The notes beneath the pieces are model-generated. The model ran no database searches. It was not told the origin of the DNA and worked only from the letters and a program-made list of their open reading frames with translations. A program made the translations under genes and the position numbers. 64,000 nucleotides of DNA from Hyphomicrobiales bacterium (GTDB lineage: Bacteria > Pseudomonadota > Alphaproteobacteria > Rhizobiales > Xanthobacteraceae): the NCBI GenBank assembly GCA_003169835.1, contig PNAI01000048.1, forward strand, positions 120,524 to 184,523, given 5' to 3'. Position 1 is the stretch's first letter. Every line of letters begins with the position of its first letter. This document shows, piece after piece, positions 1 through 64,000 of the stretch.

Positions 1-1
1 G

Positions 2-268
2 CGCTTCCGTCCCATCCTGATGACGACGATGGCCGCGCTGCTGGGTGCGTTGCCATTGGTGGTCGCAACCGGTCCGGGTTCGGAGCTGCGCCGTCCGCTC
101 GGCATGACGATCATCGGCGGGCTGTTGGTGTCGCAGTTTCTGACGCTCTATACGACGCCGGTGATCTATCTGCTGCTTGACCGGTTGCACCGGCGGCTCT
201 CGGGTCCGCACGATGCGCGCAGCGTCGGCGCCGGCATCAATCTGCCGCCGCACACTGCGAGCAGGTAA
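2..268 (+). CDS. RND efflux permease, C-terminal fragment (5' truncated)
   Basis: This is the last 88 codons of an inner-membrane RND transporter; the gene begins outside the window. The frame opens with RFRPILMT and continues with [20 protein letters not shown] and [16 protein letters not shown]. These are the conserved C-terminal signature and last two membrane helices of AcrB/MdtB/MdtC-type proton antiporters. The LYTTPVIYL ending is most like the MdtB/MdtC branch. The substrate cannot be inferred from this part. It converges on the gene that starts its stop codon at 276. Confidence 0.9.
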
Positions 269-275
269 AAAGCGG

Positions 276-1286
276 CTACTGGAAAATTTCGTTGAACCGC
301 TTCTTGATCCGCGCCGATTCTTTTTCGATGTAGTCGTAATCCACCAGATTGACCTTGATGCTTTTCATGTCCGGGCTGCCCTTGGGCGCGGGCATGTCCG
401 AGCGCGCCGAATAGCCGCCCTCAGCGGGAAACAGGTTCTGCACCGGATCGCTGAGCATGAATTCGGCGAACAGCCTGGCCGCATTCGGATTGGGGCTGCC
501 CTTGACCACGGAGGTCGGTGAGGGGATCACGAATACGCCGTCCGATGGATAGAGCGTCTTGAGCGGATGGCCGGCCGCGCGGTCCTCGGCGGCATAGGAG
601 TCAAGCGAGCCGACCGCGATCAAACGCTCACCACGCTTGAGCATGTCGGAAACCTGCTGATTGCCTTGCACGATCATGACGTCGTTTTTGCGTAGCTTCT
701 CGAAATATTCCCAGCCCTTGATCTGCGACATCATCCCGACCACCGAAACCAGGAGCGAAGTGAACGATGGGTCGGGCATCACCATCTTACCCTTGTATTT
801 GGGATCGAGCAGCGCATCCCATGTCGTCGGCTCATCGGCGGCGGCGATCTTGTCGTTGCGCAAATAGAGCGTCATCAGATTGAGGCGCTGGGCGATAAAA
901 TTGCCGTTGGGATCCTTCGCGGCGTCGGGGACTTTGTCGAAATTCTTCGGCTTGAAGGGAGCGAACAGACCCTTCTTGGTCATCAAGGCTGCGGCGGCGG
1001 GATCCGATGTCGTGAGCAAGTCCACCCCCACGCGGCCGGCCTCCATCTCCTGCTGGAAGCGGCGCAGGATGGCGGAGCCGCCGGAGCGGAACATCTCGAC
1101 CTTGATGCCGTATTCCTTCTCGAACAGGTTGACGATCTTCTGGCCGGTCTCGATCGGCGTCGATGTGTACCAGACGAGCTTGCCTTCAGCTTTTGCCTTT
1201 GCGACGTCAACGGCGTCCTGTGCGCTGGCGGTGCCGGCGATTGCGGTGAGCACAACAGCGGCGAGCAAATCTCTACGCGAGTACAT
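276..1286 (-). CDS. ABC transporter substrate-binding protein, Fe3+/FutA-FbpA type
   Basis: Periplasmic solute-binding protein of 336 residues. The N-terminus MYSRRDLLAAVVLTAIAGTASA is a signal peptide whose twin arginine (residues 4-5) makes Tat export possible. The body fits family-1 binding proteins of the iron/spermidine/2-aminoethylphosphonate group (AEGKLVWYTSTP, then GVDLLTTSDPAAAALM). Start ATG at 1286 has GGAGG seven bases upstream. It is the last gene of a four-gene minus-strand set with permease, ATPase and hydrolase, so it should feed that importer. 'Iron' is only the family label: in a catabolic setting the ligand could be organic. I do not see the FbpA iron-ligand tyrosine pair clearly. 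Confidence 0.88.
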   Translation of the reverse strand: MYSRRDLLAAVVLTAIAGTASAQDAVDVAKAKAEGKLVWYTSTPIETGQKIVNLFEKEYGIKVEMFRSGGSAILRRFQQEMEAGRVGVDLLTTSDPAAAALMTKKGLFAPFKPKNFDKVPDAAKDPNGNFIAQRLNLMTLYLRNDKIAAADEPTTWDALLDPKYKGKMVMPDPSFTSLLVSVVGMMSQIKGWEYFEKLRKNDVMIVQGNQQVSDMLKRGERLIAVGSLDSYAAEDRAAGHPLKTLYPSDGVFVIPSPTSVVKGSPNPNAARLFAEFMLSDPVQNLFPAEGGYSARSDMPAPKGSPDMKSIKVNLVDYDYIEKESARIKKRFNEIFQ

Positions 1287-1314
1287 CGTATCCTCCGCTT
1301 CTTATGGAATTTTA

Positions 1315-2241
1315 TCAGTGGCCTGCGCTGCGATAGATCGGTTCGGGCTGAGTGAAAAAACTGAGCAGGATATGGTAGACCAGCATGTAATTCTTTTGGT
1401 GGAAAGAGGCGTGCGCGACGCCCGGCATCACGGCGAATTGCTTGTCGGGATTTGGGAGCAATTTGAAAAACGCGACCAGATCGTCGAATGACGCGATGCC
1501 GTCGAACTCGCCGCGCATGACGATGGTGGGCGCCTTGATCTTGGTCGGATCGACCACCGGCAGATTGTTGCACATGTCGATATAGGTGCCGTTCGGAATG
1601 GAATCGTCCAATTCGAGGATTGCGTCGGCAAAGGCCTCGATCACATTGTTGTCGGCGGTGCCGGGGTGGTCGCGTTCGAAGATCGAGCGCACGAAGGTGC
1701 GATCGATGGGGCGCCGCTTGGTCTTGGTGAATTCTGGAAGCTTCTTGCGGCGCTGCTCCAGGGTGGGGCTGCCTTCGCCGGTCCATACGTGAGCGTCGAG
1801 CGCGAGACGTTTCACGCGATCGGGATGGCTTTGGGCGAAAAGAGCTGCGCGCAGCGCGCCCGAAGAAATGCCGTACACCAGCAGAGGCCCTGTGTTGCGG
1901 GTCTTGAGAATATAGTCGGTGCCGGCGGTGAGATCGTCGGCGCCTTCCGCGATGGTCGCGTCGATACCGCGCTTTTTGTCGGAACGGCCGTAACCCTCCA
2001 TGTCCATGCACCAGGTGTCGAAACCTTGTGCCGTGAAATAATCCATTGCGCCCGGCCGCCCGGGCACCTGCAGGTCGAAGGTCGGCTGCGAGCCCATGGA
2101 CGAGCCATGGACGAACAAGATGGTGCCGGCTTTTTCCGTTCCGGCGACGGCCGGCTTTTCCCAGAGGAACAGCCGTACATCACCCTTGGTGGTCCAATGT
2201 TCCTGGCCTCGTGAGGCCGAGTGGGACAGCGGCTTGTTCAT
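1315..2241 (-). CDS. alpha/beta-fold hydrolase
   Basis: Predicted cytoplasmic serine hydrolase of 308 residues. The oxyanion-hole segment FVHGSSMG is near residue 43. The nucleophile elbow is GISSG with Ser126, an acid candidate sits in GEFDGIASFDD, and the catalytic His candidate is in GVAHASFHQ near the C-terminus. The strand order and spacing fit the esterase/lipase/C-C hydrolase superfamily; the exact substrate is not readable. It lies between the ATPase and binding-protein genes of an Fbp-like importer (29 bp and 28 bp gaps), so it probably acts on the imported compound. ATG 2241 has AGGGAG upstream. Confidence 0.85.
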   Translation of the reverse strand: MNKPLSHSASRGQEHWTTKGDVRLFLWEKPAVAGTEKAGTILFVHGSSMGSQPTFDLQVPGRPGAMDYFTAQGFDTWCMDMEGYGRSDKKRGIDATIAEGADDLTAGTDYILKTRNTGPLLVYGISSGALRAALFAQSHPDRVKRLALDAHVWTGEGSPTLEQRRKKLPEFTKTKRRPIDRTFVRSIFERDHPGTADNNVIEAFADAILELDDSIPNGTYIDMCNNLPVVDPTKIKAPTIVMRGEFDGIASFDDLVAFFKLLPNPDKQFAVMPGVAHASFHQKNYMLVYHILLSFFTQPEPIYRSAGH

Positions 2242-2272
2242 GAAGGGACTCCCTGGTGACTAATTTCGGCGT

Positions 2273-3367
2273 CTATTTTGCCGCGGAACCGCGGAACACG
2301 CTGCAATGCGAAGCATCGATCTCGATTGCGACCGGCTCGTCAACGGCGAAAACCTGCAGCGGGTGTGTCTGTACCCGAAGCGTCTGGCCGGAGTCGAGAG
2401 TGGCGTAGTACTCGCTGATATTGCCCAAGAATGTGCGCTCGCTGATTTTTGCGCGCGGGGGCGACCCGTTGCCGGGTTTGGTGAGGCGAATGTTCTCTGG
2501 GCGGATCGCAACCTCCACGTTGTCGCCGATCGACGTTCCCGTTGGAAGTGCGACATCAAGCGTTATTGCGTGGCCCAGCTCGATCTTACCGGTGCCGGAT
2601 CGCACTTCAAGCACTTTGCCGGAAACGAGATTGACCAGTCCCATGAAGTCGGCGACCAGCCGGTTGGCGGGCTTTGAATAGACTTCATACGGCGTACCGT
2701 ATTGCTGCAGCCGTCCGCCATGGATGACGGCGATGTGGTCGGAGAGTGCGAGCGCTTCGGCCTGATCATGGGTGACGTAGACGAAGGTGATGCCGGTGCG
2801 GCGCTGGAGAACTTTGAGTTCTGTGCGCATGTGTTCGCGCAGTTTGGCGTCGAGGTTGGAGAGCGGTTCGTCAAGCAGAAGAATTTCCGGCTCGACAACA
2901 AGGCTGCGCGCGAGCGCGACGCGCTGTTGCTGGCCGCCGGAGAGTTCGTTCGGGTAGCGTTCCTCGAGTCCTGTGAGATTGACCTGCGCGAGCGCCTCCG
3001 CAACTTTGCGCCGCGCCTCGGCCGCGGGAATCTTGCGCAGCTTCAAACCGAACACCACGTTTTCGAACACGGTCTTGTGCGGCCACACCGCGTAGTTCTG
3101 GAACACCATGCCCATGCCGCGGCCATCGGGCGGGACGACGCTGCCGGGCGAGGAGACTAGCCGGCCGTTGACATGAATGGTGCCCGCGTCGGGCACGATA
3201 TAGCCGGCGATGAGACGCAGCGTGGTGGTCTTGCCGCAACCGCTCGGGCCGAGCAGCGTGATGAATTGATTGTCCTTGATGTCGAGATCGAGATTGGACA
3301 CGGCGGCGAAACTTTCATCGCGCGGGCCGAAGCTCTTCGACAGATCTTTGATTGCAATGCCAGCCAT
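2273..3367 (-). CDS. ABC transporter ATP-binding protein (FbpC/PotA class)
   Basis: Cytoplasmic ATPase subunit of 364 residues. Walker A is GPSGCGKT at residues 40-47, the ABC signature is LSGGQQQRVALARS near residue 145, and Walker B is ILLLDEPLSNLDA. A C-terminal TOBE-like region (VEVAIRPENIRL) is typical of the Fe3+/polyamine/2-aminoethylphosphonate class. Its start overlaps the permease stop by one base (TAATG), indicating translational coupling. It energises import of the ligand of the binding protein at 276-1286. Confidence 0.93.
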   Translation of the reverse strand: MAGIAIKDLSKSFGPRDESFAAVSNLDLDIKDNQFITLLGPSGCGKTTTLRLIAGYIVPDAGTIHVNGRLVSSPGSVVPPDGRGMGMVFQNYAVWPHKTVFENVVFGLKLRKIPAAEARRKVAEALAQVNLTGLEERYPNELSGGQQQRVALARSLVVEPEILLLDEPLSNLDAKLREHMRTELKVLQRRTGITFVYVTHDQAEALALSDHIAVIHGGRLQQYGTPYEVYSKPANRLVADFMGLVNLVSGKVLEVRSGTGKIELGHAITLDVALPTGTSIGDNVEVAIRPENIRLTKPGNGSPPRAKISERTFLGNISEYYATLDSGQTLRVQTHPLQVFAVDEPVAIEIDASHCSVFRGSAAK

Positions 3368-5097
3368 TAGGCCGTTACCTCGCGTGCGGTGCTGGCCTTG
3401 GCAATGCCGCCGCCGAGCTTGTTGGCGACAAAGATAGCGGCGCCGATGATGACCATGTTGATGATCGAAAGCGCACCCACGCGTTCGACGGCGCCCGTTT
3501 CATAGAGGTTATAGACCGCGACCGCGAGCGTAATCGAGCTTGAGCTGAACAAGAGAATGGACGCGCTCAGTTCCTGGATCACCGGCACGAACACCAGAAG
3601 CCAGCCGGCGAACAGGCCGGGCCGGATCAGCGGCAAGGTGATCTCGCGCATGGTGGTGGCCCAGGACGCGCCGAGAATCTGGGCGCTTTCCTCAAGCGAG
3701 GGATCGATTTGTCGCAGCGAAGTGTTGGCCGCGCGCACGCCAAGCGGGATGTAGCGGCCCACGTAGGCCAACAGCAGGATCGTGAGCGTGCCATAAAGCG
3801 CGAGATGGGGGATGCGGAGCCAGAACTGAAGCAGCGCGACCGCAACCACGATGCCGGGCAAGCCAAGAGGAATAAGCGCTGCATAATCGAGCAATTTCCG
3901 GCCCGGAATGCGGGTGCGCAGATCGATCCAGCCGATCAATGCGCCCAGAAAAACCGCGATCGTGGCCGCGATGGTCGCAAGCATGAGGCTGTTGAGAATC
4001 GCACGCTGCGTGACGTTGTATTCGAACAGGATGAACTTGTAGTTCGAGAGCGTGAGCCCCTTCCAGAACGCGAGTCCCCATGATTTCGAAAATGATACCG
4101 CGATCAATGTCGAATACGGCGCGACGATCGCGACTAGGAATGCGGCCACGGCAAAACCGAACAATATCCAGCGCGCTGGGCCAAGATTGATGAGTTGCGG
4201 CCGCGCGCCCTTGCCTGCGAGCGTCACGAACGAGCGGCGCGCCAGAAACGCGCGCTGCAGATAGAGCGCGACCACAGTAATGACGATGAAAACAAGCGAG
4301 AGCGCGGAGGCAAGCCCGTATTCCGGCGGATAATCGAAAAGAGCGTAGATGCGGGTCGGCAGCGTCACGATGCGGCCGGGCAGGCCGATGATGGCTTGCG
4401 AGCCGAACAGCGCGATGGCGTTCACAAATGCGAGCAGCGTGCCGGAGAGGATCGCCGGCGCCACCAGGGGCGCGGTGATCGAGAATGCGGTGCGCAACTT
4501 GCTTGCGCCGAGGATTTGGGCGGCCTCTTCATATGAGGCGTCGACCGATTGCAGCGCGCTTGAAGCGAGCAGGTAGACGAATGGAAACGTGTGCAGCACG
4601 GTGACCAGAACGAGTCCGGTCATGGAGAAGATGTTGAAGGTCAGCCACGGTAGTCCGAAGACATCGCGCATCAGGACATTGATCAGGCCGGCGTTCGGGC
4701 TGAACAAATAAACGAAAGCGATGGCCGTCAGAAACGGCGGGGAGAGGTACGACAGGCTGACCGTGAGCTGGATCAGCGTCTTGCCGGGAACATCGCTGCG
4801 GCTCACCGCCCAGGCCAGGACAACGCCGATGATGAGGCTGAACAAGCCGGTCCAGGCGCCGAGGATCAACGAATTGAACAAGGCCTGCCGGTAGAGCCGG
4901 CCGGAAAACACCTCGCCAAATTGATCCAGGCTCAAGCCCTGTTCGCCGCGAATGCTGCCGAACAGCAGCGACAGTATCGGTAGGACCACGAGGACGATCA
5001 AACACAGGATCGCGCCTCCCATCACGAAATGTTCGAGCCGCAGCCGCTTGCGCGGCGCGCCAATTCGTATCGATCCGCTGATGGCCTCGAACGTCAT
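3367..5097 (-). CDS. ABC transporter permease, fused FbpB-type (two BPD domains)
   Basis: Inner-membrane permease of 576 residues with about 12 hydrophobic segments arranged as two tandem binding-protein-dependent transport domains. Each half carries an EAA-like loop (EEAAQILGASKLRTAF in the first, EESAQILGASWATTMREI in the second), as in FbpB of Fe3+ importers. It is the first gene of the minus-strand set permease-ATPase-hydrolase-binding protein. The 135-bp divergent gap to the DUF2848 gene must hold both promoters. The start is ATG 5097 with a G-rich run just upstream. Confidence 0.92.
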   Translation of the reverse strand: MTFEAISGSIRIGAPRKRLRLEHFVMGGAILCLIVLVVLPILSLLFGSIRGEQGLSLDQFGEVFSGRLYRQALFNSLILGAWTGLFSLIIGVVLAWAVSRSDVPGKTLIQLTVSLSYLSPPFLTAIAFVYLFSPNAGLINVLMRDVFGLPWLTFNIFSMTGLVLVTVLHTFPFVYLLASSALQSVDASYEEAAQILGASKLRTAFSITAPLVAPAILSGTLLAFVNAIALFGSQAIIGLPGRIVTLPTRIYALFDYPPEYGLASALSLVFIVITVVALYLQRAFLARRSFVTLAGKGARPQLINLGPARWILFGFAVAAFLVAIVAPYSTLIAVSFSKSWGLAFWKGLTLSNYKFILFEYNVTQRAILNSLMLATIAATIAVFLGALIGWIDLRTRIPGRKLLDYAALIPLGLPGIVVAVALLQFWLRIPHLALYGTLTILLLAYVGRYIPLGVRAANTSLRQIDPSLEESAQILGASWATTMREITLPLIRPGLFAGWLLVFVPVIQELSASILLFSSSSITLAVAVYNLYETGAVERVGALSIINMVIIGAAIFVANKLGGGIAKASTAREVTA

Positions 5098-5232
5098 TCC
5101 CCCATCCCGGCGGCGACCGCCTGTTGGTTTTCGTTGCGCTTTAAGATCGGAAATTCAGCGTGTATTGTCAAAAACTTAAGTTAGAACACCTGGCGGGTCC
5201 GGCTATTCCGCGCACATTTATGGGGAGAGATC

Positions 5233-5892
5233 GTGCCGAACGAAAGGAAGCTTGATGTCGCGGCGATTCACAGCCTGGTGGTCGCCGGTTGGACGGGCCG
5301 CAATCTGCCTGCGCTGGAAGCGCATATCAAGGAATTGGAAGCGCTCGGTGTGAAGCGGCCCAAAAGCGTTCCCATTTTCTATCGCAACGCCGCCTCGCTG
5401 CTGACAACCGGCGCTGCGATTGAGGCGGTCGGCGACAAGTCGAGCGGGGAAGTCGAATTCGTGCTGTTCGCGCTCGACGACGGAATGTGGGTCGGCGTCG
5501 GCTCCGACCACACCGACCGTAAGGCGGAGACCATCAATGTTTCTCTCTCTAAGCAGATGTGCGCCAAGCCGGTTGGGCCAAAGCTGTGGCGCTACGACGA
5601 GGTCAAGCCGCATTGGGAAAAGCTTACGCTGCGTTCGTTCGTGTCCGACGGCGGCAAGCGAAGGCTTTATCAGGAGGGGCCGGTGAGTAACATGCGATCG
5701 CCGGAGGAGCTGATCAAACTCTACACCGGCGGCGACAAGCTTAAAGCCGGCACTGCGATGTTCTGCGGCACGTTCGCGGTGCACGGCGGGTTTTCGTATG
5801 GCGGCACGTTCGAGATGGAGCTTGATGACCCGGTGCTTAGCCGCAAGCTGACGCACAGCTACAAGACCGTGTCGCTGCCGGATGAAGGGTGA
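5233..5892 (+). CDS. DUF2848 family protein
   Basis: Cytoplasmic protein of 219 residues, of the usual DUF2848 length, resembling the family in the order YRNAASLLTTG, GVGSDHTDRKAE, SKQMCAKPVGP and GTFAVHGGFSYGGTFEMELDDP. The family has no established reaction. Some members sit beside fumarylacetoacetase-like and transport genes, and the C-terminal fold is thought to be related to that group (inference). Start GTG 5233 has GGGGAGA at 5222-5228. Its neighbours are a divergent ABC operon and a downstream binding protein, suggesting a role in catabolism of an imported acid. Confidence 0.8.
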   Translation: MPNERKLDVAAIHSLVVAGWTGRNLPALEAHIKELEALGVKRPKSVPIFYRNAASLLTTGAAIEAVGDKSSGEVEFVLFALDDGMWVGVGSDHTDRKAETINVSLSKQMCAKPVGPKLWRYDEVKPHWEKLTLRSFVSDGGKRRLYQEGPVSNMRSPEELIKLYTGGDKLKAGTAMFCGTFAVHGGFSYGGTFEMELDDPVLSRKLTHSYKTVSLPDEG

Positions 5893-5929
5893 AGCGATTG
5901 TTGAATTGAAGCAGTCGCACTTTATCTTT

Positions 5930-5958
5930 CCCTCCCCACCGCTTCGCGGGGGGAGGGG
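5930..5958. repeat. GC-rich palindromic hairpin
   Basis: CCCTCCCC pairs with GGGGAGGG around an inner CCGC-TTC-GCGG hairpin. It lies between the DUF2848 gene and the next plus-strand gene. No T-run follows, so it is either an intergenic palindromic repeat or an mRNA-stabilising/attenuating stem rather than a textbook terminator. Confidence 0.6.
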
Positions 5959-5994
5959 AGTGCGCGGCGGTACCGAACAACATGAGCGAGTAAA

Positions 5995-6921
5995 ATGAAA
6001 ATCGTCATTCCCGATCTGGTGTCCAATTCGTATTTTCCTTCCATCGCGGCGGTGGAGCTCGGTTTCTTCAAGCAGGAAGGCTTGGATGTCGAACTTGAAT
6101 TGGTTTTTCCGGTCAACAAATCCTATGAGTGGCTGCGCGACGGCAAAGCGGATTTCGTCGGCGGATCAGCGCATTCCATTATTGCAGCGTTCCCCGAATG
6201 GCGCGGCGCCAAATTGCTCGGCGCACTGGCGCAAGGGATGTATTGGTTCCTGGTGATGCGCGCCGATCTCAAAGCAAAGCGCGGCGATGTTTCGATCGTG
6301 AAGGGCCGAAAAATCGGCGCCGCGCCCTGGGTCGATTACGGATTCAAACAATTGCTCAAAGACGCCGGTATCGACGAGCAGTGCGACCGCGTGGAGATCG
6401 CGCCGGTGCCAGGCGCGACCGGCGCCGGAGTGTCGTTCGGCGTCAACGCGGCGAAAGCTCTCGAGGAGGGAAAGATCGACGGCTTCTGGGCCAACGGCAT
6501 GGGTGCAGAAGTGGCGGTGCGTCGCGGCATCGGCACGGTCGTACTCGATGTGCGGCGCGGCGATGGACCGAAGGCGGCGTTTGGCTATACGTTTCCTGCG
6601 CTGGCCACGACGGCGGCTCTGTTGGAGCGGGCGCCCGAGAAGGTCGCCGCTGCGGTGCGCGCGCTGGTGAAGACGCAAGCGGCGCTAAAGGCCAACGTCA
6701 AGCTTGCAACGGATGTGGGACGCAAGTGGTTTCCGGAATTCGAGGCGTCCTTGATCGCCGACGTGGTCGCGCGCGATCTATCGTTTTACGATCCGGCCAT
6801 TTCACAGGAGACTTTTGACGCGTGCAATCGTTTCGCGCTGGCGATGGGATTGGCGAAGCGGGGCGCGCCATATGAAGACGCAGTTGCGGTGCAGTTCAAA
6901 GATTTGTGGAAGCAAACTTAA
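5995..6921 (+). CDS. NMT1/SsuA-like substrate-binding-fold protein without signal peptide
   Basis: Protein of 308 residues with the NMT1/TauA/SsuA fold pattern: AAVELGFFKQEGLDVELE at the start, then FVGGSAHSI, GRKIGAAPWVDYGFKQLL and a helical C-terminus. The first codons read MKIVIPDLVSNSYFPSI, already the first beta strand of the fold, and an in-frame TAA lies directly before the ATG. No signal peptide can therefore be gained by moving the start upstream. It either stays in the cytoplasm or relies on another export route. It follows DUF2848 by 102 bp on the same strand. Confidence 0.82.
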   Translation: MKIVIPDLVSNSYFPSIAAVELGFFKQEGLDVELELVFPVNKSYEWLRDGKADFVGGSAHSIIAAFPEWRGAKLLGALAQGMYWFLVMRADLKAKRGDVSIVKGRKIGAAPWVDYGFKQLLKDAGIDEQCDRVEIAPVPGATGAGVSFGVNAAKALEEGKIDGFWANGMGAEVAVRRGIGTVVLDVRRGDGPKAAFGYTFPALATTAALLERAPEKVAAAVRALVKTQAALKANVKLATDVGRKWFPEFEASLIADVVARDLSFYDPAISQETFDACNRFALAMGLAKRGAPYEDAVAVQFKDLWKQT

Positions 6922-6922
6922 G

Positions 6923-8329
6923 TCACTCGCTTGATCCGATCAGATCGGTGTGATCGAGCGTCGTGAGCACCCAAGTCGCGGTTTCGAACAATGGAGCGTC
7001 GCGCTCCGCACCGCCCATAAGCTGCAGGCCGAGGGGCATATTTTCGTCTGAGAGCAGGGGGAGCGTGAGCGCGGGCGTGCCAAGCAATGAGGCCGCGACG
7101 TTCATCGCCGGACTGCCGGTCGATTTGAATCCGACAGGTGCTGCGCCGGTCGCGGCGAGCGTGACGAAGGCGTCGTAGTTTTCTGCGGCCTTGGCGAAGG
7201 CCGCGCGCGCTGAGTCGCGCTGCGCGATCAGCCTAGCGTAGTCGGCCTGCGTCATCTTGTTGGCGTTGCGCAAGCGTTCTTGCGAAAGTCCGCTGAGCTT
7301 GCTCGCGTCGGTGTCGGCGTAAGTGTTGAGTGGCCAACGCCCCTCCCATTCGTTGATTTGACGCGTTATCGGCAACGCGTCGGCCATTGCGCGCTCGGCA
7401 GCTTCGATCAGGGTATCGTCGGTGCGCGCGTGGAGCGAGACGCCCGCGGTGGATAGACGTTTTTTCGCCGCGTCAAACGCATCGCGCGCGCCTTTGCTCG
7501 TGGCGCTCCAGCCGCCGGTTTCTAGCACGCCGAGACGTGCAGGTGTTTCACGGCGCGAGAAATCAACCTCGCCCGTAAGTCCTACTTTGCCCGGATCGCC
7601 GCCGGTGCGCTCGGAGATGGCGCGCGCCACGAACCATGCGTCGGCCAAGGTTGCGGCGAGCACGCCCTGCGAGCTTTGGCTCAAGTGATCGTAGGAGCCG
7701 CCGCGATTGAGTCCCCCGATGGTCGGTTTGAAACCGACGCAGCCGCAGTAGCTTGCCGGCCGCAATATAGACCCAACAACCTGCGTACCGAGCCCGGCGG
7801 GTACCATGCGCGCGCCGACCGCCGCGGCCGAGCCGCTGGAAGAGCCGCCCGGCGTGCGCGTATGGTCGTGCGGATTGCAGGTGCCCGGCCACGGTTCGCT
7901 GGCAGCGAATTCGGTGGTGGATGTCTTGCCGAGAATGATCGCGCCGGCTTCGCGCAACGCATGCACCGACGCGGAATCTCGGCCGGTCTTAAATCCCTTC
8001 CACAGCGGCGAACCCTGGCCGGTCGGCATGTCTATGGTTTCGATGATGTCTTTGATCCCGATCGGCATGCCGTCGATGGGAGAGAGCGGCTTGCCACTGC
8101 GCCAGCGTGCAGTGGCTTCGTCAGCTACGCGGCGCGCGGCCTCGATATTGAGCACAAGGAACGCGCCCACCTTCGGATCAATCTGCGTAATCGTATCGAG
8201 GCAGGAATCGAGAAACGCACGCGGCGTGGTTTTGCCGCTGGAAAAGTCTCGTGCGAGCGCCACGTAAGATCTTGGTTTGATATCTATCTGCGTGTTTCGA
8301 TTTGGCGTGGCGCGTTCGGCGATACTCAT
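6923..8329 (-). CDS. amidase (amidase-signature family)
   Basis: Hydrolase of 468 residues cleaving a carboxamide C-N bond. It shows the Ser-cisSer-Lys machinery: Lys in MPIGIKDIIET, the Gly/Ser-rich core TPGGSSSGSAAAVGARMV, and the nucleophile segment GLGTQVVGSILRPASYCG. GTQ replaces the common GTD, which also occurs in functional members. ATG 8329 was preferred over ATG 8335 because GGAG lies six bases before 8329 but touches 8335. It is the last gene of the ten-gene minus-strand run, nine bases after UbiD, and ends next to the stop of the convergent gene at 6921. Confidence 0.92.
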   Translation of the reverse strand: MSIAERATPNRNTQIDIKPRSYVALARDFSSGKTTPRAFLDSCLDTITQIDPKVGAFLVLNIEAARRVADEATARWRSGKPLSPIDGMPIGIKDIIETIDMPTGQGSPLWKGFKTGRDSASVHALREAGAIILGKTSTTEFAASEPWPGTCNPHDHTRTPGGSSSGSAAAVGARMVPAGLGTQVVGSILRPASYCGCVGFKPTIGGLNRGGSYDHLSQSSQGVLAATLADAWFVARAISERTGGDPGKVGLTGEVDFSRRETPARLGVLETGGWSATSKGARDAFDAAKKRLSTAGVSLHARTDDTLIEAAERAMADALPITRQINEWEGRWPLNTYADTDASKLSGLSQERLRNANKMTQADYARLIAQRDSARAAFAKAAENYDAFVTLAATGAAPVGFKSTGSPAMNVAASLLGTPALTLPLLSDENMPLGLQLMGGAERDAPLFETATWVLTTLDHTDLIGSSE

Positions 8330-8338
8330 GCTCATCTC

Positions 8339-10015
8339 CTATTCGTCGGATTTTTTCGCCGGGTTCTCGACATTGCGAGCCGGCGTCTCAGGCGTGAGCC
8401 CGCCGCGCCGCCGCGCGAAAGTTTCCTTGCCGCTCTTTTCCCATTCGCCGGCCACCGCGCGGCGTGCGAACTCATCCCACGCCTTGTCCCAATCGCCAAG
8501 TTGATAGCCGTGCCATGGCGGCTGTGGCGAGAGCGCGGGCAGATCGAGTTCCTGCCAGATCTCGCGCGCGCGTTCCATGTATTCACGCGCCGGCAAGGCG
8601 AGTGGCGGGAACGCCTGCTTGAGCGTGGCGTCGATCAGCATGGTGGAATCGTTGTCGTGCCGGCCGGATTTCGGGCCGTGCCCACCCGAACGTCCGGCAA
8701 AAATATGTACGTCCTCGATTGGGTTCGAGCGGTAGGCGATCGACCACATCACGGCGTCGGTATTGGTGGGATCGATGTCCTCGCTCACCGCGATCACCAC
8801 CTTGCCGCAGTCGGCGCGCAGATGCGCAGCACCATCGAGCCCGCGCATCACCTCGCTACGCGCCGCGCCGTGCGCGAACTGCAGGAATATCACCGGCCGG
8901 ATGTTGCTCAAGGGTTCGTGCAGCGACACCGCGCGGATGCCTTTGACGCCAAGCTGATCGCGCAGGTGGCTCAGAAACATCGGCTCGTAGGCGACCTTTT
9001 TGATCACGCTCGACTCGCTCGGCGTCACCTGGCTCACGATGGAGACCAACACCGGCGCGCGCTTGTGTGTGATCGCGGTTACCTGCATCGACATGTTGAA
9101 GTCTTCGAGTGCGACATAGCCGTGGCTCTCGCCGAACGGGCCTTCGGGCTCGAGCAATTCCGGATCGATCAGACCTTCGATCACGATCTCGGCGTCGGCG
9201 GGAACATCAAGATCAATCGTCACGCATTTCGCGGTGCGGATCGGGCTGCCTGCAAGGGCGCCCGCGACCGCCATCTCGTCCATGTCGATGGCGAGCTTCT
9301 GGGGACCTGTGAACATGATTACCGGCGCGCAGCCGACCACGATCGCGCAGGGCATTGGTTCTTTTCGTGCGCGATACTTCTTCCAATGCAGATAACCGCC
9401 GGCGCCGCCGATGCGCGAGGCCATGCGCACGCCCAGCCGATCGGTGGCTTTGAGCATGCCGCGATAGGTGCCCATGTTCTGGATGCCGGTTTCGGGATCC
9501 TTGGTAATGCACAGTGTCGCGGTGAGATAGGGTGCGGCATCGAAGCCCGGCGTGGAGATCGGTACCGGCAGAGTTTTCAGCCCGCCATTCGGTTTGCGCA
9601 GCTCGTCGCCCTTGATGACGACCTCCTGGCACGGCGGCGATGTGATTTTCACCGGCGCGATGGGATTTGCGATCGCCGCCATCCAGGCAGAGCCGATGTC
9701 CTCAACCGGTCGTCCCATTCCGATTGCGTAGATTTGCGGAGAAGCGGCAAGGGCGCCGGCCGCGACCGGCATGTCGTAGCGCCGCCCGCTGCTATCGACG
9801 ACGTTCGTAAAGAGAAACGCGCGGCGTTCTTCTTCTGGCAATCCGCCCTGGAATTGCCAGCGCACGAGCGGATGCAGCTCGGTGTCCTTGTTGATCGGCC
9901 GGTCCACGCGCACCAGCAGGCCAAGCTTTTCAAGCGCTGCGAGATGCGTCTGGAAGTCGAGCGGGAGTCCGGCCGGGGTCGTCTTGGCGCGGCGCGGGTC
10001 GGACTGGTCGAGCAT
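8339..10015 (-). CDS. UbiD family prFMN-dependent decarboxylase
   Basis: Reversible (de)carboxylase of 558 residues that uses prenylated FMN, typically on aromatic, heteroaromatic or alpha,beta-unsaturated acids. The canonical catalytic set is present: Arg185 in MGTYRGML, and Glu291 and Glu296 in the EPEGPFGES loop. AVSEDIDPTNTDAVMW near residue 430 is also typical. A UbiX flavin prenyltransferase is encoded 417 bp upstream in the same run, so the cofactor supply is local. It is longer than E. coli UbiD (about 497 residues). It starts 12 bases after the CMD-like gene. Ubiquinone synthesis is possible but unlikely given the amidase, importer and Mo-hydroxylase neighbours. Confidence 0.92.
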   Translation of the reverse strand: MLDQSDPRRAKTTPAGLPLDFQTHLAALEKLGLLVRVDRPINKDTELHPLVRWQFQGGLPEEERRAFLFTNVVDSSGRRYDMPVAAGALAASPQIYAIGMGRPVEDIGSAWMAAIANPIAPVKITSPPCQEVVIKGDELRKPNGGLKTLPVPISTPGFDAAPYLTATLCITKDPETGIQNMGTYRGMLKATDRLGVRMASRIGGAGGYLHWKKYRARKEPMPCAIVVGCAPVIMFTGPQKLAIDMDEMAVAGALAGSPIRTAKCVTIDLDVPADAEIVIEGLIDPELLEPEGPFGESHGYVALEDFNMSMQVTAITHKRAPVLVSIVSQVTPSESSVIKKVAYEPMFLSHLRDQLGVKGIRAVSLHEPLSNIRPVIFLQFAHGAARSEVMRGLDGAAHLRADCGKVVIAVSEDIDPTNTDAVMWSIAYRSNPIEDVHIFAGRSGGHGPKSGRHDNDSTMLIDATLKQAFPPLALPAREYMERAREIWQELDLPALSPQPPWHGYQLGDWDKAWDEFARRAVAGEWEKSGKETFARRRGGLTPETPARNVENPAKKSDE

Positions 10016-10027
10016 GGCGGGCCGCGA

Positions 10028-10408
10028 TTATTTCTTCTGGTGAGCGTCGATCATGGGCTTTGCGATGCGGAAGCAATCAACGCCGACGGGAATGCCGCAA
10101 TAGACCGCGATCTGGGTGAGCACGGCGCGGACTTCGTTGGGCGTGAGACCGTTGGTCAGCGCGCCGCGCAGATGGGTCTGGAACTCCTCCATCTTGCCGA
10201 GCGCCGCAAGCATGCCGAGATTGAGGATCGAGCGCTCGCGGGGTTTAAGCGTGTCGTCGCCCCAGCATTCGCCCCAGGCGTATTGCGTGACGATGCGCTG
10301 GAAGTCGCGATTGAAGTCGTTGACGTTCGACATTGCTTTGTCGACGTATTCGTTGCCCGCCACCTGGCGGCGCATCTTCATTCCGGCGTCGTGAGTTTTC
10401 TGGTCCAT
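10028..10408 (-). CDS. carboxymuconolactone decarboxylase (CMD) family protein
   Basis: Small helical protein of 126 residues in the AhpD-like/CMD superfamily. Recognisable parts are TQYAWGECWGDDTLKPRERS, LGMLAALGKMEEFQTHLRGA and LTPNEVRAVLTQIAVYCGIP. The peroxidase CxxC motif is absent (only isolated Cys in GECWG and VYCG), so it resembles 4-carboxymuconolactone decarboxylase-type members rather than AhpD. True PcaC activity would need a beta-ketoadipate context, which is not seen, so its role next to UbiD/UbiX is open. ATG 10408 has GGGAGG upstream. Confidence 0.9.
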   Translation of the reverse strand: MDQKTHDAGMKMRRQVAGNEYVDKAMSNVNDFNRDFQRIVTQYAWGECWGDDTLKPRERSILNLGMLAALGKMEEFQTHLRGALTNGLTPNEVRAVLTQIAVYCGIPVGVDCFRIAKPMIDAHQKK

Positions 10409-10432
10409 TTATTCGTCCTCCCGAATTTTGAT

Positions 10433-11020
10433 TTAGTCCTCCGCCGGTCCGCCTTCCCAGCGTTTGACGACCTTGGTCTCGATGCCAAAAAAATCGAGCA
10501 GGCGTCCGACGGTGTGATTGATGATGTCGTCCACGGTCTTTGGCCGGTTGTAGAACGCCGGCACGATGGGGGCCACGACCGCGCCGATGTCGGCAAGCGT
10601 CGTGAGTGTGCGCAGATGGCCGCCGTGCAGCGGCGTCTCGCGCACGGCCAGCACAAGCCGGCGCTTTTCCTTAAGCACCACGTCGGCCGCGCGTGAGAGC
10701 AGCGAACTGGTCACGCCGGTGGCGATCTCGCTCATGGTCTTGATCGAGCATGGCAGCACGATCATGCCCATGGTCGGAAACGAGCCCGACGAAATCGACG
10801 CACCGATGTCAGCCATCGGATGATTGACCTTGGCGAGTGCGCGCACATCCTTGGGCTTGTAGTCGGTCTCATAAACGAGCGTCATTTCCGCCGACTTGCT
10901 CATGACCAGATGGGTTTCGATGTCGGTATCTTTCAGCAGCTCCAACAGCCGCACGCCGTAGATTGTGCCGGAGGCGCCGGAAATCCCCACCACGAGCCGG
11001 CGCGGAGTCTTGCTGGTCAT
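10433..11020 (-). CDS. UbiX family flavin prenyltransferase
   Basis: Enzyme of 195 residues joining dimethylallyl phosphate and reduced FMN to make prenyl-FMN, the UbiD cofactor. Family motifs are clear: GISGASGTIYG at residues 13-23, LPCSIKTMSEIATG near residue 89, and KEKRRLVLAVRETPLHGGHL. It lies between a TIGR02444-like gene and the CMD/UbiD genes (27 and 24 bp gaps). It probably serves both UbiD proteins of the window, since no second UbiX is visible. ATG 11020 has GGAGAAA upstream. Confidence 0.95.
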   Translation of the reverse strand: MTSKTPRRLVVGISGASGTIYGVRLLELLKDTDIETHLVMSKSAEMTLVYETDYKPKDVRALAKVNHPMADIGASISSGSFPTMGMIVLPCSIKTMSEIATGVTSSLLSRAADVVLKEKRRLVLAVRETPLHGGHLRTLTTLADIGAVVAPIVPAFYNRPKTVDDIINHTVGRLLDFFGIETKVVKRWEGGPAED

Positions 11021-11047
11021 CGGTATTTTTCTCCAATTACTTCCGGT

Positions 11048-11578
11048 TTAGCCATTGCCGGCGTTCTTCGCAAATGCCGTGAGCACCACCTCAAGTGGTT
11101 GCGGCGGGAAGGGGCGGAGGATCGCTTGGTAGGAGGTGAGGTTTGCGCGCGCGGCCTCGACCGGTGTGGGCGCGGACCCGCGGAAGCGGCCAGATTGCGC
11201 CAGTGCGTACATCGCCTCCTGTTGCAGTCGCTCGGCTTCGAGCTCGGCCGTCTTGATGCGGTTGCGGAAAGTCTCGGCTACATCCGGCGTGAGCATTGCC
11301 GGCGGAGTTTTCAGTGCGCGCCGAATTTCGCGTAACGGGATCACCGCTGTGTTGCGCCATACGCCGATCGTGCGATCCAACTCCGCAACTTCGTCCTTGG
11401 TCAGTGTGCGGTTAAGCGATGCATTCCACAGTAGGAAGAATAACAAATTTACATCGACGCCGGCTTCGTCCTGCAATGTGATGCAGGCTGGCGCCACGCC
11501 CGGCACGGCGTAGAATTTAATCGAGAACTGCCAGAACGGCGATTTCGACGGTTGGGTTTTGGCGTCGGCGGCGGTCAT
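11048..11578 (-). CDS. TIGR02444-like (DUF2390) protein of unknown function
   Basis: Predicted cytoplasmic protein of 176 residues. The segment FYAVPGVAPACITLQDEAG followed by VNLLFFLLWNA matches the family signature as I know it. The rest is charged and helical (FRNRIKTAELEAERLQQEAM). No catalytic residues are known for the family, and its usual context is housekeeping, so its place between a Mo hydroxylase and UbiX may be incidental. Gaps of 26 and 27 bp make co-transcription likely. Confidence 0.8.
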   Translation of the reverse strand: MTAADAKTQPSKSPFWQFSIKFYAVPGVAPACITLQDEAGVDVNLLFFLLWNASLNRTLTKDEVAELDRTIGVWRNTAVIPLREIRRALKTPPAMLTPDVAETFRNRIKTAELEAERLQQEAMYALAQSGRFRGSAPTPVEAARANLTSYQAILRPFPPQPLEVVLTAFAKNAGNG

Positions 11579-11604
11579 GTCGGCTGCGATCTTATCACGC
11601 GTGC

Positions 11605-13956
11605 TTATGCAGCCGTGAGTTTGCCATATGCGCCGGCTGCATGCAGCGCCTCGACAATGCGGGCAGGGGTCAGTGGCATCTCAGCGAAATGTACGCCGAA
11701 GGGCGAAAGTGCGTCTTCGATCGCGGAAATGATCGCGGCTGGCGCGGGAATCGTGCCGCCTTCGCCCGCGCCTTTGACACCCAGGGGATTGAGCGGGTTC
11801 GGCGTTTCGACGTGCTCGATCGCGCAACCCGGAACATCAAGCGCAGCCGGTAGCAGATAATCCTGGAACGTCGTGGTCAGTGGCTGCGCGTCGTCGTCGT
11901 ACTTCATCCACTCGAACAGCGCGTTGCCGATGCCGTGCGCGACGCCGCCCTGCACCTGGCCGTCGACAATCATGGGATTGATGATGTTGCCCGAGTCGTG
12001 CGCGACCGAGTAGCGCAGAAGCTTAACGCCGCCGGTCATCGGATCGACCTCGATCTCCACGACGTGCGTGCCGTTGCAATACGACGCCTGCGGCGGCGTG
12101 AAATAAGCCGTGTGCTCAAGACCGGGCAATTGCCCTGCGGCGAAGGAAAATCCCGGTATGCCTTGGGCGAGGCGCGCGAGTTCGCCGAACGTCAATGAAG
12201 GTTTGTTACCGCCGCGCGCGGTGGCGCGGCCGTCCTCCACATCGATCTCGCTTTCCGCCACGCCAAGCGTGCGTGCGGCCAGCGTGACGATCTGTGCGCG
12301 CACATTCTCGCCGGCCATCATGGCGGAGTTTCCGGCGGTGACCGTCTGCCGGCTTGCGAACGCGCCGATGCCCTGTGAGATGGCGCCTGTGTCGCCCACG
12401 GTCATGACGATGTCTTCGATGCGGCAGCCGAGTCTGTCGGCAACGATTTGTGACAACGTCGTCTGCTGGCCCTGGCCCTGATTGGTGGCGCCGGTCGCGA
12501 CTGCGACTTTGCCATTAGGCAACACGCGTACCGTGACTCCTTCGAACGGACCAAGCCCCGTGCCCTCGACATAGTTTGCGATGCCGATGCCGAGGTGGCG
12601 GCCTTGAGTGCGCGCCTTGGTTTGCCGCGCGCGAAATCCGTCGTAGTCGGAGAGCACGATCGCGCGCTCTTGGCTGCGCGGAAAATCTCCGCTGGCGTAG
12701 ACCAGCGGCTTGCCGTCACGAAACGTCAGTCCGACGGAGTAGGGCATCTGATTGGCCTGGATGATGTTGCGGCGGCGCACCTCGGCGCGGTCAATGCGTA
12801 ATTCATGCGCCACGCGGTCCAGAAGCCGCTCCATGGCGAACACAGCCTGCGGGCGGCCGGCGCCGCGCACCACCGTGGTCGGCACGCGGTTGGTGAACGC
12901 GACCGTCACTTCGATCTTGTAGGCCGGCACGACATAGGGGCCGGGGAATGTCGTCGCGGCGATATAGGGCACGATGATGCCCCAGGGAACATAGGCGCCG
13001 TTGTCGTGCAGCATCGTTCCGCGCAGGCCGAGAATCTTTCCGTTGTCATCGACGGCGATGGCGACCTTCCAATATTGGTCGCGCTCTTGCGTGGATGAGA
13101 TGAAATGCTCGCGGCGGTCCTCGATCCATTTCACCGGACGGCCGAGCTTCATCGCCGCCGCCGGGATCACGGCCTCCTCCGGATAGAATGGTGCCTTGGT
13201 GCCAAAGCCACCGCCCACGAACGGTGCGATCACGCGGATCGATTCTAGATCGCGCTCGAACAGATCGGCGAGCGTGCCGCGGCACAGGTGCGGAGTTTGT
13301 GTCGAGGACCAGACTTCGAGCTTGTCGGTCGCGGGATCGTGGCGTGCGAGCACGGCGCGGCCTTCGAGCGTCATGGCGCCGCCGCGGTGCTGGAAAAGCT
13401 TCTCCTCGAACACATGCGGCGCGTTCTTGAATGCCGCATCGATGTCGCCGTAGCCCATGGGAACGAAGGCGGCGATGTTTGAGGCAAGATCGCTGTGCAC
13501 GCGCGCCGCGCCCGGTTTGACCGCATCGCGCGGGTTGCTCGCCGCCGGCAGGACATCAAAGTCGATCTTTACCGCGGCTGCGGCGTCTTCCGCGATGTAT
13601 CTGTTCTGCGCCACCACCACCGCGATGGTCTGGCCCACGTAACAAACCTCATCGCGCGCGAGCGCGATCTGCGTGCGCGAGGTCTTGATCGCCTGATTGG
13701 GAACGAGCAACGGAATCTGGCCGGTCGCCATGCGCGGGGGGAGGTCGTCGGTGGTGAGCACGGCATGCACGCCCGCGATCGCCAATGCCGCTTTGCTGTC
13801 GGTCGCGCGGATGCGCGCGTGGGCGTGCGGGCTGCGCACGAAACAGGCGTGCAGCGTGCCGGGAAGCTTGATGTCGTCGACGTAACGCGCCTGTCCGGTC
13901 AGCAGCGCCGGATCCTCGGTGCGCGTTACCCGTGCGCCGAAATGTTTTGCGCCCAC
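11605..13956 (-). CDS. xanthine-dehydrogenase-family molybdopterin-binding (large) subunit
   Basis: Mo-cofactor subunit of about 783 residues, expected to hydroxylate a heteroaromatic or aldehyde carbon. The N-terminus TRTEDPALLTGQARYVDDI is typical. VGGGFGTKAPFYPEE, the RGAGRPQAVFAMERLLD Mo-site loop and the C-terminal GVKGAGEGG with catalytic Glu near residue 732 follow in order. GTG 13956 is chosen because alignment with the two paralogues starts there and AGGGAAAG lies upstream; an ATG at 14031 would overlap the M24 gene by 56 bases. No 2Fe-2S or FAD subunit gene is adjacent. It is a middle gene of the ten-gene run. Confidence 0.92.
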   Translation of the reverse strand: MGAKHFGARVTRTEDPALLTGQARYVDDIKLPGTLHACFVRSPHAHARIRATDSKAALAIAGVHAVLTTDDLPPRMATGQIPLLVPNQAIKTSRTQIALARDEVCYVGQTIAVVVAQNRYIAEDAAAAVKIDFDVLPAASNPRDAVKPGAARVHSDLASNIAAFVPMGYGDIDAAFKNAPHVFEEKLFQHRGGAMTLEGRAVLARHDPATDKLEVWSSTQTPHLCRGTLADLFERDLESIRVIAPFVGGGFGTKAPFYPEEAVIPAAAMKLGRPVKWIEDRREHFISSTQERDQYWKVAIAVDDNGKILGLRGTMLHDNGAYVPWGIIVPYIAATTFPGPYVVPAYKIEVTVAFTNRVPTTVVRGAGRPQAVFAMERLLDRVAHELRIDRAEVRRRNIIQANQMPYSVGLTFRDGKPLVYASGDFPRSQERAIVLSDYDGFRARQTKARTQGRHLGIGIANYVEGTGLGPFEGVTVRVLPNGKVAVATGATNQGQGQQTTLSQIVADRLGCRIEDIVMTVGDTGAISQGIGAFASRQTVTAGNSAMMAGENVRAQIVTLAARTLGVAESEIDVEDGRATARGGNKPSLTFGELARLAQGIPGFSFAAGQLPGLEHTAYFTPPQASYCNGTHVVEIEVDPMTGGVKLLRYSVAHDSGNIINPMIVDGQVQGGVAHGIGNALFEWMKYDDDAQPLTTTFQDYLLPAALDVPGCAIEHVETPNPLNPLGVKGAGEGGTIPAPAAIISAIEDALSPFGVHFAEMPLTPARIVEALHAAGAYGKLTAA

Positions 13957-13975
13957 GCTCAAAACTTTCCCTAAT

Positions 13976-15283
13976 TCACGCTCCGGCGACAGCGATTTCC
14001 AGCGGAAACTTGTCCACGCATTCGTGGCCATTCGCAGTCACGATGAATGTGTGGCCAAGGAAAATGCCGAACATGCCGTCGGGCGTGATCGGGTTCGGCT
14101 CGGCCATGATGACCATGCCGGCTTTGAGTACCGCGTCGGCTTCCGTGCCGGTGACGTGTTCGGCGCTGATGTGCGGATTGTCGGTGACGAGATCGATGCC
14201 GTGGCACTGGGTCGGCCGCGACTGCATGCCCTTGTCGCGGAAGAACTTGCTCGCCAGGCGGATTTCCTCGCAGGTCTTGCCGGGTGCGATCTCTTTGACG
14301 ATGCGGTGATAGCCGGGCAGCATGATGTTGTCCCAGAATTTCTTCACCATGTCGGTCGGTGGGCCGATGCAGATGGGCGAGCCGATTTGCGCGGTGTAGC
14401 CGCGATAGCCTGCGGCGAGTTCCATGTTGATCATGTCGCCTTTTTGCAGCACGCGGCCCGACGGCCGAGGGTTGCCGAAGATCATCGCGGGGTTGGCCAT
14501 CGGTGTCGAACCAATAATCAGAAAGTCGATATCGCCGTTGCCTTCGAGGATAGCGGCGCCGGCGGCGGCGCGCAGCTCGTATTCCTTGACGCCCGGCCGT
14601 GCGCGCTCGACCATGGCTTCCATCGCGTTCTGGCAAAGCTCGCCCGCCTTGCGCACGCAGTCGAGCTCTTCCGCGCTATGGATGACCAGCAAGTCATGCA
14701 GGAAACCCTTGGTGAAGACGAGTTCGGCGTTGGGCAGGCTTTCGCGCAAGGTATTGAACTGGTTCACCGGCAGGTAGTCGCCATGCCGTGGGTCGATCTC
14801 CATCAGTCCGATGCGCGCGCGTTCGAGCTTGAGCTCGCGCAGGCGCTCGACCATCACTTGAGCATAGTGCCCGTTGCGGCTGTGGCGCACGTCCTTAACC
14901 GCCACTTTGACATTGCGGCGCACGGCCTCCGCATGGGTGCCGCCCATGGAGTAGATCATGGTCGGCTCGCCGTCGAGCGGAACGAGCACGTAGCAGCACA
15001 GCGCGTGCCATTCCCAATGGCCGGTGAGCCACAGCATGCCGCCGCCGAAACTCCAATGACTGGGGCCGCCGGGGACGATGATGGCGTCGAGCTTGTGCGT
15101 GCGCATTTTTGACCGCAATGCCGCGTAGCGGCGGGCATATTCGGCGGGGGAGAATTGCTCATAGACCGCGTCGCGGTAGTACGGCGTGTCGCGCATGTTG
15201 GCGAAGGGCAGCGACTGGTCCAGTTTGCTGCGGACAACTTCCCAGGGCTGCGGCCCAAGCGGTTTGCGTGGTTGTTCGTTCAT
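13976..15283 (-). CDS. M24 (pita-bread) family protein, creatinase/Xaa-Pro-peptidase-like, atypical metal site
   Basis: Protein of 435 residues with an N-terminal creatinase-like domain (about 1-200) and a C-terminal pita-bread domain. At the five usual metal-ligand positions I read Glu288 (Asp expected), Gln299 (Asp expected), His361, Glu395 and Ala417 (Glu expected). Three substitutions argue against a dinuclear metallopeptidase. They recall creatinase, which works without metal and uses a conserved His (family knowledge). ATG 15283 has GGAG eight bases upstream; the ATG 18 bases earlier does not. It starts five bases after the binding-protein gene, hinting at C-N hydrolysis of the imported compound. 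Confidence 0.85.
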   Translation of the reverse strand: MNEQPRKPLGPQPWEVVRSKLDQSLPFANMRDTPYYRDAVYEQFSPAEYARRYAALRSKMRTHKLDAIIVPGGPSHWSFGGGMLWLTGHWEWHALCCYVLVPLDGEPTMIYSMGGTHAEAVRRNVKVAVKDVRHSRNGHYAQVMVERLRELKLERARIGLMEIDPRHGDYLPVNQFNTLRESLPNAELVFTKGFLHDLLVIHSAEELDCVRKAGELCQNAMEAMVERARPGVKEYELRAAAGAAILEGNGDIDFLIIGSTPMANPAMIFGNPRPSGRVLQKGDMINMELAAGYRGYTAQIGSPICIGPPTDMVKKFWDNIMLPGYHRIVKEIAPGKTCEEIRLASKFFRDKGMQSRPTQCHGIDLVTDNPHISAEHVTGTEADAVLKAGMVIMAEPNPITPDGMFGIFLGHTFIVTANGHECVDKFPLEIAVAGA

Positions 15284-15288
15284 CGCAT

Positions 15289-16341
15289 TCACTCCGTGCA
15301 TTTGCCGATGGTCACGCGGCCGCCGGCGAGATCGACGGCTTCTTTCGCCAGCGATAGTTCCACCACCTGTTCGAAGGACGGCTTCTTGTCCTTCTCAATG
15401 TCGCCGGTGTCGACACTGTTTTGGGCCGACCAATCCGTGCGCTCGCGGGTGAAGCCTTCGTTGACCGACCACACGCAGTTCTTGGTCAGCACGTCCCAGG
15501 CATATTCGACCGCATCCTGCGGCTTCTCGGTCGCTTTCATCATGATCGGTACCACCTTGTCTCTTTCCTTGTAGATGGTGCGGTTGGCTTCGATCATCGC
15601 GGCAATCGTGTCGCGCAGCAGCGCGCGGTCGCGGCCGATCCATTCGGTCGAGGCACCATAGGCGTTGAACATGTAGAGCGGCATGAGGTCGACGAGCTGA
15701 ACGAGCAGATTCAAAGTCTGTTTTTGCTTCTTGGCGAGAAAGACGTCTTCGGGATGCAGCGCGACGCCGTCGATCTGGCCGGCAATCAGGCCGGGGACGC
15801 GGCCCGCGGTGGCGGCGGAAATGAATTGCGCATCGTCGACGCTCAGCTTTGCCGTGCGCAAAACCTCGCGGCCCATGCGCCAGTTGAACCCGCCGACGCC
15901 GCCTCCAGTCGCGGACAGGCGCTTGCCCTTGAGGTCAGCCGCGGTTTTCACGTCCGGCGACGTCACATAGGCCTGCGGCATGCGCGGCGCCAAGGCCCAG
16001 ATCTGCTTGACCTTCAAACCGCGTCCGATGGCGACGTCATTGACGCTAACGATGGCTGAGCCTTGAGATGCCGCGGCGGCCGAGGTCGCCGATTGTCCGC
16101 CTTCGAATTGCAGGATGTTGGCGTCGATGCAGCGTTTGGCGAAATAGCCAAGCTCTTTGGCGACGTAGGGAGAGGTGTGCACAACATTAGGCGGCGAGAC
16201 CGAGACACCGATGTTGATCTTGCGCATGGCGGTGCAGGCCGGTGCGTTTTGGGCGGAGGCCTGATTGTGTAACGAAATCAGAGAGCAAGAGGCCAGTGCC
16301 ACAGCGGCGGCATATGATTTCTTCAAATGTAGCTTTGTCAT
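15289..16341 (-). CDS. ABC transporter substrate-binding protein, NMT1/TauA/SsuA type
   Basis: Periplasmic binding protein of 350 residues. The signal peptide ends near residue 30 (LISLHNQASAQ). The mature part shows PYVAKELGYFAKRCIDANI, then GGQSATSAAAASQGSA and DLKGKRLSATGGGVGG, as in aliphatic sulfonate/taurine/nitrate-type binding proteins. Several cysteines (CTAM, KRCIDA, KNCVW, GKCTE) could form disulfides, which is unusual for the group. It follows its permease by 43 bp, and ATG 16341 has GGGAG upstream. The ligand is unknown, but the downstream catabolic genes suggest an aromatic or N-containing acid. Confidence 0.9.
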   Translation of the reverse strand: MTKLHLKKSYAAAVALASCSLISLHNQASAQNAPACTAMRKINIGVSVSPPNVVHTSPYVAKELGYFAKRCIDANILQFEGGQSATSAAAASQGSAIVSVNDVAIGRGLKVKQIWALAPRMPQAYVTSPDVKTAADLKGKRLSATGGGVGGFNWRMGREVLRTAKLSVDDAQFISAATAGRVPGLIAGQIDGVALHPEDVFLAKKQKQTLNLLVQLVDLMPLYMFNAYGASTEWIGRDRALLRDTIAAMIEANRTIYKERDKVVPIMMKATEKPQDAVEYAWDVLTKNCVWSVNEGFTRERTDWSAQNSVDTGDIEKDKKPSFEQVVELSLAKEAVDLAGGRVTIGKCTE

Positions 16342-16384
16342 CGTTGCTCCCTCACGCTTGGACTTGCCACAGACTTGCCGCGTC

Positions 16385-17242
16385 TTAATCCTGTTCCAGC
16401 ACCGACGTCCAGGGCGCTACGGCGCGTTCGAGCACCCGCAATAGCCACGTCAACGTCACCCCGAGCAGGCCGAGCGTGACAATCGGCACGAACATCTTGT
16501 TGACCTGATAGGTCGCGGCCGTGCGCACGATCAGATAGCCGATGCCGGAGATCGCGGTGTAGAGGTCGGCGAGCACCATGCCGATCAGTCCGCGTCCGAC
16601 CGCGAGTCGTAAGCCGGTCACGATGAAGGGCAGTGCCGCAGGTAGCACGATGTTCGCCCACAGTTGCCGCTCCGAGCAGCGGAACGCACGGCCGACTTCG
16701 AGTAGTTTGGGATCGACGTTACGCACGCCCTGATAGGTATTGATCGCCATCGGGAAGAAGGCGAACAGAAACAGGATCACAACTTTCGCAGTGGTCTCGA
16801 AGCCGGCCCACAGCACGATCAGCGGCACAAGCGCCACGCTCGGGATCGAATAGAGAAAAGTGATGTAGACGCCAAGCGCAACGTCGAGCATCCAGAAGCG
16901 CGCCAGCAAAAGTCCAATCGCGACGCCGAAGATGGCTGCGAGCGTGAGTCCGATCGCAAGCACGACGAGACTGGGCCACAAATAGGTCCATAGTTCGCCG
17001 CTACCGATCATGCCGACGGCGGCTTTGTAAATTTCGAGTGGCGTCGTGAACAGGACGGGGTCGATCATGCCGCCGAACACCTGCCAGATTGTCAGCACCA
17101 CGGTGAGCGAGGATGCGCGGATCGCCAAGTTCAGAAGCTGGCGGCGGCGCTTGCGATCGGCGGAGACCTTGCGCGTGCGCGCCTGTTCCTGCGCTTCATC
17201 GAGCGCGGCGGCGGCGACTTGTGATTGCGCCGCGTCGGTCAC
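16385..17242 (-). CDS. ABC transporter permease, SsuC/TauC type
   Basis: Inner-membrane permease of 285 residues with a charged cytoplasmic N-terminus (about 40 residues) and six predicted helices. The EAA loop is KLLEVGRAFRCSERQLWANI, followed by LPAALPFIVTGLRLAVGRG. The reading frame stays open upstream to 17758, but that part is antisense-like composition inside the ATPase gene. GTG 17242 overlaps the ATPase stop as GTGA and has AGGAG upstream, so it is the likely start. It forms a complete importer with its two flanking genes. Confidence 0.92.
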   Translation of the reverse strand: MTDAAQSQVAAAALDEAQEQARTRKVSADRKRRRQLLNLAIRASSLTVVLTIWQVFGGMIDPVLFTTPLEIYKAAVGMIGSGELWTYLWPSLVVLAIGLTLAAIFGVAIGLLLARFWMLDVALGVYITFLYSIPSVALVPLIVLWAGFETTAKVVILFLFAFFPMAINTYQGVRNVDPKLLEVGRAFRCSERQLWANIVLPAALPFIVTGLRLAVGRGLIGMVLADLYTAISGIGYLIVRTAATYQVNKMFVPIVTLGLLGVTLTWLLRVLERAVAPWTSVLEQD

Positions 17243-18039
17243 GCTGCCTGCACTCCTTTTGGCGCCGCGCGAAGCTCGTGCCAGATATGCGCGCGCAGCT
17301 CGGCAAAGCGTGGATCGGCGCGCAGCGTATCGACGTTGCGCGGCCGGCCGAACGGCATGTCGAGGACTTCCTTGATGCGGCCGGGACGCGCGCTCATGAC
17401 GGCGATGCGATCGCCCAACAAGATCGCCTCGTCGATCGAGTGGGTGATGAACACCATGGTTTTGCGTTCCTCCGGCCGCTCCATCAGTTGCAGAAGCTCC
17501 TCCTGCAAGATCTCGCGCGTCTGCGCGTCGAGCGCTGCAAAGGGTTCGTCCATCAAAAGCACGGATGGGTTTATGGCGAGCGCGCGCACGAGACCAACGC
17601 GCTGCTGCATGCCGCCGGAAAGCTGATAGGGATAATGCTTTTCGAAGCCGGTCAGGCCGACAAGATCGAGATAGTGGCTGACTCGTTCTCGGATTTTCGC
17701 CACCGGCGTGTGCGCCATGGCCAATCCGAATGCCGCGTTCTCGTACACCGTCTTCCACGGCAGCAAGCCGAAATGCTGGAACACCATCGCCACGCCATCC
17801 GGCGGGCCGGAAACCTGCTTGCCGTTCACAAGCAGCGCGCCTGAATCAATGCCTGTCAGTCCCGCGATGGCGCGCAAGAACGTCGTCTTGCCGCAGCCGC
17901 TCGGGCCGACGATGCACATGATTTCCTGCGCCCGGATGGCGAGGGACAATTGCCGGAATGCGACGACCGTGCCGTCGAGGAAAAGCTTGGCGGCGTTCTC
18001 CGCGACGATTGCGGGACTAGACGATGCTGCCGAAACCAT
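17239..18039 (-). CDS. ABC transporter ATP-binding protein, SsuB/TauB type
   Basis: ATPase of 266 residues. Walker A is GPSGCGKTT near residue 45, the signature is LSGGMQQRVGLVRAL, and Walker B is VLLMDEPFAALDAQTRE. THSIDEAILLGDRI is the nitrate/sulfonate/taurine-type H-loop region. It is the first gene of the ten-gene minus-strand run and is translationally coupled to the permease by a four-base overlap. The 87-bp gap before it, after the gamma-glutamyltransferase gene, may hold the operon promoter or only a read-through spacer. Confidence 0.94.
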   Translation of the reverse strand: MVSAASSSPAIVAENAAKLFLDGTVVAFRQLSLAIRAQEIMCIVGPSGCGKTTFLRAIAGLTGIDSGALLVNGKQVSGPPDGVAMVFQHFGLLPWKTVYENAAFGLAMAHTPVAKIRERVSHYLDLVGLTGFEKHYPYQLSGGMQQRVGLVRALAINPSVLLMDEPFAALDAQTREILQEELLQLMERPEERKTMVFITHSIDEAILLGDRIAVMSARPGRIKEVLDMPFGRPRNVDTLRADPRFAELRAHIWHELRAAPKGVQAA

Positions 18040-18126
18040 GCCGGCCTACCCACCAGGACTGCCAAACTTAAGCTTCAGTTTGTGATGAATTGCGCGGCCA
18101 AAGTAAAGCAGTGCGACGCGTGTGCG

Positions 18127-19998
18127 TCACCGTCCTGCAGCGTAGCCCTGCATGCCGCGCGGGTTTGCTGCGGCGCGACGGCGCGGTCCAAGCCGTGATG
18201 CGGCGGTGAGGCGGCCTTCCGACCAATCCGGCTCGACTTCGACGATGTGCCCGCGGCGGCGAAGTTCCTTGAGCGTTTCCGCCGGCACTCTGCCCTCGAC
18301 GAGCAGCACGCCGGGACGGGCCTCGCGCGGCCAGAACGACGATGCGAAATGCTCGGAGTGCCAGGCCGGGGCGTCGATTGCTTCCTGCATATTCATCCCG
18401 CATTCGACATGGCGCACGAAAAACTGCGCGGTCCATTGGTCCTGCTGGTCGCCGCCGGGCGAGCCCCAGGCGAGGTACGGCTCGCCGTCGCGCAGCGCGA
18501 TCGTCGGCGTGAGCGTGGTGCGCGGTCGTTTTCCCGGCGCGAGTGCATTGGGATGGCCTTCGACGAGCCAGAATTGCTGCGCGCGGGTGCCGAGGCAGAA
18601 ACCAAGCTCCGGGATCGTGGGCGAGGATTGCAGCCAGCCGCCGGACGGTGTTGCCGACACCATGTTGCCATCGCGGTCGATGATGTCGAAATGCACGGTG
18701 TCGCCGCGCATGAGGCCCGAACGTTCGAGCTTGGCGCCGTCGACCACGAGGCTCGGATCGACCACGTCATCATGGGTCCAGGCTTGGCGTCCAACTGTCG
18801 GCTCGCCAGCGCCGGCTGCCGCGATGCGCTTTCCGCCGGGCACGCGAACGGCAAGCTGCATACCGTAGCCTGGAATATTGCCGGGCCGTTGTTCCATCGA
18901 AGCCGTGGCGCCGACAAGCTTGCGCCGCTCGGAGGTGTAGGATTCTGAGAGGAGGATCTCGCCCGGCACTTTCACAAAATCCGGATCGCCGTAGAACGTG
19001 TCGCGGTCGGCAAAGGCGAGCTTCGAGCACTCAACCAGCGTGTGGATGAAATCGGCGCTGGTCGGATCGGCGCCTTCGAGGCCGAACCTCTTTATCAGCG
19101 CAAGCTGCTGCAACATGACCGGGCCCTGGCTCCAAAACCCGCCCTTGCAAACCGTATAGTGTCCGTATTCGAGCGTGGCTGGCGCCTCGACGCGCGGTTG
19201 CCAGCGCGCCATGTCGTCGGCATTGAGCACGCCACGGTGGCGCTCGCCGCTCGAATCCATAACTTTCTGCGTGCGGCAGAAGCGATCGATCGCTTCGGCG
19301 ACGAAGCCATGCGACCACATCTTGCGCGCGTGCTCAATCTGCTTGATGCGATCGCCGCCGGAGCTTTCCGCTTCGCGCAGGATGCGCGTATAGGTCGCGG
19401 CCATCGTTTTGTTGGTGAACATCATGCCGGCCGGCGGAACTTTGCCGCCGGGAAGGTAGATCGTGGCTGAAGTCGGCCAGTGGTTGCGAAACTGCGCTTC
19501 GACCGTGCCGATGGTGGCGCTCGCGCGCTCGACCAACGGATGGCCGTTTTGTGCGTAGCCGATGGCGGGCGCAAGCACGTCGGAAAGCTTCATCGTGCCG
19601 TAGTCGCGCAGGAGCAGCATCCAGGTCTCGAACGTGCCGGGCACGCAGCAGGCGAGGAGGCCGGTGCCGGGCACCATATCGAGGCCTTCGCTCCTGTAAT
19701 GCGCAATTGTTGCGCCGGCGGGCGCAGGACCCTGTCCGCAGATCACTTCAATTTTGGCGCGGCCCTTGCGCGTGTCGTGGACGATGACCGGCACGTCGCC
19801 GCCGGGACCATTGAGATGCGGCTCGACCACCTGCAGCGTGAAGGCGGTTGCGGCCGCCGCGTCGAAGGCGTTGCCGCCTTTTTCCAGGATCGACATACCG
19901 ACCGCCGTGGCGATCCAGTGGGTCGATGTGACGACGCCGAACGTGCCCTCGATCTCTGGCCGGGTGGTGAAGGGATTGGGATTTATGTTTGCTGCCAT
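18127..19998 (-). CDS. gamma-glutamyltransferase family protein
   Basis: Ntn-hydrolase of 623 residues, related to gamma-glutamyl transpeptidases and acylases. The large-subunit start GVVTSTHWIATAVGMSILEKG and the Gly-rich AWGSPGGDQQDQW loop are typical. The autoprocessing nucleophile appears kept as Thr434 in DTVHFDIID, where E. coli GGT has its Thr391. No signal peptide is visible from ATG 19998, unlike periplasmic GGT, so cytoplasmic action is likely. The open frame extends to 20361, but that part lies over the divergent ligase gene and its promoter. The acceptor and donor are unknown; amide or gamma-glutamyl hydrolysis fits the amidase-rich surroundings. Confidence 0.9.
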   Translation of the reverse strand: MAANINPNPFTTRPEIEGTFGVVTSTHWIATAVGMSILEKGGNAFDAAAATAFTLQVVEPHLNGPGGDVPVIVHDTRKGRAKIEVICGQGPAPAGATIAHYRSEGLDMVPGTGLLACCVPGTFETWMLLLRDYGTMKLSDVLAPAIGYAQNGHPLVERASATIGTVEAQFRNHWPTSATIYLPGGKVPPAGMMFTNKTMAATYTRILREAESSGGDRIKQIEHARKMWSHGFVAEAIDRFCRTQKVMDSSGERHRGVLNADDMARWQPRVEAPATLEYGHYTVCKGGFWSQGPVMLQQLALIKRFGLEGADPTSADFIHTLVECSKLAFADRDTFYGDPDFVKVPGEILLSESYTSERRKLVGATASMEQRPGNIPGYGMQLAVRVPGGKRIAAAGAGEPTVGRQAWTHDDVVDPSLVVDGAKLERSGLMRGDTVHFDIIDRDGNMVSATPSGGWLQSSPTIPELGFCLGTRAQQFWLVEGHPNALAPGKRPRTTLTPTIALRDGEPYLAWGSPGGDQQDQWTAQFFVRHVECGMNMQEAIDAPAWHSEHFASSFWPREARPGVLLVEGRVPAETLKELRRRGHIVEVEPDWSEGRLTAASRLGPRRRAAANPRGMQGYAAGR

Positions 19999-20067
19999 GT
20001 TTTCCGGTCGCGTCGGGCTGGAGGGGCGGTTCTTGTGTTGAGAGCCTAATGCCGTAAAACTCAAGCC

Positions 20068-21627
20068 ATGACCATACCAGACCCGGAAGGCGGGAACGAG
20101 GCCGGTCCGCAATTGTTGCGAGCTTGGATCGACCGGGCGGCCGCGCGCGATCCGGACAAGCCTTTCATCATATCCGCCGATGACAGCAGGACCATCAGTT
20201 TCGGCCAACTGCGGGAATTGACGCGCCGCATGGCAGCGTTTCTTAAAGTGCAGAGCATTGGCGCGAACGACCGCGTGGCGCTGCTCTCCAATAATTCCAT
20301 TGAACACTTGGCCTGCTATTTCGGCGTGATGGCTTACGGTGCAACGATCTGCACCGTGCATGTCGAGATGAACCGCAATCAGCTTGGAAATATTTTTGAT
20401 CGGTTAAAGCCGAAGCTGGTGCTCTATCAGGAGGGGTTGGAACTCGATGACTTGCTGGCGCAGCAGAAAGCGCCGTCGCTCAAGCTTGGTGTTTGGGAGC
20501 AGCCGGAGGCTGAAACGTTTTTCGCAGCTGTCACGCGCTGTGTGCCGAGCGATGCACATGTCGCCGCGCGGCAGACCGACGACGCCGTGATACTCTTTAC
20601 GTCGGGCACCAGCGAGCGGCCGAAGGGCGTAATCCTGAGTTTCCGCGAGCTGCTCTCCAACGCCAAGCCGACCGCCGACAGTTTTGTAATGACGTCGGAA
20701 GATCGTATCTACGATTTTCGCTCGTTCAACTGGTGCTCGGCGCAGACCTTGAGCGCGCTGCCGCCGCTTTATTGCAGGGCGACGCTGATCCTTGGAAGCA
20801 GGTTTTCGCGCAGCCGGTTTTTCGAGCACATCAAGACATACGGTGCGACGATTGCGACCGGCAATCCGACGACGCTCAATCTGCTGCTCAACAGCGATGA
20901 CATAACGACGCGCGCGGATTTGCCGACGCTGCGATTCATCACGTCGAGTTCGGCGCCGCTCACAGTCGAGGAATGGCGGCGCTTTGAAGAGCGCTTCGGC
21001 ATTCCGGTGGCGCAGGGCTACGGCTCGAGCGAGACTGGCTGGATCGCGGCGGTGCCTGGAGACGCGCGTCGTGTCGGTACTGTAGGGCGACCGCTATCGT
21101 ATCATTCTCTTGCGATCGTCGACGCGCAGGGCCAGCGTTTGCCCGCAGGCGAGATCGGGCATGTCGAGATCGGCGGGTACGTCCACAACGAATATCGTTA
21201 TCTCGCCGACGATGGCACGGTGAAGGTCAACAGCCGCGGGCGATTTCGCACGGGCGATCTGGGCGCGCTCGACGCCGATGGTTTCCTTCGGCTGACCGGC
21301 CGCGAGAAGGAACTGATCATCCGGGGCGGCGTCAACATTTCACCGGTAGAAATCGACTCGATCCTGATGCAGCACCCGAAAGTGATCGAGGCCGCGACGG
21401 TGGGCGTGCCGGATGGCGTCTATGGCGAGGAAGTCGTCGCGTATGTCGTGCTGCGACCGGGCGCGAGCATCGGCGCGGAAGACATCTTGCGCCATTGCAA
21501 CGCGGTGCTGCCGGCGTTCAAGGCGCCAAAGCGAATCGTGCTCAGCGAAGCGTTGCCGAAAACTGAGCGCGGCAAGCTCGACCGCAAGGCGCTGGTGGAA
21601 ATGTGGGGCCGTATTGCTAGGATGTGA
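20068..21627 (+). CDS. class I adenylate-forming enzyme (acyl-CoA synthetase/ligase)
   Basis: Enzyme of 519 residues that activates a carboxylic acid with ATP, usually to the CoA thioester. Core motifs are present: ILFTSGTSERPKGVI (A3), YGSSETGW (A5), GRFRTGDLGALDADGF (A7), LTGREKELIIRGG (A8) and the lysine in LPKTERGKLDRKAL (A10). It is divergent from the GGT-like gene with a 69-bp shared promoter region. The ModA-like binding-protein gene follows after 22 bp. The acid could be aromatic or aliphatic; specificity residues cannot be judged by eye. Confidence 0.93.
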   Translation: MTIPDPEGGNEAGPQLLRAWIDRAAARDPDKPFIISADDSRTISFGQLRELTRRMAAFLKVQSIGANDRVALLSNNSIEHLACYFGVMAYGATICTVHVEMNRNQLGNIFDRLKPKLVLYQEGLELDDLLAQQKAPSLKLGVWEQPEAETFFAAVTRCVPSDAHVAARQTDDAVILFTSGTSERPKGVILSFRELLSNAKPTADSFVMTSEDRIYDFRSFNWCSAQTLSALPPLYCRATLILGSRFSRSRFFEHIKTYGATIATGNPTTLNLLLNSDDITTRADLPTLRFITSSSAPLTVEEWRRFEERFGIPVAQGYGSSETGWIAAVPGDARRVGTVGRPLSYHSLAIVDAQGQRLPAGEIGHVEIGGYVHNEYRYLADDGTVKVNSRGRFRTGDLGALDADGFLRLTGREKELIIRGGVNISPVEIDSILMQHPKVIEAATVGVPDGVYGEEVVAYVVLRPGASIGAEDILRHCNAVLPAFKAPKRIVLSEALPKTERGKLDRKALVEMWGRIARM

Positions 21628-21649
21628 CTGTTATCAGCAGAGGGGCGTC

Positions 21650-22426
21650 ATGAAGATTTTCTCGGTTACCACGGCAACCAAGATCTGGTTCGGGTTCATG
21701 CTCTTGCTGGCGCAAGGCCATGTTGCATCGGCCGCTGAAATCAAGGTCTTGAGCGTCGTGCCGCTCAAAGCATCATTGGATGAACTCGGGCCCCCGTTCG
21801 AGCGTGCGACGGGTCACAAGCTTACGATCAAGTACGATGGTTCCAGCGGGTTGAAACGGAGCTTCGAGGCCGGCGAGGCCTTTGACGTCGCGCTGATTTA
21901 TCCTGAACTGATCGATGAACTTCTTAAGAAAGGCGCGTTGGCGGCGGGCGTGCGCGCGGACGTGGCCATTGTCATGGTTGGCGTGGCCATCAAGAAAGGC
22001 GCGCTCATGCCCGAGATCAGCACGGTCGAAGCGTTCAAGCGCACGCTGCTCAACGTCAAATCGATATCGCATTCAACCGAAGGTGCGAGCGGAGTCTATT
22101 TCCAAGGCTTGATCCAGCGCCTCGGCATCGCCGCGGAATTGAAGCCGAAACTGCGGCCGGTCGAAGGCGGTCCGCTGGTCGTCGGCCCGGTCGCGAAGGG
22201 TGAAGTGGAGATCGCCGTGATCACGATCCCCTTTATTTATCTCGACCCCGGTGCGGAGCTGGCCGGCCCTTTGCCGACGGAACTGCAGCACCCCGTGATC
22301 TACACGGCGAGCATGGGCACCGCCACCAAACAGCCCGACGCGGCCAAGGCTTTCATCAAGCATCTCACGACACCAGCGGCCGCGGCGGTGATCAAATCCA
22401 AAGGGCTGAAGCCGGCGAACCAGTGA
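21650..22426 (+). CDS. ModA-like periplasmic substrate-binding protein
   Basis: Binding protein of 258 residues with a signal peptide ending in GHVASAAE near residue 28. The pattern VVPLKASLDELGPPFERATG, then KYDGSSGLKRSFEAGEAFDVAL, belongs to the ModA/molybdate-type family-1 binding proteins. No modB or modC gene is adjacent. ATG 21650 with AGGGGCG upstream gives a natural signal peptide; the frame is open further upstream inside the ligase gene, but that is not coding. The window has three Mo hydroxylase genes, so molybdate is a tempting ligand, but orphan ModA-like proteins also bind organic anions. Confidence 0.82.
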   Translation: MKIFSVTTATKIWFGFMLLLAQGHVASAAEIKVLSVVPLKASLDELGPPFERATGHKLTIKYDGSSGLKRSFEAGEAFDVALIYPELIDELLKKGALAAGVRADVAIVMVGVAIKKGALMPEISTVEAFKRTLLNVKSISHSTEGASGVYFQGLIQRLGIAAELKPKLRPVEGGPLVVGPVAKGEVEIAVITIPFIYLDPGAELAGPLPTELQHPVIYTASMGTATKQPDAAKAFIKHLTTPAAAAVIKSKGLKPANQ

Positions 22427-22432
22427 GCTGAA

Positions 22433-24013
22433 TTACCGTCCCGTCCTCGCCAACGATTTCACCCAGCCGACCATGCGCGACTTGGCGTTCTCGATATCCT
22501 TCTGCGAGAAGAAATCCTCCGGCTTGACCTTGTCGACCGGATAGACCGGCCGCATGAAGTCGCTCTCATAACCAAATGGCACGGTGGCATCGATGCCCAT
22601 GCCGCCTTCGAAATGGGTGTTGGAGGCGGTCCATTGTTTCTCGCCCGCGGTCATGCGTTCGGCTGGCATGAAGGTTTGGCCGCGGCCGCCGGGGATCGGG
22701 TTGAGGATGTCGGTCTTCGGGTTCACGCGCGTGGTCATGCACCACATGATGTCGTCCATTGAGTACGGATCGGTGTCCTCGCTTACTGCGATCGCAAGCC
22801 GCATGCCCTGCGAGCACGCGAGGATCGCGCCGAGGAAATTGCGCTGCCAGCCTTCGTCGAGTTGGTGGCGCTTCTTGACCTGGATGATGCAGCCGCCCCA
22901 ATCGGTCATGCAGTAGGGGATGACCACGTCCTGCACGATGCCGGGCTGCAGCCGGTTGCACAGTTCGAAGATCGCCGACTCGCGTACGGTGGTGTCGATG
23001 TTGTGATCGTCGAGCATATGCACGCCGAGGCAATAGATGATCGGTTTTGTCTCGGGCTTGCGCATGGTCACGGCTGTGACGTGAAACGTAGGTGCCTTGT
23101 AGGACTTGCCCATGTAGCCCGCCCATTCGGGATGGAAATGGTAGCGGCCCTGCACGCCGGCATCCTCGGCTTCCTTGGTCTCGAAACGGCGGTCGCGCGG
23201 ATTGACGTAACCCTCAAGCACGACTTCGGCATCAGCCAAGGCCATGGCATCGACTGTGCGCGCTTTGACCAGACGAATGGGCGCGCCTTGCACAGCACCG
23301 GCGATGCCGATCTCGTCGCAGCCCATCGGTAGGATCGCATAGTCGAAGCCCGCGCCCGCGAGCAACGTGCAGGCCGGCGGCACGCCAAAGCACATGGTGA
23401 TCGGAACCGGCTCGTTTTCCTTGTAGTACTTGTTGACCACCTGCCACATGTGCGAGCCGGGCGAGATCTGGAATGTGCCGACGTTGCCCCAGCGGAAATT
23501 CATGCGGTTGTAGCCGAGATCCGAGCCGCCATCGAATTGCGCGCCGGTGACGCAGCGGATGCCGGAGCCGATGGTGAGTTCGGGCTCATAAGTCGTGTGC
23601 CGGATCGGCACCATGTATTTGTTTACGTCATCGGGCTTTTCGATCACGTGTTCCTGGCAGGGCGCTTGGTTCTGAGGAATTTCCACCGGCTTGAGCGGAT
23701 GCGAGAGTGCGTGCGCAAGCTTGGCGGTGCGCTCAACGTCGTTCGCCCAGCCGAACATTTTGTTGATGACATTCATGTCGCCAAACAGATTGGTGACGAC
23801 ACGATGATGAGGCTTGCCCTTGACGTTGTTGAACAGCACCGGGCAGCCGCCGTCGAGGTGCTTCTGCAGGCCGGTGATTTCGAGATCGGGATCGACCGGT
23901 TTGTCGGTCTCGACCAAATCGCCTTCCACTCTCAGGCGCTCCAGCGTTTCGCGCAGATCGCGCGGCCGATCGATTGCGGGTTCGGATTTTTTCTTGCGGA
24001 CTGCTTCTTGCAT
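22433..24013 (-). CDS. UbiD family decarboxylase, divergent active-site loop
   Basis: UbiD-fold protein of 526 residues. Shared features are FNNVKGKPHHRVVTNLFG, an Arg in GYNRMNFRWGNVGT near residue 170, and AVSEDTDPYSMDDIMWCM. At the position of the canonical EGPFGE loop it has YHFHPEW (291-297): the second Glu is kept (Glu296) but the first is replaced by Tyr291. An insertion (residues 272-288) precedes it. It may therefore act differently from classical UbiD decarboxylases, or use a different acid/base set. It follows a binding-protein gene by 26 bp. prFMN would have to come from the UbiX at 10433-11020. Confidence 0.88.
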   Translation of the reverse strand: MQEAVRKKKSEPAIDRPRDLRETLERLRVEGDLVETDKPVDPDLEITGLQKHLDGGCPVLFNNVKGKPHHRVVTNLFGDMNVINKMFGWANDVERTAKLAHALSHPLKPVEIPQNQAPCQEHVIEKPDDVNKYMVPIRHTTYEPELTIGSGIRCVTGAQFDGGSDLGYNRMNFRWGNVGTFQISPGSHMWQVVNKYYKENEPVPITMCFGVPPACTLLAGAGFDYAILPMGCDEIGIAGAVQGAPIRLVKARTVDAMALADAEVVLEGYVNPRDRRFETKEAEDAGVQGRYHFHPEWAGYMGKSYKAPTFHVTAVTMRKPETKPIIYCLGVHMLDDHNIDTTVRESAIFELCNRLQPGIVQDVVIPYCMTDWGGCIIQVKKRHQLDEGWQRNFLGAILACSQGMRLAIAVSEDTDPYSMDDIMWCMTTRVNPKTDILNPIPGGRGQTFMPAERMTAGEKQWTASNTHFEGGMGIDATVPFGYESDFMRPVYPVDKVKPEDFFSQKDIENAKSRMVGWVKSLARTGR

Positions 24014-24039
24014 GACTTCTTACTCCGTAATTGGTGTCT

Positions 24040-24999
24040 TCAGCGCGGTGGAATCTGGATCAGCTCGGCAAGCTGCTCCCTGGTCAGCTCGGTCACGGTG
24101 AATTTAAGTGTCACGGCATCCTTCACGATGATCTCGACACCGACGATCTTGTCGGGATCGACGGCCGCCTTGGTGAAATACTCGTCACGAGTGCGCTTTA
24201 GCTTCGCGACCGGGATGTTGATCCATTCCGAATAGACCTTTAATGCGTCGTCGCTGCTGTAGAGCCAGTCGATGGTCTCGCGATAGGCCTTCATGAATTT
24301 CTCGATCGTCGCTTTGCGCGTCGTCAAAGTTTTCACATTGGTCGTCAGCGTGCGTACCGTCTGGCCCTTGAACACGGCGGCGTCGTTACCGGTGGCGATG
24401 CGCCGAATTTCTCCTTTGTCGAGCTGATCGATCCCGAACGGCGGCGCGGACCAGCCGACATCGATCTGCCCGGACATGACCTGGGTGAGCGTGGACGAAG
24501 GGCTGCCGGTCGATGTCGGTTTCGCTTTGAGGTCGTACTGCTGCATGAATGCAGTGACGACGCCGTCGGTCGACGAACCTCGCGTGGAAAATGCGATGGT
24601 CTTGCCGTCGGTATCCTTGAGCGTCTTGATCGGCGAATCCGCCTTCACATACCAGTACAGATCGCCCGCACCGGTGGTCTCCGCACCAATGACGCGCACC
24701 GGCGCGCCTTTGGAGTACGCACTGAGCGCACCCATAATGCCGACCGCGACGCCGATATCGACGCTTTCCGAAATGACCGCCTGCAGCGTCTCGCCGCTGC
24801 CCTGGGTGTAGACGATCTCCAGATTGAGCCCGTGCTTCTTGAAGATGCCGCCGCGCATGCCGACTTCGGCGACGGAGGTATCCCAATTGCCGCGCTGGCC
24901 GGCCGCAAGCTTGAGCGTTTCCTGCGCGAATGCGGTGCCGTTCAAGGACGTCAGTGCAAACGTGAGTGCGAAAGCGGCACGTATCGTTGACCTGTTCAT
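24040..24999 (-). CDS. ABC-type substrate-binding protein, NMT1/TauA-like (orphan)
   Basis: Periplasmic binding protein of 319 residues with signal peptide ending ...LNGTAFAQ near residue 26. GMRGGIFKKHGLNLEIVYTQ and the later SVDIGVAVGIMGALSAYSKG and GQIDVGWSAPPF segments are typical of aliphatic-sulfonate/NMT1-type proteins. No permease or ATPase gene is near, so it must share an importer or serve as a sensor. It is in a two-gene set with the divergent UbiD (26-bp gap). ATG 24999 has GGGAGG upstream. Confidence 0.88.
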   Translation of the reverse strand: MNRSTIRAAFALTFALTSLNGTAFAQETLKLAAGQRGNWDTSVAEVGMRGGIFKKHGLNLEIVYTQGSGETLQAVISESVDIGVAVGIMGALSAYSKGAPVRVIGAETTGAGDLYWYVKADSPIKTLKDTDGKTIAFSTRGSSTDGVVTAFMQQYDLKAKPTSTGSPSSTLTQVMSGQIDVGWSAPPFGIDQLDKGEIRRIATGNDAAVFKGQTVRTLTTNVKTLTTRKATIEKFMKAYRETIDWLYSSDDALKVYSEWINIPVAKLKRTRDEYFTKAAVDPDKIVGVEIIVKDAVTLKFTVTELTREQLAELIQIPPR

Positions 25000-25128
25000 G
25001 TCCTCATCCTCCCGGAATGTTCTGAAATGTAATGCATTTTGGCGTTTGAGTGTGGGCAGCAGCCTAGCGGTTTCTTGACCACGTGCAACGGACTATCTTG
25101 TCGCGCTCTGCGCGTTGGAGCGTTTCGA

Positions 25129-26115
25129 TCAATCCACATGCGCGCCGGAAGCCTTCACCACGGCTGTCCATTTCGGGATTTCAGCTTTGATATAGGCTGC
25201 GAATTCCGCCGGTGAGTTTCCGACAATGTCCACTCCAAGATCGCCTAATGATTTGCGTACGGCGGGATCTTTCAATGCCGTCACGATCGCGCGGCTGAGC
25301 GTGTCGACGATTTCCTTCGGCGTGCGGGCCGGTACCACGAAGCCGTGCCATGTCGTGGCGTCGAAGCCTTTCAGCCCGAGTTCGTCCATGGTCGGTATAT
25401 CGGGAAAAGCCGCGATGCGCGTGAGCGTGGTGACCGCCAGCGGCCGCACCAGGCCGCCCTTGATGTGGCCGACGACGGAGGCCGCCGTCGCGAACATCAT
25501 CTGCGTCTGTCCGCCGATCAGCTCTTGCAATGCAGGGGCCGCGCCCTTGTAGGCAACGTGTACGATGTCGATCTTAGCTTCGGTCTTGAACAGTTCGCCC
25601 GCCAGATGTGCCGCCGCGCCGTAGCCCGAGGAAGCAAAGTTCAATTTCCCAGGATTGGCCTTGGCGAGCGCGATCAATTCGGCAAGTGAATTTACCGGTA
25701 CCTTCGGATTGACGACTAGGATGCTCCCTTGCGTGCCGATCATGCTGAGCGGGATGAAATCCTTCTCCGGATCGAAATTTGTTTTCTTGTAGAGCGCGGC
25801 GTTGGTGGCGAGGATGCTGTTATTGCCGTTAAGCAGCGTATAGCCATCGGGCGCAGCGCGCGCGACTTGTTCGGCCGCGATATTTCCGCCGGCGCCGGGG
25901 CGGTTCTCGACGATGAACGGTTGACCGAGGATTTGTTCGAGCTTTCTGCCGACGATGCGCGCGAGCACGTCGCTTGGGCCGCCGGGCGGGAAGGCGACGA
26001 CGATGGTGACCGGCCGGGTCGGATAGTCGGCGGCGACAGCGCCTAAGACAAACGCGAACGAAACCGCAATGGCCGCAACGAACGCTAAAATTCTACTGCG
26101 CACGGATTTCTCCAT
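25129..26115 (-). CDS. Bug/TctC family tricarboxylate-transporter-type binding protein
   Basis: Periplasmic binding protein of about 328 residues. Signal peptide ends ...VLGAVAADYPTRPV, and the Bug signature FPPGGPSDVLARIVGRKLEQ plus VENRPGAGGNIAAEQVARA follows. ATG 26115 is preferred because it gives a compact signal peptide; a GTG at 26133 overlapping the SDR stop as GTGA is the alternative and would imply translational coupling. No TctA/TctB membrane genes are present. Bug proteins bind carboxylates such as dicarboxylates and aromatic acids. Confidence 0.9.
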   Translation of the reverse strand: MEKSVRSRILAFVAAIAVSFAFVLGAVAADYPTRPVTIVVAFPPGGPSDVLARIVGRKLEQILGQPFIVENRPGAGGNIAAEQVARAAPDGYTLLNGNNSILATNAALYKKTNFDPEKDFIPLSMIGTQGSILVVNPKVPVNSLAELIALAKANPGKLNFASSGYGAAAHLAGELFKTEAKIDIVHVAYKGAAPALQELIGGQTQMMFATAASVVGHIKGGLVRPLAVTTLTRIAAFPDIPTMDELGLKGFDATTWHGFVVPARTPKEIVDTLSRAIVTALKDPAVRKSLGDLGVDIVGNSPAEFAAYIKAEIPKWTAVVKASGAHVD

Positions 26116-26129
26116 TGGCCGATCGAGGC

Positions 26130-26918
26130 TCACATCCGCGCCGACGCGCCGCCGTCGACCGCCCAGGCGCTGCCGGTGACGAAGCTTGCACGCTCGGACG
26201 CCAGGAATGTAACCACGTCGCTGACTTCCTCGGAAGTGCCCATCCGGCCTAATGGGATACGCGACGTGCGCGGCGCCAGAACTTCAGCCTCCGATTTTCC
26301 GCTTTTCTGCATTGCCTTGCGAATGTTTTCGTCGTGGCGTTCGGTGCGGATGCTGGTCGGCACGACGGCGTTGACCAGGATGCCATCCTTCCCGAGATCG
26401 TTTGCCAGCGCCACGGTCAAATTCAGCATGGCTGCGTTGTTGAGGCCGACCGTGATTGCGCCCAGCTGCGGATGCCAGGCCGCGCCGCCGGCGACATTGA
26501 CGATGCGCCCCCATTTACGCGCGCGCATGTGCGGGATGGCATAGCGTGAGCAGCGTACGGTGCCGTTCAACTTGTGCTCGAAGGCTTCGGCGAGTTTCTT
26601 TTCATCGAGTGCGAAGAAATCTCCGGCGCCGACATAGGCGGCATTGTTCACCTGGATATCAAGCCGTCCGAATTCGCTCATGGTGCGATCGAACAGCGTG
26701 CGCACTGCGTCGTCCTTTGTGAAGTCCGTCGGAATGCCGAGCACTTTGCCTTTGGCTTGCGATTTGATCGCAGCACAGGCTTCGGCGTTGCGTGCCGGAT
26801 CGAGGCTTGCGAGCACCACGTGTGCGCCCTCCGCGGCGAGTGCTGCCGCGCAAGTGCGCCCGATGCCGCGGCTTGCGCCGGTGACGATCGCGACGCGGCC
26901 GGTAAGTCCGAGGTCCAT
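26130..26918 (-). CDS. SDR family protein lacking the catalytic Ser-Tyr-Lys set
   Basis: Rossmann-fold protein of 262 residues. The NAD(P)-binding motif TGASRGIG (13-20) and NNAA (91-94) are intact. At the expected catalytic positions I read Gly144 for Ser, Val157 for Tyr and Asn161 for Lys (stretch GAITVGLNNAAM). It is therefore unlikely to be a normal alcohol dehydrogenase; it may have another chemistry or a binding role. It starts four bases after the beta-propeller gene, and its stop touches or overlaps the start of the Bug gene. ATG 26918 has AGGATAA upstream. Confidence 0.88.
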   Translation of the reverse strand: MDLGLTGRVAIVTGASRGIGRTCAAALAAEGAHVVLASLDPARNAEACAAIKSQAKGKVLGIPTDFTKDDAVRTLFDRTMSEFGRLDIQVNNAAYVGAGDFFALDEKKLAEAFEHKLNGTVRCSRYAIPHMRARKWGRIVNVAGGAAWHPQLGAITVGLNNAAMLNLTVALANDLGKDGILVNAVVPTSIRTERHDENIRKAMQKSGKSEAEVLAPRTSRIPLGRMGTSEEVSDVVTFLASERASFVTGSAWAVDGGASARM

Positions 26919-26922
26919 TTTA

Positions 26923-28104
26923 TTATCCTGTGTATTCGAGAATGTGCATCCCCGCGCCAGCGCGGTCGATGAGATAGAGACGGCCGTGCTCGTCTGAGCC
27001 GATGTCGTTCGATTGTACCGCGGGCCGGCCGTTCTCGAGCGCGGGAACGTAGCAGCCGACTTCCTTCGGGTTGAATGGATCGCTCACGTTCACCGCACGC
27101 AGGCCGGCGTTGAAATAAGTGAGGAAGACGAGATCCTTCCACGGACCTTGCGCGGGAAGATTTTCCAAGATGTTGTGCGCGCCGTAGCGGCCGGGACGGT
27201 CGTAGTATTTTTCGCGATCCGGCATGAAGGTTGCGATGGGGATCAATTTATCTTCCTTGCGCGCGTCGATCACCCACATGAATTGCGCGTCCCAATATTT
27301 CTGTTTGCCGCGCGCTTCGTCGGTGCAGATGAGGTATGGGCGGTCGCCGAGCGGCCAGCAGGTGTGGTTCGAGCCGGGAAACGGCGGCGCCCAGGAGAGG
27401 TGTCCCACCAGTTTCATGTTGCGCAAATCCGAACAGTCGATGATGGAAATGCCGCCGCCCCACCATGCGCAATACATTCGGTTGCCACGGATCACGGGCG
27501 GTCCATGCAGCGTGATCGCTTCCTCGTGTGGGGCTGCGTCGCCGGTTTCGCCGTCGCCGTCCGCCTTCATCCACGGCAGACCCCATTGGCTGAGGATTTC
27601 CGGCTTGAGCGGGTCTTTAATGTCGAGCGTCCAGATCACGCGCTTGTTCCAGCCCGGCGCGTTGTTGGGGAGGAACGCGAGCTTGCGTTTGTTGTCGACG
27701 CCAAAGCGGTGCGGGCCGGTGCCCGGCGTGTCGTAGAAGCCGATCTGCTTGGGCTCGCCGCCTTTGCTGATATCGAAGAGGAAGAGGCCGGTGCGCGCGT
27801 TGCGGCCGACATCGCCAGCGAGCCGCTCGGAATTAACGTAGAGAATGTCGCCATCGACCACGCGCAACTTATGCGAATGCACGCCGGGCGGCGATTTCAC
27901 CTCGGCGACCTTGTGCGGGTTGCGCGGGTCGCGCACGTCGTGGACGGTGAAGCCTTCCGGCCCGTTGAAGCTCGCGCTGCCGACGCCGCCCACGTAAGCG
28001 TAGCCCTTGTTGATCTCGACAATACTTCCGCCACCCCAACCGGCGGTCGCGTCGTGGCCAAGTACGCGAAAGTTTTTTGCTTCTTCGGGGAAAGTCGTCG
28101 TCAT
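26923..28104 (-). CDS. LVIVD-repeat beta-propeller protein
   Basis: Protein of 393 residues made of repeated blade-like units of the form 'I-x-D-(I/V)-x-D-P-x-x-P' (VHDVRDPRNPHKVAEV, TLDIKDPLKPEILSQW, AVNVSDPFNPKEVGCY), as in LVIVD/choice-of-anchor propeller proteins. No signal peptide or anchor is visible, so a cytoplasmic role is suggested. Histidines and acidic residues (HSHKLRVVDGD, PHEEAITLHGPP) could be functional. It is in one run with the ThDP enzyme (26-bp gap) and the SDR (4-bp gap). A reaction cannot be assigned; lactonase-like or scaffold roles are both possible. Confidence 0.8.
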   Translation of the reverse strand: MTTTFPEEAKNFRVLGHDATAGWGGGSIVEINKGYAYVGGVGSASFNGPEGFTVHDVRDPRNPHKVAEVKSPPGVHSHKLRVVDGDILYVNSERLAGDVGRNARTGLFLFDISKGGEPKQIGFYDTPGTGPHRFGVDNKRKLAFLPNNAPGWNKRVIWTLDIKDPLKPEILSQWGLPWMKADGDGETGDAAPHEEAITLHGPPVIRGNRMYCAWWGGGISIIDCSDLRNMKLVGHLSWAPPFPGSNHTCWPLGDRPYLICTDEARGKQKYWDAQFMWVIDARKEDKLIPIATFMPDREKYYDRPGRYGAHNILENLPAQGPWKDLVFLTYFNAGLRAVNVSDPFNPKEVGCYVPALENGRPAVQSNDIGSDEHGRLYLIDRAGAGMHILEYTG

Positions 28105-28130
28105 GCGTCACTCCACATTCTGAATCGAAG

Positions 28131-29927
28131 TTAGCTCGGCTGATATCTTCCGCCGAAGGCAGGCTGGCTCTGGCCTAAGCCCGGAAGCTCCCAGACACCC
28201 GCACCCCCCGGATTCTTGTCGGCGCCGATGTTGGCGTCGATCAGATACGGCTTGTTGGCAGCGACCGCCATCTTTACCGCGTCGGCAAGATCGCTTGCGC
28301 GATTGACGCTTACGCCTGCGACGCCGGCCGCACGCGCCATGGCAGCGAAGTCGGGATTGTACGGCGCGCCGGTCTGCGGGTGCTTGAAGTCGGTGGCGAG
28401 TTCGCGACCGCCGAGGTAGCCGCGTTGCAGGCCGCGGATCGAGGCATAGGCGTAGTTGTTCCACACCACCCATACGACCGGCAGGTCATACTCGACGGCG
28501 GTGCCGAGCACGCTCGCGTGCATGAAGAAGGCACCGTCGCCGCAGACCGAGACGCATGGCCGATCGGGTGCCGCGAACTTCGCGCCCAGCACGCCGGCGA
28601 CGCCAAAGCCCATGGGACCAAAACCCATGGAGCCGATGAGCGATGTCGGGCCGCGTGGCTTGCAAAATTGCAGCAGCCAATTGTGATGCACGCCGATGTC
28701 GCTCACCAGGATGGTGTCTGCGGGTAGCGCATTTTCGATCTCGTGTACGGCGCGCTGCGGCGGGATTGGCGTGCCGTCTTCGATAAAGCCGGGTGCGATG
28801 TAGGCTTCCCATTGCTTGCGATAGCCAGCGATGGTTGCGAGCCATTTCTTTCGCGCTGACGTGGTGTCGCCGACTTTGCGCTGCGAGAGTTCTCCAAGTA
28901 CCTGGCGCAGGAAGGTGCGTACGTCGGCCATCAGTCCGAGCGCGACAGGATAGTTGCGCGCGATCTCGTCGGGATCGATGTCGACGTGGATGAGCTTGGT
29001 CGGCGGGATGGTGAACGAATATCCCGGCAGCCACGAACTCGACGTGCGGTCATCAAAACGCACGCCAAGCGCGAGCAGCACGTCGGCGGTGCGCGCGGCA
29101 TGATTGGACTGATAGGGACCGTTGCGTGCGACGAGACCGAGCGCGAGCGGGTGCTCCGAGTTGATCGCGCCGGTGCCGCTCGCCGACCACGCGACGGGAA
29201 TTTGTAATTTCTCGGCGAGCGCGAGCAGATCGGCGGTGGCGGTGCCGTATTTCACGCCTTGACCAACGAGAATCACCGGCCGTTCTGCTGAGAGCAGCAT
29301 ATCGACGGCTTTGATGACGCCCTCGGGATCGGCGCCGGCGCGGCAGGAGATATTGGCGTTCCAGTCTTCCGGCTTGGGCGTTTCCTCGGCGGCGGCCTCC
29401 TTGAACACATCGAATGGCACATCGAGCACCACCGGCCCCGGCCGTCCGGTCATCATCGTTTTCCAGGCCTGGCGGATGGCGAGCGGCACCATCTCGCCGC
29501 GCGTCGGCTGGAACACCTTCTTGCACATGGTGCGCACGGTCGAAGGAAAATCGGCCTGATAGTGGCGGTAGAGTTCCTGGAACGCGCCGCGATTGAACTG
29601 GCTGGTCGGTATGTTGCCGGTCACCGCAAGGAACGGCACGGAATCGAGATACGCATTGGCGAGTGCGATCGGCAGATTGACCGAACCGGGACCGCAGGAG
29701 GTGAATGTCGCCACGGGATGGCCTGAGACGCGGTAATAGACATCCGCCATGAAGCCAGCGACCGTCTCGTGATGGACCGAGATGGTCTTGATGTCGTTCT
29801 GGCGCTCATAGAGCGCGTCGATGAATTGAATATTGCCGTGACCGCACAGGCCGAAGGCGTAAGGTACTTTTTCGCGGATGAGATAGTCAACGATGACCTG
29901 GCCGCCATCGAGCATGTTCTTCGACAT
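28131..29927 (-). CDS. thiamine-diphosphate-dependent enzyme, acetolactate-synthase-like
   Basis: Enzyme of 598 residues with the three-domain PYR, central and PP layout. The activating Glu54 lies in VHHETVAGFMADVYYR, and the ThDP/Mg motif is GDGAFFMHAS ending in WVVWNN about 30 residues later. It may be a decarboxylase, carboligase or oxalyl/benzoylformate-type enzyme; no regulatory small subunit (IlvN) gene is adjacent, so biosynthetic AHAS is unlikely. ATG 29927 is chosen; an upstream TTG at 29945 has no site. It follows a binding-protein gene by 41 bp and precedes the propeller and SDR genes. Confidence 0.9.
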   Translation of the reverse strand: MSKNMLDGGQVIVDYLIREKVPYAFGLCGHGNIQFIDALYERQNDIKTISVHHETVAGFMADVYYRVSGHPVATFTSCGPGSVNLPIALANAYLDSVPFLAVTGNIPTSQFNRGAFQELYRHYQADFPSTVRTMCKKVFQPTRGEMVPLAIRQAWKTMMTGRPGPVVLDVPFDVFKEAAAEETPKPEDWNANISCRAGADPEGVIKAVDMLLSAERPVILVGQGVKYGTATADLLALAEKLQIPVAWSASGTGAINSEHPLALGLVARNGPYQSNHAARTADVLLALGVRFDDRTSSSWLPGYSFTIPPTKLIHVDIDPDEIARNYPVALGLMADVRTFLRQVLGELSQRKVGDTTSARKKWLATIAGYRKQWEAYIAPGFIEDGTPIPPQRAVHEIENALPADTILVSDIGVHHNWLLQFCKPRGPTSLIGSMGFGPMGFGVAGVLGAKFAAPDRPCVSVCGDGAFFMHASVLGTAVEYDLPVVWVVWNNYAYASIRGLQRGYLGGRELATDFKHPQTGAPYNPDFAAMARAAGVAGVSVNRASDLADAVKMAVAANKPYLIDANIGADKNPGGAGVWELPGLGQSQPAFGGRYQPS

Positions 29928-29968
29928 TGCCGCGGGTACTCCCAAACTGCAAACCGGATTGTGAATTC

Positions 29969-30937
29969 TTAGTGTGCGAGCCGCTTAAGCGCGCGACCGT
30001 AGTAAGAGAGGTCGATATAGCGTTCGGTCGGGTACAACGTCCCGCCTTCGACCTCGTGGCGCAGCGTCAGCACGTTTTTAAAGCCTGCCATGTTGAACTT
30101 TGCGTCGGTGGCATAACCAAACGAAGGTTCGACCATGAGGTCGTAGCTGCGCTCGGCGAGCGATTTCGACAGCTTTTGCTTGTCCACCAACATTGCGACG
30201 GCTTCCGCGCGGTTCTTGCGATTGACGACCCATCGCAACGACTCGATATAGCCCGCGATGTAGCGTTCAACTGTTTCGGGGTTTGCTTTCGCCCAAGAAC
30301 GCAGCACGTAGGAGCCGCCGGCCTGATAGGGACCAAGCATGTTCACAGTGCGGCCGAGACTCTTCATTCCTTGTTCGACCGCCAGAACCGAGTAGGGGAC
30401 ATTCATGACGGCGGCGGCGTTGTCCTTGCTCTCCATCATGGCCTTGAAGCGGAATGTTCCGTTGCCGACGGGATTGAGCTTGTAGTCAACGCCGTCCTTC
30501 AGACCGTTCTTGAGCAGAATCTTTTTGGCTTGCAACGCATAGGCGGTATTGGTCGCATCGACGACAACGGATTTTCCGCGGATATCGGCGAACGTTTTGA
30601 TGTTCGACTGAACGACGAATTCGTTCGTCCCGCTGTCGCCGCCCATGACGATCACAATGTCGACGTTGGCCACATCAGCCATGGCGACGGCATTGTCGAC
30701 CGCGGAATGCACGATCTCAAATTTGGCGGCGGCCAATCCTGCGCGCTGGCTGCCGGAATTCTCAGTGAACTCCAGTTCGAGCTTGATGCCCTGTTTGTTG
30801 AAGTAGCCCTTCTCCATGCCTACAAAAAACGGCAATGCGCGTGCGTTGGGGAAGGTGTTGACACGAACGACGACCGGATCGGCGGCGAGCGCATGACCGG
30901 AGAAGAGTGTGAGCGCAAAAAGGGATAATAGTCGCAT
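29969..30937 (-). CDS. NMT1-like substrate-binding protein (orphan)
   Basis: Periplasmic binding protein of 322 residues. ATG 30937 gives the signal peptide MRLLSLFALTLFSGHALAAD and has AAGGA upstream. The frame is open 19 codons further, but that part is Arg-rich and not signal-like. FFVGMEKGYFNKQGIKLELEFT and KIVHSAVDNAVAM-like segments place it with NMT1/SsuA proteins. It is the first gene of the minus-strand set that continues with the ThDP enzyme. No permease is near. The 93-bp divergent gap to the LLM gene carries both promoters. Confidence 0.87.
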   Translation of the reverse strand: MRLLSLFALTLFSGHALAADPVVVRVNTFPNARALPFFVGMEKGYFNKQGIKLELEFTENSGSQRAGLAAAKFEIVHSAVDNAVAMADVANVDIVIVMGGDSGTNEFVVQSNIKTFADIRGKSVVVDATNTAYALQAKKILLKNGLKDGVDYKLNPVGNGTFRFKAMMESKDNAAAVMNVPYSVLAVEQGMKSLGRTVNMLGPYQAGGSYVLRSWAKANPETVERYIAGYIESLRWVVNRKNRAEAVAMLVDKQKLSKSLAERSYDLMVEPSFGYATDAKFNMAGFKNVLTLRHEVEGGTLYPTERYIDLSYYGRALKRLAH

Positions 30938-31030
30938 GGGTGGGGGTCCTTGGCATCGGCGGGCGCGCGTGCGAAAGACTTGCCGCGCCATCATGGTCTA
31001 GCCTAGCCGACCGGAGAGCGGAGATCGAGG

Positions 31031-32140
31031 ATGAGATTGGGGTACTTCACGATGCCGGTTCACCCGATGGACCGGAGTTGGGTCGAGACGCTCAAAGAGG
31101 ATCGGGAAGCCGTCATTCTTGCCGATAAACTCGGGTTCTACGATGCCTTCGTGGGCGAGCACCTGACTGACGCCTGTGAAAATATCACCAACAGCATGAT
31201 GTTTCATGCATCCCTGATCCCCGAAACCAAGCAGATCAAGCTCGCGACCGGTACGACCAACCTCTCCCACATGCACCCGGTCCTCATTGCCGTGCAGGCA
31301 GCCATGTTCGATCACATGGCTGAAGGCCGCTTTATCTTCGGCGTCAGCCCCGGCGCGCTGACTTCGGATGCGGAGGCGCTCGGTATTCTGGAGCAGGATC
31401 GCAACAAGCTGTTCGCCGAGGCGATCGACGTGATCCTCGCCATTTGGCAGGGCGAGGCGCCTTACAACATCGACTTTCCCGATAACCGCTACAAAGTTTC
31501 AACCCAGCGCACGCAGGCGCTGCATATCGGCGTCGGCTACATGGGCAAGCCCTACCAGAAGCCGCGGCCGGAAATCGTCGGCACGGTGGTGGCGCCGTTA
31601 TCGCCGGGCGTCGTACTGATGGGCAAGCGCGATTTCCATCCGCTGTCGGCGAATTTCTTGCTCTCCAAGCATTTGAAATCGCATTGGGAACACTATTGCA
31701 AAGGCAAAACCGAAGTTGGTGTCGAGCCGGACGTTGCCGACTGGCGGGTGGCGCGCGCGCTCTTTGTTGCCGATGACGACAAAACTGCGGCGCGTTATGG
31801 CCGCACTGATGCTGCCAGCCCGTACGTCTTCTACTATGAGCAGATGCTGGCCAAGATGAAGCGCGGCAAGCGGCTCTACGTGTTCAAGAGCCACAAGGAT
31901 CAGCCGGACGAAGAGATCACGTTCGATCATGTGATGAACAATTGCGTGATCTACGGCAGCGTCAACAAGGTGGTCGAGGAGATTCTTGCGTTGCGCGCGG
32001 AGGTCGGCGATTTCGGCGAGCTGGTGTACGCCGGAATGGATTGGGTCGAGCCCGCGCTTGCCAGGCGCTCAATGCAATTGATGGCGGAGCAGGTCATGCC
32101 ACGCGTCAATGCTGCGATCGGCAAGTCTGCTGCGGCGTGA
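31031..32140 (+). CDS. LLM class flavin-dependent oxidoreductase
   Basis: Bacterial luciferase-like TIM-barrel enzyme of 369 residues, using FMNH2 from a partner reductase or F420. The start MRLGYFTMPVHP, then DKLGFYDAFVGEHLTDACEN and RFIFGVSPGALTSDAEALG, is close to limonene 1,2-monooxygenase/alkanal monooxygenase-like members. It probably adds oxygen to an imported compound. It leads the plus-strand set LLM, bicupin, EutA, TctC-like, Fe-S protein. No flavin reductase gene is adjacent. Confidence 0.9.
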   Translation: MRLGYFTMPVHPMDRSWVETLKEDREAVILADKLGFYDAFVGEHLTDACENITNSMMFHASLIPETKQIKLATGTTNLSHMHPVLIAVQAAMFDHMAEGRFIFGVSPGALTSDAEALGILEQDRNKLFAEAIDVILAIWQGEAPYNIDFPDNRYKVSTQRTQALHIGVGYMGKPYQKPRPEIVGTVVAPLSPGVVLMGKRDFHPLSANFLLSKHLKSHWEHYCKGKTEVGVEPDVADWRVARALFVADDDKTAARYGRTDAASPYVFYYEQMLAKMKRGKRLYVFKSHKDQPDEEITFDHVMNNCVIYGSVNKVVEEILALRAEVGDFGELVYAGMDWVEPALARRSMQLMAEQVMPRVNAAIGKSAAA

Positions 32141-32223
32141 GCCCGGCGCGCGCTGCAGCGCGATAGCGCCACTTCACAATTGGTTCTGCGGGACTATGAT
32201 GCTCCCTCACGCCGGAGGATATT

Positions 32224-33315
32224 ATGGACGCCGTGAACAAGCCCAGAATGCTGCTCGATCCCTACCTCTCCTGGGCGGAGAAAGAAGGTGTGCCGATCAC
32301 CGAGGACTTCGGCGTCGATCTGCTTAAAGTGCCGATCGCGCACTGGCCGCGGATGGGCGTTGAGGGCGGCATCGTGCATCTCAAAGGCCGCGGCGATTTC
32401 GTGTCGGTGTTCGTGCTCGATCTTGCACCTGGCGCGAAAACTGAACCGCAGAAACATCTCTTCGAAGAAGTTGTCTACGTGCTCTCCGGCCACGGCAGCA
32501 CCGTTGTCGAAACCAGTGACGGGCACAACCACAGCTTCGAATGGGGACCCAAAAGCCTATTCGCGCTGCCGCTCAACTGCCGCTACCAGCATTTCAATTC
32601 GAGCGGGCGCGAGCGCGCACGGCTGAGTTCGACCAACAGTCTGCCGACCATGCTCAATCTGTTCCACAACGAAGCGTTCGTGTTCGACAATTCATTCCAG
32701 TTCATGGACCGGCAGGGCGCGCCGGGATTTTTCGCGGGCGAGGGCAATTTCATCCCGGTGCGTCCGGGCCGCAATATGTGGGAGACCAACTTCATTCCGG
32801 ATCTTGCGGCGTTCGAACTCAAGGCCTGGGACCAGCGCGGCGCCGGCGGCTCAAGCATGATGTTCATCCTGGCGGAGGGCACCATTCATGCGCATTCCTC
32901 GCAGATGCCGGTCGGCACCTATAAGAAAGCGCATCGGCATGGCGCCGACTTCCATGTCTTCGCCGTCACAGGACACGGCTATTCGCTGTTTTGGTACGAC
33001 GGCGAGAAGGATTTCATCCGCGTCGATTGGCAGCATGGCGTGGTGTTCGCGCCGTCCGACCAGATGTTCCACCAGCATTTCAATACGTCGGAACATCCTG
33101 CGCGCTATCTCGCGGTCGCCATGGGCAGCCTGCGTTATCCGTTCACCGCGAACAAACGGCGCGTCTTCATGGGCATGGATGTGAATGTCAAGGATGGCGG
33201 CTGCCAGATCGAATACGAGCACCAGGACCCGCGTATCCATAAGATTTTTCTGAGCGAGCTTGGCAAGCACGGCGTCAAGTCGGGCATGGCGAAGTTCGTC
33301 AACGAAGCGGCGTAG
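32224..33315 (+). CDS. bicupin domain protein (annotated elsewhere as ethanolamine ammonia-lyase-activating)
   Basis: Protein of 363 residues with two cupin barrels. The first has EPQKHLFEEVVYVLSGHGS and CRYQHFN, the second YKKAHRHGADFHVFAVTGHG and DQMFHQHFN; the His/Glu sets could each bind a metal. Cupins of this length are sometimes named 'ethanolamine ammonia-lyase-activating' because of eutA neighbours, and here eutA follows by 23 bp. A direct activation role is not shown by sequence; a metal-dependent dioxygenase or isomerase is equally possible. ATG 32224 has GGAGG at 32215-32219. Confidence 0.85.
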   Translation: MDAVNKPRMLLDPYLSWAEKEGVPITEDFGVDLLKVPIAHWPRMGVEGGIVHLKGRGDFVSVFVLDLAPGAKTEPQKHLFEEVVYVLSGHGSTVVETSDGHNHSFEWGPKSLFALPLNCRYQHFNSSGRERARLSSTNSLPTMLNLFHNEAFVFDNSFQFMDRQGAPGFFAGEGNFIPVRPGRNMWETNFIPDLAAFELKAWDQRGAGGSSMMFILAEGTIHAHSSQMPVGTYKKAHRHGADFHVFAVTGHGYSLFWYDGEKDFIRVDWQHGVVFAPSDQMFHQHFNTSEHPARYLAVAMGSLRYPFTANKRRVFMGMDVNVKDGGCQIEYEHQDPRIHKIFLSELGKHGVKSGMAKFVNEAA

Positions 33316-33338
33316 GGCTGCCCGTCAGCAACTCACAT

Positions 33339-34853
33339 ATGCACGATCTCGAATTCGAGCACGTCCACGTCGATGACGCCGCCGAGACGCGCGAGATTCG
33401 CGAGGCGATCTGGGCTGCGGACAACGTCGAGCTCACGACCGTTGGCATCGACATCGGTTCATCGACCTCGCACTTGATGTTTGCGCGGGTGCATTTGTCA
33501 CGCCTGGCGACTGGACTCTCGAGCCGTTTCGTCGTGGTGGAGCGGAAGATCCTTTGGCAATCGCCGATCCTGCTCACGCCCTATCTGCCGGATTTCACTA
33601 TCGACACGGCAAAGCTCGCCGCGTTCATCGCGCAGAGTTACGCCGCCGCCGGACTTGAGCGTGCGAAGGTGGACTCAGGGGCGGTGATTCTCACCGGCGA
33701 GGCGCTCAAACGCAAGAACGCGCGCGCCATCGCCGATTTGTTCGCGGAGGAGGGCGGTAAGTTCGTGTGCGCCTCCGCAGGCCATCACATGGAATGCCAG
33801 ATGGCGGCGCATGGATCGGGTGCGGTCAAGATTTCGGCGAGCAAGGCTAAGACCGTGCTCAACGTCGATATCGGCGGCGGTACCACAAAATTCGCGCTGA
33901 TCCGCAATGGCGAATTGATCGCGAGTGCTGCGATCGCCGTCGGTGGCCGGCTGATCGTCGAAGGGCCTGAGGGGCTCACCCGCGTCGAGGAACCCGCCAT
34001 CGATATCGCGCGCAGTCTTGGTATCGATCTGGCACTTGGCCGAAAACTTGCTGCGCGCGATCGGAGGAGACTCGTTACACGCATGAGCGAACTGATCATT
34101 GCGATGATGAATCGCGCGGCCCCGGATGTGCTCATAAAAAAGCTGCTGGTGACCGAGCCGTGGCCATACCAACTTACAGACATCGCGATCGATGCCGTCA
34201 CGTTCTCCGGCGGCGTTGCCGAATATCTCTATGGCCGTGAGACCCAGCAGTTCGGTGATCTTGGCTTCGATCTCGCGCATGAGCTGCGCCACGCGCTTTC
34301 GCATCATCGCATTGCGGCCGAGGTCTGGGATCCGGGGCAGGGCATTCGCGCCACGGTGATCGGGGCTGCGCAATTTTCGGTGCAGACCAGCGGTAATACC
34401 ATCATGATTGCCGACCGCAAGCTGCTGCCGCTGCACAATCTGCCGGTGCTGGCGTGCCCGTTCGATCTGTCGGGCGACATCGATGAGTATGCCGTGGCGG
34501 CGCAGGTGCGCGCGGCATTGGCGCAATCGGACATGGAGGATGGCGCCGCTGCGATTGCGCTCGCGTTCCGCTGGCAGGGCGATCCGCTGCACACGCGCTT
34601 GGCCGCGCTGGCCGAGGGCATCTGTGCCGCTGTGCCGAAGACCATTGCGGCGGGGTTGCCGCTGGTGCTGCTGATTGATGGCGATATCGGACTAAGTCTT
34701 GGCCGTGTCATCCATTTCGAGACGACGCCCGGCTCCAATGTCATCGCCATCGATGGCGTTCAGCTCAAGCAATTCGATTATGTGGATGTCGGAGCCGTCA
34801 TCGATGTCAGCAACGTCGTCATTGTGATTATCAAGTCGCTGTTGTTCAGATAA
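33339..34853 (+). CDS. eutA: EutA-like ethanolamine ammonia-lyase reactivating ATPase
   Basis: Actin/Hsp70-fold ATPase of 504 residues. Phosphate loop 1 is TVGIDIGSSTSHLMFARV (residues 34-51), phosphate loop 2 is VDIGGGTTKFAL near residue 176, and the adenosine motif is TFSGGVAEYLYG. EutA removes damaged adenosylcobalamin from ethanolamine ammonia-lyase (established). No eutB, eutC or other B12 enzyme gene lies in this window, so its client is not visible here. It sits between the bicupin and a TctC-like binding protein. Confidence 0.88.
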   Translation: MHDLEFEHVHVDDAAETREIREAIWAADNVELTTVGIDIGSSTSHLMFARVHLSRLATGLSSRFVVVERKILWQSPILLTPYLPDFTIDTAKLAAFIAQSYAAAGLERAKVDSGAVILTGEALKRKNARAIADLFAEEGGKFVCASAGHHMECQMAAHGSGAVKISASKAKTVLNVDIGGGTTKFALIRNGELIASAAIAVGGRLIVEGPEGLTRVEEPAIDIARSLGIDLALGRKLAARDRRRLVTRMSELIIAMMNRAAPDVLIKKLLVTEPWPYQLTDIAIDAVTFSGGVAEYLYGRETQQFGDLGFDLAHELRHALSHHRIAAEVWDPGQGIRATVIGAAQFSVQTSGNTIMIADRKLLPLHNLPVLACPFDLSGDIDEYAVAAQVRAALAQSDMEDGAAAIALAFRWQGDPLHTRLAALAEGICAAVPKTIAAGLPLVLLIDGDIGLSLGRVIHFETTPGSNVIAIDGVQLKQFDYVDVGAVIDVSNVVIVIIKSLLFR

Positions 34854-34898
34854 CATCCAGGTGCGGTCAATCGCCTGCAAGGTACGGGGGAGAGCGAA

Positions 34899-35909
34899 AT
34901 GCCGTGGAAAGCTGCTGCCGTAGTTGTCGCCGCATTGATGCTGCCGGCACAGGCGCGCGCGCAACCGGTGGCGGATTTCTATCGCGGCAAACAAGTGCAG
35001 ATGCTGATCGGCTACAGCGCCGGCGCGGGATACGACCTTTATGCGCGCGTGCTCGCGCGACACCTGGGAAAACACATTCCCGGCAATCCCACAGTCGTGC
35101 CGCAGAACATGCCGGGCGCGGGCAGTTTGAAGCTGGCCAACTTCCTCTACAGCCAAGCGCCTAAAGACGGTTCGGTTGTGGGCATGGTCAGCCGCGGCAT
35201 GGCGACCGAGCCGCTGTTCGGCGATGCAAAATTCGATCCGACCAAGTTTGCCTGGCTCGGCAGCATCACGAGTGAGGTGAGCGTGTGCGCGACTTGGCAC
35301 ACGTCACCGGTCAAATCGTGGGCCGATATTACGGCGAAGGATTTCACCCTGGGCGGGATGGGGTCGGCCTCCGAAACCGATACGTTCGCGTCGCTGATAC
35401 GAAATATGTTCGGCGCCAAGTTGCGGCTGGTCACTGGCTATCCGGGCGGCAACGACGTCAATCTCGCGATGGAGCGCGGCGAGGTGGACGGCCGCTGCGG
35501 GTGGTCATGGAGCAGCATCAAGAGCCAAAAGACCGCGTGGCTGAAGGAGAAGAAAATCAACATCGTGGTGCAGATGGGAATGTCGAAGCATCCCGATCTG
35601 CCGAATGTGCCGTCGCTGATCGAACTCGCGAAGACCGACGAGCAGCGCCAGATGCTGCGGCTGATTTTCACCCAGCTGATCCTGGGCCGGCCGTTCATGG
35701 CGCCGCCGGGCATCCCTGAGGATCGCAAGATGGCACTGCGCCGCGCGTTCGATGACACCATGAAGGATCCAGAATTCCTGGAAGAAGCCGCCAAGATCGA
35801 TCTGGAGATTTCGCCGGTCGGGGCGCAGGCGATCGATGAATTGCTTGCGGAGCTCTACAAGACGCCCAAGAGCGTGGTCGAAAAGGCCGCAGCCGCGATC
35901 TCGAAATGA
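34899..35909 (+). CDS. TctC/Bug-related substrate-binding protein
   Basis: Periplasmic binding protein of 336 residues with a clear signal peptide ending ...LPAQARAQ. QMLIGYSAGAGYDLYARVLARHLG and NMPGAGSLKLANFLYSQAPKDG match the tripartite tricarboxylate receptor group, in a subfamily distinct from the Bug genes at 25129 and 44481. No TctAB transporter is nearby. Start ATG 34899 has GGGGGAGAG upstream. It is 45 bp after eutA and 60 bp before the Fe-S gene, so it likely shares their transcript. Confidence 0.88.
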   Translation: MPWKAAAVVVAALMLPAQARAQPVADFYRGKQVQMLIGYSAGAGYDLYARVLARHLGKHIPGNPTVVPQNMPGAGSLKLANFLYSQAPKDGSVVGMVSRGMATEPLFGDAKFDPTKFAWLGSITSEVSVCATWHTSPVKSWADITAKDFTLGGMGSASETDTFASLIRNMFGAKLRLVTGYPGGNDVNLAMERGEVDGRCGWSWSSIKSQKTAWLKEKKINIVVQMGMSKHPDLPNVPSLIELAKTDEQRQMLRLIFTQLILGRPFMAPPGIPEDRKMALRRAFDDTMKDPEFLEEAAKIDLEISPVGAQAIDELLAELYKTPKSVVEKAAAAISK

Positions 35910-35969
35910 TAGCTGCCACTTCTGTCGAAGCTGCTCGCGCAAGCGCGGATTTTGCGTTATTGTTTATCC

Positions 35970-37310
35970 ATGATTAATGCCGGATTCGAGGAAGCTTTTG
36001 CTGGCCGCATAGGCGACATGCTCGATGCCTGCACGCGCTGCGGCGCGTGTTTCACGGCGTGTCCGATCGCGGCGCCTGCCGGACTTGGCGCGGCAGACCC
36101 GAAAGCCGTGATCGACGGCGTGCTCGATATCGTGCGTTTCGGAAAAGGGCCCGAAGAGTCGCAGAAATGGGCGAAGGCCTGCATGCTTAGCGGCGAGTGC
36201 ATCAAGGCCTGCGACTACGGCGTCAATCCGCGCTTTCTGTTGGCGGTGGCGCGCGTGCAAATGGCCAAGCACACGAACGAGGCGCCGGACCGGCGCAAAA
36301 ACGGTGTGCAAACATTTCGCAAATTGGCGGAAGACGTTGGCGTGCTGTCGCGCCTGCAGTTATCCGATGAAGCCTTGGAGCGGCTCGGCCAGAAGCCGTC
36401 CAGCAAGCCTGCGTCCAATGAATTGCCCGACGTGGTGTTCTACACCGGTTGCAACGTGCTCAAGACACCGCACATTGCGCTTCTGTGCCTCGACATCATG
36501 GATGCGCTCGGCGTGAGCTACCAAGTCATGGGCGGGCCGACTCATTGCTGCGGTGTGATCCAGCTGCGCGCGGGCGATACCGAGACGTCCTCGCGCCTTT
36601 CCGGCAATACGATCGGCAAACTCTCGCAATCGAAATCCGGCCAGGTGCTGGCGTGGTGCCCAAGCTGCTATGTGCAGTTTTCCGAGAACATGTTGCCGAC
36701 ATTCGAGCGCGCTACCGGAACAAAGCCGTTCGACATGACGCCGTTCATGCGCTTCCTGCGCGGCGAGATCGAACGCTTGCGGCCCTTCTTGCGCAAACGG
36801 GTGCCGATGCGCATCGCGCTGCACCGTCATCCGGGCGTGGCCGGTGTCGCAGAAGCCGCCGAGGAATTGCTGCGCGCGGTGCCCGGAATCGAGATTGTGG
36901 AGCTCCACCAGCCCGCGGTTGGCCTGCAAAGCGTCAATCTCGCGACGCTGCCCGGCTACAAGAAGGAACTTCAGCTCAAGGAGTTGGAAGCCGCGCGCGC
37001 GGCGGGTGTGGATGCGCTGGTGGCGGTCTATCACTCCGACCATCGCGAATTGTGCGCGCACGAACGCGACTGGCCGTTCCGCATCATCAATGTGCTGGAG
37101 ATCGTCGGCGAGAGCATGGGGTTCAAGCAGGACGACCATTACAAGCATCTCAAGGTGATGCAGGACGCCGACGCCATCGTAAAGGATTCTGCCGACCTCA
37201 TTGCGCGGCACGGCCTCGACGCCGAGACCGCGCGCCGTGTGGTCATGAACGGAATGCTCGGCGACCAGCCGCTGCCGCTGCAGGGGCACGCGAAGCCGGC
37301 GGCGGAATAG
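35970..37310 (+). CDS. HdrD/GlcF-like iron-sulfur and CCG-domain protein
   Basis: Redox protein of 446 residues. The first 4Fe-4S motif has Cys21, Cys24, Cys27 and Cys31. The second has Cys71, Cys77 and Cys81, with Ser74 where a Cys is usual. Two cysteine-rich (CCG-like) modules follow, with YTGCNVLK and HCCGVIQL, then WCPSCYVQF. Such proteins accept electrons from flavoprotein oxidases or handle disulfides (as in glycolate oxidase or heterodisulfide reductase). ATG 35970 is preferred; an in-frame TTG at 35952 adds an unlikely leader. No flavoprotein partner (GlcD-type) is adjacent. Confidence 0.87.
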   Translation: MINAGFEEAFAGRIGDMLDACTRCGACFTACPIAAPAGLGAADPKAVIDGVLDIVRFGKGPEESQKWAKACMLSGECIKACDYGVNPRFLLAVARVQMAKHTNEAPDRRKNGVQTFRKLAEDVGVLSRLQLSDEALERLGQKPSSKPASNELPDVVFYTGCNVLKTPHIALLCLDIMDALGVSYQVMGGPTHCCGVIQLRAGDTETSSRLSGNTIGKLSQSKSGQVLAWCPSCYVQFSENMLPTFERATGTKPFDMTPFMRFLRGEIERLRPFLRKRVPMRIALHRHPGVAGVAEAAEELLRAVPGIEIVELHQPAVGLQSVNLATLPGYKKELQLKELEAARAAGVDALVAVYHSDHRELCAHERDWPFRIINVLEIVGESMGFKQDDHYKHLKVMQDADAIVKDSADLIARHGLDAETARRVVMNGMLGDQPLPLQGHAKPAAE

Positions 37311-37326
37311 ATTTAGAGCGTCTGGC

Positions 37327-38358
37327 TTAGGCGAGCATCTCGCGCACGAGCGGAATCACTTTGCGGCCATAGAGCTCGATACAATGCATGATCTTTTCAT
37401 GCGATAGCGTGCCCGCGCTGTATTTCATGTCGAAACGTGAAACACCGAGAGCCTTTGCCGTCGCGGCGATCTTGCGCGCCACAGTCTCGGGCGAGCCGAT
37501 ATAGAGGGAGCCTTGATCGGCTTCCTGATCGAATTCCTTGCGGTTCATGGGTCCCCAACCGCGCTCGGCGCCAATCCGGTCGCGCATCTTCTTGTAGTCG
37601 GGCCAGAATTCTTCTCGCGCCTGCGCATCGGTATCGGCGACGTATCCAGGCGAGTGGACACCGATCGGCAGTACAGGCTTGCCGAGTTGATCGAGCGCGC
37701 GATGATACAGGTCCACGTAGGGCATGAACCGCTTAGGGTCGCCGCCGATGATGGCGAGCATAAGCGGCAGGTGATACTTCGCGGCGCGGATGACGGATTC
37801 AGGGCTGCCTCCGACACCGATCCAGGTTTTGAGCGAGCCTGTCTGGACCGGTGGAAAGATGCCCTGGTTTTTCAGCGGCGGGCGCAGGCGGCCGCTCCAG
37901 TTGACCGGTCCCTGCTTGAGCAGTGCTGCGAAGAGATCGAGTTTTTCCTCGAACAGCACCTCATATTGATTGAGGTCGTACCCAAATAATGGAAACGATT
38001 CTGTGAATGAACCGCGCCCGAGAATGACTTCGGCGCGTCCGTTCGACACGGCGTCGAGCGTTGAGAACCGCTGAAAGACACGAATTGGATCATCCGAACT
38101 TAGCACTGTGACAGACGAACCGAGATGGATGCGTTTGGTGCGTCCCGCGATCGCTGCAAGCACGACATCGGGTGCAGACACGGCGAAATCTTGGCGGTGA
38201 TGCTCGCCCACGCCGATGAAGTCTATTCCCAACTCGTCGGCGAGTGTGGCCTCCTCAACGAGGTGCCGGATGACTTGCGCGTGCGGAAGCAGTTTTCCAT
38301 CTGCGCCGGCGGTGATGTCACCGAACGTATCCAGCCCGAGCTCAAGTTGCTGTGCCAT
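37327..38358 (-). CDS. LLM class flavin-dependent oxidoreductase
   Basis: Luciferase-like enzyme of 343 residues, of a branch different from the one at 31031. ELGLDTFGDITAGADG, then LADELGIDFIGVGEHHRQDF and RTKRIHLGSSVTVLSSDDPIR, is typical of alkane-sulfonate/LLM group 1 members. EVILGRGSFTESFPLFGY follows. It converges on the Fe-S gene with a 16-bp gap, and lies 49 bp downstream of the YeiH-type gene on the same strand. Its substrate is unknown; it needs a flavin reductase from elsewhere. Confidence 0.9.
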   Translation of the reverse strand: MAQQLELGLDTFGDITAGADGKLLPHAQVIRHLVEEATLADELGIDFIGVGEHHRQDFAVSAPDVVLAAIAGRTKRIHLGSSVTVLSSDDPIRVFQRFSTLDAVSNGRAEVILGRGSFTESFPLFGYDLNQYEVLFEEKLDLFAALLKQGPVNWSGRLRPPLKNQGIFPPVQTGSLKTWIGVGGSPESVIRAAKYHLPLMLAIIGGDPKRFMPYVDLYHRALDQLGKPVLPIGVHSPGYVADTDAQAREEFWPDYKKMRDRIGAERGWGPMNRKEFDQEADQGSLYIGSPETVARKIAATAKALGVSRFDMKYSAGTLSHEKIMHCIELYGRKVIPLVREMLA

Positions 38359-38407
38359 GTAGGATGCCTAATCGCGGTGGAAGGAACGCAAGGCATCTAG
38401 CGATTTT

Positions 38408-39463
38408 TCAGCGCTGCACAAGTAGGCCTGCCGTCACAACAATGAGAATCACAAGCGTCGTGCCTGTCACGGTGGCGACATGGCGCCAGCCGAGCGCGCG
38501 GATCGCGGAAACGGAAGTTCCCAAGCCAAGTGCGCTGATTGCGATGAGCAATCCCCAGGTGGAGAATTCCAGCAGCCATGTCTTGATCGGCATATAGAAC
38601 GGAGCAAATCCGGCAAGCGATGGCGCTATGCTGTTCAAAAGGCAAAGTGCTAGAAAAACAAACGCGAATACCGGCGCCGGAACCTTGGCGCGCTCCTTCG
38701 TTGCGTTAGCGTTTGCGAACCAATAGCCGATGCCGAGCGCCACCGGCAGCAGGAGAAGCACACGAAACAGTTTGACTATGATGGCGGTATTGCCGACGGG
38801 CTCGGACACGGCATAGCCCGCACCAACCACCTGCGCCACGTCATGGATCGTGGCGCCCAGCATGATGCCGATGTTGGTTTGCGAAAAGCCAAGCCAGAGG
38901 CAGATCAGCGGATAGAGCACCATGGCGAGCGTTGAGAGGCTATTGACGGCCACGACCACGAATACGGTGTCCGCTTCCTTGCCGTTGTAATGCGGCAGCA
39001 CGCTCGCGGTGGCGAGCGTCGCCGACGCGCCGCAAACGGCGGTGCCCGCGCCCGCTAGCGCGCCGTAGTATGCGTTCTGACCAAACGCGCGCGCGATCAG
39101 GAGGCCTGCGACAAGAGTGGCCACCATGGAGACGATGACGATCAGTACGGTCGTCAAGCCCAGCGCGATGATTTCAACCAATGCAATGCGCAAGCCCAGC
39201 AACGCCACAGCCCAGCGCAGCAGCGTTTTTACGCAGAAGGTGATTCCCGGCGTAAAAATCTGTTGCTTGGCGACCGGGTTGAGCGCAATTCCGATGACGA
39301 GCGCAATAACCATCGCCGGAATCGGAAACACCCGTGCGACCAATGGCGTCGACACGACCGCGACAACAGCCACGGCAGCCGAGAGCGCTACTCCGGGAAG
39401 AAGTCGGCGCAGCAAAGAGTTTGCGCGGGAAAGCGATGTTTGTTCGGTAGAAAGATTTGTCAT
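38408..39463 (-). CDS. YeiH-type putative sulfate/sulfonate exporter (UPF0324)
   Basis: Integral membrane protein of 351 residues with about ten hydrophobic helices. GIALNPVAKQQIFTPGITF, GALAGAGTAVCGASATLATAS and GATIHDVAQVVGAGYA are the hallmark segments of the YeiH/conserved hypothetical 698 family. Members have been linked to export of sulfate or sulfonate-derived anions (family annotation, weakly established). With the LLM enzyme and TauA/SsuA-like proteins nearby, handling of sulfite or sulfate is plausible. ATG 39463 has GGGAAA upstream. Confidence 0.92.
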   Translation of the reverse strand: MTNLSTEQTSLSRANSLLRRLLPGVALSAAVAVVAVVSTPLVARVFPIPAMVIALVIGIALNPVAKQQIFTPGITFCVKTLLRWAVALLGLRIALVEIIALGLTTVLIVIVSMVATLVAGLLIARAFGQNAYYGALAGAGTAVCGASATLATASVLPHYNGKEADTVFVVVAVNSLSTLAMVLYPLICLWLGFSQTNIGIMLGATIHDVAQVVGAGYAVSEPVGNTAIIVKLFRVLLLLPVALGIGYWFANANATKERAKVPAPVFAFVFLALCLLNSIAPSLAGFAPFYMPIKTWLLEFSTWGLLIAISALGLGTSVSAIRALGWRHVATVTGTTLVILIVVTAGLLVQR

Positions 39464-39478
39464 CGATTTCCCAATGTT

Positions 39479-39575
39479 ATTCCGGGGCGCGCCGAAGGCG
39501 CGAACCCGGAATCCAGACGCTTGTTCCGAGTACTCGTCTGGATTCCGGGCCCGGCCCTTCGGGCCGTCCCGGAAT
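39479..39575. repeat. 97-bp cloverleaf-like palindromic repeat
   Basis: Nested inverted repeats: ATTCCGGG (39479-39486) pairs with CCCGGAAT (39568-39575). Inside are CGCGCC-GAA-GGCGCG, a 15-bp stem at 39505-39519 with 39535-39549, and GGCCC-TTC-GGGCC. It fills the gap between the dehydratase and YeiH genes on the minus strand. Repeats of this build are scattered in Bradyrhizobium-like genomes; it may terminate or stabilise transcripts. Confidence 0.8.
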
Positions 39576-39584
39576 GACGAATTT

Positions 39585-40829
39585 CTAGGCGCTGCGATAG
39601 AGCTTGGTCATCACATATTCGCGGTGGCCGAGCGCTTCCGCCGCGGTCAGGCGGCCGTTGGCGGTGCGCACGATCATCTCGATCAGCGCGTCGCCTGCCC
39701 GCGGGATGGTCAAGTTGCGGCGCAGAATACCGGAGACGTCGACGTCGACGTGCTCGGACATGGTGCGGACGGTCCGGGGATTGCCGGTGATCTTGATCAC
39801 CGGCACGATCGGATTGCCGATCACGTTGCCCTGGCCGGTGGGGAAGGTGTGCACGGCGTAGCCCGCGGCCGCCATCAGCGTGACGCATTCGGCCGCCGCC
39901 GATGATGTGTCCATGTAATAAAGACCGGGGCCTTTGCGCGGTGCCTCGGCCGGCGCCAACACATCGATGTATTTGCATTCGCGGCCGATCTTTTCGAGAT
40001 TGCCGAGTGCCTTCTCCTCGATGGTGGTGAGCCCGCCGGCGATATTGCCCTTGGTCGGCTGCGAGTCGGAAAGGTCGTTGGTCTTGTGCGCCTGGATCAC
40101 TTCGTTTTCATAGGCCTGCCACACCTTCATCCATTTCTCGCCGACCTTCTTGTTTGCAGCGCGCGCCTTGGCAAGGTGTTCGGCACCGGTGATTTCCGAT
40201 GTTTCGCCGAAAACGCCATAGATGCCCTGTGGGATCAGCTTGTCGTACATGTTGCCGACAGTCGGGCAGGACGCGAGGCCGGTGGTGGTGTCGCTCTCGC
40301 CGCACTTGGTCGAGACCCACAGTTCCGAAATGTCGCATTCTTCGCGCTGCAGTTCAGACGCCCATTGCAGAAAATCCTTGGCCGCGCGCGAGGCCTGGGC
40401 GATGGTCATCAGATCGCCGGTCCCTTCGATGCCGAATCCGACGACGGGCTTTCCGGTCTTCTTGATGCCGTCAACCACGCGCTTGGTCCATTGGTCCTCG
40501 ATGCCGATGACGACGACGGCCGCGACATTCGGATTGGCGCCGGTACCGATGAGGGTGCGGAAGAACAATTCGAGGTCTTCGCCGAACTGGAGCCGGCCAT
40601 AGGCGTGGGGCAGCGCGAGCGTGCCCTTGATGTTGTTGGCCACCGCTTCGCAAGCGGCGTTGGATAGGTCATCGAGCGGAAGGATAATGACGTGGTTGCG
40701 CACGCCGACGCGATCGTTCTCGCGCCGCCAGCCCCAGAAGCTTGGGCTTTGGCCGTTGCTTTTCGCCGGAACGGATTTCTTCGCTTTGTCGTTCGCTTTG
40801 CTTTTTGATTTGATTTTTTTGCGCGCCAT
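39585..40829 (-). CDS. UxaA family hydrolase, large part (altronate/galactarate dehydratase-like)
   Basis: Protein of 414 residues corresponding to the catalytic C-terminal domains of UxaA/GarD-type dehydratases, which eliminate water from sugar acids. Typical parts are [20 protein letters not shown], the cysteine motif [19 protein letters not shown] and [16 protein letters not shown]. The lysine-rich N-terminus ([15 protein letters not shown]) is unusual. ATG 40829 follows GTG codons that overlap the SAF-gene stop, so the start is uncertain by four codons. With the small SAF gene it forms a split enzyme; the true substrate may be another hydroxy acid. Confidence 0.88.
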
Positions 40830-40834
40830 GATGC

Positions 40835-41122
40835 TCACCACCTTTTCGTCTTCACGTTATGAACATGCAGATGCGCGCCTTTGGCGATCTTGGCCTTGGC
40901 GATGCCGATGTCCTGGCCATATTTCCAGATTGTGTCGCCCTTCTTGATATCGACCAGAGCGATCTTGTGGCCGATCGGAACATCCATCTTAGCTTTGAGC
41001 TTGAAGGATGAATTGTCGGCCGTGACCACGCACAGCATATCGGTGCCGGCCTTCAATCCCTCGATGACCACCACGCCGACGGTGTCCTTTTTTTCGTGAA
41101 CCAGGAGTTGCGGAACTGCCAT
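40835..41122 (-). CDS. UxaA family SAF-domain small subunit
   Basis: Protein of 95 residues matching the N-terminal SAF domain of altronate/galactarate dehydratase: [34 protein letters not shown] and [23 protein letters not shown] 41122 has GGGGAAA upstream; the open frame continues to 41509 but that part runs over the nitroreductase gene's 3' region and is not coding. It lies directly before the large-part gene, so the two polypeptides probably assemble. Confidence 0.9.
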
Positions 41123-41229
41123 GACGATTTCCCCGGAAAGACTTGAACGCACGGCTTTTCTATAGGACCGGGTGTGGGGGAGTCGAGCAGCGTTGTGGCG
41201 TTCGCGGCATGCAAAATCGTCGAACGCGA

Positions 41230-42069
41230 TCAATCCAGGCAAAACCCTCGGCTGCGCACGAAGGCGCTGAAGTTGGTGCGCTGCGGCACGCCGTATTGCC
41301 GTGCCTTGTCCTCGGACCAGCCATAGAACTGCGCCGTGCCCCAGCGCGCCGGGTCGCGCGGGCGGTGGGGATGGATTGCCGCGCGCCGGCGATCGTAGGC
41401 GCCGATTTGGCCAGCGAGATCGCCCTCGTCGTAGCGGTCCTGGTGCAGCGTGCTGCCTAGCGGTAGCCGCGGGCTGATGTGGCCTGCTTCCGCGGGCCAG
41501 CCAACGCACATTCCCGCGACGGGGATCACGCGCTGCGGCAATGCGAGCAATTCGCTCACGCGCGCGGAATGATCGCGGATCACGCTGATCGGACAGCAGC
41601 CCAAGCCCACCGCCTCGGCTGCGCGCACGAAAGTCGCGAGGCAGAGCGCCGCATCAACGGTGGCATTGAAGAACAGATCGAGATGGTCGTTGGGGAACGG
41701 TTTGCCACGAAGTTTTGAAATCTCAGGCAGGCGGCGGCCGTTGGCAAGGAACACGAGGAACACGGGCGCGGTACGGATGAACGGCTGGTCGGGAATGAGG
41801 CCGGCAATCACGCGGCGTTTGCCGGTGTCTTTCACAATAATGATGTCGGCCTGCTGGAGGTCGCTTTTTGTCGGGGCGGAGAGCGCGCAGGCGCACAGAA
41901 GTCGCAGCAGGGTCGGTTCGACGTCGTGATCGAGATAGCGCCGCGTGACATGGCGGCCAGCGAGGCGCGCGATCTCGTCGAGGCCGGGTAGTTCTTCATC
42001 GATGGTGAAATCTTCGTTGAAGCGCAGAGAAAGCGCATCACGTATGGATTTGGCGGGTGGCTGGGTCAT
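41230..42069 (-). CDS. nitroreductase family protein
   Basis: FMN-dependent oxidoreductase of 279 residues. The N-terminal RRYLDHDVEPTLLRLLCACA and the SAPTKSDLQQADIIIV segment mark the flavin site. AAEAVGLGCCPISVIRDHSA is the usual mid-helix and loop, and GMCVGWPAE the C-terminal signature. ATG 42069 is preferred (AAGGTG upstream) over a GTG at 42120. It may reduce a quinone or nitro group. It faces the rlpA gene divergently across 110 bp. Confidence 0.88.
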   Translation of the reverse strand: MTQPPAKSIRDALSLRFNEDFTIDEELPGLDEIARLAGRHVTRRYLDHDVEPTLLRLLCACALSAPTKSDLQQADIIIVKDTGKRRVIAGLIPDQPFIRTAPVFLVFLANGRRLPEISKLRGKPFPNDHLDLFFNATVDAALCLATFVRAAEAVGLGCCPISVIRDHSARVSELLALPQRVIPVAGMCVGWPAEAGHISPRLPLGSTLHQDRYDEGDLAGQIGAYDRRRAAIHPHRPRDPARWGTAQFYGWSEDKARQYGVPQRTNFSAFVRSRGFCLD

Positions 42070-42179
42070 CGCGGCGGCACCTTGTGAGTAAAATTGCGCA
42101 CTCTGTTTAAACGAATTCACGGAAAATGATGACTAGTCTTTCACGCGATGAGAGCGTTGCCGTGCCTGGGAGTTCAGTA

Positions 42180-42911
42180 ATGATTAACCTACGCAAGGAG
42201 CTCGAATACCACCTTCGGATCGCGCTATTTGGCGCGGCCGTTGTCGCGTTTGGTTTCGCGTTTCTTAATCGCGCCACCGACGGCGCCGTCATCGATTCAG
42301 CATACGACATCACTTCGAGCGTGCGTTCTATCACCGCCGCCATTCCGATTCAAAAGCGCGGCGGCACGTATCGCGTCGGCGAACCCTATGTGATTGCAGG
42401 GCGCACTTACACCCCGCAGGTGGACCCGGACTATCGTGCTGAAGGCACGGCATCATGGTATGGCGATAAGTTCCATGGCCGTTTGACGGCGAACGGTGAA
42501 GTGTTCGATACATTCGCACTCTCAGCCGCGCATCCGACGCTGCCGCTGCCGAGTTATGTGCGCGTAACCAATCTCGAAAATCGCCGATCCCTCATCGTGC
42601 GTCTGAACGACCGTGGGCCCTTTCACGACGATCGCTTGATTGACGTCTCGGTAAAAACCGCGCAGCTGCTCGGCTTCTACGATCAAGGTATCGCCAAGGT
42701 TCGGGTCGACTATGTCGGCCCAGCGGAACTTGAGGGCTCTGACGATGATAAGCTCGTGGCGACGCTGCGCGATGACGATCCGCCCGCGATGAAAACCCTC
42801 GAGACCAAGCAAGTTCAGCCCTCGCAATCGGCGACGGCGCTGAGCGGCAATGATGATGCCGAGGGTAGCGCATCAACGTCCGCGACGGGTCCAATCGAAA
42901 TACCGCATTGA
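42180..42911 (+). CDS. rlpA: RlpA-like septal ring lytic transglycosylase
   Basis: Protein of 243 residues with an N-terminal membrane segment (HLRIALFGAAVVAFGFAFL) and a double-psi beta-barrel domain at about 85-185: GTASWYGDKFHGRLTANGE, then VRLNDRGPFHDDRLIDVS and AAQLLGF-like end. Conserved Asp in NDRGPF is present. There is no C-terminal SPOR domain, so it is a short form. RlpA cleaves peptidoglycan lacking stem peptides in some species (established). ATG 42180 has GGGAG seven bases upstream. The anchor is a helix rather than a lipobox. Confidence 0.85.
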   Translation: MINLRKELEYHLRIALFGAAVVAFGFAFLNRATDGAVIDSAYDITSSVRSITAAIPIQKRGGTYRVGEPYVIAGRTYTPQVDPDYRAEGTASWYGDKFHGRLTANGEVFDTFALSAAHPTLPLPSYVRVTNLENRRSLIVRLNDRGPFHDDRLIDVSVKTAQLLGFYDQGIAKVRVDYVGPAELEGSDDDKLVATLRDDDPPAMKTLETKQVQPSQSATALSGNDDAEGSASTSATGPIEIPH

Positions 42912-43040
42912 TGGAGTTGCGACGCGAAGTGGGCGTACCGCGGGCGCGGTGTTGCCCAACCCGCGAGCGTTTACTCCAATATTGCATTGGCGAGAATTTC
43001 ACGTTTTGATAGACTTAAGGCTCTCGGGGGACTTTAGTCT

Positions 43041-44375
43041 ATGCGCGACATTCGCGTTGCTGCAGCCATCGCCTGGAGTGTGCTGGTCTTGTTGCTTGGC
43101 CTTGGGCCGGCGGCGGCCGAGAAGCGCGTCGCGCTTGTGATCGGCAATGGCGTCTATAAGAGCGCAAGCAAGTTGACCAATCCGACCAACGACGCCAAAG
43201 CCATCGCGGGCATGCTGCAAGTCGCGGGCTTCGATACAGTCGAACTGTATGAAAATCTCGGCATCAGGGAACTGCGGCGTGCGATCAGCAATTTTTCCGC
43301 TGCGGCGCGGGATGCGGACATGGCTATCGTGTATTACTCTGGCCACGGCATCGAGGTCGACGGCGTCAATTATCTGATTCCGATCGACGCCGTGCTTGAG
43401 ACCGATGGCGACGTCACCTACGAAACCTTTTCGCTCGACAATCTGCTCAAGGTTTTAGAACCGGTGAAGCGATTGCGTCTTGTCATGCTCGATGCCTGCC
43501 GCGACAACCCGTTTGCGCGCAGCATGAAGAGGTCGGTCGGAACGCGCTCGGTCGGACGCGGACTCGCCGCGATCGAGCCTACGAGTGTGAATACGCTGAT
43601 CGGATTTGCAGCCAAAGCGGGCTCCTACGCCCTCGATGGCGAGGGCGTGAACAGTCCTTACGCTACCGCTGTGTTGAACAACGTTGCGACGCCGGGGCTC
43701 GATCTGCGTATCGCTTTCGGGCGGGTGCGCGACGAAGTGCTGAAATCCACCATGAACAAGCAGGAGCCGTTCGTCTACGGTTCGCTCGGCGGTTCGAACA
43801 TATCGATTGTCGATGCTCCCGCGGCATCTAACACGGGCACAATACCTCCGTCGCAAGCGCCGGTGCCGTCGGTCGACCGTGCCGCGCAAGCGTGGGCGGC
43901 AACCAAGGATACGACGAGCCCTGCGATCCTGGAGGATTTCATCAAGCACTTCGGATCAACCGTTTATGGTTCGATGGCTCGCGCGCGGCTGCAAGAATTG
44001 CGAGCTGCAGCGCCGAAGCCGCCAGATAAAGTCGCCGTGGCTGCTCCAACCGTCCGTTCGGGCGCACAAGACGGAGTCAAAGGACCCTATGGCGCCATTG
44101 CCTATAGCCCGGGCAACGGCACTTATGGGTCCGCCCTACAATACGCCAACCGGCCGCTGGCCGAACAGCAAGCCATGCGCGAGTGCGGTAAAAGCGATTG
44201 CCAGATTGCAGCATGGTTCTTCAACAGTTGCGGCGCTTTGGCTACAGACAGTGATGGCGCCTGGGGTGCGGACTACAATAATGATGAGCAGCGGGCGCGG
44301 GCTCTCGCGCAGGCGCGTTGTGCGAAAGAAGGCGGCGCAAACTGCAAGATTGTGTATTCCATCTGTTCGCAATGA
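43041..44375 (+). CDS. caspase-family (C14) protease with C-terminal DUF4189
   Basis: Secreted protein of 444 residues. Signal peptide ends ...LGPAAAEK. The caspase-like p20 domain (27-250) has KRVALVIGNGVYKS, catalytic His102 in YYSGHGIE and Cys153 in MLDACRDNPF. A Pro-rich linker follows. The C-terminal 95 residues (YGAIAYSPGNGTYGSALQYA, four conserved Cys) are DUF4189. Metacaspase-like proteins of this kind are common in rhizobia; roles in cell death or envelope stress are proposed, not shown. It stands alone with 129 bp before it. Confidence 0.9.
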   Translation: MRDIRVAAAIAWSVLVLLLGLGPAAAEKRVALVIGNGVYKSASKLTNPTNDAKAIAGMLQVAGFDTVELYENLGIRELRRAISNFSAAARDADMAIVYYSGHGIEVDGVNYLIPIDAVLETDGDVTYETFSLDNLLKVLEPVKRLRLVMLDACRDNPFARSMKRSVGTRSVGRGLAAIEPTSVNTLIGFAAKAGSYALDGEGVNSPYATAVLNNVATPGLDLRIAFGRVRDEVLKSTMNKQEPFVYGSLGGSNISIVDAPAASNTGTIPPSQAPVPSVDRAAQAWAATKDTTSPAILEDFIKHFGSTVYGSMARARLQELRAAAPKPPDKVAVAAPTVRSGAQDGVKGPYGAIAYSPGNGTYGSALQYANRPLAEQQAMRECGKSDCQIAAWFFNSCGALATDSDGAWGADYNNDEQRARALAQARCAKEGGANCKIVYSICSQ

Positions 44376-44480
44376 CCCGCGGCGATGAGCCGTCCATGGC
44401 CGTGCAACAGCATCCGCTAGAAAATCTTTCGCAAAACTTATCCCCGCTCGACGTTCTCAGATGGTCGAGGGTGAAGATTT

Positions 44481-45470
44481 CTACTCCGCCTTGGCGCCCG
44501 ATTGGCGGATTACTTCCGCCCATTTTTTGGTTTCGGCCGCGAGGAAGGCGCGCACTTCCGTCTCGTTTGCGGTGCCCGGCTCGGAGCCGAGCTCGTTAAG
44601 GCGTTTGACGATGTCGGGCGACCCGATCACTTTGCCGACCTCGGCGCGCAATTTTGCAAGCACCGGCGCAGGCGTCTTCACGGGTGCGACCAAGGCCACC
44701 CAGGACGAGGCGTCAAAACCCGGCAGGCCCTGCTCGGCGACGGTCGGCAAGTTCGCCAGCGCGGGCGCGCGTTTCGCACCGGCATTTGCCAGCGCGCGCA
44801 CTTTGTTGGCTTCGATCTGCGGCAGACTGCCCGGCAGAAGATCGAACATCATCTGGATGTGGCCCGCGATCAGGTCGCTCATCGCGGGTCCGGTCCCGCG
44901 ATACGGCACATGGGTCATTTCGACTTTCGCCATGCTTTTCATGAGCTCGCCGGAAAGATGCGGCGTCGAGCCGTTACCGGCGGAGCCGAAATTAATCTTG
45001 CCCGGATTATTTTTGGCGTAGGCGATCAGCTCTTGAACATTCTTCACCGGCACGCTCGGGTTCACCATCAGCACGATCGGGGTGCGCGCGAAGAGCGCAA
45101 TTGGTGCGAAATCCTTTTCCGGATCGAACGGCAGGCCCTTGGTGTAGAGCGTTTGATTGACGGACAGCGGGCCGGGTGCGGTGAACAGCAGCGTGTAGCC
45201 GTCGGGATCGGATTTGGCGACGGAGTCCGCGCCGGTGTTGCCACCGGCGCCGGCGCGGTTTTCGACGATGACCTGATGACCGCCGAGGTTTTCGCTCAGC
45301 TTCTGAGCCAGCATGCGTGCGGTGATGTCGACCGAGCCGCCGGGTGGGAACGGATTGACGATGCGTATCACGCGCTCGGGATAGATCTGGGCGCCAGCTT
45401 GGATCGTAAGCGCGAGCACCGACGCGATGCTCGACACGATGGCAACGAGCAGACAACGCAAAGTCGACAT
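44481..45470 (-). CDS. Bug/TctC family substrate-binding protein
   Basis: Periplasmic binding protein of 329 residues. ATG 45470 has GGAG eight bases upstream and gives a signal peptide ending ...LTIQAGAQ. IVNPFPPGGSVDITARMLAQ and VENRAGAGGNTGADSVAKSD are Bug hallmarks. No TctAB genes or other minus-strand partners flank it. It is the third TctC-like gene in the window, which fits organisms with large Bug families for aromatic and dicarboxylic acids. Confidence 0.92.
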   Translation of the reverse strand: MSTLRCLLVAIVSSIASVLALTIQAGAQIYPERVIRIVNPFPPGGSVDITARMLAQKLSENLGGHQVIVENRAGAGGNTGADSVAKSDPDGYTLLFTAPGPLSVNQTLYTKGLPFDPEKDFAPIALFARTPIVLMVNPSVPVKNVQELIAYAKNNPGKINFGSAGNGSTPHLSGELMKSMAKVEMTHVPYRGTGPAMSDLIAGHIQMMFDLLPGSLPQIEANKVRALANAGAKRAPALANLPTVAEQGLPGFDASSWVALVAPVKTPAPVLAKLRAEVGKVIGSPDIVKRLNELGSEPGTANETEVRAFLAAETKKWAEVIRQSGAKAE

Positions 45471-45563
45471 CGTGGAACTCCTTAGCTTCAGATATGCTGT
45501 GCCAAGCCTAAGCCAATTCGGCAACGGCTGCCAGCGCGGGTGGTGTGCCAATTTCGGAGCAAG

Positions 45564-45758
45564 TTATTTTTTCTGTCTCCGTCCTTCCAATTCCATAAAC
45601 TTGGCGAACCTAGCGAGTGGAACGCCATACCAGCGTTTAGAGTTCGCTGGCGCCCATAGGAGACCGCTGGGCTTGATGCGCAAATGGCCGACTCGTTTAT
45701 TTCCGCGAACGATTGTGAAGTCCTCAAATTTTGTAGGATGAAAAGAGTTCGTAGACAT
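45564..45758 (-). CDS. small hypothetical protein, 64 residues
   Basis: A short basic protein with a well-placed AAGGA eight bases before ATG 45758. Core residues are VRGNKRVGHLRIKPSGLLWA and NSKRWYGVPLARFAKFMEL. I recall similar short hypotheticals in Bradyrhizobium-like genomes, with the same 'KPSG-LW-P-N-K-WYGV' layout, but cannot check. No signal peptide or helix is predicted. It is divergent from the dihydroxyphthalate-decarboxylase-like gene across an AT-rich gap carrying a palindromic operator-like site. Confidence 0.6.
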   Translation of the reverse strand: MSTNSFHPTKFEDFTIVRGNKRVGHLRIKPSGLLWAPANSKRWYGVPLARFAKFMELEGRRQKK

Positions 45759-45790
45759 AATGTTCTTCCTTCACTAATTTAAACGTTGCT

Positions 45791-45836
45791 CAAACACATT
45801 GGCGGCTTATCTAATTGGTTAGACCAAAGTGTTTGG
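45791..45836. promoter_or_regulatory. GntR/FadR-like operator inside a larger inverted repeat
   Basis: TTGGT-TAG-ACCAA at 45815-45827 is a perfect 5-bp palindrome with three-base spacer, as in FadR-subfamily GntR operators (TGGTnnnACCA type). It is bracketed by CAAACACATTGG (45791-45802) and CCAAAGTGTTTG (45824-45835), complementary at 11 of 12 positions. It lies in the divergent, AT-rich gap between the small ORF and the gene at 45946. No GntR gene is in the window. Confidence 0.55.
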
Positions 45837-45945
45837 ATTTTATTATGCCGCTTTCGCCATATTAGAACGCTACTCCAGCGCGAGCAACCTTGACAGCATG
45901 TCGCGGCCCGGACAGTTTGCAGACTGCTTTTGAGATGGACATTTC

Positions 45946-46938
45946 ATGGCACACCTGCGTCTGAATTTCGCCTGCGGGCCCTACGATCGCACGCAAGCGT
46001 TGCGCGACGGCACGATCAATCCTGAGGGCATCGAGCTGAATTATTTGACGATGCAACCAGCCGAGATTTTCTGGCGGATGCTGCAATTCAAGGAATTCGA
46101 CGCGTCGGAAATGTCGCTGTCGAACTACACCACGCTGGTGAGCGAGGGAAACCCGCCGTTCATCGCGGTGCCGGCGTTTCCCTCGCGCGTCTTCCGCCAC
46201 GGCTATTTCTTCATCAACACGGCCAAGGGCATCACGAGCGGCGCCGATCTCAAGGGCAAGCGCGGCGGCGTGCCGGAATACAGCATGACGGCCGCGGTCT
46301 ACATGCGCGGGCTGATGCAGCACGAGTTCGGTGTGAAGCCCAGCGACGTGGAATGGGTGCAGGGTCGCGCCGATCGGCTTGGCCGCAAACTGCCGGCGGA
46401 TATCCGGCTCACGCAGGCGCAGGTTGGTTCTGAACTCGGCGATCTGCTTGAACGCGGCGAGATTGATTTTCTGATCACCGCGAACAATCCGCTTTCGTTC
46501 CGGCGGGGCGCGAAAAATGTGCGGCGGCTATTTCCGAACTACGCGGAGATGGAGAAAGACTATTACCGGCGCACGAAAATTTATCCGATCATGCACACAG
46601 TTGTGATCCGCCGCGATATCTATGAGCGCGATCCTTGGGTCGCCATGAATCTGTACAAGGCGCTGTGCGAAGCAAAAGAGCACTGCTACCGCCTCCTGCT
46701 CGAAGCCGGCGCGCCGAAGGCATCATTCGCCTGGCTGCAGCCGATGATCGAGGAAGAGCAGGCCATCATCGGCCGCGACTGGTATCCGTACGGCATCGCG
46801 CAGAACAAGCCTTCGATCGAGGCGCTGCTGCAATACACCCACGAGCAGGGATTGTCGCAGCACCGCCTCAAGATCGAGGACTTGTTCGCGCCGAGCACGT
46901 TGCGCGACATTCCGCTCAGCGAGGGGCAGCGGGTATAG
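45946..46938 (+). CDS. 4,5-dihydroxyphthalate decarboxylase-like protein
   Basis: Protein of 330 residues with a type-2 periplasmic-binding fold but no signal peptide. The start LRLNFACGPYDRTQALRDG, then GIELNYLTMQPAEIFWRML and FDASEMSLSNYTTLVSEG, is typical of 4,5-dihydroxyphthalate decarboxylase (Pht5 group). In phthalate catabolism that enzyme gives protocatechuate (established). Many homologues are annotated by similarity only and some may be binding proteins. It is followed by an alpha/beta hydrolase gene (20 bp). No phthalate dioxygenase gene is visible. Confidence 0.82.
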   Translation: MAHLRLNFACGPYDRTQALRDGTINPEGIELNYLTMQPAEIFWRMLQFKEFDASEMSLSNYTTLVSEGNPPFIAVPAFPSRVFRHGYFFINTAKGITSGADLKGKRGGVPEYSMTAAVYMRGLMQHEFGVKPSDVEWVQGRADRLGRKLPADIRLTQAQVGSELGDLLERGEIDFLITANNPLSFRRGAKNVRRLFPNYAEMEKDYYRRTKIYPIMHTVVIRRDIYERDPWVAMNLYKALCEAKEHCYRLLLEAGAPKASFAWLQPMIEEEQAIIGRDWYPYGIAQNKPSIEALLQYTHEQGLSQHRLKIEDLFAPSTLRDIPLSEGQRV

Positions 46939-46958
46939 TGCCGCGCGCTCATTAAAAA

Positions 46959-47849
46959 ATGATGATTCAATCCGAAGTAAATCGCATTAGCCGGTTCGCG
47001 CTCTCGTCCAACGGGCTTCGTTTGCATTATTTGGAATATGGTTCGAGGTCTGATTCTCAGACGTCGGTGATTTGTCTGCCGGGATTGACCCGCTCGGCCG
47101 AGGATTTCGATCGCCTTGCGCGCGTTCTCGCCGCGGCCCCGAATGGGCGCGGACGAAGGGTGCTGGCTTTGGATTATCGCGGGCGCGGCGGCTCAGACTG
47201 GGACATGGATTGGACGCACTACAATGTGCAGGTCGAACTCCAGGATATTCTGACGACGCTCGTGGCAGCCGAAGTGACGAACGCAATATTTGTCGGAACG
47301 TCGCGTGGCGGGCTGCACATCATGCTGCTCGGCGCGCTGCAGCCATCATTGATGTGCGCCGCCGTCATCAACGACATCGGGCCGGTGGTCGAAATGGCCG
47401 GCCTCATGCGCATCAAATCCTATGTGGGTAAATTGCCGCCGCTGACGTCGTGGAAGGACGCCATTGATTTCATCCGCCAGGCCGCGTGCGCGCATTTCAT
47501 CGATGTCAGTGAGGACGATTGGGAAACATGCGCGCGGCAGACCTTTGCCGAGGAGAATGGAAAATTTCAGTTGCGGTACGATCCAGCGCTCATGTGCACG
47601 CTTGAGGCGATCACGCCTGATGCGCCCATGCCGCAGCTTTGGCCACAGTTCGAGGCGCTGGCGGGGATTCCGCTTATGGGAATTCGCGGCGAGAATTCCG
47701 ATATTCTCTCAGCCGATACATTTGCGGAAATGGGTCAGCGTCACCCGCATTTCGAGTCGTTCGTCGTCAAGGGCCAGGGGCACGCGCCACTGCTCCTCGA
47801 CGCCCCGACGATTTCGGTGATCGCAGAATTTATCGAACGCGTTGCTTAA
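46959..47849 (+). CDS. alpha/beta hydrolase
   Basis: Hydrolase of 296 residues. VICLPGLTRSAEDFDRLA forms the oxyanion region. The nucleophile elbow is FVGTSRGGLHI with Ser in GTSRG, and the terminal His is in VKGQGHAPLL. The DYRGRGGSDWDMDW segment is typical of the haloperoxidase/esterase-like group. It follows the decarboxylase-like gene and its stop overlaps the converging Mo-hydroxylase stop (TTAA at 47846-47849). It may hydrolyse an ester or ring-fission product of the imported acid. Confidence 0.87.
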   Translation: MMIQSEVNRISRFALSSNGLRLHYLEYGSRSDSQTSVICLPGLTRSAEDFDRLARVLAAAPNGRGRRVLALDYRGRGGSDWDMDWTHYNVQVELQDILTTLVAAEVTNAIFVGTSRGGLHIMLLGALQPSLMCAAVINDIGPVVEMAGLMRIKSYVGKLPPLTSWKDAIDFIRQAACAHFIDVSEDDWETCARQTFAEENGKFQLRYDPALMCTLEAITPDAPMPQLWPQFEALAGIPLMGIRGENSDILSADTFAEMGQRHPHFESFVVKGQGHAPLLLDAPTISVIAEFIERVA

Positions 47850-50167
47850 GCCGCGTTTGTTTGCATCGCGCGCCACACGCGCGCGGGCGTTGCCGGCATT
47901 TCAACGTCTTTGACACCGTATTGCGCGAGAGCGTCGACGATGGCGTTGATGATGGTGGGCGGGGCGCCGACGGTGCCGGATTCGCCTGCGCCCTTCACGC
48001 CGATCGGGTTGCTGCGGCAGCGATCGGGTAATTCATGCAGATCGAACGACGGCATGTCATCGGCGCGCGGCATGCAATAATCCATGAACGATCCCGACAA
48101 TGGCTGGCCGGATATCGGTTCGAATTCGACTTTTTCCATCAGGGCCTGCCCGATGCCCATGGCGAGTCCGCCGTGGATTTGTCCCTCGAACAGCAACGGA
48201 TTGATGATGATTCCGGAATCATCGACTGCGTTGTAGCGGGCGAGCTCCACGCGTCCGGTTTCCGGATCGACCTCGACTTCGCAAATGTGACAACCGTTGG
48301 CGAAATTCGGCCGCGTCGGGGTGAATGTGCCGACCGCTTCGAGGCCTAAGCCGAATTCGGCCGGCCAGCCCACGGGCGCGAACGTGCGTTTGACGAGGTC
48401 GACGAGGCGGATGGTCTTGTCGGTGCCGACAACTGTGAATTTGCCTTCGGCAAACGCGATATCGCCGGCCGCGGCTTCGAGGACATGCGCGGCCATCTTT
48501 TTGGCTTTCTCGATCAGAACATCGGCGGCGTTTTTGAGCGCCGATCCGCCGATGGTCATGCTGCGCGAGCCGTAGGTGCCGCGGCCGAAACCGACCTGGT
48601 CGGTGTCGCCCTGGATCATGCGCACGGTGGAAAAATCGACGCCCAGCCATTCCGAGACCATTTGCGCGTAGACGGTCTCGTGTCCCTGGCCGTGGCTGTG
48701 GGTGCCGGCAAGCACCGTCACCGTCGCGTTTTCGTCGAAGCGGATTTCCATGCGGTCGTTGAATGGCCCGCAGATCTCCATGAAATAGGCCATGCCGCGC
48801 CCGCGCAGCTTGCCGTTTTTCTTGGAGTCCGCGCGGCGCTTGGCAAAGCCTTTGAGGTCGGCGGCTTCGAGCGCCATGTCCATCACGGCTTCATAGTTGG
48901 CGCTGTCGTGCACAAGCATGAGCGGCGTCTTATAAGGGACCGCAGGCGCCGTGATTAGATTGCGCCGGCGCAGTTCGGCGGGATCGATGTTCATTTCGCG
49001 CGCGGCCGCATCGACCAGCCGTTCCATCACATATATGGCTTCCGGTTTGCCGGCGCCGCGATACGGTCCGATCGCGGTCGTATGCGTGTACACGGCGCGC
49101 AGGATGATATGCGCTGCGGGAATGGCATAGACATTTGTGTAAGCCATCGAGCCCAAGCCTGCCGGCACGCTCGCGCTATAAGAAAGATAGGCGCCTTGCG
49201 CGTAGTCGGTGGATACGCGCAGGCCCAAGAATTTTCCGCCAGCATCGAGCGCGAGCGAAGCTTCGCTCACACAATCGCGCCCGTGGGTGTCGCTCACGAT
49301 GGCTTCCGCGCGCTCGGCGACCCATTTCACCGGGCGGTTTATTTTGCGTGCTGCCCACACAACGAGCGCGTCTTCGGGAAACACGCCGCCCTTCATGCCA
49401 AAGCCGCCGCCGACATCGGGAGAAACGACCCGGAAATTGACCTCGGGTTCGTGAAAAATTGCGCCGGCCAAGACAGTGCGCATTTTATGCGGCACTTGCG
49501 AGGAGCTATGAAGCGTCGAGCGTCCCATCGCGGCGTCATGCATGCCGAGCGATGTGCGCGTCTCCATGGAATTGGCCGAGAGTCGATTGTTGACGATTTT
49601 GAGCGACACCACATGCGCGGCATTCTTGAATGCGGTGTCGGTCGCGGCCTTTTCTCCGCGCTCCATCGCAAACCAGATGTTGTTGGGCGCGCCTTCCCAC
49701 ACCAGCGGTGCGCCGGGTTTGGCGGCCTGATCGGTCGCGATTGCGGCCGGAAATTCCTCGTAATCGACCCGGATCAGCTCGGCGGCATCGCGCGCCTGGT
49801 GCAAAGTTTCGGCAACGACGAACGCGACCGGATCGCCGACGTGCCGCACGACGTCATGCGGGAGGATCGGATGGAGCCCCATGAAGGCTTTGAGCGGTCC
49901 GCCGAAAGCGATCGGCGGCGCGCCGCAGGGCAGGCTGCCGAGGTTTTCCGCTTTGACATCGGCGCCGGTCAATACAACGAGCACGCCGGGCGAAGCTTCG
50001 GCCTTGGCGACATCGATGGACTTGATGCGTGCGTGCGCGTGCGGGGAGCGCAGCACGTAGCCGTAGGCCAGACCTGGCGGCGCGAAGTCGTCCACATAGC
50101 GCCCGCTGCCTCTGAGGAAGCGCGGATCTTCGGTCCGCGGCACCGGTTGCCCGATCCCGAATTTCAT
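47846..50167 (-). CDS. xanthine-dehydrogenase-family molybdopterin-binding (large) subunit
   Basis: Mo-cofactor subunit of 773 residues. The N-terminus MKFGIGQPVPRTEDPRFLRG is normal. GGGFGMKGGVFPEDAL, the Mo-site loop PYRGAGKPEAIYVMERLVD and catalytic Glu near residue 729 in GVKGAGESG follow. ATG 50167 has AGGAG ten bases upstream. It is divergent from a paralogue with a 71-bp gap between the two starts. No small or medium subunit gene is present. The loop differs from CoxL-type AYxCSFR, so it is not CO dehydrogenase form I. Confidence 0.92.
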   Translation of the reverse strand: MKFGIGQPVPRTEDPRFLRGSGRYVDDFAPPGLAYGYVLRSPHAHARIKSIDVAKAEASPGVLVVLTGADVKAENLGSLPCGAPPIAFGGPLKAFMGLHPILPHDVVRHVGDPVAFVVAETLHQARDAAELIRVDYEEFPAAIATDQAAKPGAPLVWEGAPNNIWFAMERGEKAATDTAFKNAAHVVSLKIVNNRLSANSMETRTSLGMHDAAMGRSTLHSSSQVPHKMRTVLAGAIFHEPEVNFRVVSPDVGGGFGMKGGVFPEDALVVWAARKINRPVKWVAERAEAIVSDTHGRDCVSEASLALDAGGKFLGLRVSTDYAQGAYLSYSASVPAGLGSMAYTNVYAIPAAHIILRAVYTHTTAIGPYRGAGKPEAIYVMERLVDAAAREMNIDPAELRRRNLITAPAVPYKTPLMLVHDSANYEAVMDMALEAADLKGFAKRRADSKKNGKLRGRGMAYFMEICGPFNDRMEIRFDENATVTVLAGTHSHGQGHETVYAQMVSEWLGVDFSTVRMIQGDTDQVGFGRGTYGSRSMTIGGSALKNAADVLIEKAKKMAAHVLEAAAGDIAFAEGKFTVVGTDKTIRLVDLVKRTFAPVGWPAEFGLGLEAVGTFTPTRPNFANGCHICEVEVDPETGRVELARYNAVDDSGIIINPLLFEGQIHGGLAMGIGQALMEKVEFEPISGQPLSGSFMDYCMPRADDMPSFDLHELPDRCRSNPIGVKGAGESGTVGAPPTIINAIVDALAQYGVKDVEMPATPARVWRAMQTNAA

Positions 50168-50238
50168 GATTGTCCATCTCCTGCGGCCGCGATATCCCAT
50201 CTAACGCAAAAATCAATCGGACCACAATCGAGGGTGAA

Positions 50239-52557
50239 ATGGGTGAATTCGCGATCGGCCAGGTGGTGTCACGGTTCGAGGACCCGCGGCTGCTGCGGGG
50301 CGGCGGGCGCTATGTGGACGATATCGTGCTGCCCGGCATGGCGTTTGGGCACGTACTGCGCTCCCCTCACGCCCATGCGCGCATTCGCAAGATCGATGTT
50401 ACGGCCGCCAAGGCTGCGCCCGGAGTGCTAGCTGTGCTGACCGGCGCCGACTGGATCGCCTCGGGCTGGGGCGATCTGCCGGTCCCCGGCGGCATGAAAC
50501 GCCGCGATGGCTCGCCCAACTACCGCCCGCGCTATCCAGCTCTGGTCAAGGATCGCGTGCGCTGGGTCGGCGATTATGTTGCGTTCGTCGTGGCGGAGAC
50601 CAAGCATCAGACCGCCGACGCCGCCGAACTCATAGAAGTCGATTTCGAACCGCTGCCTGCCGCGGTTGGGACCGCTGAGGCCGCGAAGCCGGGCACGCCG
50701 TTGGTGTGGGACGACTGCAAGGACAATATCTGCTTCGTTCAGGTCTTCGGCGATAAGACCGCGACCGATGCGGCGTTTGCGAAGGCGGCTCATATCGTCA
50801 AGCAGCATCTTGTGATCAACCGCGTGACCACCGCATCGATGGAGCCGCGCGGCTCGATCGGCGACTACAACGCAGCCGACGATCACTACACGATCTACAC
50901 CACGTTGCAGCGTGCGCATCCCTATCGCAACGAACTTGCCAAAAACGTGCTCAAGGTTCCCGAGCACAAGGTGCGCGTTGTCGCAGGCGATATCGGCGGC
51001 AGCTTCGGCATGAAGTCGGCGATCTATAATGAGGTTGCACTGGTGCTGTTGGCTTCCAAAACGATCGGCCGGCCAGTGAAATGGATGAGCACCCGCTCGG
51101 AAGCTTTCTTGAGCGACGCGCAGGCGCGCGACAATGTCGTCGATGCGGAGATGGCGCTCGATAAGGACGGCATATTCCTCGGGTTTCGTGTGGTCTCGAC
51201 CGTCAATGCCGGCGCCTTTCTGCAATCGGGCTTCCAGGCCTACACCGCAAACCTCGGCACGCTCGCAGGCGTGTATCGAACGCCCGCCATGTACGTAGAC
51301 TCGACGGCGGTGTTCACCCATACGCATCCGTGCCGGCCATATCGCGGCAACGGGCGGCCGGAAGCCGCCTATGTGATCGAACGCATGGTCGATGTTGCTG
51401 CCGCCGAGCTGAAGATGGATCCGGCCGAGATCAGGCGGAAAAACTACATCGCGCCGGAGGCGATGCCGTTCAAGACCAGTCTCATCTTTACCTATGACTC
51501 CGGCGAGTTCGACAAGACCATGGAGCTGGCGCTGAAGCTTGCAGACATTGCGGGATTCGAATCGCGGAAAAAAGACGCGCACAAACGCGGCAAGCTGCGG
51601 GGCTTAGGGCTGTCCAACACCATCGAGCGCGCGGCCGCGGTGGGTCTCGAGGGTGCCGAAATCCGCTTCGATCGCTCAGGCACCGTGACGATGCTCTCCG
51701 GCAGCATCAATCAGGGCCAGGGCCACGAGACCGTGTTCAAGCAGATCGTCGCCGACCGGCTCGGGATTCATCCCAACGACATCGAGTATATCCAGGGCGA
51801 CACCGATAAGGTGTTCTTCGGCGAAGGCACCGGCGGCTCGCGTTCGGCCACCATGTCGGGGTCGGCTTTCCACAATGCCTCGGAGAAAATCATCACCAAA
51901 GCCAAGGCGATTGCCGCGCACAATCTCAAAGTGGATGCCGCCGACGTCAATTTCGCCGAAGGCATCTTCTCCAGCGCCAAGACCAACCAGACCATCACGA
52001 TGAAGGAGGTCGCGGAGGCCGCGGTGAATCCCGCGAAGCTGCCGAAGAACATGGAGCCGGGGCTCAACGCCAATGCGGTGTACACCGCGCCGGTCGAGAA
52101 TTTCCCGAATGGCTGCCATGTGTGCGAACTCGAAATCGACCAGGACACCGGCGAGGTTGAGATCGTGCGCTACAGCGTGGTGGACGACGTCGGCACCGTG
52201 CTCAATCCGCTCTTGCTCAAAGGCCAGATCGTCGGCGGCGTGGCGCAGGGCGTGGGGCAAATCCTCATGGAGGACATTCATTTCGACGCGGAGGGCCAGC
52301 TCGTCACGGGCTCGTTCATGGACTACGCGATGCCGCGCGCGCGCGATTTGTCGATGGTCGAGGTCAAATGCAATCCGGTGCCGACCAAGACCAATCCGCT
52401 CGGCGTCAAGGGTGCGGGTGAAGCCGGTTGCGTCGGCGCGCTGCCGGCGGTGGCCAATGCGCTGGTGGATGCGCTCGCAGAATTCGACGTGCGGCACATC
52501 GAGATGCCGGCGACGCCGGAAGTGGTGTGGCGCGCGATGCGGAATGGAAGGGGTTGA
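50239..52557 (+). CDS. xanthine-dehydrogenase-family molybdopterin-binding (large) subunit
   Basis: Mo-cofactor subunit of 772 residues. Start MGEFAIGQVVSRFEDPRLLR at ATG 50239 has GAGGG upstream; the frame opens at 50170 but that part covers the neighbour's leader. IGGSFGMKSAIYNEVAL, the loop PYRGNGRPEAAYVIERMVD (Asn where the neighbours have Ala) and the catalytic Glu near residue 728 in GVKGAGEAG are present. QGQGHETVFKQIVADRLG is typical. It is divergent from its paralogue at 47846-50167. No FAD or 2Fe-2S subunit gene follows. Confidence 0.92.
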   Translation: MGEFAIGQVVSRFEDPRLLRGGGRYVDDIVLPGMAFGHVLRSPHAHARIRKIDVTAAKAAPGVLAVLTGADWIASGWGDLPVPGGMKRRDGSPNYRPRYPALVKDRVRWVGDYVAFVVAETKHQTADAAELIEVDFEPLPAAVGTAEAAKPGTPLVWDDCKDNICFVQVFGDKTATDAAFAKAAHIVKQHLVINRVTTASMEPRGSIGDYNAADDHYTIYTTLQRAHPYRNELAKNVLKVPEHKVRVVAGDIGGSFGMKSAIYNEVALVLLASKTIGRPVKWMSTRSEAFLSDAQARDNVVDAEMALDKDGIFLGFRVVSTVNAGAFLQSGFQAYTANLGTLAGVYRTPAMYVDSTAVFTHTHPCRPYRGNGRPEAAYVIERMVDVAAAELKMDPAEIRRKNYIAPEAMPFKTSLIFTYDSGEFDKTMELALKLADIAGFESRKKDAHKRGKLRGLGLSNTIERAAAVGLEGAEIRFDRSGTVTMLSGSINQGQGHETVFKQIVADRLGIHPNDIEYIQGDTDKVFFGEGTGGSRSATMSGSAFHNASEKIITKAKAIAAHNLKVDAADVNFAEGIFSSAKTNQTITMKEVAEAAVNPAKLPKNMEPGLNANAVYTAPVENFPNGCHVCELEIDQDTGEVEIVRYSVVDDVGTVLNPLLLKGQIVGGVAQGVGQILMEDIHFDAEGQLVTGSFMDYAMPRARDLSMVEVKCNPVPTKTNPLGVKGAGEAGCVGALPAVANALVDALAEFDVRHIEMPATPEVVWRAMRNGRG

Positions 52558-52779
52558 AACGGATGGTTCGCCGAGCAGCGCAATCGATCGCCCGCACCGT
52601 CCGCCTTGTCTGGGTCCGGGGGGCGTCGTCTTCTATCGAAACGACGCGTTCGAGACTTACGAGGCGTTGCGGAAGGCGGTCGATCAATCAAATGGACGAC
52701 TAGCGATACGTTTCGCGGTCGGTATCGGGGGTAAAGCGGAAAACATCTGCTCACTTCGAGGTTTACCGGTTTTGACCTA
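52558..52779. other. intergenic, no gene seen
   Basis: Downstream of the Mo-hydroxylase gene, before the inverted-repeat element. Short frames here lack ribosome binding sites and recognisable motifs. Confidence 0.5.
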
Positions 52780-52934
52780 GGCTGTGTGAAAACTCCGGCA
52801 TTCAATTTACGTATAGAAATTCCGTCTCGATTTCGTCGATTTGCAAACCATCAGTACTGGCAATCACTGCCGGGAAAAGACAATAGAGAAAACAATTCTG
52901 CGCATTCTTGGCTCGTGGACGTTTTCACACAGCC
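52780..52934. mobile_element. 155-bp MITE-like element (non-autonomous IS derivative)
   Basis: Perfect 14-bp terminal inverted repeats: GGCTGTGTGAAAAC at 52780-52793 and its complement at 52921-52934. Internal CCGGCA/TGCCGG arms add a second pairing. The flanks TTGACCTA and TTGACTCA match at 6 of 8 positions, a possible worn target duplication. There is no coding capacity; composition is AT-richer than the neighbours. Confidence 0.6.
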
Positions 52935-53120
52935 TTGACTCAGAGCAGACATCGACGGCCCACGACTATGCGTCTGTAACGATAGCCGCCGGTTGGGAGC
53001 TATGTTGAGCAATCGCATCGCGGAAAGCATCACAAGTGCGGCAGACCTTATATATACATTTTACTTACGCTGTTTACTCTGTGCCCTTGCCCAATCCACA
53101 ATCCGTCCGGCCAGCGTCTA

Positions 53121-53435
53121 CTACTTTGGATCCGTTTTTGGGAGAGATTCAGTCTTGGGCGGGACGCCATCGGGTGGCTCTCGAAGGTGAATACGCGGGC
53201 TGGTTCGATTGGCATCCATTACCAACTCACTATTGAGATCGACGGCTTTATCTACCAGCGCGTTACCAATGGTATCTAGCTTGTCGGCATTGTCGCTTTG
53301 TTTATCTGCAATCTCGTGTTGCCTATCTGCAATCTCGTGCTGAGTTTTGGCGACATCAAAGCAATCCTGCGCTTTGTCCATAAGCACAGCGACCGATTTC
53401 TCAGCTAGTTTCTTTTCAAAATGCATTGGCCACAT
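53121..53435 (-). CDS. small hypothetical coiled-coil protein, 104 residues
   Basis: Hydrophilic protein rich in Ala, Asp and Lys, with heptad-like residues 22-60 and a doubled QHEIAD unit (KTQHEIADRQHEIADKQ). The doubling shows in DNA as two near-identical 17-base copies around 53308-53345. Similar short proteins with repeated QHE-x-A units occur in rhizobia as far as I recall. No signal peptide. GGGAAGA lies close before ATG 53435, a weak site. It is isolated between the MITE-like element and the response regulator. Confidence 0.5.
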   Translation of the reverse strand: MWPMHFEKKLAEKSVAVLMDKAQDCFDVAKTQHEIADRQHEIADKQSDNADKLDTIGNALVDKAVDLNSELVMDANRTSPRIHLREPPDGVPPKTESLPKTDPK

Positions 53436-53827
53436 TCTTCCCGGCCTGACGACGTCAGCACCATAAGATTTGGTGGCTCTTTATGCACTTATAAGATGGT
53501 GGCCGCATCAGTGATTTTACTGAGTTTCAAATCCGTCCCACTGCGGACGTGAAGCGTACTCAAGACGAACATCGTCGAAACCACGCGACTGACACTAAGC
53601 AGGCCTGAGGGCGAGGCGACGATAATTGGTGGTCAATATTGCACAGACAAACGCTGGACAATCGTCCATCTTGACCTTTATGCGCAACGATTTTTTCTTT
53701 TCGGCGGCAGAAATCGAGCCAAAACCGCATAGGTCGTATTTGTACGCATAAGTTTTAGATCAATGATTGCCCGTAAACTTCGAGAAGAATTTCACGACAC
53801 GGAATCCAGTGAGGTTAAGGACGCAGC
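53436..53827. other. intergenic region upstream of the response regulator
   Basis: No gene seen. It contains a CTGACG-A-CGTCAG palindrome (53446-53458) and two direct copies of ATAAGAT(TT)GGTGGC at 53463-53477 and 53491-53503, which could be regulatory. The promoter of the response-regulator gene must lie in the 3' half. Confidence 0.4.
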
Positions 53828-54214
53828 ATGAATACACTTCGTGTGCTTTGCATCGACGACGAACCCGACATCTGCGAAGTCGTGGCGATCTCGCTCGGCC
53901 TTGACCCCGAATTTGAGGTGCGCGTTTGCGCTTCTGGCAAAGATGGACTCGCCGCTGTCGCGGAAATTCGGCCCGACCTCATCCTCCTCGACGTCATGAT
54001 GCCGAATATGGATGGACCGATGACGCTCGGATATTTGCGGGAGAATCCACAGACTGGCGACATTCCCGTCGTTTTCATGACCGCCAGTGTGCAAAGGCGC
54101 GAACTGGAGCGCTTTAAGTCGCTGGGGGTGGTGGGCGTCATCGCCAAGCCATTCGATCCGATAACGCTCGCGGCTTTGGTGCGTAGTCACATGCAGCCGG
54201 CCCTTGTAGGATGA
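53828..54214 (+). CDS. single-domain response regulator (receiver only)
   Basis: CheY-like protein of 128 residues. Acidic pocket Asp10-Asp11, phospho-acceptor Asp55 in LILLDVMMPNMDGP, Thr85 in VVFMTASVQ and Lys107 in VIAKPFDP are all present. No output domain follows, so it must act through protein contacts, as in phosphorelays or motility/stress control. No histidine kinase gene is in the window. ATG 53828 has AAGGA eight bases upstream. Confidence 0.93.
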   Translation: MNTLRVLCIDDEPDICEVVAISLGLDPEFEVRVCASGKDGLAAVAEIRPDLILLDVMMPNMDGPMTLGYLRENPQTGDIPVVFMTASVQRRELERFKSLGVVGVIAKPFDPITLAALVRSHMQPALVG

Positions 54215-54245
54215 ACTTGCTTCCGAGCATGTGCATGCGAGAGCG

Positions 54246-54316
54246 CGTAGGGCGGATTAGGCGCACGCCGTAATCCGCCAATTCAGGCGCAATACGCTTC
54301 GCTATTGCGCCCTACG
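54246..54316. repeat. 71-bp palindromic intergenic repeat
   Basis: Outer arms CGTAGGGCG (54246-54254) and CGCCCTACG (54308-54316). Two inner hairpins, GGCGGATTA/TAATCCGCC (54251-54259, 54271-54279) and GGCGCAATA/TATTGCGCC (54286-54294, 54303-54311). It lies between the convergent response-regulator and tRNA genes and may serve as a two-way terminator. Similar repeats are frequent in Bradyrhizobium-like genomes. Confidence 0.75.
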
Positions 54317-54346
54317 GGTGAAAACACTTTCTTCGATGATATTAGG

Positions 54347-54421
54347 TGGCTCCCCGGGCCGGATTCGAACCAGCGACCAACCGGTTAACAGCCGGTTGCT
54401 CTACCGCTGAGCTACCGAGGA
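54347..54421 (-). tRNA. tRNA-Asn (anticodon GTT)
   Basis: On the minus strand the gene begins TCCTCGGTAGCTCAGC, has an anticodon loop CTGTTAA with GTT, the T-loop GGTTCGAATCC, and acceptor strand CCGGGGA followed by G and an encoded CCA. The acceptor stem pairs at seven positions with one G-T. Length is 75 including CCA. All arms can be folded by eye. Confidence 0.97.
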
Positions 54422-54743
54422 ATAGGCCACAACCCGCGACAGGGCGCATATAACAAAGGCTTGAACATTTGCATACAGCGGGATGCGCGGACCCGCGCCG
54501 CAGCCGGTCCATCATGGCGCGATTGTCGGCGATTATGTGACGCACAATTGTGCGCCAGACTGCCCAGCGATCGAGCCGAGGAAGCGAACCCGGATTTCTT
54601 GTTTAACTCATATATATATCAATATCTTGCCTGTGCAGGCGGGTGGCATGTTCCTTGCGACTGTAAACCCTGAAAGCCAGGGCCGCGGTGGGGCGAATTG
54701 AACGCTCGCATGCGGCGCCAGCCCTCGCGGGAGACTTAAGACC
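54422..54743. other. intergenic region between tRNA-Asn and cysG
   Basis: No gene seen. The two flanking genes diverge, so both promoters must lie here. The stretch TATATATATC at about 54610 is the most AT-rich spot. Short frames lack ribosome binding sites. Confidence 0.4.
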
Positions 54744-56204
54744 ATGCGCACATTCCCCATCTTTCTTGGCCTCGACGGCAGTCGCGTCGTCGTGGTTGGC
54801 GGTGGCGAGCAGGCCGCGCAGAAAGTGCGGCTGCTGCTCAAGACGCCGGCGCGCATCGATGTCATCAATGAGACGTTGTGCGATGAGCTGAGCGAACTTG
54901 CGAAATGCGGCCGCATCGGTTGGCGGCGCGTGTTTGCGCCTGGCACGCTCGACGGCTGCCGTCTCGTCTACGCGGCGGCTGATGCGGAGACCAATGCGCG
55001 GGTCGCGCATGCGGCGAACGAGCGTAATATTCCGATCAATGTCGTCGACGATCCTGCACTGTGCACGTTCCAGATGCCGGCCATTGTCGATCGCGCGCCG
55101 GTGGTTGTCGCGATCGGCACCGAGGGCACGGCGCCCGTCCTCGCGCGTCAGATCAGGGCGCATCTGGAAAGCTGGCTGCCGCCGCGGCTTGGGCCACTTG
55201 CCGCGCTTGCCGGCGCATTGCGCAAGCACGTCAATGGCCGGCTTCGAGCCGACGCGCGCTCGCGGCGGCGATTTTGGGAGCTTTTTTTCAGCGGCAAGAC
55301 ACGCGCGTTGATGCTGGACGGCAACGAAGCCGGCGCGCGTGCCGAGGCGGAGTCTTTGCTGTCCGACGGCGAGTTCAACGCTCCCTCGCGCGGGCGCGTT
55401 TCGCTGGTCGGCGCGGGTCCCGGCACTGCCGATCTGATGACGCTGCGCGCGCTACGGCGTCTGCAGGAGGCCGACGTCATCGTGCACGATCGGCTGATCG
55501 ATCCGTCCGTTCTCGACTGCGCGCGCCGCGATGCGCGCCGTATCGATGTCGGCAAGACGCCCGGGCAAGTTTGCATCGCGCAAGCCGGGATCAATGAGAT
55601 TCTCATCGCGGAAGCCAAAGCCGGCAACGACGTGGTGCGGCTCAAGGGCGGCGATCCGATGATTTTTGGCCGGATCGGCGAGGAGATGGCGGCGCTGGAT
55701 GCGGCCGGTATCTCCTATGACATCGTGCCGGGTGTCACCTCGGCGACCGCGTGTGCGGCAGAGGCCAACATCGCGCTGACGCATCGCGACGAGGTGCGCT
55801 CGGTCGTTTTCTTGACCGGCCATTCCACGGCCGGCGTCACCGCCTACGATTGGACCGCGCTCGCCAGGCCGGGCACGGTTTTCGCGCTCTACATGGCAGT
55901 GAGTGCCGCGCCGCGCATTCAAGCCAGTCTGCTTGCCGTCGGGGTGCCGGCGGATACGCCGGTTGCGATCGTCGAAAAAGGATGCTCAAGCGCATCGCGG
56001 ACGGTGCATGCGACTTTGGCCGGGCTGGAGCGGTCGATCCACGACAACAAGATCAGCAATCCCGCGTTGCTGTTCGTGCGGTATGCCATGAAGGGAGCGG
56101 ATCAAGTGTCGAGTCGCGAGTCCTTCGAATCCTCGGTTCGCAGGTCAATCGAGTCCGAGCGGAAGAATGCGGCGATGCCGTTCAGCGCCGGTATGCTGGC
56201 GTGA
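54744..56204 (+). CDS. cysG: siroheme synthase (CysG, trifunctional)
   Basis: Enzyme of 486 residues making siroheme from uroporphyrinogen III, needed for sulfite and nitrite reductases. The N-terminal half (1-215) is the precorrin-2 dehydrogenase/ferrochelatase, with VVVVGGGEQAAQKVRLLLK as the NAD site. The C-terminal half (220-460) is the SAM-dependent methyltransferase, with VSLVGAGPGTADLMTLRALR, VRLKGGDPMIFGRIGEE and VPGVTSATACAAE. The order matches CysG. ATG 54744 has GGGAGA upstream. No cysteine-pathway genes are adjacent on the strand. Confidence 0.96.
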   Translation: MRTFPIFLGLDGSRVVVVGGGEQAAQKVRLLLKTPARIDVINETLCDELSELAKCGRIGWRRVFAPGTLDGCRLVYAAADAETNARVAHAANERNIPINVVDDPALCTFQMPAIVDRAPVVVAIGTEGTAPVLARQIRAHLESWLPPRLGPLAALAGALRKHVNGRLRADARSRRRFWELFFSGKTRALMLDGNEAGARAEAESLLSDGEFNAPSRGRVSLVGAGPGTADLMTLRALRRLQEADVIVHDRLIDPSVLDCARRDARRIDVGKTPGQVCIAQAGINEILIAEAKAGNDVVRLKGGDPMIFGRIGEEMAALDAAGISYDIVPGVTSATACAAEANIALTHRDEVRSVVFLTGHSTAGVTAYDWTALARPGTVFALYMAVSAAPRIQASLLAVGVPADTPVAIVEKGCSSASRTVHATLAGLERSIHDNKISNPALLFVRYAMKGADQVSSRESFESSVRRSIESERKNAAMPFSAGMLA

Positions 56205-56249
56205 GCAACTTTCGGCGGGGCGATTTAAGTTCGCGCTTGGTGGTTTGTC

Positions 56250-56987
56250 CTAGCGGCGACGCGGCTGGATGATCTGGCCGTTGCAAACGCCGGGGTGCAA
56301 GATAAGCGCTCCCTCCAGGATGGCCGAACATCTGTTGGCATAAAGCCGTTCCCGGCCTTCGTCGTCTTTGCCGCAAACCAAATCGATCCTTCCCGAGCAG
56401 GTCGTCGGGCAAACCGAAGCCATATCGACGACGCCTCTATATTGTTTGTGCTCAAAATAATGTCCGTGAATTCTATTTCTGCCCTCGGAATAAGGTGTCA
56501 GCACCGTCCCCCTGCCGATTTCGCGCGCGGCGCAGTCATTGAAATACGCCTTGTTGCGGAAAACCAAAGTCCGCGGCTCCTTCTCCATTATTTCTTCCGC
56601 GACTCTGCGATCAATGGGTTCATCCGGCCTATTCGCGCGCACGATGACGCGTGCGCAAACCGGTTCATAGATCGCGGGGCATGATGGGGCTGGCGGCAGG
56701 GTCTCGCATTCGCGCTGATTGCCAATGACGATGGCGCCGTCTTGCTCGGCAAAACACGAGTTGGAATATCTGGCGACAATGTTGGAACGCGTTCTGGCGC
56801 AGACCGGAATCCATTCAGCGCTGCAGTTGAAGGGCCGCGCCTGAGGGCCTCGCGGAGAAAACCGTCCGTCGCGATATTCGCGGCCGTCTCGATATTCACG
56901 GCCATCGGTGCGGTAGTATTCCTGTGCGAACGCTAGCGTGCTTGCCAAACTCAACAAGCAGACTGCACTCAACAACTTTTTCATCAC
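56250..56987 (-). CDS. secreted protein with three Kazal-like domains
   Basis: Protein of 245 residues with signal peptide (MMKKLLSAVCLLSLASTLAFA) and a short tandem EYRDGR pair (31-42). Three units share the pattern C-x-(P/L)VC(A/G)...Y-x-N-x-C-x-A...G-x-C: Cys55/63/78/94, Cys103/111/152 with a long insertion, and Cys197/205/220/235. This matches Kazal-type serine-protease inhibitor units as found in some bacteria. Whether reactive loops are functional is unclear. ATG 56987 follows GGGGGTTATG. It ends 45 bp from cysG and lies after the repeat-protein gene on the same strand. Confidence 0.75.
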   Translation of the reverse strand: MMKKLLSAVCLLSLASTLAFAQEYYRTDGREYRDGREYRDGRFSPRGPQARPFNCSAEWIPVCARTRSNIVARYSNSCFAEQDGAIVIGNQRECETLPPAPSCPAIYEPVCARVIVRANRPDEPIDRRVAEEIMEKEPRTLVFRNKAYFNDCAAREIGRGTVLTPYSEGRNRIHGHYFEHKQYRGVVDMASVCPTTCSGRIDLVCGKDDEGRERLYANRCSAILEGALILHPGVCNGQIIQPRRR

Positions 56988-57048
56988 ATAACCCCCAACG
57001 CCACAGGACCACGTCTACACGCGATCATCCGCCACTACGCGTCCCAAT

Positions 57049-58755
57049 CTAGAACCGCCGCCACGGCTGATCCGAGATTGTCTGCCTTCTCCAAAAGCTT
57101 CCCTCTTCAGGTCGTGAGCGATCCAATTGACCGAAGATACATACTTCCGCGTCGCGATAATCCGACGCGGATCGATAATTCATCTGTATCCTGCGAATGA
57201 TGCGACGCTCGCCGACCAGGTCCAGTGCGCGCGATGGTTCGCCACTGCGGAGAAGAAGGTCGTCATTTCCCCCGGTGGTATATTCTTCAGACGCGCCATT
57301 CTCAAAAATAACCTTGAACGATCGCACCAATACGTCGCCTCTCCGTGCAACGAACCGTATCGCACCGAAGGTGCCTTCTTCACGTCCAACGCGGTACACG
57401 TCAAAATCGGGGCGCGTTTGCGCCAATTGGCAGCCGATCTCTTTCCAGTCGGCCTGGCCCGCCGGGCCCGGACGGTCGTTTGGCCGATTGCCGGACGGAT
57501 TTCGAGGGGGCCGATCGGGTGCCGTTCGTCCGTTGAGGCAGACCGTTGCCGATTCACTGGATCCGTCACGTCTGTCACGCGACTGAAATGCCAATTCGAT
57601 CGTTTCAATGTGATGCGGGTTATCTTCAAAGAAATACGGCGTACTGCCGTCTCTGGAAACCGAGAATGGTTCCGCGTGCCGGCGATCGTGCCTTTGGTTG
57701 GCGAGGACCATGTCCAATTTTTCGACGCGGACGCCGCTCTGGAAGGCCTGCACCTGAACGCCGCTGAAACGACCGCGGTTGCGACCGACGTAGACGGAGA
57801 GCGCCGCACCCGCTGCTCCGACTGATTGGCATTCGAACCGTTCCCAGCCCGCCGGCGGCGGCGGTATATCTGCCATTGGTACAATTGGAGGGACAACCGG
57901 TATCGGCGGACCGCGTAGTCCTTCGACGCAGGCGACAGCCCTTCCTCTGACGCTGGGAACCGAATTGTAAAACAGATCGATCTCGCGGATACGCTGCGGA
58001 CCTTGATCTAAGGTAAAGCGCGGCGATCTGCGATCTCTTTGAATCTCCAGCCCGGGCGGATTTTGCACCAGAATCTGAGATGCACCGCCAAAGAAGCGCA
58101 CTGCGAATGTATTCACTTGAACTGCGTTCTCACGCACATCAATCCGGAGTGCGCGAAATGAGTCTCCCTGGTTTTGGACTCTAATTCGGTCTAAGTCCCG
58201 GCCAAAGTCGACGACTTGGCATCCCAGCTGCACCCAATTCCTGACTTCGGTTCCACCGTCGCGTGCCGCCAAGCCTTCCACACATATTTTTCTGTCCGAA
58301 CTGACAGACTGGGATCCAAATACGATTTCGATGTCGCGTATCTCATGCGAGCGTCCCCGCAGGTCCAGGGGGTCGCTCGATGTGCCGGCGTTAATTGGCG
58401 CGATTGTGGAAACAGGAACAACATCGATGTCGCCATTGGGAAGCGCCACTTTGACTTCCGCGAGGCGAACGTCGCTCCCGAACGCGCTTAGCCGGATCGC
58501 GCTGAAGCGTCTATTGTCGACGTCTACGCGAAACCGTTTTACCTCGGCCTGATCGTTGCCTTGGATTGGCCGACAGCCGAACTGGACCCACCTTGCCGAA
58601 GCTTGTTCTTGTCGGTCGCGTTCCGGCCGTGCTACATCTCGCTCGCGTTGCGGCCGTACTCCATCCCGGTCGCGCAGCACCGGCTGTGCCGCTGCGATAT
58701 TGACCGCAAAACACGCGACCGCCGACGCGATGATGCATGCACGTGCAATTAGCAT
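57049..58755 (-). CDS. secreted protein with four cysteine-bracketed repeats
   Basis: Protein of 568 residues, signal peptide ending ...VNIAAAQ near residue 24, then an Arg-rich linker. Four tandem units of about 100 residues follow, each opening with W-x(4,5)-C and closing with V/I-C near its end. The pairs are Cys61-158, 179-276, 309-406 and 442-539, each 97 residues apart, suggesting one disulfide per unit. Between them come F-x-A/G-(I/V)-x-(V/I) and a late R-x-I strand. The fold is likely all-beta; I do not recognise a named family with certainty. ATG 58755 has GGGAG six bases upstream. Confidence 0.8.
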   Translation of the reverse strand: MLIARACIIASAVACFAVNIAAAQPVLRDRDGVRPQRERDVARPERDRQEQASARWVQFGCRPIQGNDQAEVKRFRVDVDNRRFSAIRLSAFGSDVRLAEVKVALPNGDIDVVPVSTIAPINAGTSSDPLDLRGRSHEIRDIEIVFGSQSVSSDRKICVEGLAARDGGTEVRNWVQLGCQVVDFGRDLDRIRVQNQGDSFRALRIDVRENAVQVNTFAVRFFGGASQILVQNPPGLEIQRDRRSPRFTLDQGPQRIREIDLFYNSVPSVRGRAVACVEGLRGPPIPVVPPIVPMADIPPPPAGWERFECQSVGAAGAALSVYVGRNRGRFSGVQVQAFQSGVRVEKLDMVLANQRHDRRHAEPFSVSRDGSTPYFFEDNPHHIETIELAFQSRDRRDGSSESATVCLNGRTAPDRPPRNPSGNRPNDRPGPAGQADWKEIGCQLAQTRPDFDVYRVGREEGTFGAIRFVARRGDVLVRSFKVIFENGASEEYTTGGNDDLLLRSGEPSRALDLVGERRIIRRIQMNYRSASDYRDAEVCIFGQLDRSRPEEGSFWRRQTISDQPWRRF

Positions 58756-58865
58756 CGTCTTCTCCCGCAACAAGATGAGAATTCCCCGCCAGCGAAGGTA
58801 GTATATTCATGGGTTTCCGGGCAACCCAGCTTTCGTCTCAAGCTGTGGGGTCTAATGGTGGGATC

Positions 58866-58885
58866 ATGTTGCTAAACAGCAACAT
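58866..58885. promoter_or_regulatory. palindrome upstream of the repeat-protein gene
   Basis: ATGTTGCT-AAAC-AGCAACAT is a perfect 8-bp inverted repeat with a four-base loop, about 110 bp before ATG 58755. It could be an operator; no regulator is identifiable. Confidence 0.4.
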
Positions 58886-59165
58886 ACAGATGAATAGGTC
58901 TATGTGTGCAAGGACAAGGGCGACGCATCAAGAATGTGGCGGAGCTTGCGGCGTTTGAGCAGGCTGTGGAATTCGGCAGACGTGATCGCGGGGCTTAAAG
59001 AGATCGCTGCAAAGCTTTGTCAGACCCGAAAACTTGGTTGCGCTGCATTGCAGCGGGTGCCAGCCAAAGTGGAACCGGTTTGAACGCTCGTTTGGCGCGC
59101 GTTGGCGAAATGATGCGCGCAGTGCTCTTAACTGCTGGTGTTAAATTTCAAAGATCGAGCGTGCG

Positions 59166-59201
59166 CACAACGGCAATCGATTGCTATCGATTGCCGTTGT
59201 G
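59166..59201. terminator. strong 16-bp perfect hairpin
   Basis: A 16-bp perfect stem (59166-59181 with 59186-59201, starting CACAACGGCAATCGAT) and a four-base loop. It lies 47 bp after the stop of the outer-membrane gene on the minus strand. There is no T-run, so it may be a stabilising or Rho-assisted terminator structure. Confidence 0.55.
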
Positions 59202-59248
59202 GTGCTTAACGTCGCAGTCAATGATCGTTGCGGCGAGGCTTCGGCCGA

Positions 59249-59902
59249 TCAGAACCGATAATTTATGCCAGCGCGCAAGATGTTCGTGTGGAAGCTGGCA
59301 TCGGAGCCGAGGACGGATCCGCCGCGGCCGAGATCGACATAGAGATATTCGACTTTGGCGGTCACTGGTCCAGAGATCGCCGCTTCGATCCCGCCGCCAA
59401 GCGTCCAGCCGGCCTTCGTGCTGCTCGCACTGCCGACTCCCGCAACTGATGTCCTGATGTCGCCGACTGCAAGACCGCCCGTGACATAGGGCATGACCCG
59501 ATCCATGGCGTAGCCGAGTCGTCCGCGCGCCGTACCGAGCCAGCTGTTGCGGGCTTCGCAAGAGGTCAAGGCGCAGGCTCCGCTGCCGCGAAGATTTGTC
59601 CAGTCGATGTCGCCTTCGAGACCGTACACCATCTGGCCGGCTTGCCAGTTGTAGCCCAGCGTGCCGCCGATCAGGCCGCCGGAGGTACGAATCGAATTGC
59701 TGGAAAATGGTGCGGAGAAATTGGAGTTGCCCCATCCGCCGCCGCCGTTGAGACCGATATAAGCGCCGGTCCAGTTGTAAGCGACGTACAGCGGTTCCCG
59801 GGGTGCCTGCCTCGCGCGCGGCGCAATGTCAGCGGCCAGTGCCGCCGAAATTCCAATGGCCGTCATGAGTACGCAACCGGTAGCAAAAACGAACTTCCGC
59901 AT
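59249..59902 (-). CDS. outer-membrane beta-barrel protein (Omp25/31-like)
   Basis: Protein of 217 residues with signal peptide ending ...ISAALAADIAPRA. YNWTGAYIGLNGGGGWGNS is the opening of the Omp25/31 (porin_2/OMP_b-brl) family, and the end RAGINYRF carries the terminal Phe needed for Bam recognition. Middle strands (GLIGGTLGYNWQAGQMVYGL, KVEYLYVDLG) alternate as expected for an eight-stranded barrel. ATG 59902 has GGGAG upstream; the frame opens earlier at 60040 but that leader is not signal-like and overlaps the downstream hairpin of the next gene. Role: envelope structure. Confidence 0.92.
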   Translation of the reverse strand: MRKFVFATGCVLMTAIGISAALAADIAPRARQAPREPLYVAYNWTGAYIGLNGGGGWGNSNFSAPFSSNSIRTSGGLIGGTLGYNWQAGQMVYGLEGDIDWTNLRGSGACALTSCEARNSWLGTARGRLGYAMDRVMPYVTGGLAVGDIRTSVAGVGSASSTKAGWTLGGGIEAAISGPVTAKVEYLYVDLGRGGSVLGSDASFHTNILRAGINYRF

Positions 59903-60040
59903 GATCAATCTCCCATTGCTCTTGTCACATAACCAAAAATGAATAATTCGCCGTGTTCTTGATGCTTCAACTTTTAGGCGCTGGCTTATCGATTCTTGCA
60001 GCTTGTCTTGCAGCTTGATCTGGTTTTGCCGCTTGAACAT

Positions 60041-60078
60041 CAGAATGCGGCGATATTACTTGGCATCGCCGCATTCTG
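60041..60078. terminator. 14-bp perfect hairpin after the DUF1236 gene
   Basis: CAGAATGCGGCGAT (60041-60054) pairs perfectly with 60065-60078, leaving a ten-base loop. It lies 15 bp beyond the stop of the gene at 60093 on the minus strand. No T-run follows, so efficiency is uncertain. Confidence 0.65.
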
Positions 60079-60092
60079 TCGTAATGCGAACG

Positions 60093-60533
60093 CTACTGCT
60101 TGATGACGTCTATGACCTTGTGGGTCGACGGATCGACCAGCACGACTTGGTCATCGATCTTGGCGTAGCGATATTTCTTTGCGTCCGGCACCTGCTTGGA
60201 AAGCGTGCCCGGAAGTGGTCGCAACGCCACCTGTGCCGGCACATTCGCACCGATTGAAGCCTGGAAATTCGCCGGCGCCTTGGCGCCCTTGTTCTTCCCA
60301 ACGCTGTCCCAGATCGCCTGCTTCTGATCCGCGCTCAGGCTGAGTTGAGCTTGGGTCTGCGGCTGCGCCGAGGTTTGTAATTTGGACGGCGCAGCAGGCA
60401 TTTGCGCGGACGGCGGCGGTGGCATGGCGCCCGAATCTCGCTTTGTGTTGGTGCTGGGATTTTGCGCCAGTGCGAATGTGACACTGGCCAGAAGCGCAAG
60501 CGTGACTGCGCCGTAGGTAAACCGCGACTGCAT
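60093..60533 (-). CDS. DUF1236-containing secreted protein
   Basis: Protein of 146 residues with signal peptide MQSRFTYGAVTLALLASVTFALAQ. A Pro/Gln/Ala-rich linker (PPPPSAQMPAAPSKLQTSAQ) follows. The C-terminal YRYAKIDDQVVLVDPSTHKV is the DUF1236 signature, found mostly in rhizobia and of unknown function. ATG 60533 has AAGGAGG five bases upstream; the frame opens 60 codons earlier without a site. It is the upstream neighbour of the beta-barrel gene on the same strand. Confidence 0.88.
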   Translation of the reverse strand: MQSRFTYGAVTLALLASVTFALAQNPSTNTKRDSGAMPPPPSAQMPAAPSKLQTSAQPQTQAQLSLSADQKQAIWDSVGKNKGAKAPANFQASIGANVPAQVALRPLPGTLSKQVPDAKKYRYAKIDDQVVLVDPSTHKVIDVIKQ

Positions 60534-60905
60534 GAAAGCCTCCTTAGGGCTAAACGATGGACACACGGAACAACTCTCCGAGCCCAGTAACGTTTCACAA
60601 TCGTTCGAATATATTTTCAGAGCGCTAAGACTAATTGCTGTGGATGCGTAAGTATCCGCCTCATTGAATGCCGCGCGGCCACAGTGCCGCCTGCTTTGCC
60701 AAAATTTTGCCACGGATGCGCGGCGCGCGCGCAGTTTCGCGGGCCGTTTCTGTCCACGCCGTAATGTATATGAACAAATGCAATCAGCGCGTTTTAGACC
60801 GAGTTCATGCCGGTCTGCGTAGCGTCATCGCACGATCGGTTGAGTGTTCAACCGACAAACCGGAGCGGGTTCGGCAAAACGAACCCTACGGGTGGGATGG
60901 CGGCC
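60534..60905. other. intergenic region, promoter and palindromes
   Basis: No gene seen. It is shared by the divergent DUF1236 gene and the DUF6894 pseudogene. The two hairpins at 60837-60886 lie in its right part. Confidence 0.4.
60837..60886. repeat. two small adjacent hairpins
   Basis: CGGTTGA/TCAACCG (60837-60843, 60848-60854) and GGGTTCG/CGAACCC (60867-60873, 60880-60886). The second resembles part of the intergenic repeats common in Bradyrhizobium-like genomes. They precede the frameshifted gene and could affect its translation. Confidence 0.5.
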
Positions 60906-61137
60906 ATGACACACGTTTATTTCCATTGTTCCAATGCGGCAGGGCTCTACTTCGACAAGCGGGGCGCCGACGTCGAGGATCTTGTCGAGGCGCACCAACG
61001 GGCGGTGCAAGTTGTTCGAGACTACATCAGCAGCCATGGTCCGGATGATTGGCGCGCCTGGATTCTGCATGTGCGCCGAAGATGGCGAAGAGCTCTTCCT
61101 GATGCCCTTCTCATGCATGCTGGGGAGGCCTCATTGA
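60906..61137 (+). pseudogene. DUF6894-like gene with a frameshift
   Basis: The first frame begins MTHVYFHCSN at ATG 60906 and gives a normal DUF6894-like N-terminus (DKRGADVEDLVEAHQRAVQV, DDWRAWILHV). After about 61068 this frame becomes Arg-rich. The +1 frame then continues with EDGEELFLMPFSCMLGRPH and a stop at 61137, the expected family ending. A single extra base near 61071 (in the run after the last Val codon) explains it. It is either a real pseudogene or a sequencing error. An alternative start is ATG 60897. Confidence 0.65.
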
Positions 61138-61654
61138 GGCCGTTATCGCCATGGTCATCATGTCATCGCTGCTGAAAGCAATTGGGTTGCCATCAGATAC
61201 GCGCGCGCGGTGCGGTGCGAGCCTCAAATTCTGGGGCGGTGGGCTGCGCCGGCTGTTTCATCTGTTGCATGCGCCTTATCGGCCGGAATTTCATTACATG
61301 CGAGGGCCAGGTCCGAAATGCCGGGAAAAACATGACGAGGCGCGCGCCAAAGCTTCGACGCGCAATCCGGAGTGACGAATTGGGATTCCAAAAAGTATGC
61401 GCCGGACGGCTGCAGTCGGGGGGAGGGGTGAAATGCCGCCCGGCGCTGGCGTGACCATAGGGACCATGGCCACGTCTACTCAGATAACTCGCAAGGCTAC
61501 ACTTAAGTTGCCGCTAAATTTTGGATGTGGACAAGTTTCAAAGGCTTGGTTGCCGCAAGCTAAATCCCGAAGCGCGATTTGCCGTGCGAGTTGAGTTCAC
61601 ATGAACGCGTCGAATAATTTATGTGTGCGCTCCAGAGTCCATCCGCGACAGCGA
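61138..61654. other. intergenic region, nothing convincing
   Basis: Open frames here (for example around 61150-61375) have no ribosome binding site, signal or family pattern. They are rich in rare-looking combinations, so I do not call genes. Confidence 0.45.
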
Positions 61655-61873
61655 TCACGCCGCCTGTTCGCAGACCCACTCGCGCCGTAAGCGGCCGTTT
61701 TCGCCTCTGAGATACACCACGGCCTTTGCGCCGCGATCGCTGAGTTTTTGCGCGGCCTCAACCGCAAACAAGGTGGCCTCCGCTTGGGTCAGATAAGGGC
61801 CGAATTCCTCGTCGTTAAATTTGATCAACCATTGGTCGCGATCGTTTAGGATGTAATAGCGGGCGTTTCGCAT
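61655..61873 (-). CDS. small hypothetical protein, DUF2188-like
   Basis: Protein of 72 residues: MRNARYYILNDRDQWLIKFN, then TQAEATLFAVEAAQKLSDRG and VVYLRGENGRLRREWVCEQ. The layout (strand, acidic helix with AEA, strand 'V-x-L-x-x-x-x-G-x-L') resembles DUF2188 and related short rhizobial proteins; function unknown. ATG 61873 has GAGGT six bases upstream; the frame opens to 61963 but that leader has no site. It is isolated on the minus strand. Confidence 0.65.
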   Translation of the reverse strand: MRNARYYILNDRDQWLIKFNDEEFGPYLTQAEATLFAVEAAQKLSDRGAKAVVYLRGENGRLRREWVCEQAA

Positions 61874-62052
61874 GACATACCTCATCATCTGGTGAGGGAT
61901 ACATTTCGCTCTTTGGCACCCAACAAAAACGCACTCGGGTGCGGGTTGGTTCCAAAGAAACATTTACGTTATATTACAGTGGCTTATGGGTGATTATCGG
62001 CAAGGCCCGGGCATTTCACAGGTATTGCGGACCGCCCCCAGAGGTCGCCCGG

Positions 62053-62289
62053 TCAACCCGAGCGTTTGGTCCATTGCTCGTGCACACGCGTCGCCATTTC
62101 GCGCAGGTTCGTTTCCAGACTTTGCCAGCGCCTTCCGACGACGTCCCAATTCACCATGGGGCGCTCGTCGATTGCGACGCTTGACGGCGTATCTGCCGGG
62201 TTCACCACCTTGCCTGTGACGACGTCATAGGAGTATGCGCCGACGATAGTAAGAATGGCGCCGAAGATCATCCCTAGAAATACACGCAT
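62053..62289 (-). CDS. small membrane-anchored hypothetical protein
   Basis: Protein of 78 residues with one N-terminal helix (MRVFLGMIFGAILTIVGAYS), then a hydrophilic tail with WDVVGRRWQSLETNLREMAT. ATG 62289 has AGGAGG six bases upstream, a strong site that supports it being real. The function is unknown; the tail probably faces the periplasm, judging by the few positive charges before the helix. No close neighbours on the strand. Confidence 0.65.
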   Translation of the reverse strand: MRVFLGMIFGAILTIVGAYSYDVVTGKVVNPADTPSSVAIDERPMVNWDVVGRRWQSLETNLREMATRVHEQWTKRSG

Positions 62290-62671
62290 GATTTTCCTCC
62301 TCCTCCAACAGGAACACACATATTAAAACGCACTGAGTACATAAGAGTTGCATTTGTAGATCCCATGCAGCCAAAAAACCTCGACCATCGGCTTGATAAA
62401 AATTCTTTGGAACCAATGCGCGGCAAGCGCGTTTAATCGTTCCGGCCTTCTAAATTCGTTTCGTAATGATCTGATGCCTGGGCAATTTTTTGCCGCGTGG
62501 CGAGTAAATCGGAAATCGCCACGTATCGGTCATCTCACGCCATGATTTTGGCGTCATGTGTTGGCCTGTTCAGGATCTAAGCGGCACTAACCTGGGACCA
62601 ACTCGGGACCAGGTCGTCGAACCTCTCGCGGATATTCGCGTTCTTATTGGTCACCGGCAAGGAGCTGGATC
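62290..62671. other. intergenic region before the ligase gene
   Basis: No gene seen. It separates two divergent genes and must hold their promoters. A run of AT-rich sequence lies at about 62320-62460. Confidence 0.4.
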
Positions 62672-63811
62672 ATGACGCATGACTATACGATCGGTATGGA
62701 GGAAGAATATTTCCTCGTCGATATCGAGACCAAGACCGCCGCAACGGCAATGCCGGAAGCGTTTTTCGAGGCCGTCAAGGCGGAGCTCGGATCGCAAGTC
62801 ATGGGCGAGATGCTGCAGTCGCAAATCGAGGTCGTAACCACGCCGCACGTGGATATGGCGCGCGCTGCCGCCGAGTTGAAATATCTGCGCCAGACGGTGG
62901 CGGCCATCGCGGCCCGGCACGGCCTGGCGATCCTTGCGTCGGGCACGCATCCGACGGCGGAGTGGGGCATGTCGCTGCAAACGCAGAAGGAGCGCTACGA
63001 CACAGTGATGCACGACCTTGGGATTGTGGGGCGACGCAATATGCTGTGCGGGCTGCACGTCCATGTCGAACTGCCTGATCCCGACGACCGCATCGACGTG
63101 ATGTACCGCATGCTGCCGTATTTGCCGTTGTTTGTAGCGCTGTCCACGTCATCTCCGTTTTGGCAGTCGCATCGCACCGGGCTCAAGGGCTATCGGCTTG
63201 CCGCCTATAACGAGCTGCCGCGTACCGGCGTGCCGGAACTTTTCCGCACGCGCGAGGAGTTTGATGCCTATGTGCAGGCGCTGGTGCGTGCAGGTGTGAT
63301 CGAGGATTCAAGCTATATTTGGTGGGCGATCCGGCCCTCGCTCGGACATCCGACGCTTGAATTGCGGGCGCCCGACTGCTGCACGCTGATCGATGATTCG
63401 ATCGCGATCGCGGCACTCTATCGCTGCCTCGCCCGCCGGCTCACGTGCAGCCCGTGGCTCAACGCCGATATGACGCCGGTGATGCGTGCGCTTGTCGTCG
63501 AAAATAAATGGCGCGCACAGCGCTACGGCGTGCACGGCACTTTCGTCAACGAAACCGGTACCGGCGCAATCACCGTTGCTGAGATGCTCAATCAGGTCGT
63601 CGAGGATGTCATGCCCGATGCGGAAGCGCTCGGCTGTCTCGCCGAAGTGGCACGATGCCGCGCTATCGTCGGCGCGGGCACATCCGCGGATGCGCAGCTC
63701 GCGATTTTCGATGCGCACATTTTCGACGCGCACAATGACAGCAAGAAGTACGAGGGCGCGCTCAATGCCGTGACCGATTGGATTGCCGCGGCCACGCTGC
63801 AGCAAAATTAG
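62672..63811 (+). CDS. carboxylate-amine ligase (YbdK/GCS2 family)
   Basis: ATP-dependent enzyme of 379 residues, in the glutamate-cysteine ligase type 2 group. Start YTIGMEEEYFLVDIETKT carries the acidic metal motif. SQIEVVTTPHVDMA, then GLHVHVELPD, and WWAIRPSLGHPTLELRAPD follow in family order. YbdK of E. coli shows weak gamma-glutamylcysteine ligase activity (known), but the natural reaction of most members is unclear. ATG 62672 has AAGGAG upstream. No gshB gene is adjacent. Confidence 0.94.
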   Translation: MTHDYTIGMEEEYFLVDIETKTAATAMPEAFFEAVKAELGSQVMGEMLQSQIEVVTTPHVDMARAAAELKYLRQTVAAIAARHGLAILASGTHPTAEWGMSLQTQKERYDTVMHDLGIVGRRNMLCGLHVHVELPDPDDRIDVMYRMLPYLPLFVALSTSSPFWQSHRTGLKGYRLAAYNELPRTGVPELFRTREEFDAYVQALVRAGVIEDSSYIWWAIRPSLGHPTLELRAPDCCTLIDDSIAIAALYRCLARRLTCSPWLNADMTPVMRALVVENKWRAQRYGVHGTFVNETGTGAITVAEMLNQVVEDVMPDAEALGCLAEVARCRAIVGAGTSADAQLAIFDAHIFDAHNDSKKYEGALNAVTDWIAAATLQQN

Positions 63812-63943
63812 ATTTGAATAAAAATTAGAAATTGAATTGGGGCTTTTTGTGGCCCGCAACCTTCATGTGAGACGTGCGGCCATGGAACCGAACCATGTGC
63901 CAATCGTTGTTACTGTGATGCCAACCAACAGGAGGAAAGACCA

Positions 63944-64000
63944 ATGAATTCGCATATCCGTGAAGGTGCCATGGTACTCGCGTTGCTGGGGAGCGTCGGG
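63944..64000 (+). CDS. start of a secreted protein (3' truncated)
   Basis: ATG 63944 with GGAGGAAAG at 63931-63939. The first 19 codons read MNSHIREGAMVLALLGSVG, which looks like a signal peptide. The remainder lies outside the window, so no product can be named. Confidence 0.55.
   Translation, partial: MNSHIREGAMVLALLGSVG

Follow-up and report, generated by a model that had tools for sequence, protein, structure and literature searches.

The bacterium studied here and dozens of related soil bacteria encode a protein that databases name EutA, the helper of the vitamin-B12 enzyme ethanolamine ammonia-lyase, without the lyase and nearly always together with a bicupin (a metal-binding protein with two cupin domains), which suggests that this protein is the ATP-driven helper of a different kind of enzyme. 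Sequence comparisons indicate that the bicupin and this clade of EutA proteins behave as one module, a partnership we consider well supported. As the best explanation of the whole, held with somewhat better than even confidence, we propose that the bicupin, which would be a ring-cleaving enzyme, has its metal site loaded or reactivated by the EutA-family ATPase.

The analysis started from a 64,000-nucleotide stretch of DNA, here called the window. An earlier note on this DNA had described a plus-strand set of LLM, bicupin, EutA, TctC-like and Hdr-like Fe-S protein genes at 31031-37310, and both the positions and the strand were confirmed. The features discussed below are as follows.

8339..11578, minus strand: UbiD-CMD-UbiX-DUF2390 module, 21 kb from the five-gene set (Pfam, gene order)
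31031..32140, plus strand: LLM-class flavin oxidoreductase, first gene of the set (PF00296, E 1.5e-30)
32224..33315, plus strand: bicupin of type A, the proposed EutA client (Cupin_2, E 4e-7; adjacency; co-occurrence)
32932..32940, plus strand: first HxH metal motif of the bicupin, H237 and H239 (invariant in 139/139 full-length bicupins)
33070..33078, plus strand: second HxH metal motif of the bicupin (HQH), H283 and H285 (invariant in 139/139)
33339..34853, plus strand: EutA-family ASKHA ATPase of type A (PF06277, E 2.5e-111; clade apart from canonical EutA)
33339..33368, plus strand: His-containing N-terminal tail of EutA, MHDLEFEHVH (missing from the canonical EutA proteins examined)
33444..33464, plus strand: phosphate-1 motif of EutA, GIDIGSS (G36, D38, G40 and S41 invariant apart from gaps)
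33867..33887, plus strand: phosphate-2 motif of EutA, DIGGGTT (D177, G179-G181 and T182 in 89/89)
34206..34217, plus strand: adenosine motif of EutA, SGGV (S290-G292 in 89/89)
34899..35909, plus strand: TctC-like solute-binding protein (PF03401)
35970..37310, plus strand: Fer4 + CCG protein of the HdrB/GlpC kind (profile matches)

The gaps between successive genes of the five-gene set are 83, 23, 45 and 60 bases, and the set is consistent with one transcription unit. Rfam gave no riboswitch in the window or in five loci, the sole match being a tRNA. The LLM, TctC and Hdr-like genes were considered as parts of the module and rejected because, unlike the bicupin, they are not conserved neighbours of EutA. 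No LLM oxidoreductase homologue lay beside EutA in the other loci compared, and the Fer4/CCG protein was not conserved at other EutA loci. TctC genes are common near bicupins, a TctC cluster being found near a bicupin or EutA in 28 loci. We regard the presence of these three genes in the window set as incidental.

Pairing of the EutA clade with bicupins

A phylogeny of the bicupin-linked EutA proteins, proposed in the earlier note, was constructed from 33 EutA proteins and separated a bicupin-linked clade from canonical EutA with support of 99/99. The bicupin-linked clade divided into types A (that of the window), B and C, and these types are mirrored by bicupin clades A (99/98), B (100/100) and C (100/99). 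Two further full-length EutA paralogues are encoded in the window's genome, on contigs C24 and C37, and the window carries one of the three paralogous EutA-bicupin modules of that genome.

In most loci having both flanks the bicupin adjoins EutA, and the other neighbours vary. The exceptions are genes cut by contig ends and the type C EutA of genus g12 and of the window's genome, for which the type C bicupin is encoded at a separate place in the genome. Of 61 relatives, eight have full-length EutA, and precisely these eight have the bicupin family. Among 296 genomes of the family the bicupin was present in 38, all 38 of which also encode EutA, and EutA was found without a bicupin in only two genomes, a 79%-complete MAG and a genome in which a canonical EutA adjoins EutB. 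A phylum sample of 398 genomes gave no bicupin in the 397 genomes other than that of the window. Fisher tests of the co-occurrence of EutA and bicupin gave p values of 6e-46 when genomes were counted and 7e-9 when genera were counted, with shared ancestry not fully corrected. Note that most genomes in the comparison are MAGs and that a simple script was used to call genes. A type A and a type B pair also lie about 23 kb apart on plasmids in Phyllobacterium zundukense and in three Sinorhizobium species, and thus the modules occur in other families too.

The two partners were also compared type by type in 39 genomes, leaving out 13 short bicupin stretches. For type A, EutA and bicupin agreed in all 39 (25 with both, 14 with neither), although part of this agreement reflects linkage, as neighbouring genes are inherited jointly. 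Agreement was 34/39 for type B and 29/39 for type C, and the 15 discordant genome entries of these two types are mostly incomplete or fragmentary MAGs. Eight genomes of genus g12 retain both the EutA and the bicupin of type C, although the two genes are not linked there. Bicupins can greatly outnumber their partner: one relative has about 25 by number of matches for three EutA loci, other relatives have 2-9, and tandem bicupins occur at four loci (L039, L047, L050 and L103). A literature search, to which subscription papers were mostly inaccessible, found no paper linking EutA with a cupin partner.

Properties of the two partners and their surroundings

The window EutA matches PF06277 over profile positions 2-474 of 475 with 373 bits (cut-off 27), whereas its best score against the NCBIfam EutA equivalog is 302 bits, below the cut-off of 598. 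The ASKHA ATP-binding motifs are intact, being invariant apart from gaps across the 89 EutA sequences compared. A fold search with the AlphaFold model returned ASKHA proteins, the model being of low confidence (pLDDT 60) and usable for fold class alone.

In the bicupin, Pfam detects the N-terminal domain, and a C-terminal cupin is suggested by the motifs there and by profiles of cupin PGI, which it matches weakly. Both invariant HxH motifs (H237, H239, H283 and H285 in the numbering of the window bicupin) are located in this putative C-terminal cupin, and the N-terminal cupin has no conserved His pair. None of the 139 full-length bicupins has Glu at position 244, which is occupied by His, by Cys or by a residue with a hydrophobic or aromatic side chain. 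The AlphaFold model, based on seven close relatives, was unusable (pLDDT 34). Scores against known dioxygenases are far below the equivalog cut-offs (up to 21 bits against 442 for gentisate_1_2 and 36 bits against 650 for aminosalicylate dioxygenase). The bicupins nevertheless have the His triad lacking Glu by which 3-His bicupin dioxygenases, a described class of ring-cleaving enzymes (PMC4019311), are recognised. These properties make the bicupin probably a ring-cleaving dioxygenase; as sequence similarity to the known dioxygenases is very weak, the reaction itself is one that we infer.

The surroundings of the pairs and bicupins indicate a role in the catabolism of aromatic or related acids, as judged from gene content. 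Neighbours include LigXa-type Rieske oxygenases, ferredoxins, UbiD with UbiX, CMD and DUF2390 proteins, as well as amidohydrolases, class II aldolases, TPP enzymes and TctC transport proteins. Genes of the UbiD-CMD-UbiX-DUF2390 kind also lie beside type C EutA/bicupin pairs at L052 and L055, with UbiD missing at L052. Some neighbour proteins presumably resemble 4,5-dihydroxyphthalate decarboxylase.

Several features point to metal handling. Every pair type shows a His-rich tail at the N-terminus of one partner and one alone, the opposite partner having a median of 0 His. The tail is on EutA in type A (MHDLEFEHLH, median 3 His), on the bicupin in type B (MHDxxGxxHWHEP, median 3 His) and on EutA again in type C (HTLADHxLGxDxAHxHDGxADHDHD, median 7 His). 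HupE/UreJ permeases are encoded near EutA at six loci, which come from four genera and of which one is the type B locus in the genome of the window (L039:7547-8062, PF04955, E 1.4e-53), and at none of the loci holding a bicupin alone. The type B pair of Phyllobacterium is adjoined by genes for NikR and for a nickel transporter of the NicO family. Such Ni/Co genes flank a minority of the pairs, and the window's own locus is not among them. In the permease-bearing stretches, the annotation of which was not exhaustive, no genes for urease or hydrogenase could be recognised. Since the metal that such transporters prefer is often that of a Ni or Co enzyme encoded close by (PMC2667541), these neighbours favour Ni or Co as the putative metal of the bicupin, with Fe as a possible alternative.

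Proposed mechanism and rival explanations

In the mechanism that we propose, the EutA-family ATPase would have no link left to ethanolamine ammonia-lyase, and the bicupin would be its dedicated client. The bicupin would be a mononuclear-metal oxygenase, and the invariant His cluster in its C-terminal cupin would be the site where aromatic or related substrates are cleaved. EutA would bind the bicupin (we infer a physical interaction between the two), and ATP binding and hydrolysis would open it to let metal in or to allow replacement of a dead metal centre, in much the same way as canonical EutA replaces damaged cobalamin. The metal ion would be held by the His-rich tail that one of the two partners carries. 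For the step of metal loading or renewal, which is argued by analogy, we put the chances at about even. The wider proposal, that these proteins may constitute an undescribed ATP-dependent metal-centre activase for 4-His bicupin oxygenases using Ni, Co or Fe, in which a few helpers serve up to about 25 clients per genome, is offered more tentatively.

The explanation closest to the EutA annotation is that the protein reactivates a B12-dependent enzyme encoded elsewhere and that its link to the bicupin is historical. Canonical EutA does reactivate a B12 enzyme, the Co transporters might also supply cobalamin synthesis, and some B12-binding domain is encoded in all ten genomes searched. However, the B12-binding frames, of 1243-1415 and 660-860 aa, resemble by their size MetH and mutase-type proteins, and both the co-occurrence and the matching clades of EutA are with the bicupin. 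The earlier note had reported no B12 enzyme in the window, and the window proteins scanned with Pfam likewise included none; extension of the search to the whole genome, as the note had advised, gave no EutB match in this MAG of about 83% completeness. EutB is missing from 17 of the 22 genomes having this EutA clade, and in the other five is never near that EutA. A distant EutB was therefore rejected as the client, and the idea in the note that EutA services a distant enzyme is not supported, whereas its other option, a new client, gains support, with the evidence pointing to the bicupin that the note had treated merely as a neighbour. Canonical EutA was found in five genomes of the phylum sample, with EutB adjoining in all five, and EutB in this phylum mostly manages alone, 74 of 79 EutB genomes having no EutA. 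This agrees with the experimental demonstration that the A. baumannii ethanolamine ammonia-lyase works without EutA (PMC9426561). Reactivation of a B12 enzyme is thus the least probable of the explanations considered and, in our view, very unlikely.

The other two explanations take the ASKHA fold as their starting point. Many sugar and acid kinases share this fold, and together with the catabolic neighbourhoods this fits a clade of small-molecule kinases, or of other ATP-using enzymes, that make or consume the substrate of the bicupin with no contact between the proteins. Yet the closest relatives of the clade, the canonical EutA proteins, act on proteins, and a kinase leaves the His-rich tails unexplained. 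Moreover, a set of three EutA paralogues can be found with as many as about 25 bicupins in varied catabolic clusters, which is better suited to a shared helper than to a pathway step, and we consider a kinase unlikely. The fold is also that of Hsp70-like chaperones, and the tandem bicupins suggest hetero-oligomers, so EutA might be a general folding or oligomer-assembly chaperone for the bicupin with no metal role. The restriction of a His-rich tail to one partner per pair and the Ni/Co permeases adjoining EutA argue against such a chaperone, which we rate slightly below the kinase. Loading or renewal of the bicupin metal site by EutA remains the reading that we prefer.

Cupin oxygenases are normally thought to acquire their metal unaided. 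If the preferred reading is correct, some of them require a dedicated ATPase activase, as B12 eliminases do. It would also explain why a group of proteins bear EutA annotations, which probably misstate their function, and would define a new family of catabolic metalloenzymes, possibly Ni- or Co-using. The bicupin family has undergone strong expansion in certain uncultured soil bacteria of the Xanthobacteraceae type and is also found on plasmids of plant symbionts.

Comparison with known systems

Titles and abstracts of the literature on XylT-type reactivation contain no ATPase precedent. Among cupin dioxygenases, the nickel quercetinase QueD retains a metal-binding Glu, and we know of no dedicated ATPase for it. 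Ni can serve as the metal of QueD (PMC4416304). The 3-His dioxygenases (gentisate, salicylate and 1-hydroxy-2-naphthoate 1,2-dioxygenases) resemble the present proteins in being bicupins of 360-430 aa with an HxH plus a distal His, in lacking Glu at the position where cupins usually carry it and in having ring-hydroxylating oxygenases encoded alongside. The metal cluster of salicylate dioxygenase is N-terminal (PMC4019311), whereas that predicted for the present bicupins is in the C-terminal cupin. The present bicupins differ further in their very remote sequence, fourth invariant His and EutA companion.

HypB, UreE/UreG and CooC/CooJ carry out nucleotide-driven Ni delivery, contain His-rich stretches and have HupE/NicO-type permeases encoded beside them. 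The likeness of the present pair to these systems consists of a His-rich stretch and nearby Ni/Co uptake genes and serves as a working analogy. The Ni metallochaperone NTPases have a P-loop fold and the present ATPase is an ASKHA protein, and thus it is not a member of that group.

Reactivation of an enzyme with a damaged cofactor at the expense of ATP is also the function of DdrA/PduG and GlmL/MutL, which are families separate from the present EutA and have B12 enzymes as clients. Canonical EutA, the reactivating factor of ethanolamine ammonia-lyase (PF06277), is likened to the window type by the full-length profile match and the retained ATPase motifs. The window type differs in its separate clade, extra N-terminal tail, sub-equivalog score, bicupin partner and lack of an EutB partner. 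Canonical EutA uses ATP to swap damaged cobalamin in ethanolamine ammonia-lyase; in the present pair, the corresponding exchange would be that of the metal centre of the bicupin.

Ethanolamine ammonia-lyase and EutA

EutA was absent from 74 of the 79 EutB-bearing Pseudomonadota genomes in the phylum sample, within which ethanolamine ammonia-lyase without EutA seems to be the rule.

Bicupin copy number and divergence

The bicupin gene family is strikingly expanded in the related genome G031 (3.3 Mb), which gave about 25 matches (loci L101-L114), several of them in tandem and adjoining TctC-type binding proteins. At L047, the second bicupin of a tandem (10876-11850) has diverged and lost its histidine cluster, which is intact in the neighbouring copy; the diverged protein may be a non-catalytic subunit. 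A similar low-scoring, diverged tandem copy is found at L115.

Genes of the window and of other EutA/bicupin loci

Window 8339-11578: UbiD-CMD-UbiX-DUF2390 gene set
Window 11605-14031, 47846-50167 and 50170-52557: large subunits of three molybdenum hydroxylases, all CoxL-type
Window 39585-41122: altronate/galactarate-dehydratase-type enzyme
Window 43041-44375: caspase-domain protein (PF00656, E 2e-35) also carrying DUF4189
L231:9086-13132 and L049:13018-16671: hydantoinase/oxoprolinase-like genes

Two of the CoxL-type subunits lie back to back on opposite strands, and the dehydratase-type enzyme is in two pieces, with the SAF domain on a protein of its own, separate from the large subunit. The type C EutA/bicupin pairs of L052 and L055 adjoin DUF2390, again with UbiX and CMD. 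The hydantoinase/oxoprolinase-like genes, identified by inspection of sequence, lie immediately 3' of, or close to, some EutA/bicupin pairs and would encode a further catabolic enzyme that uses ATP and contains an ASKHA domain.
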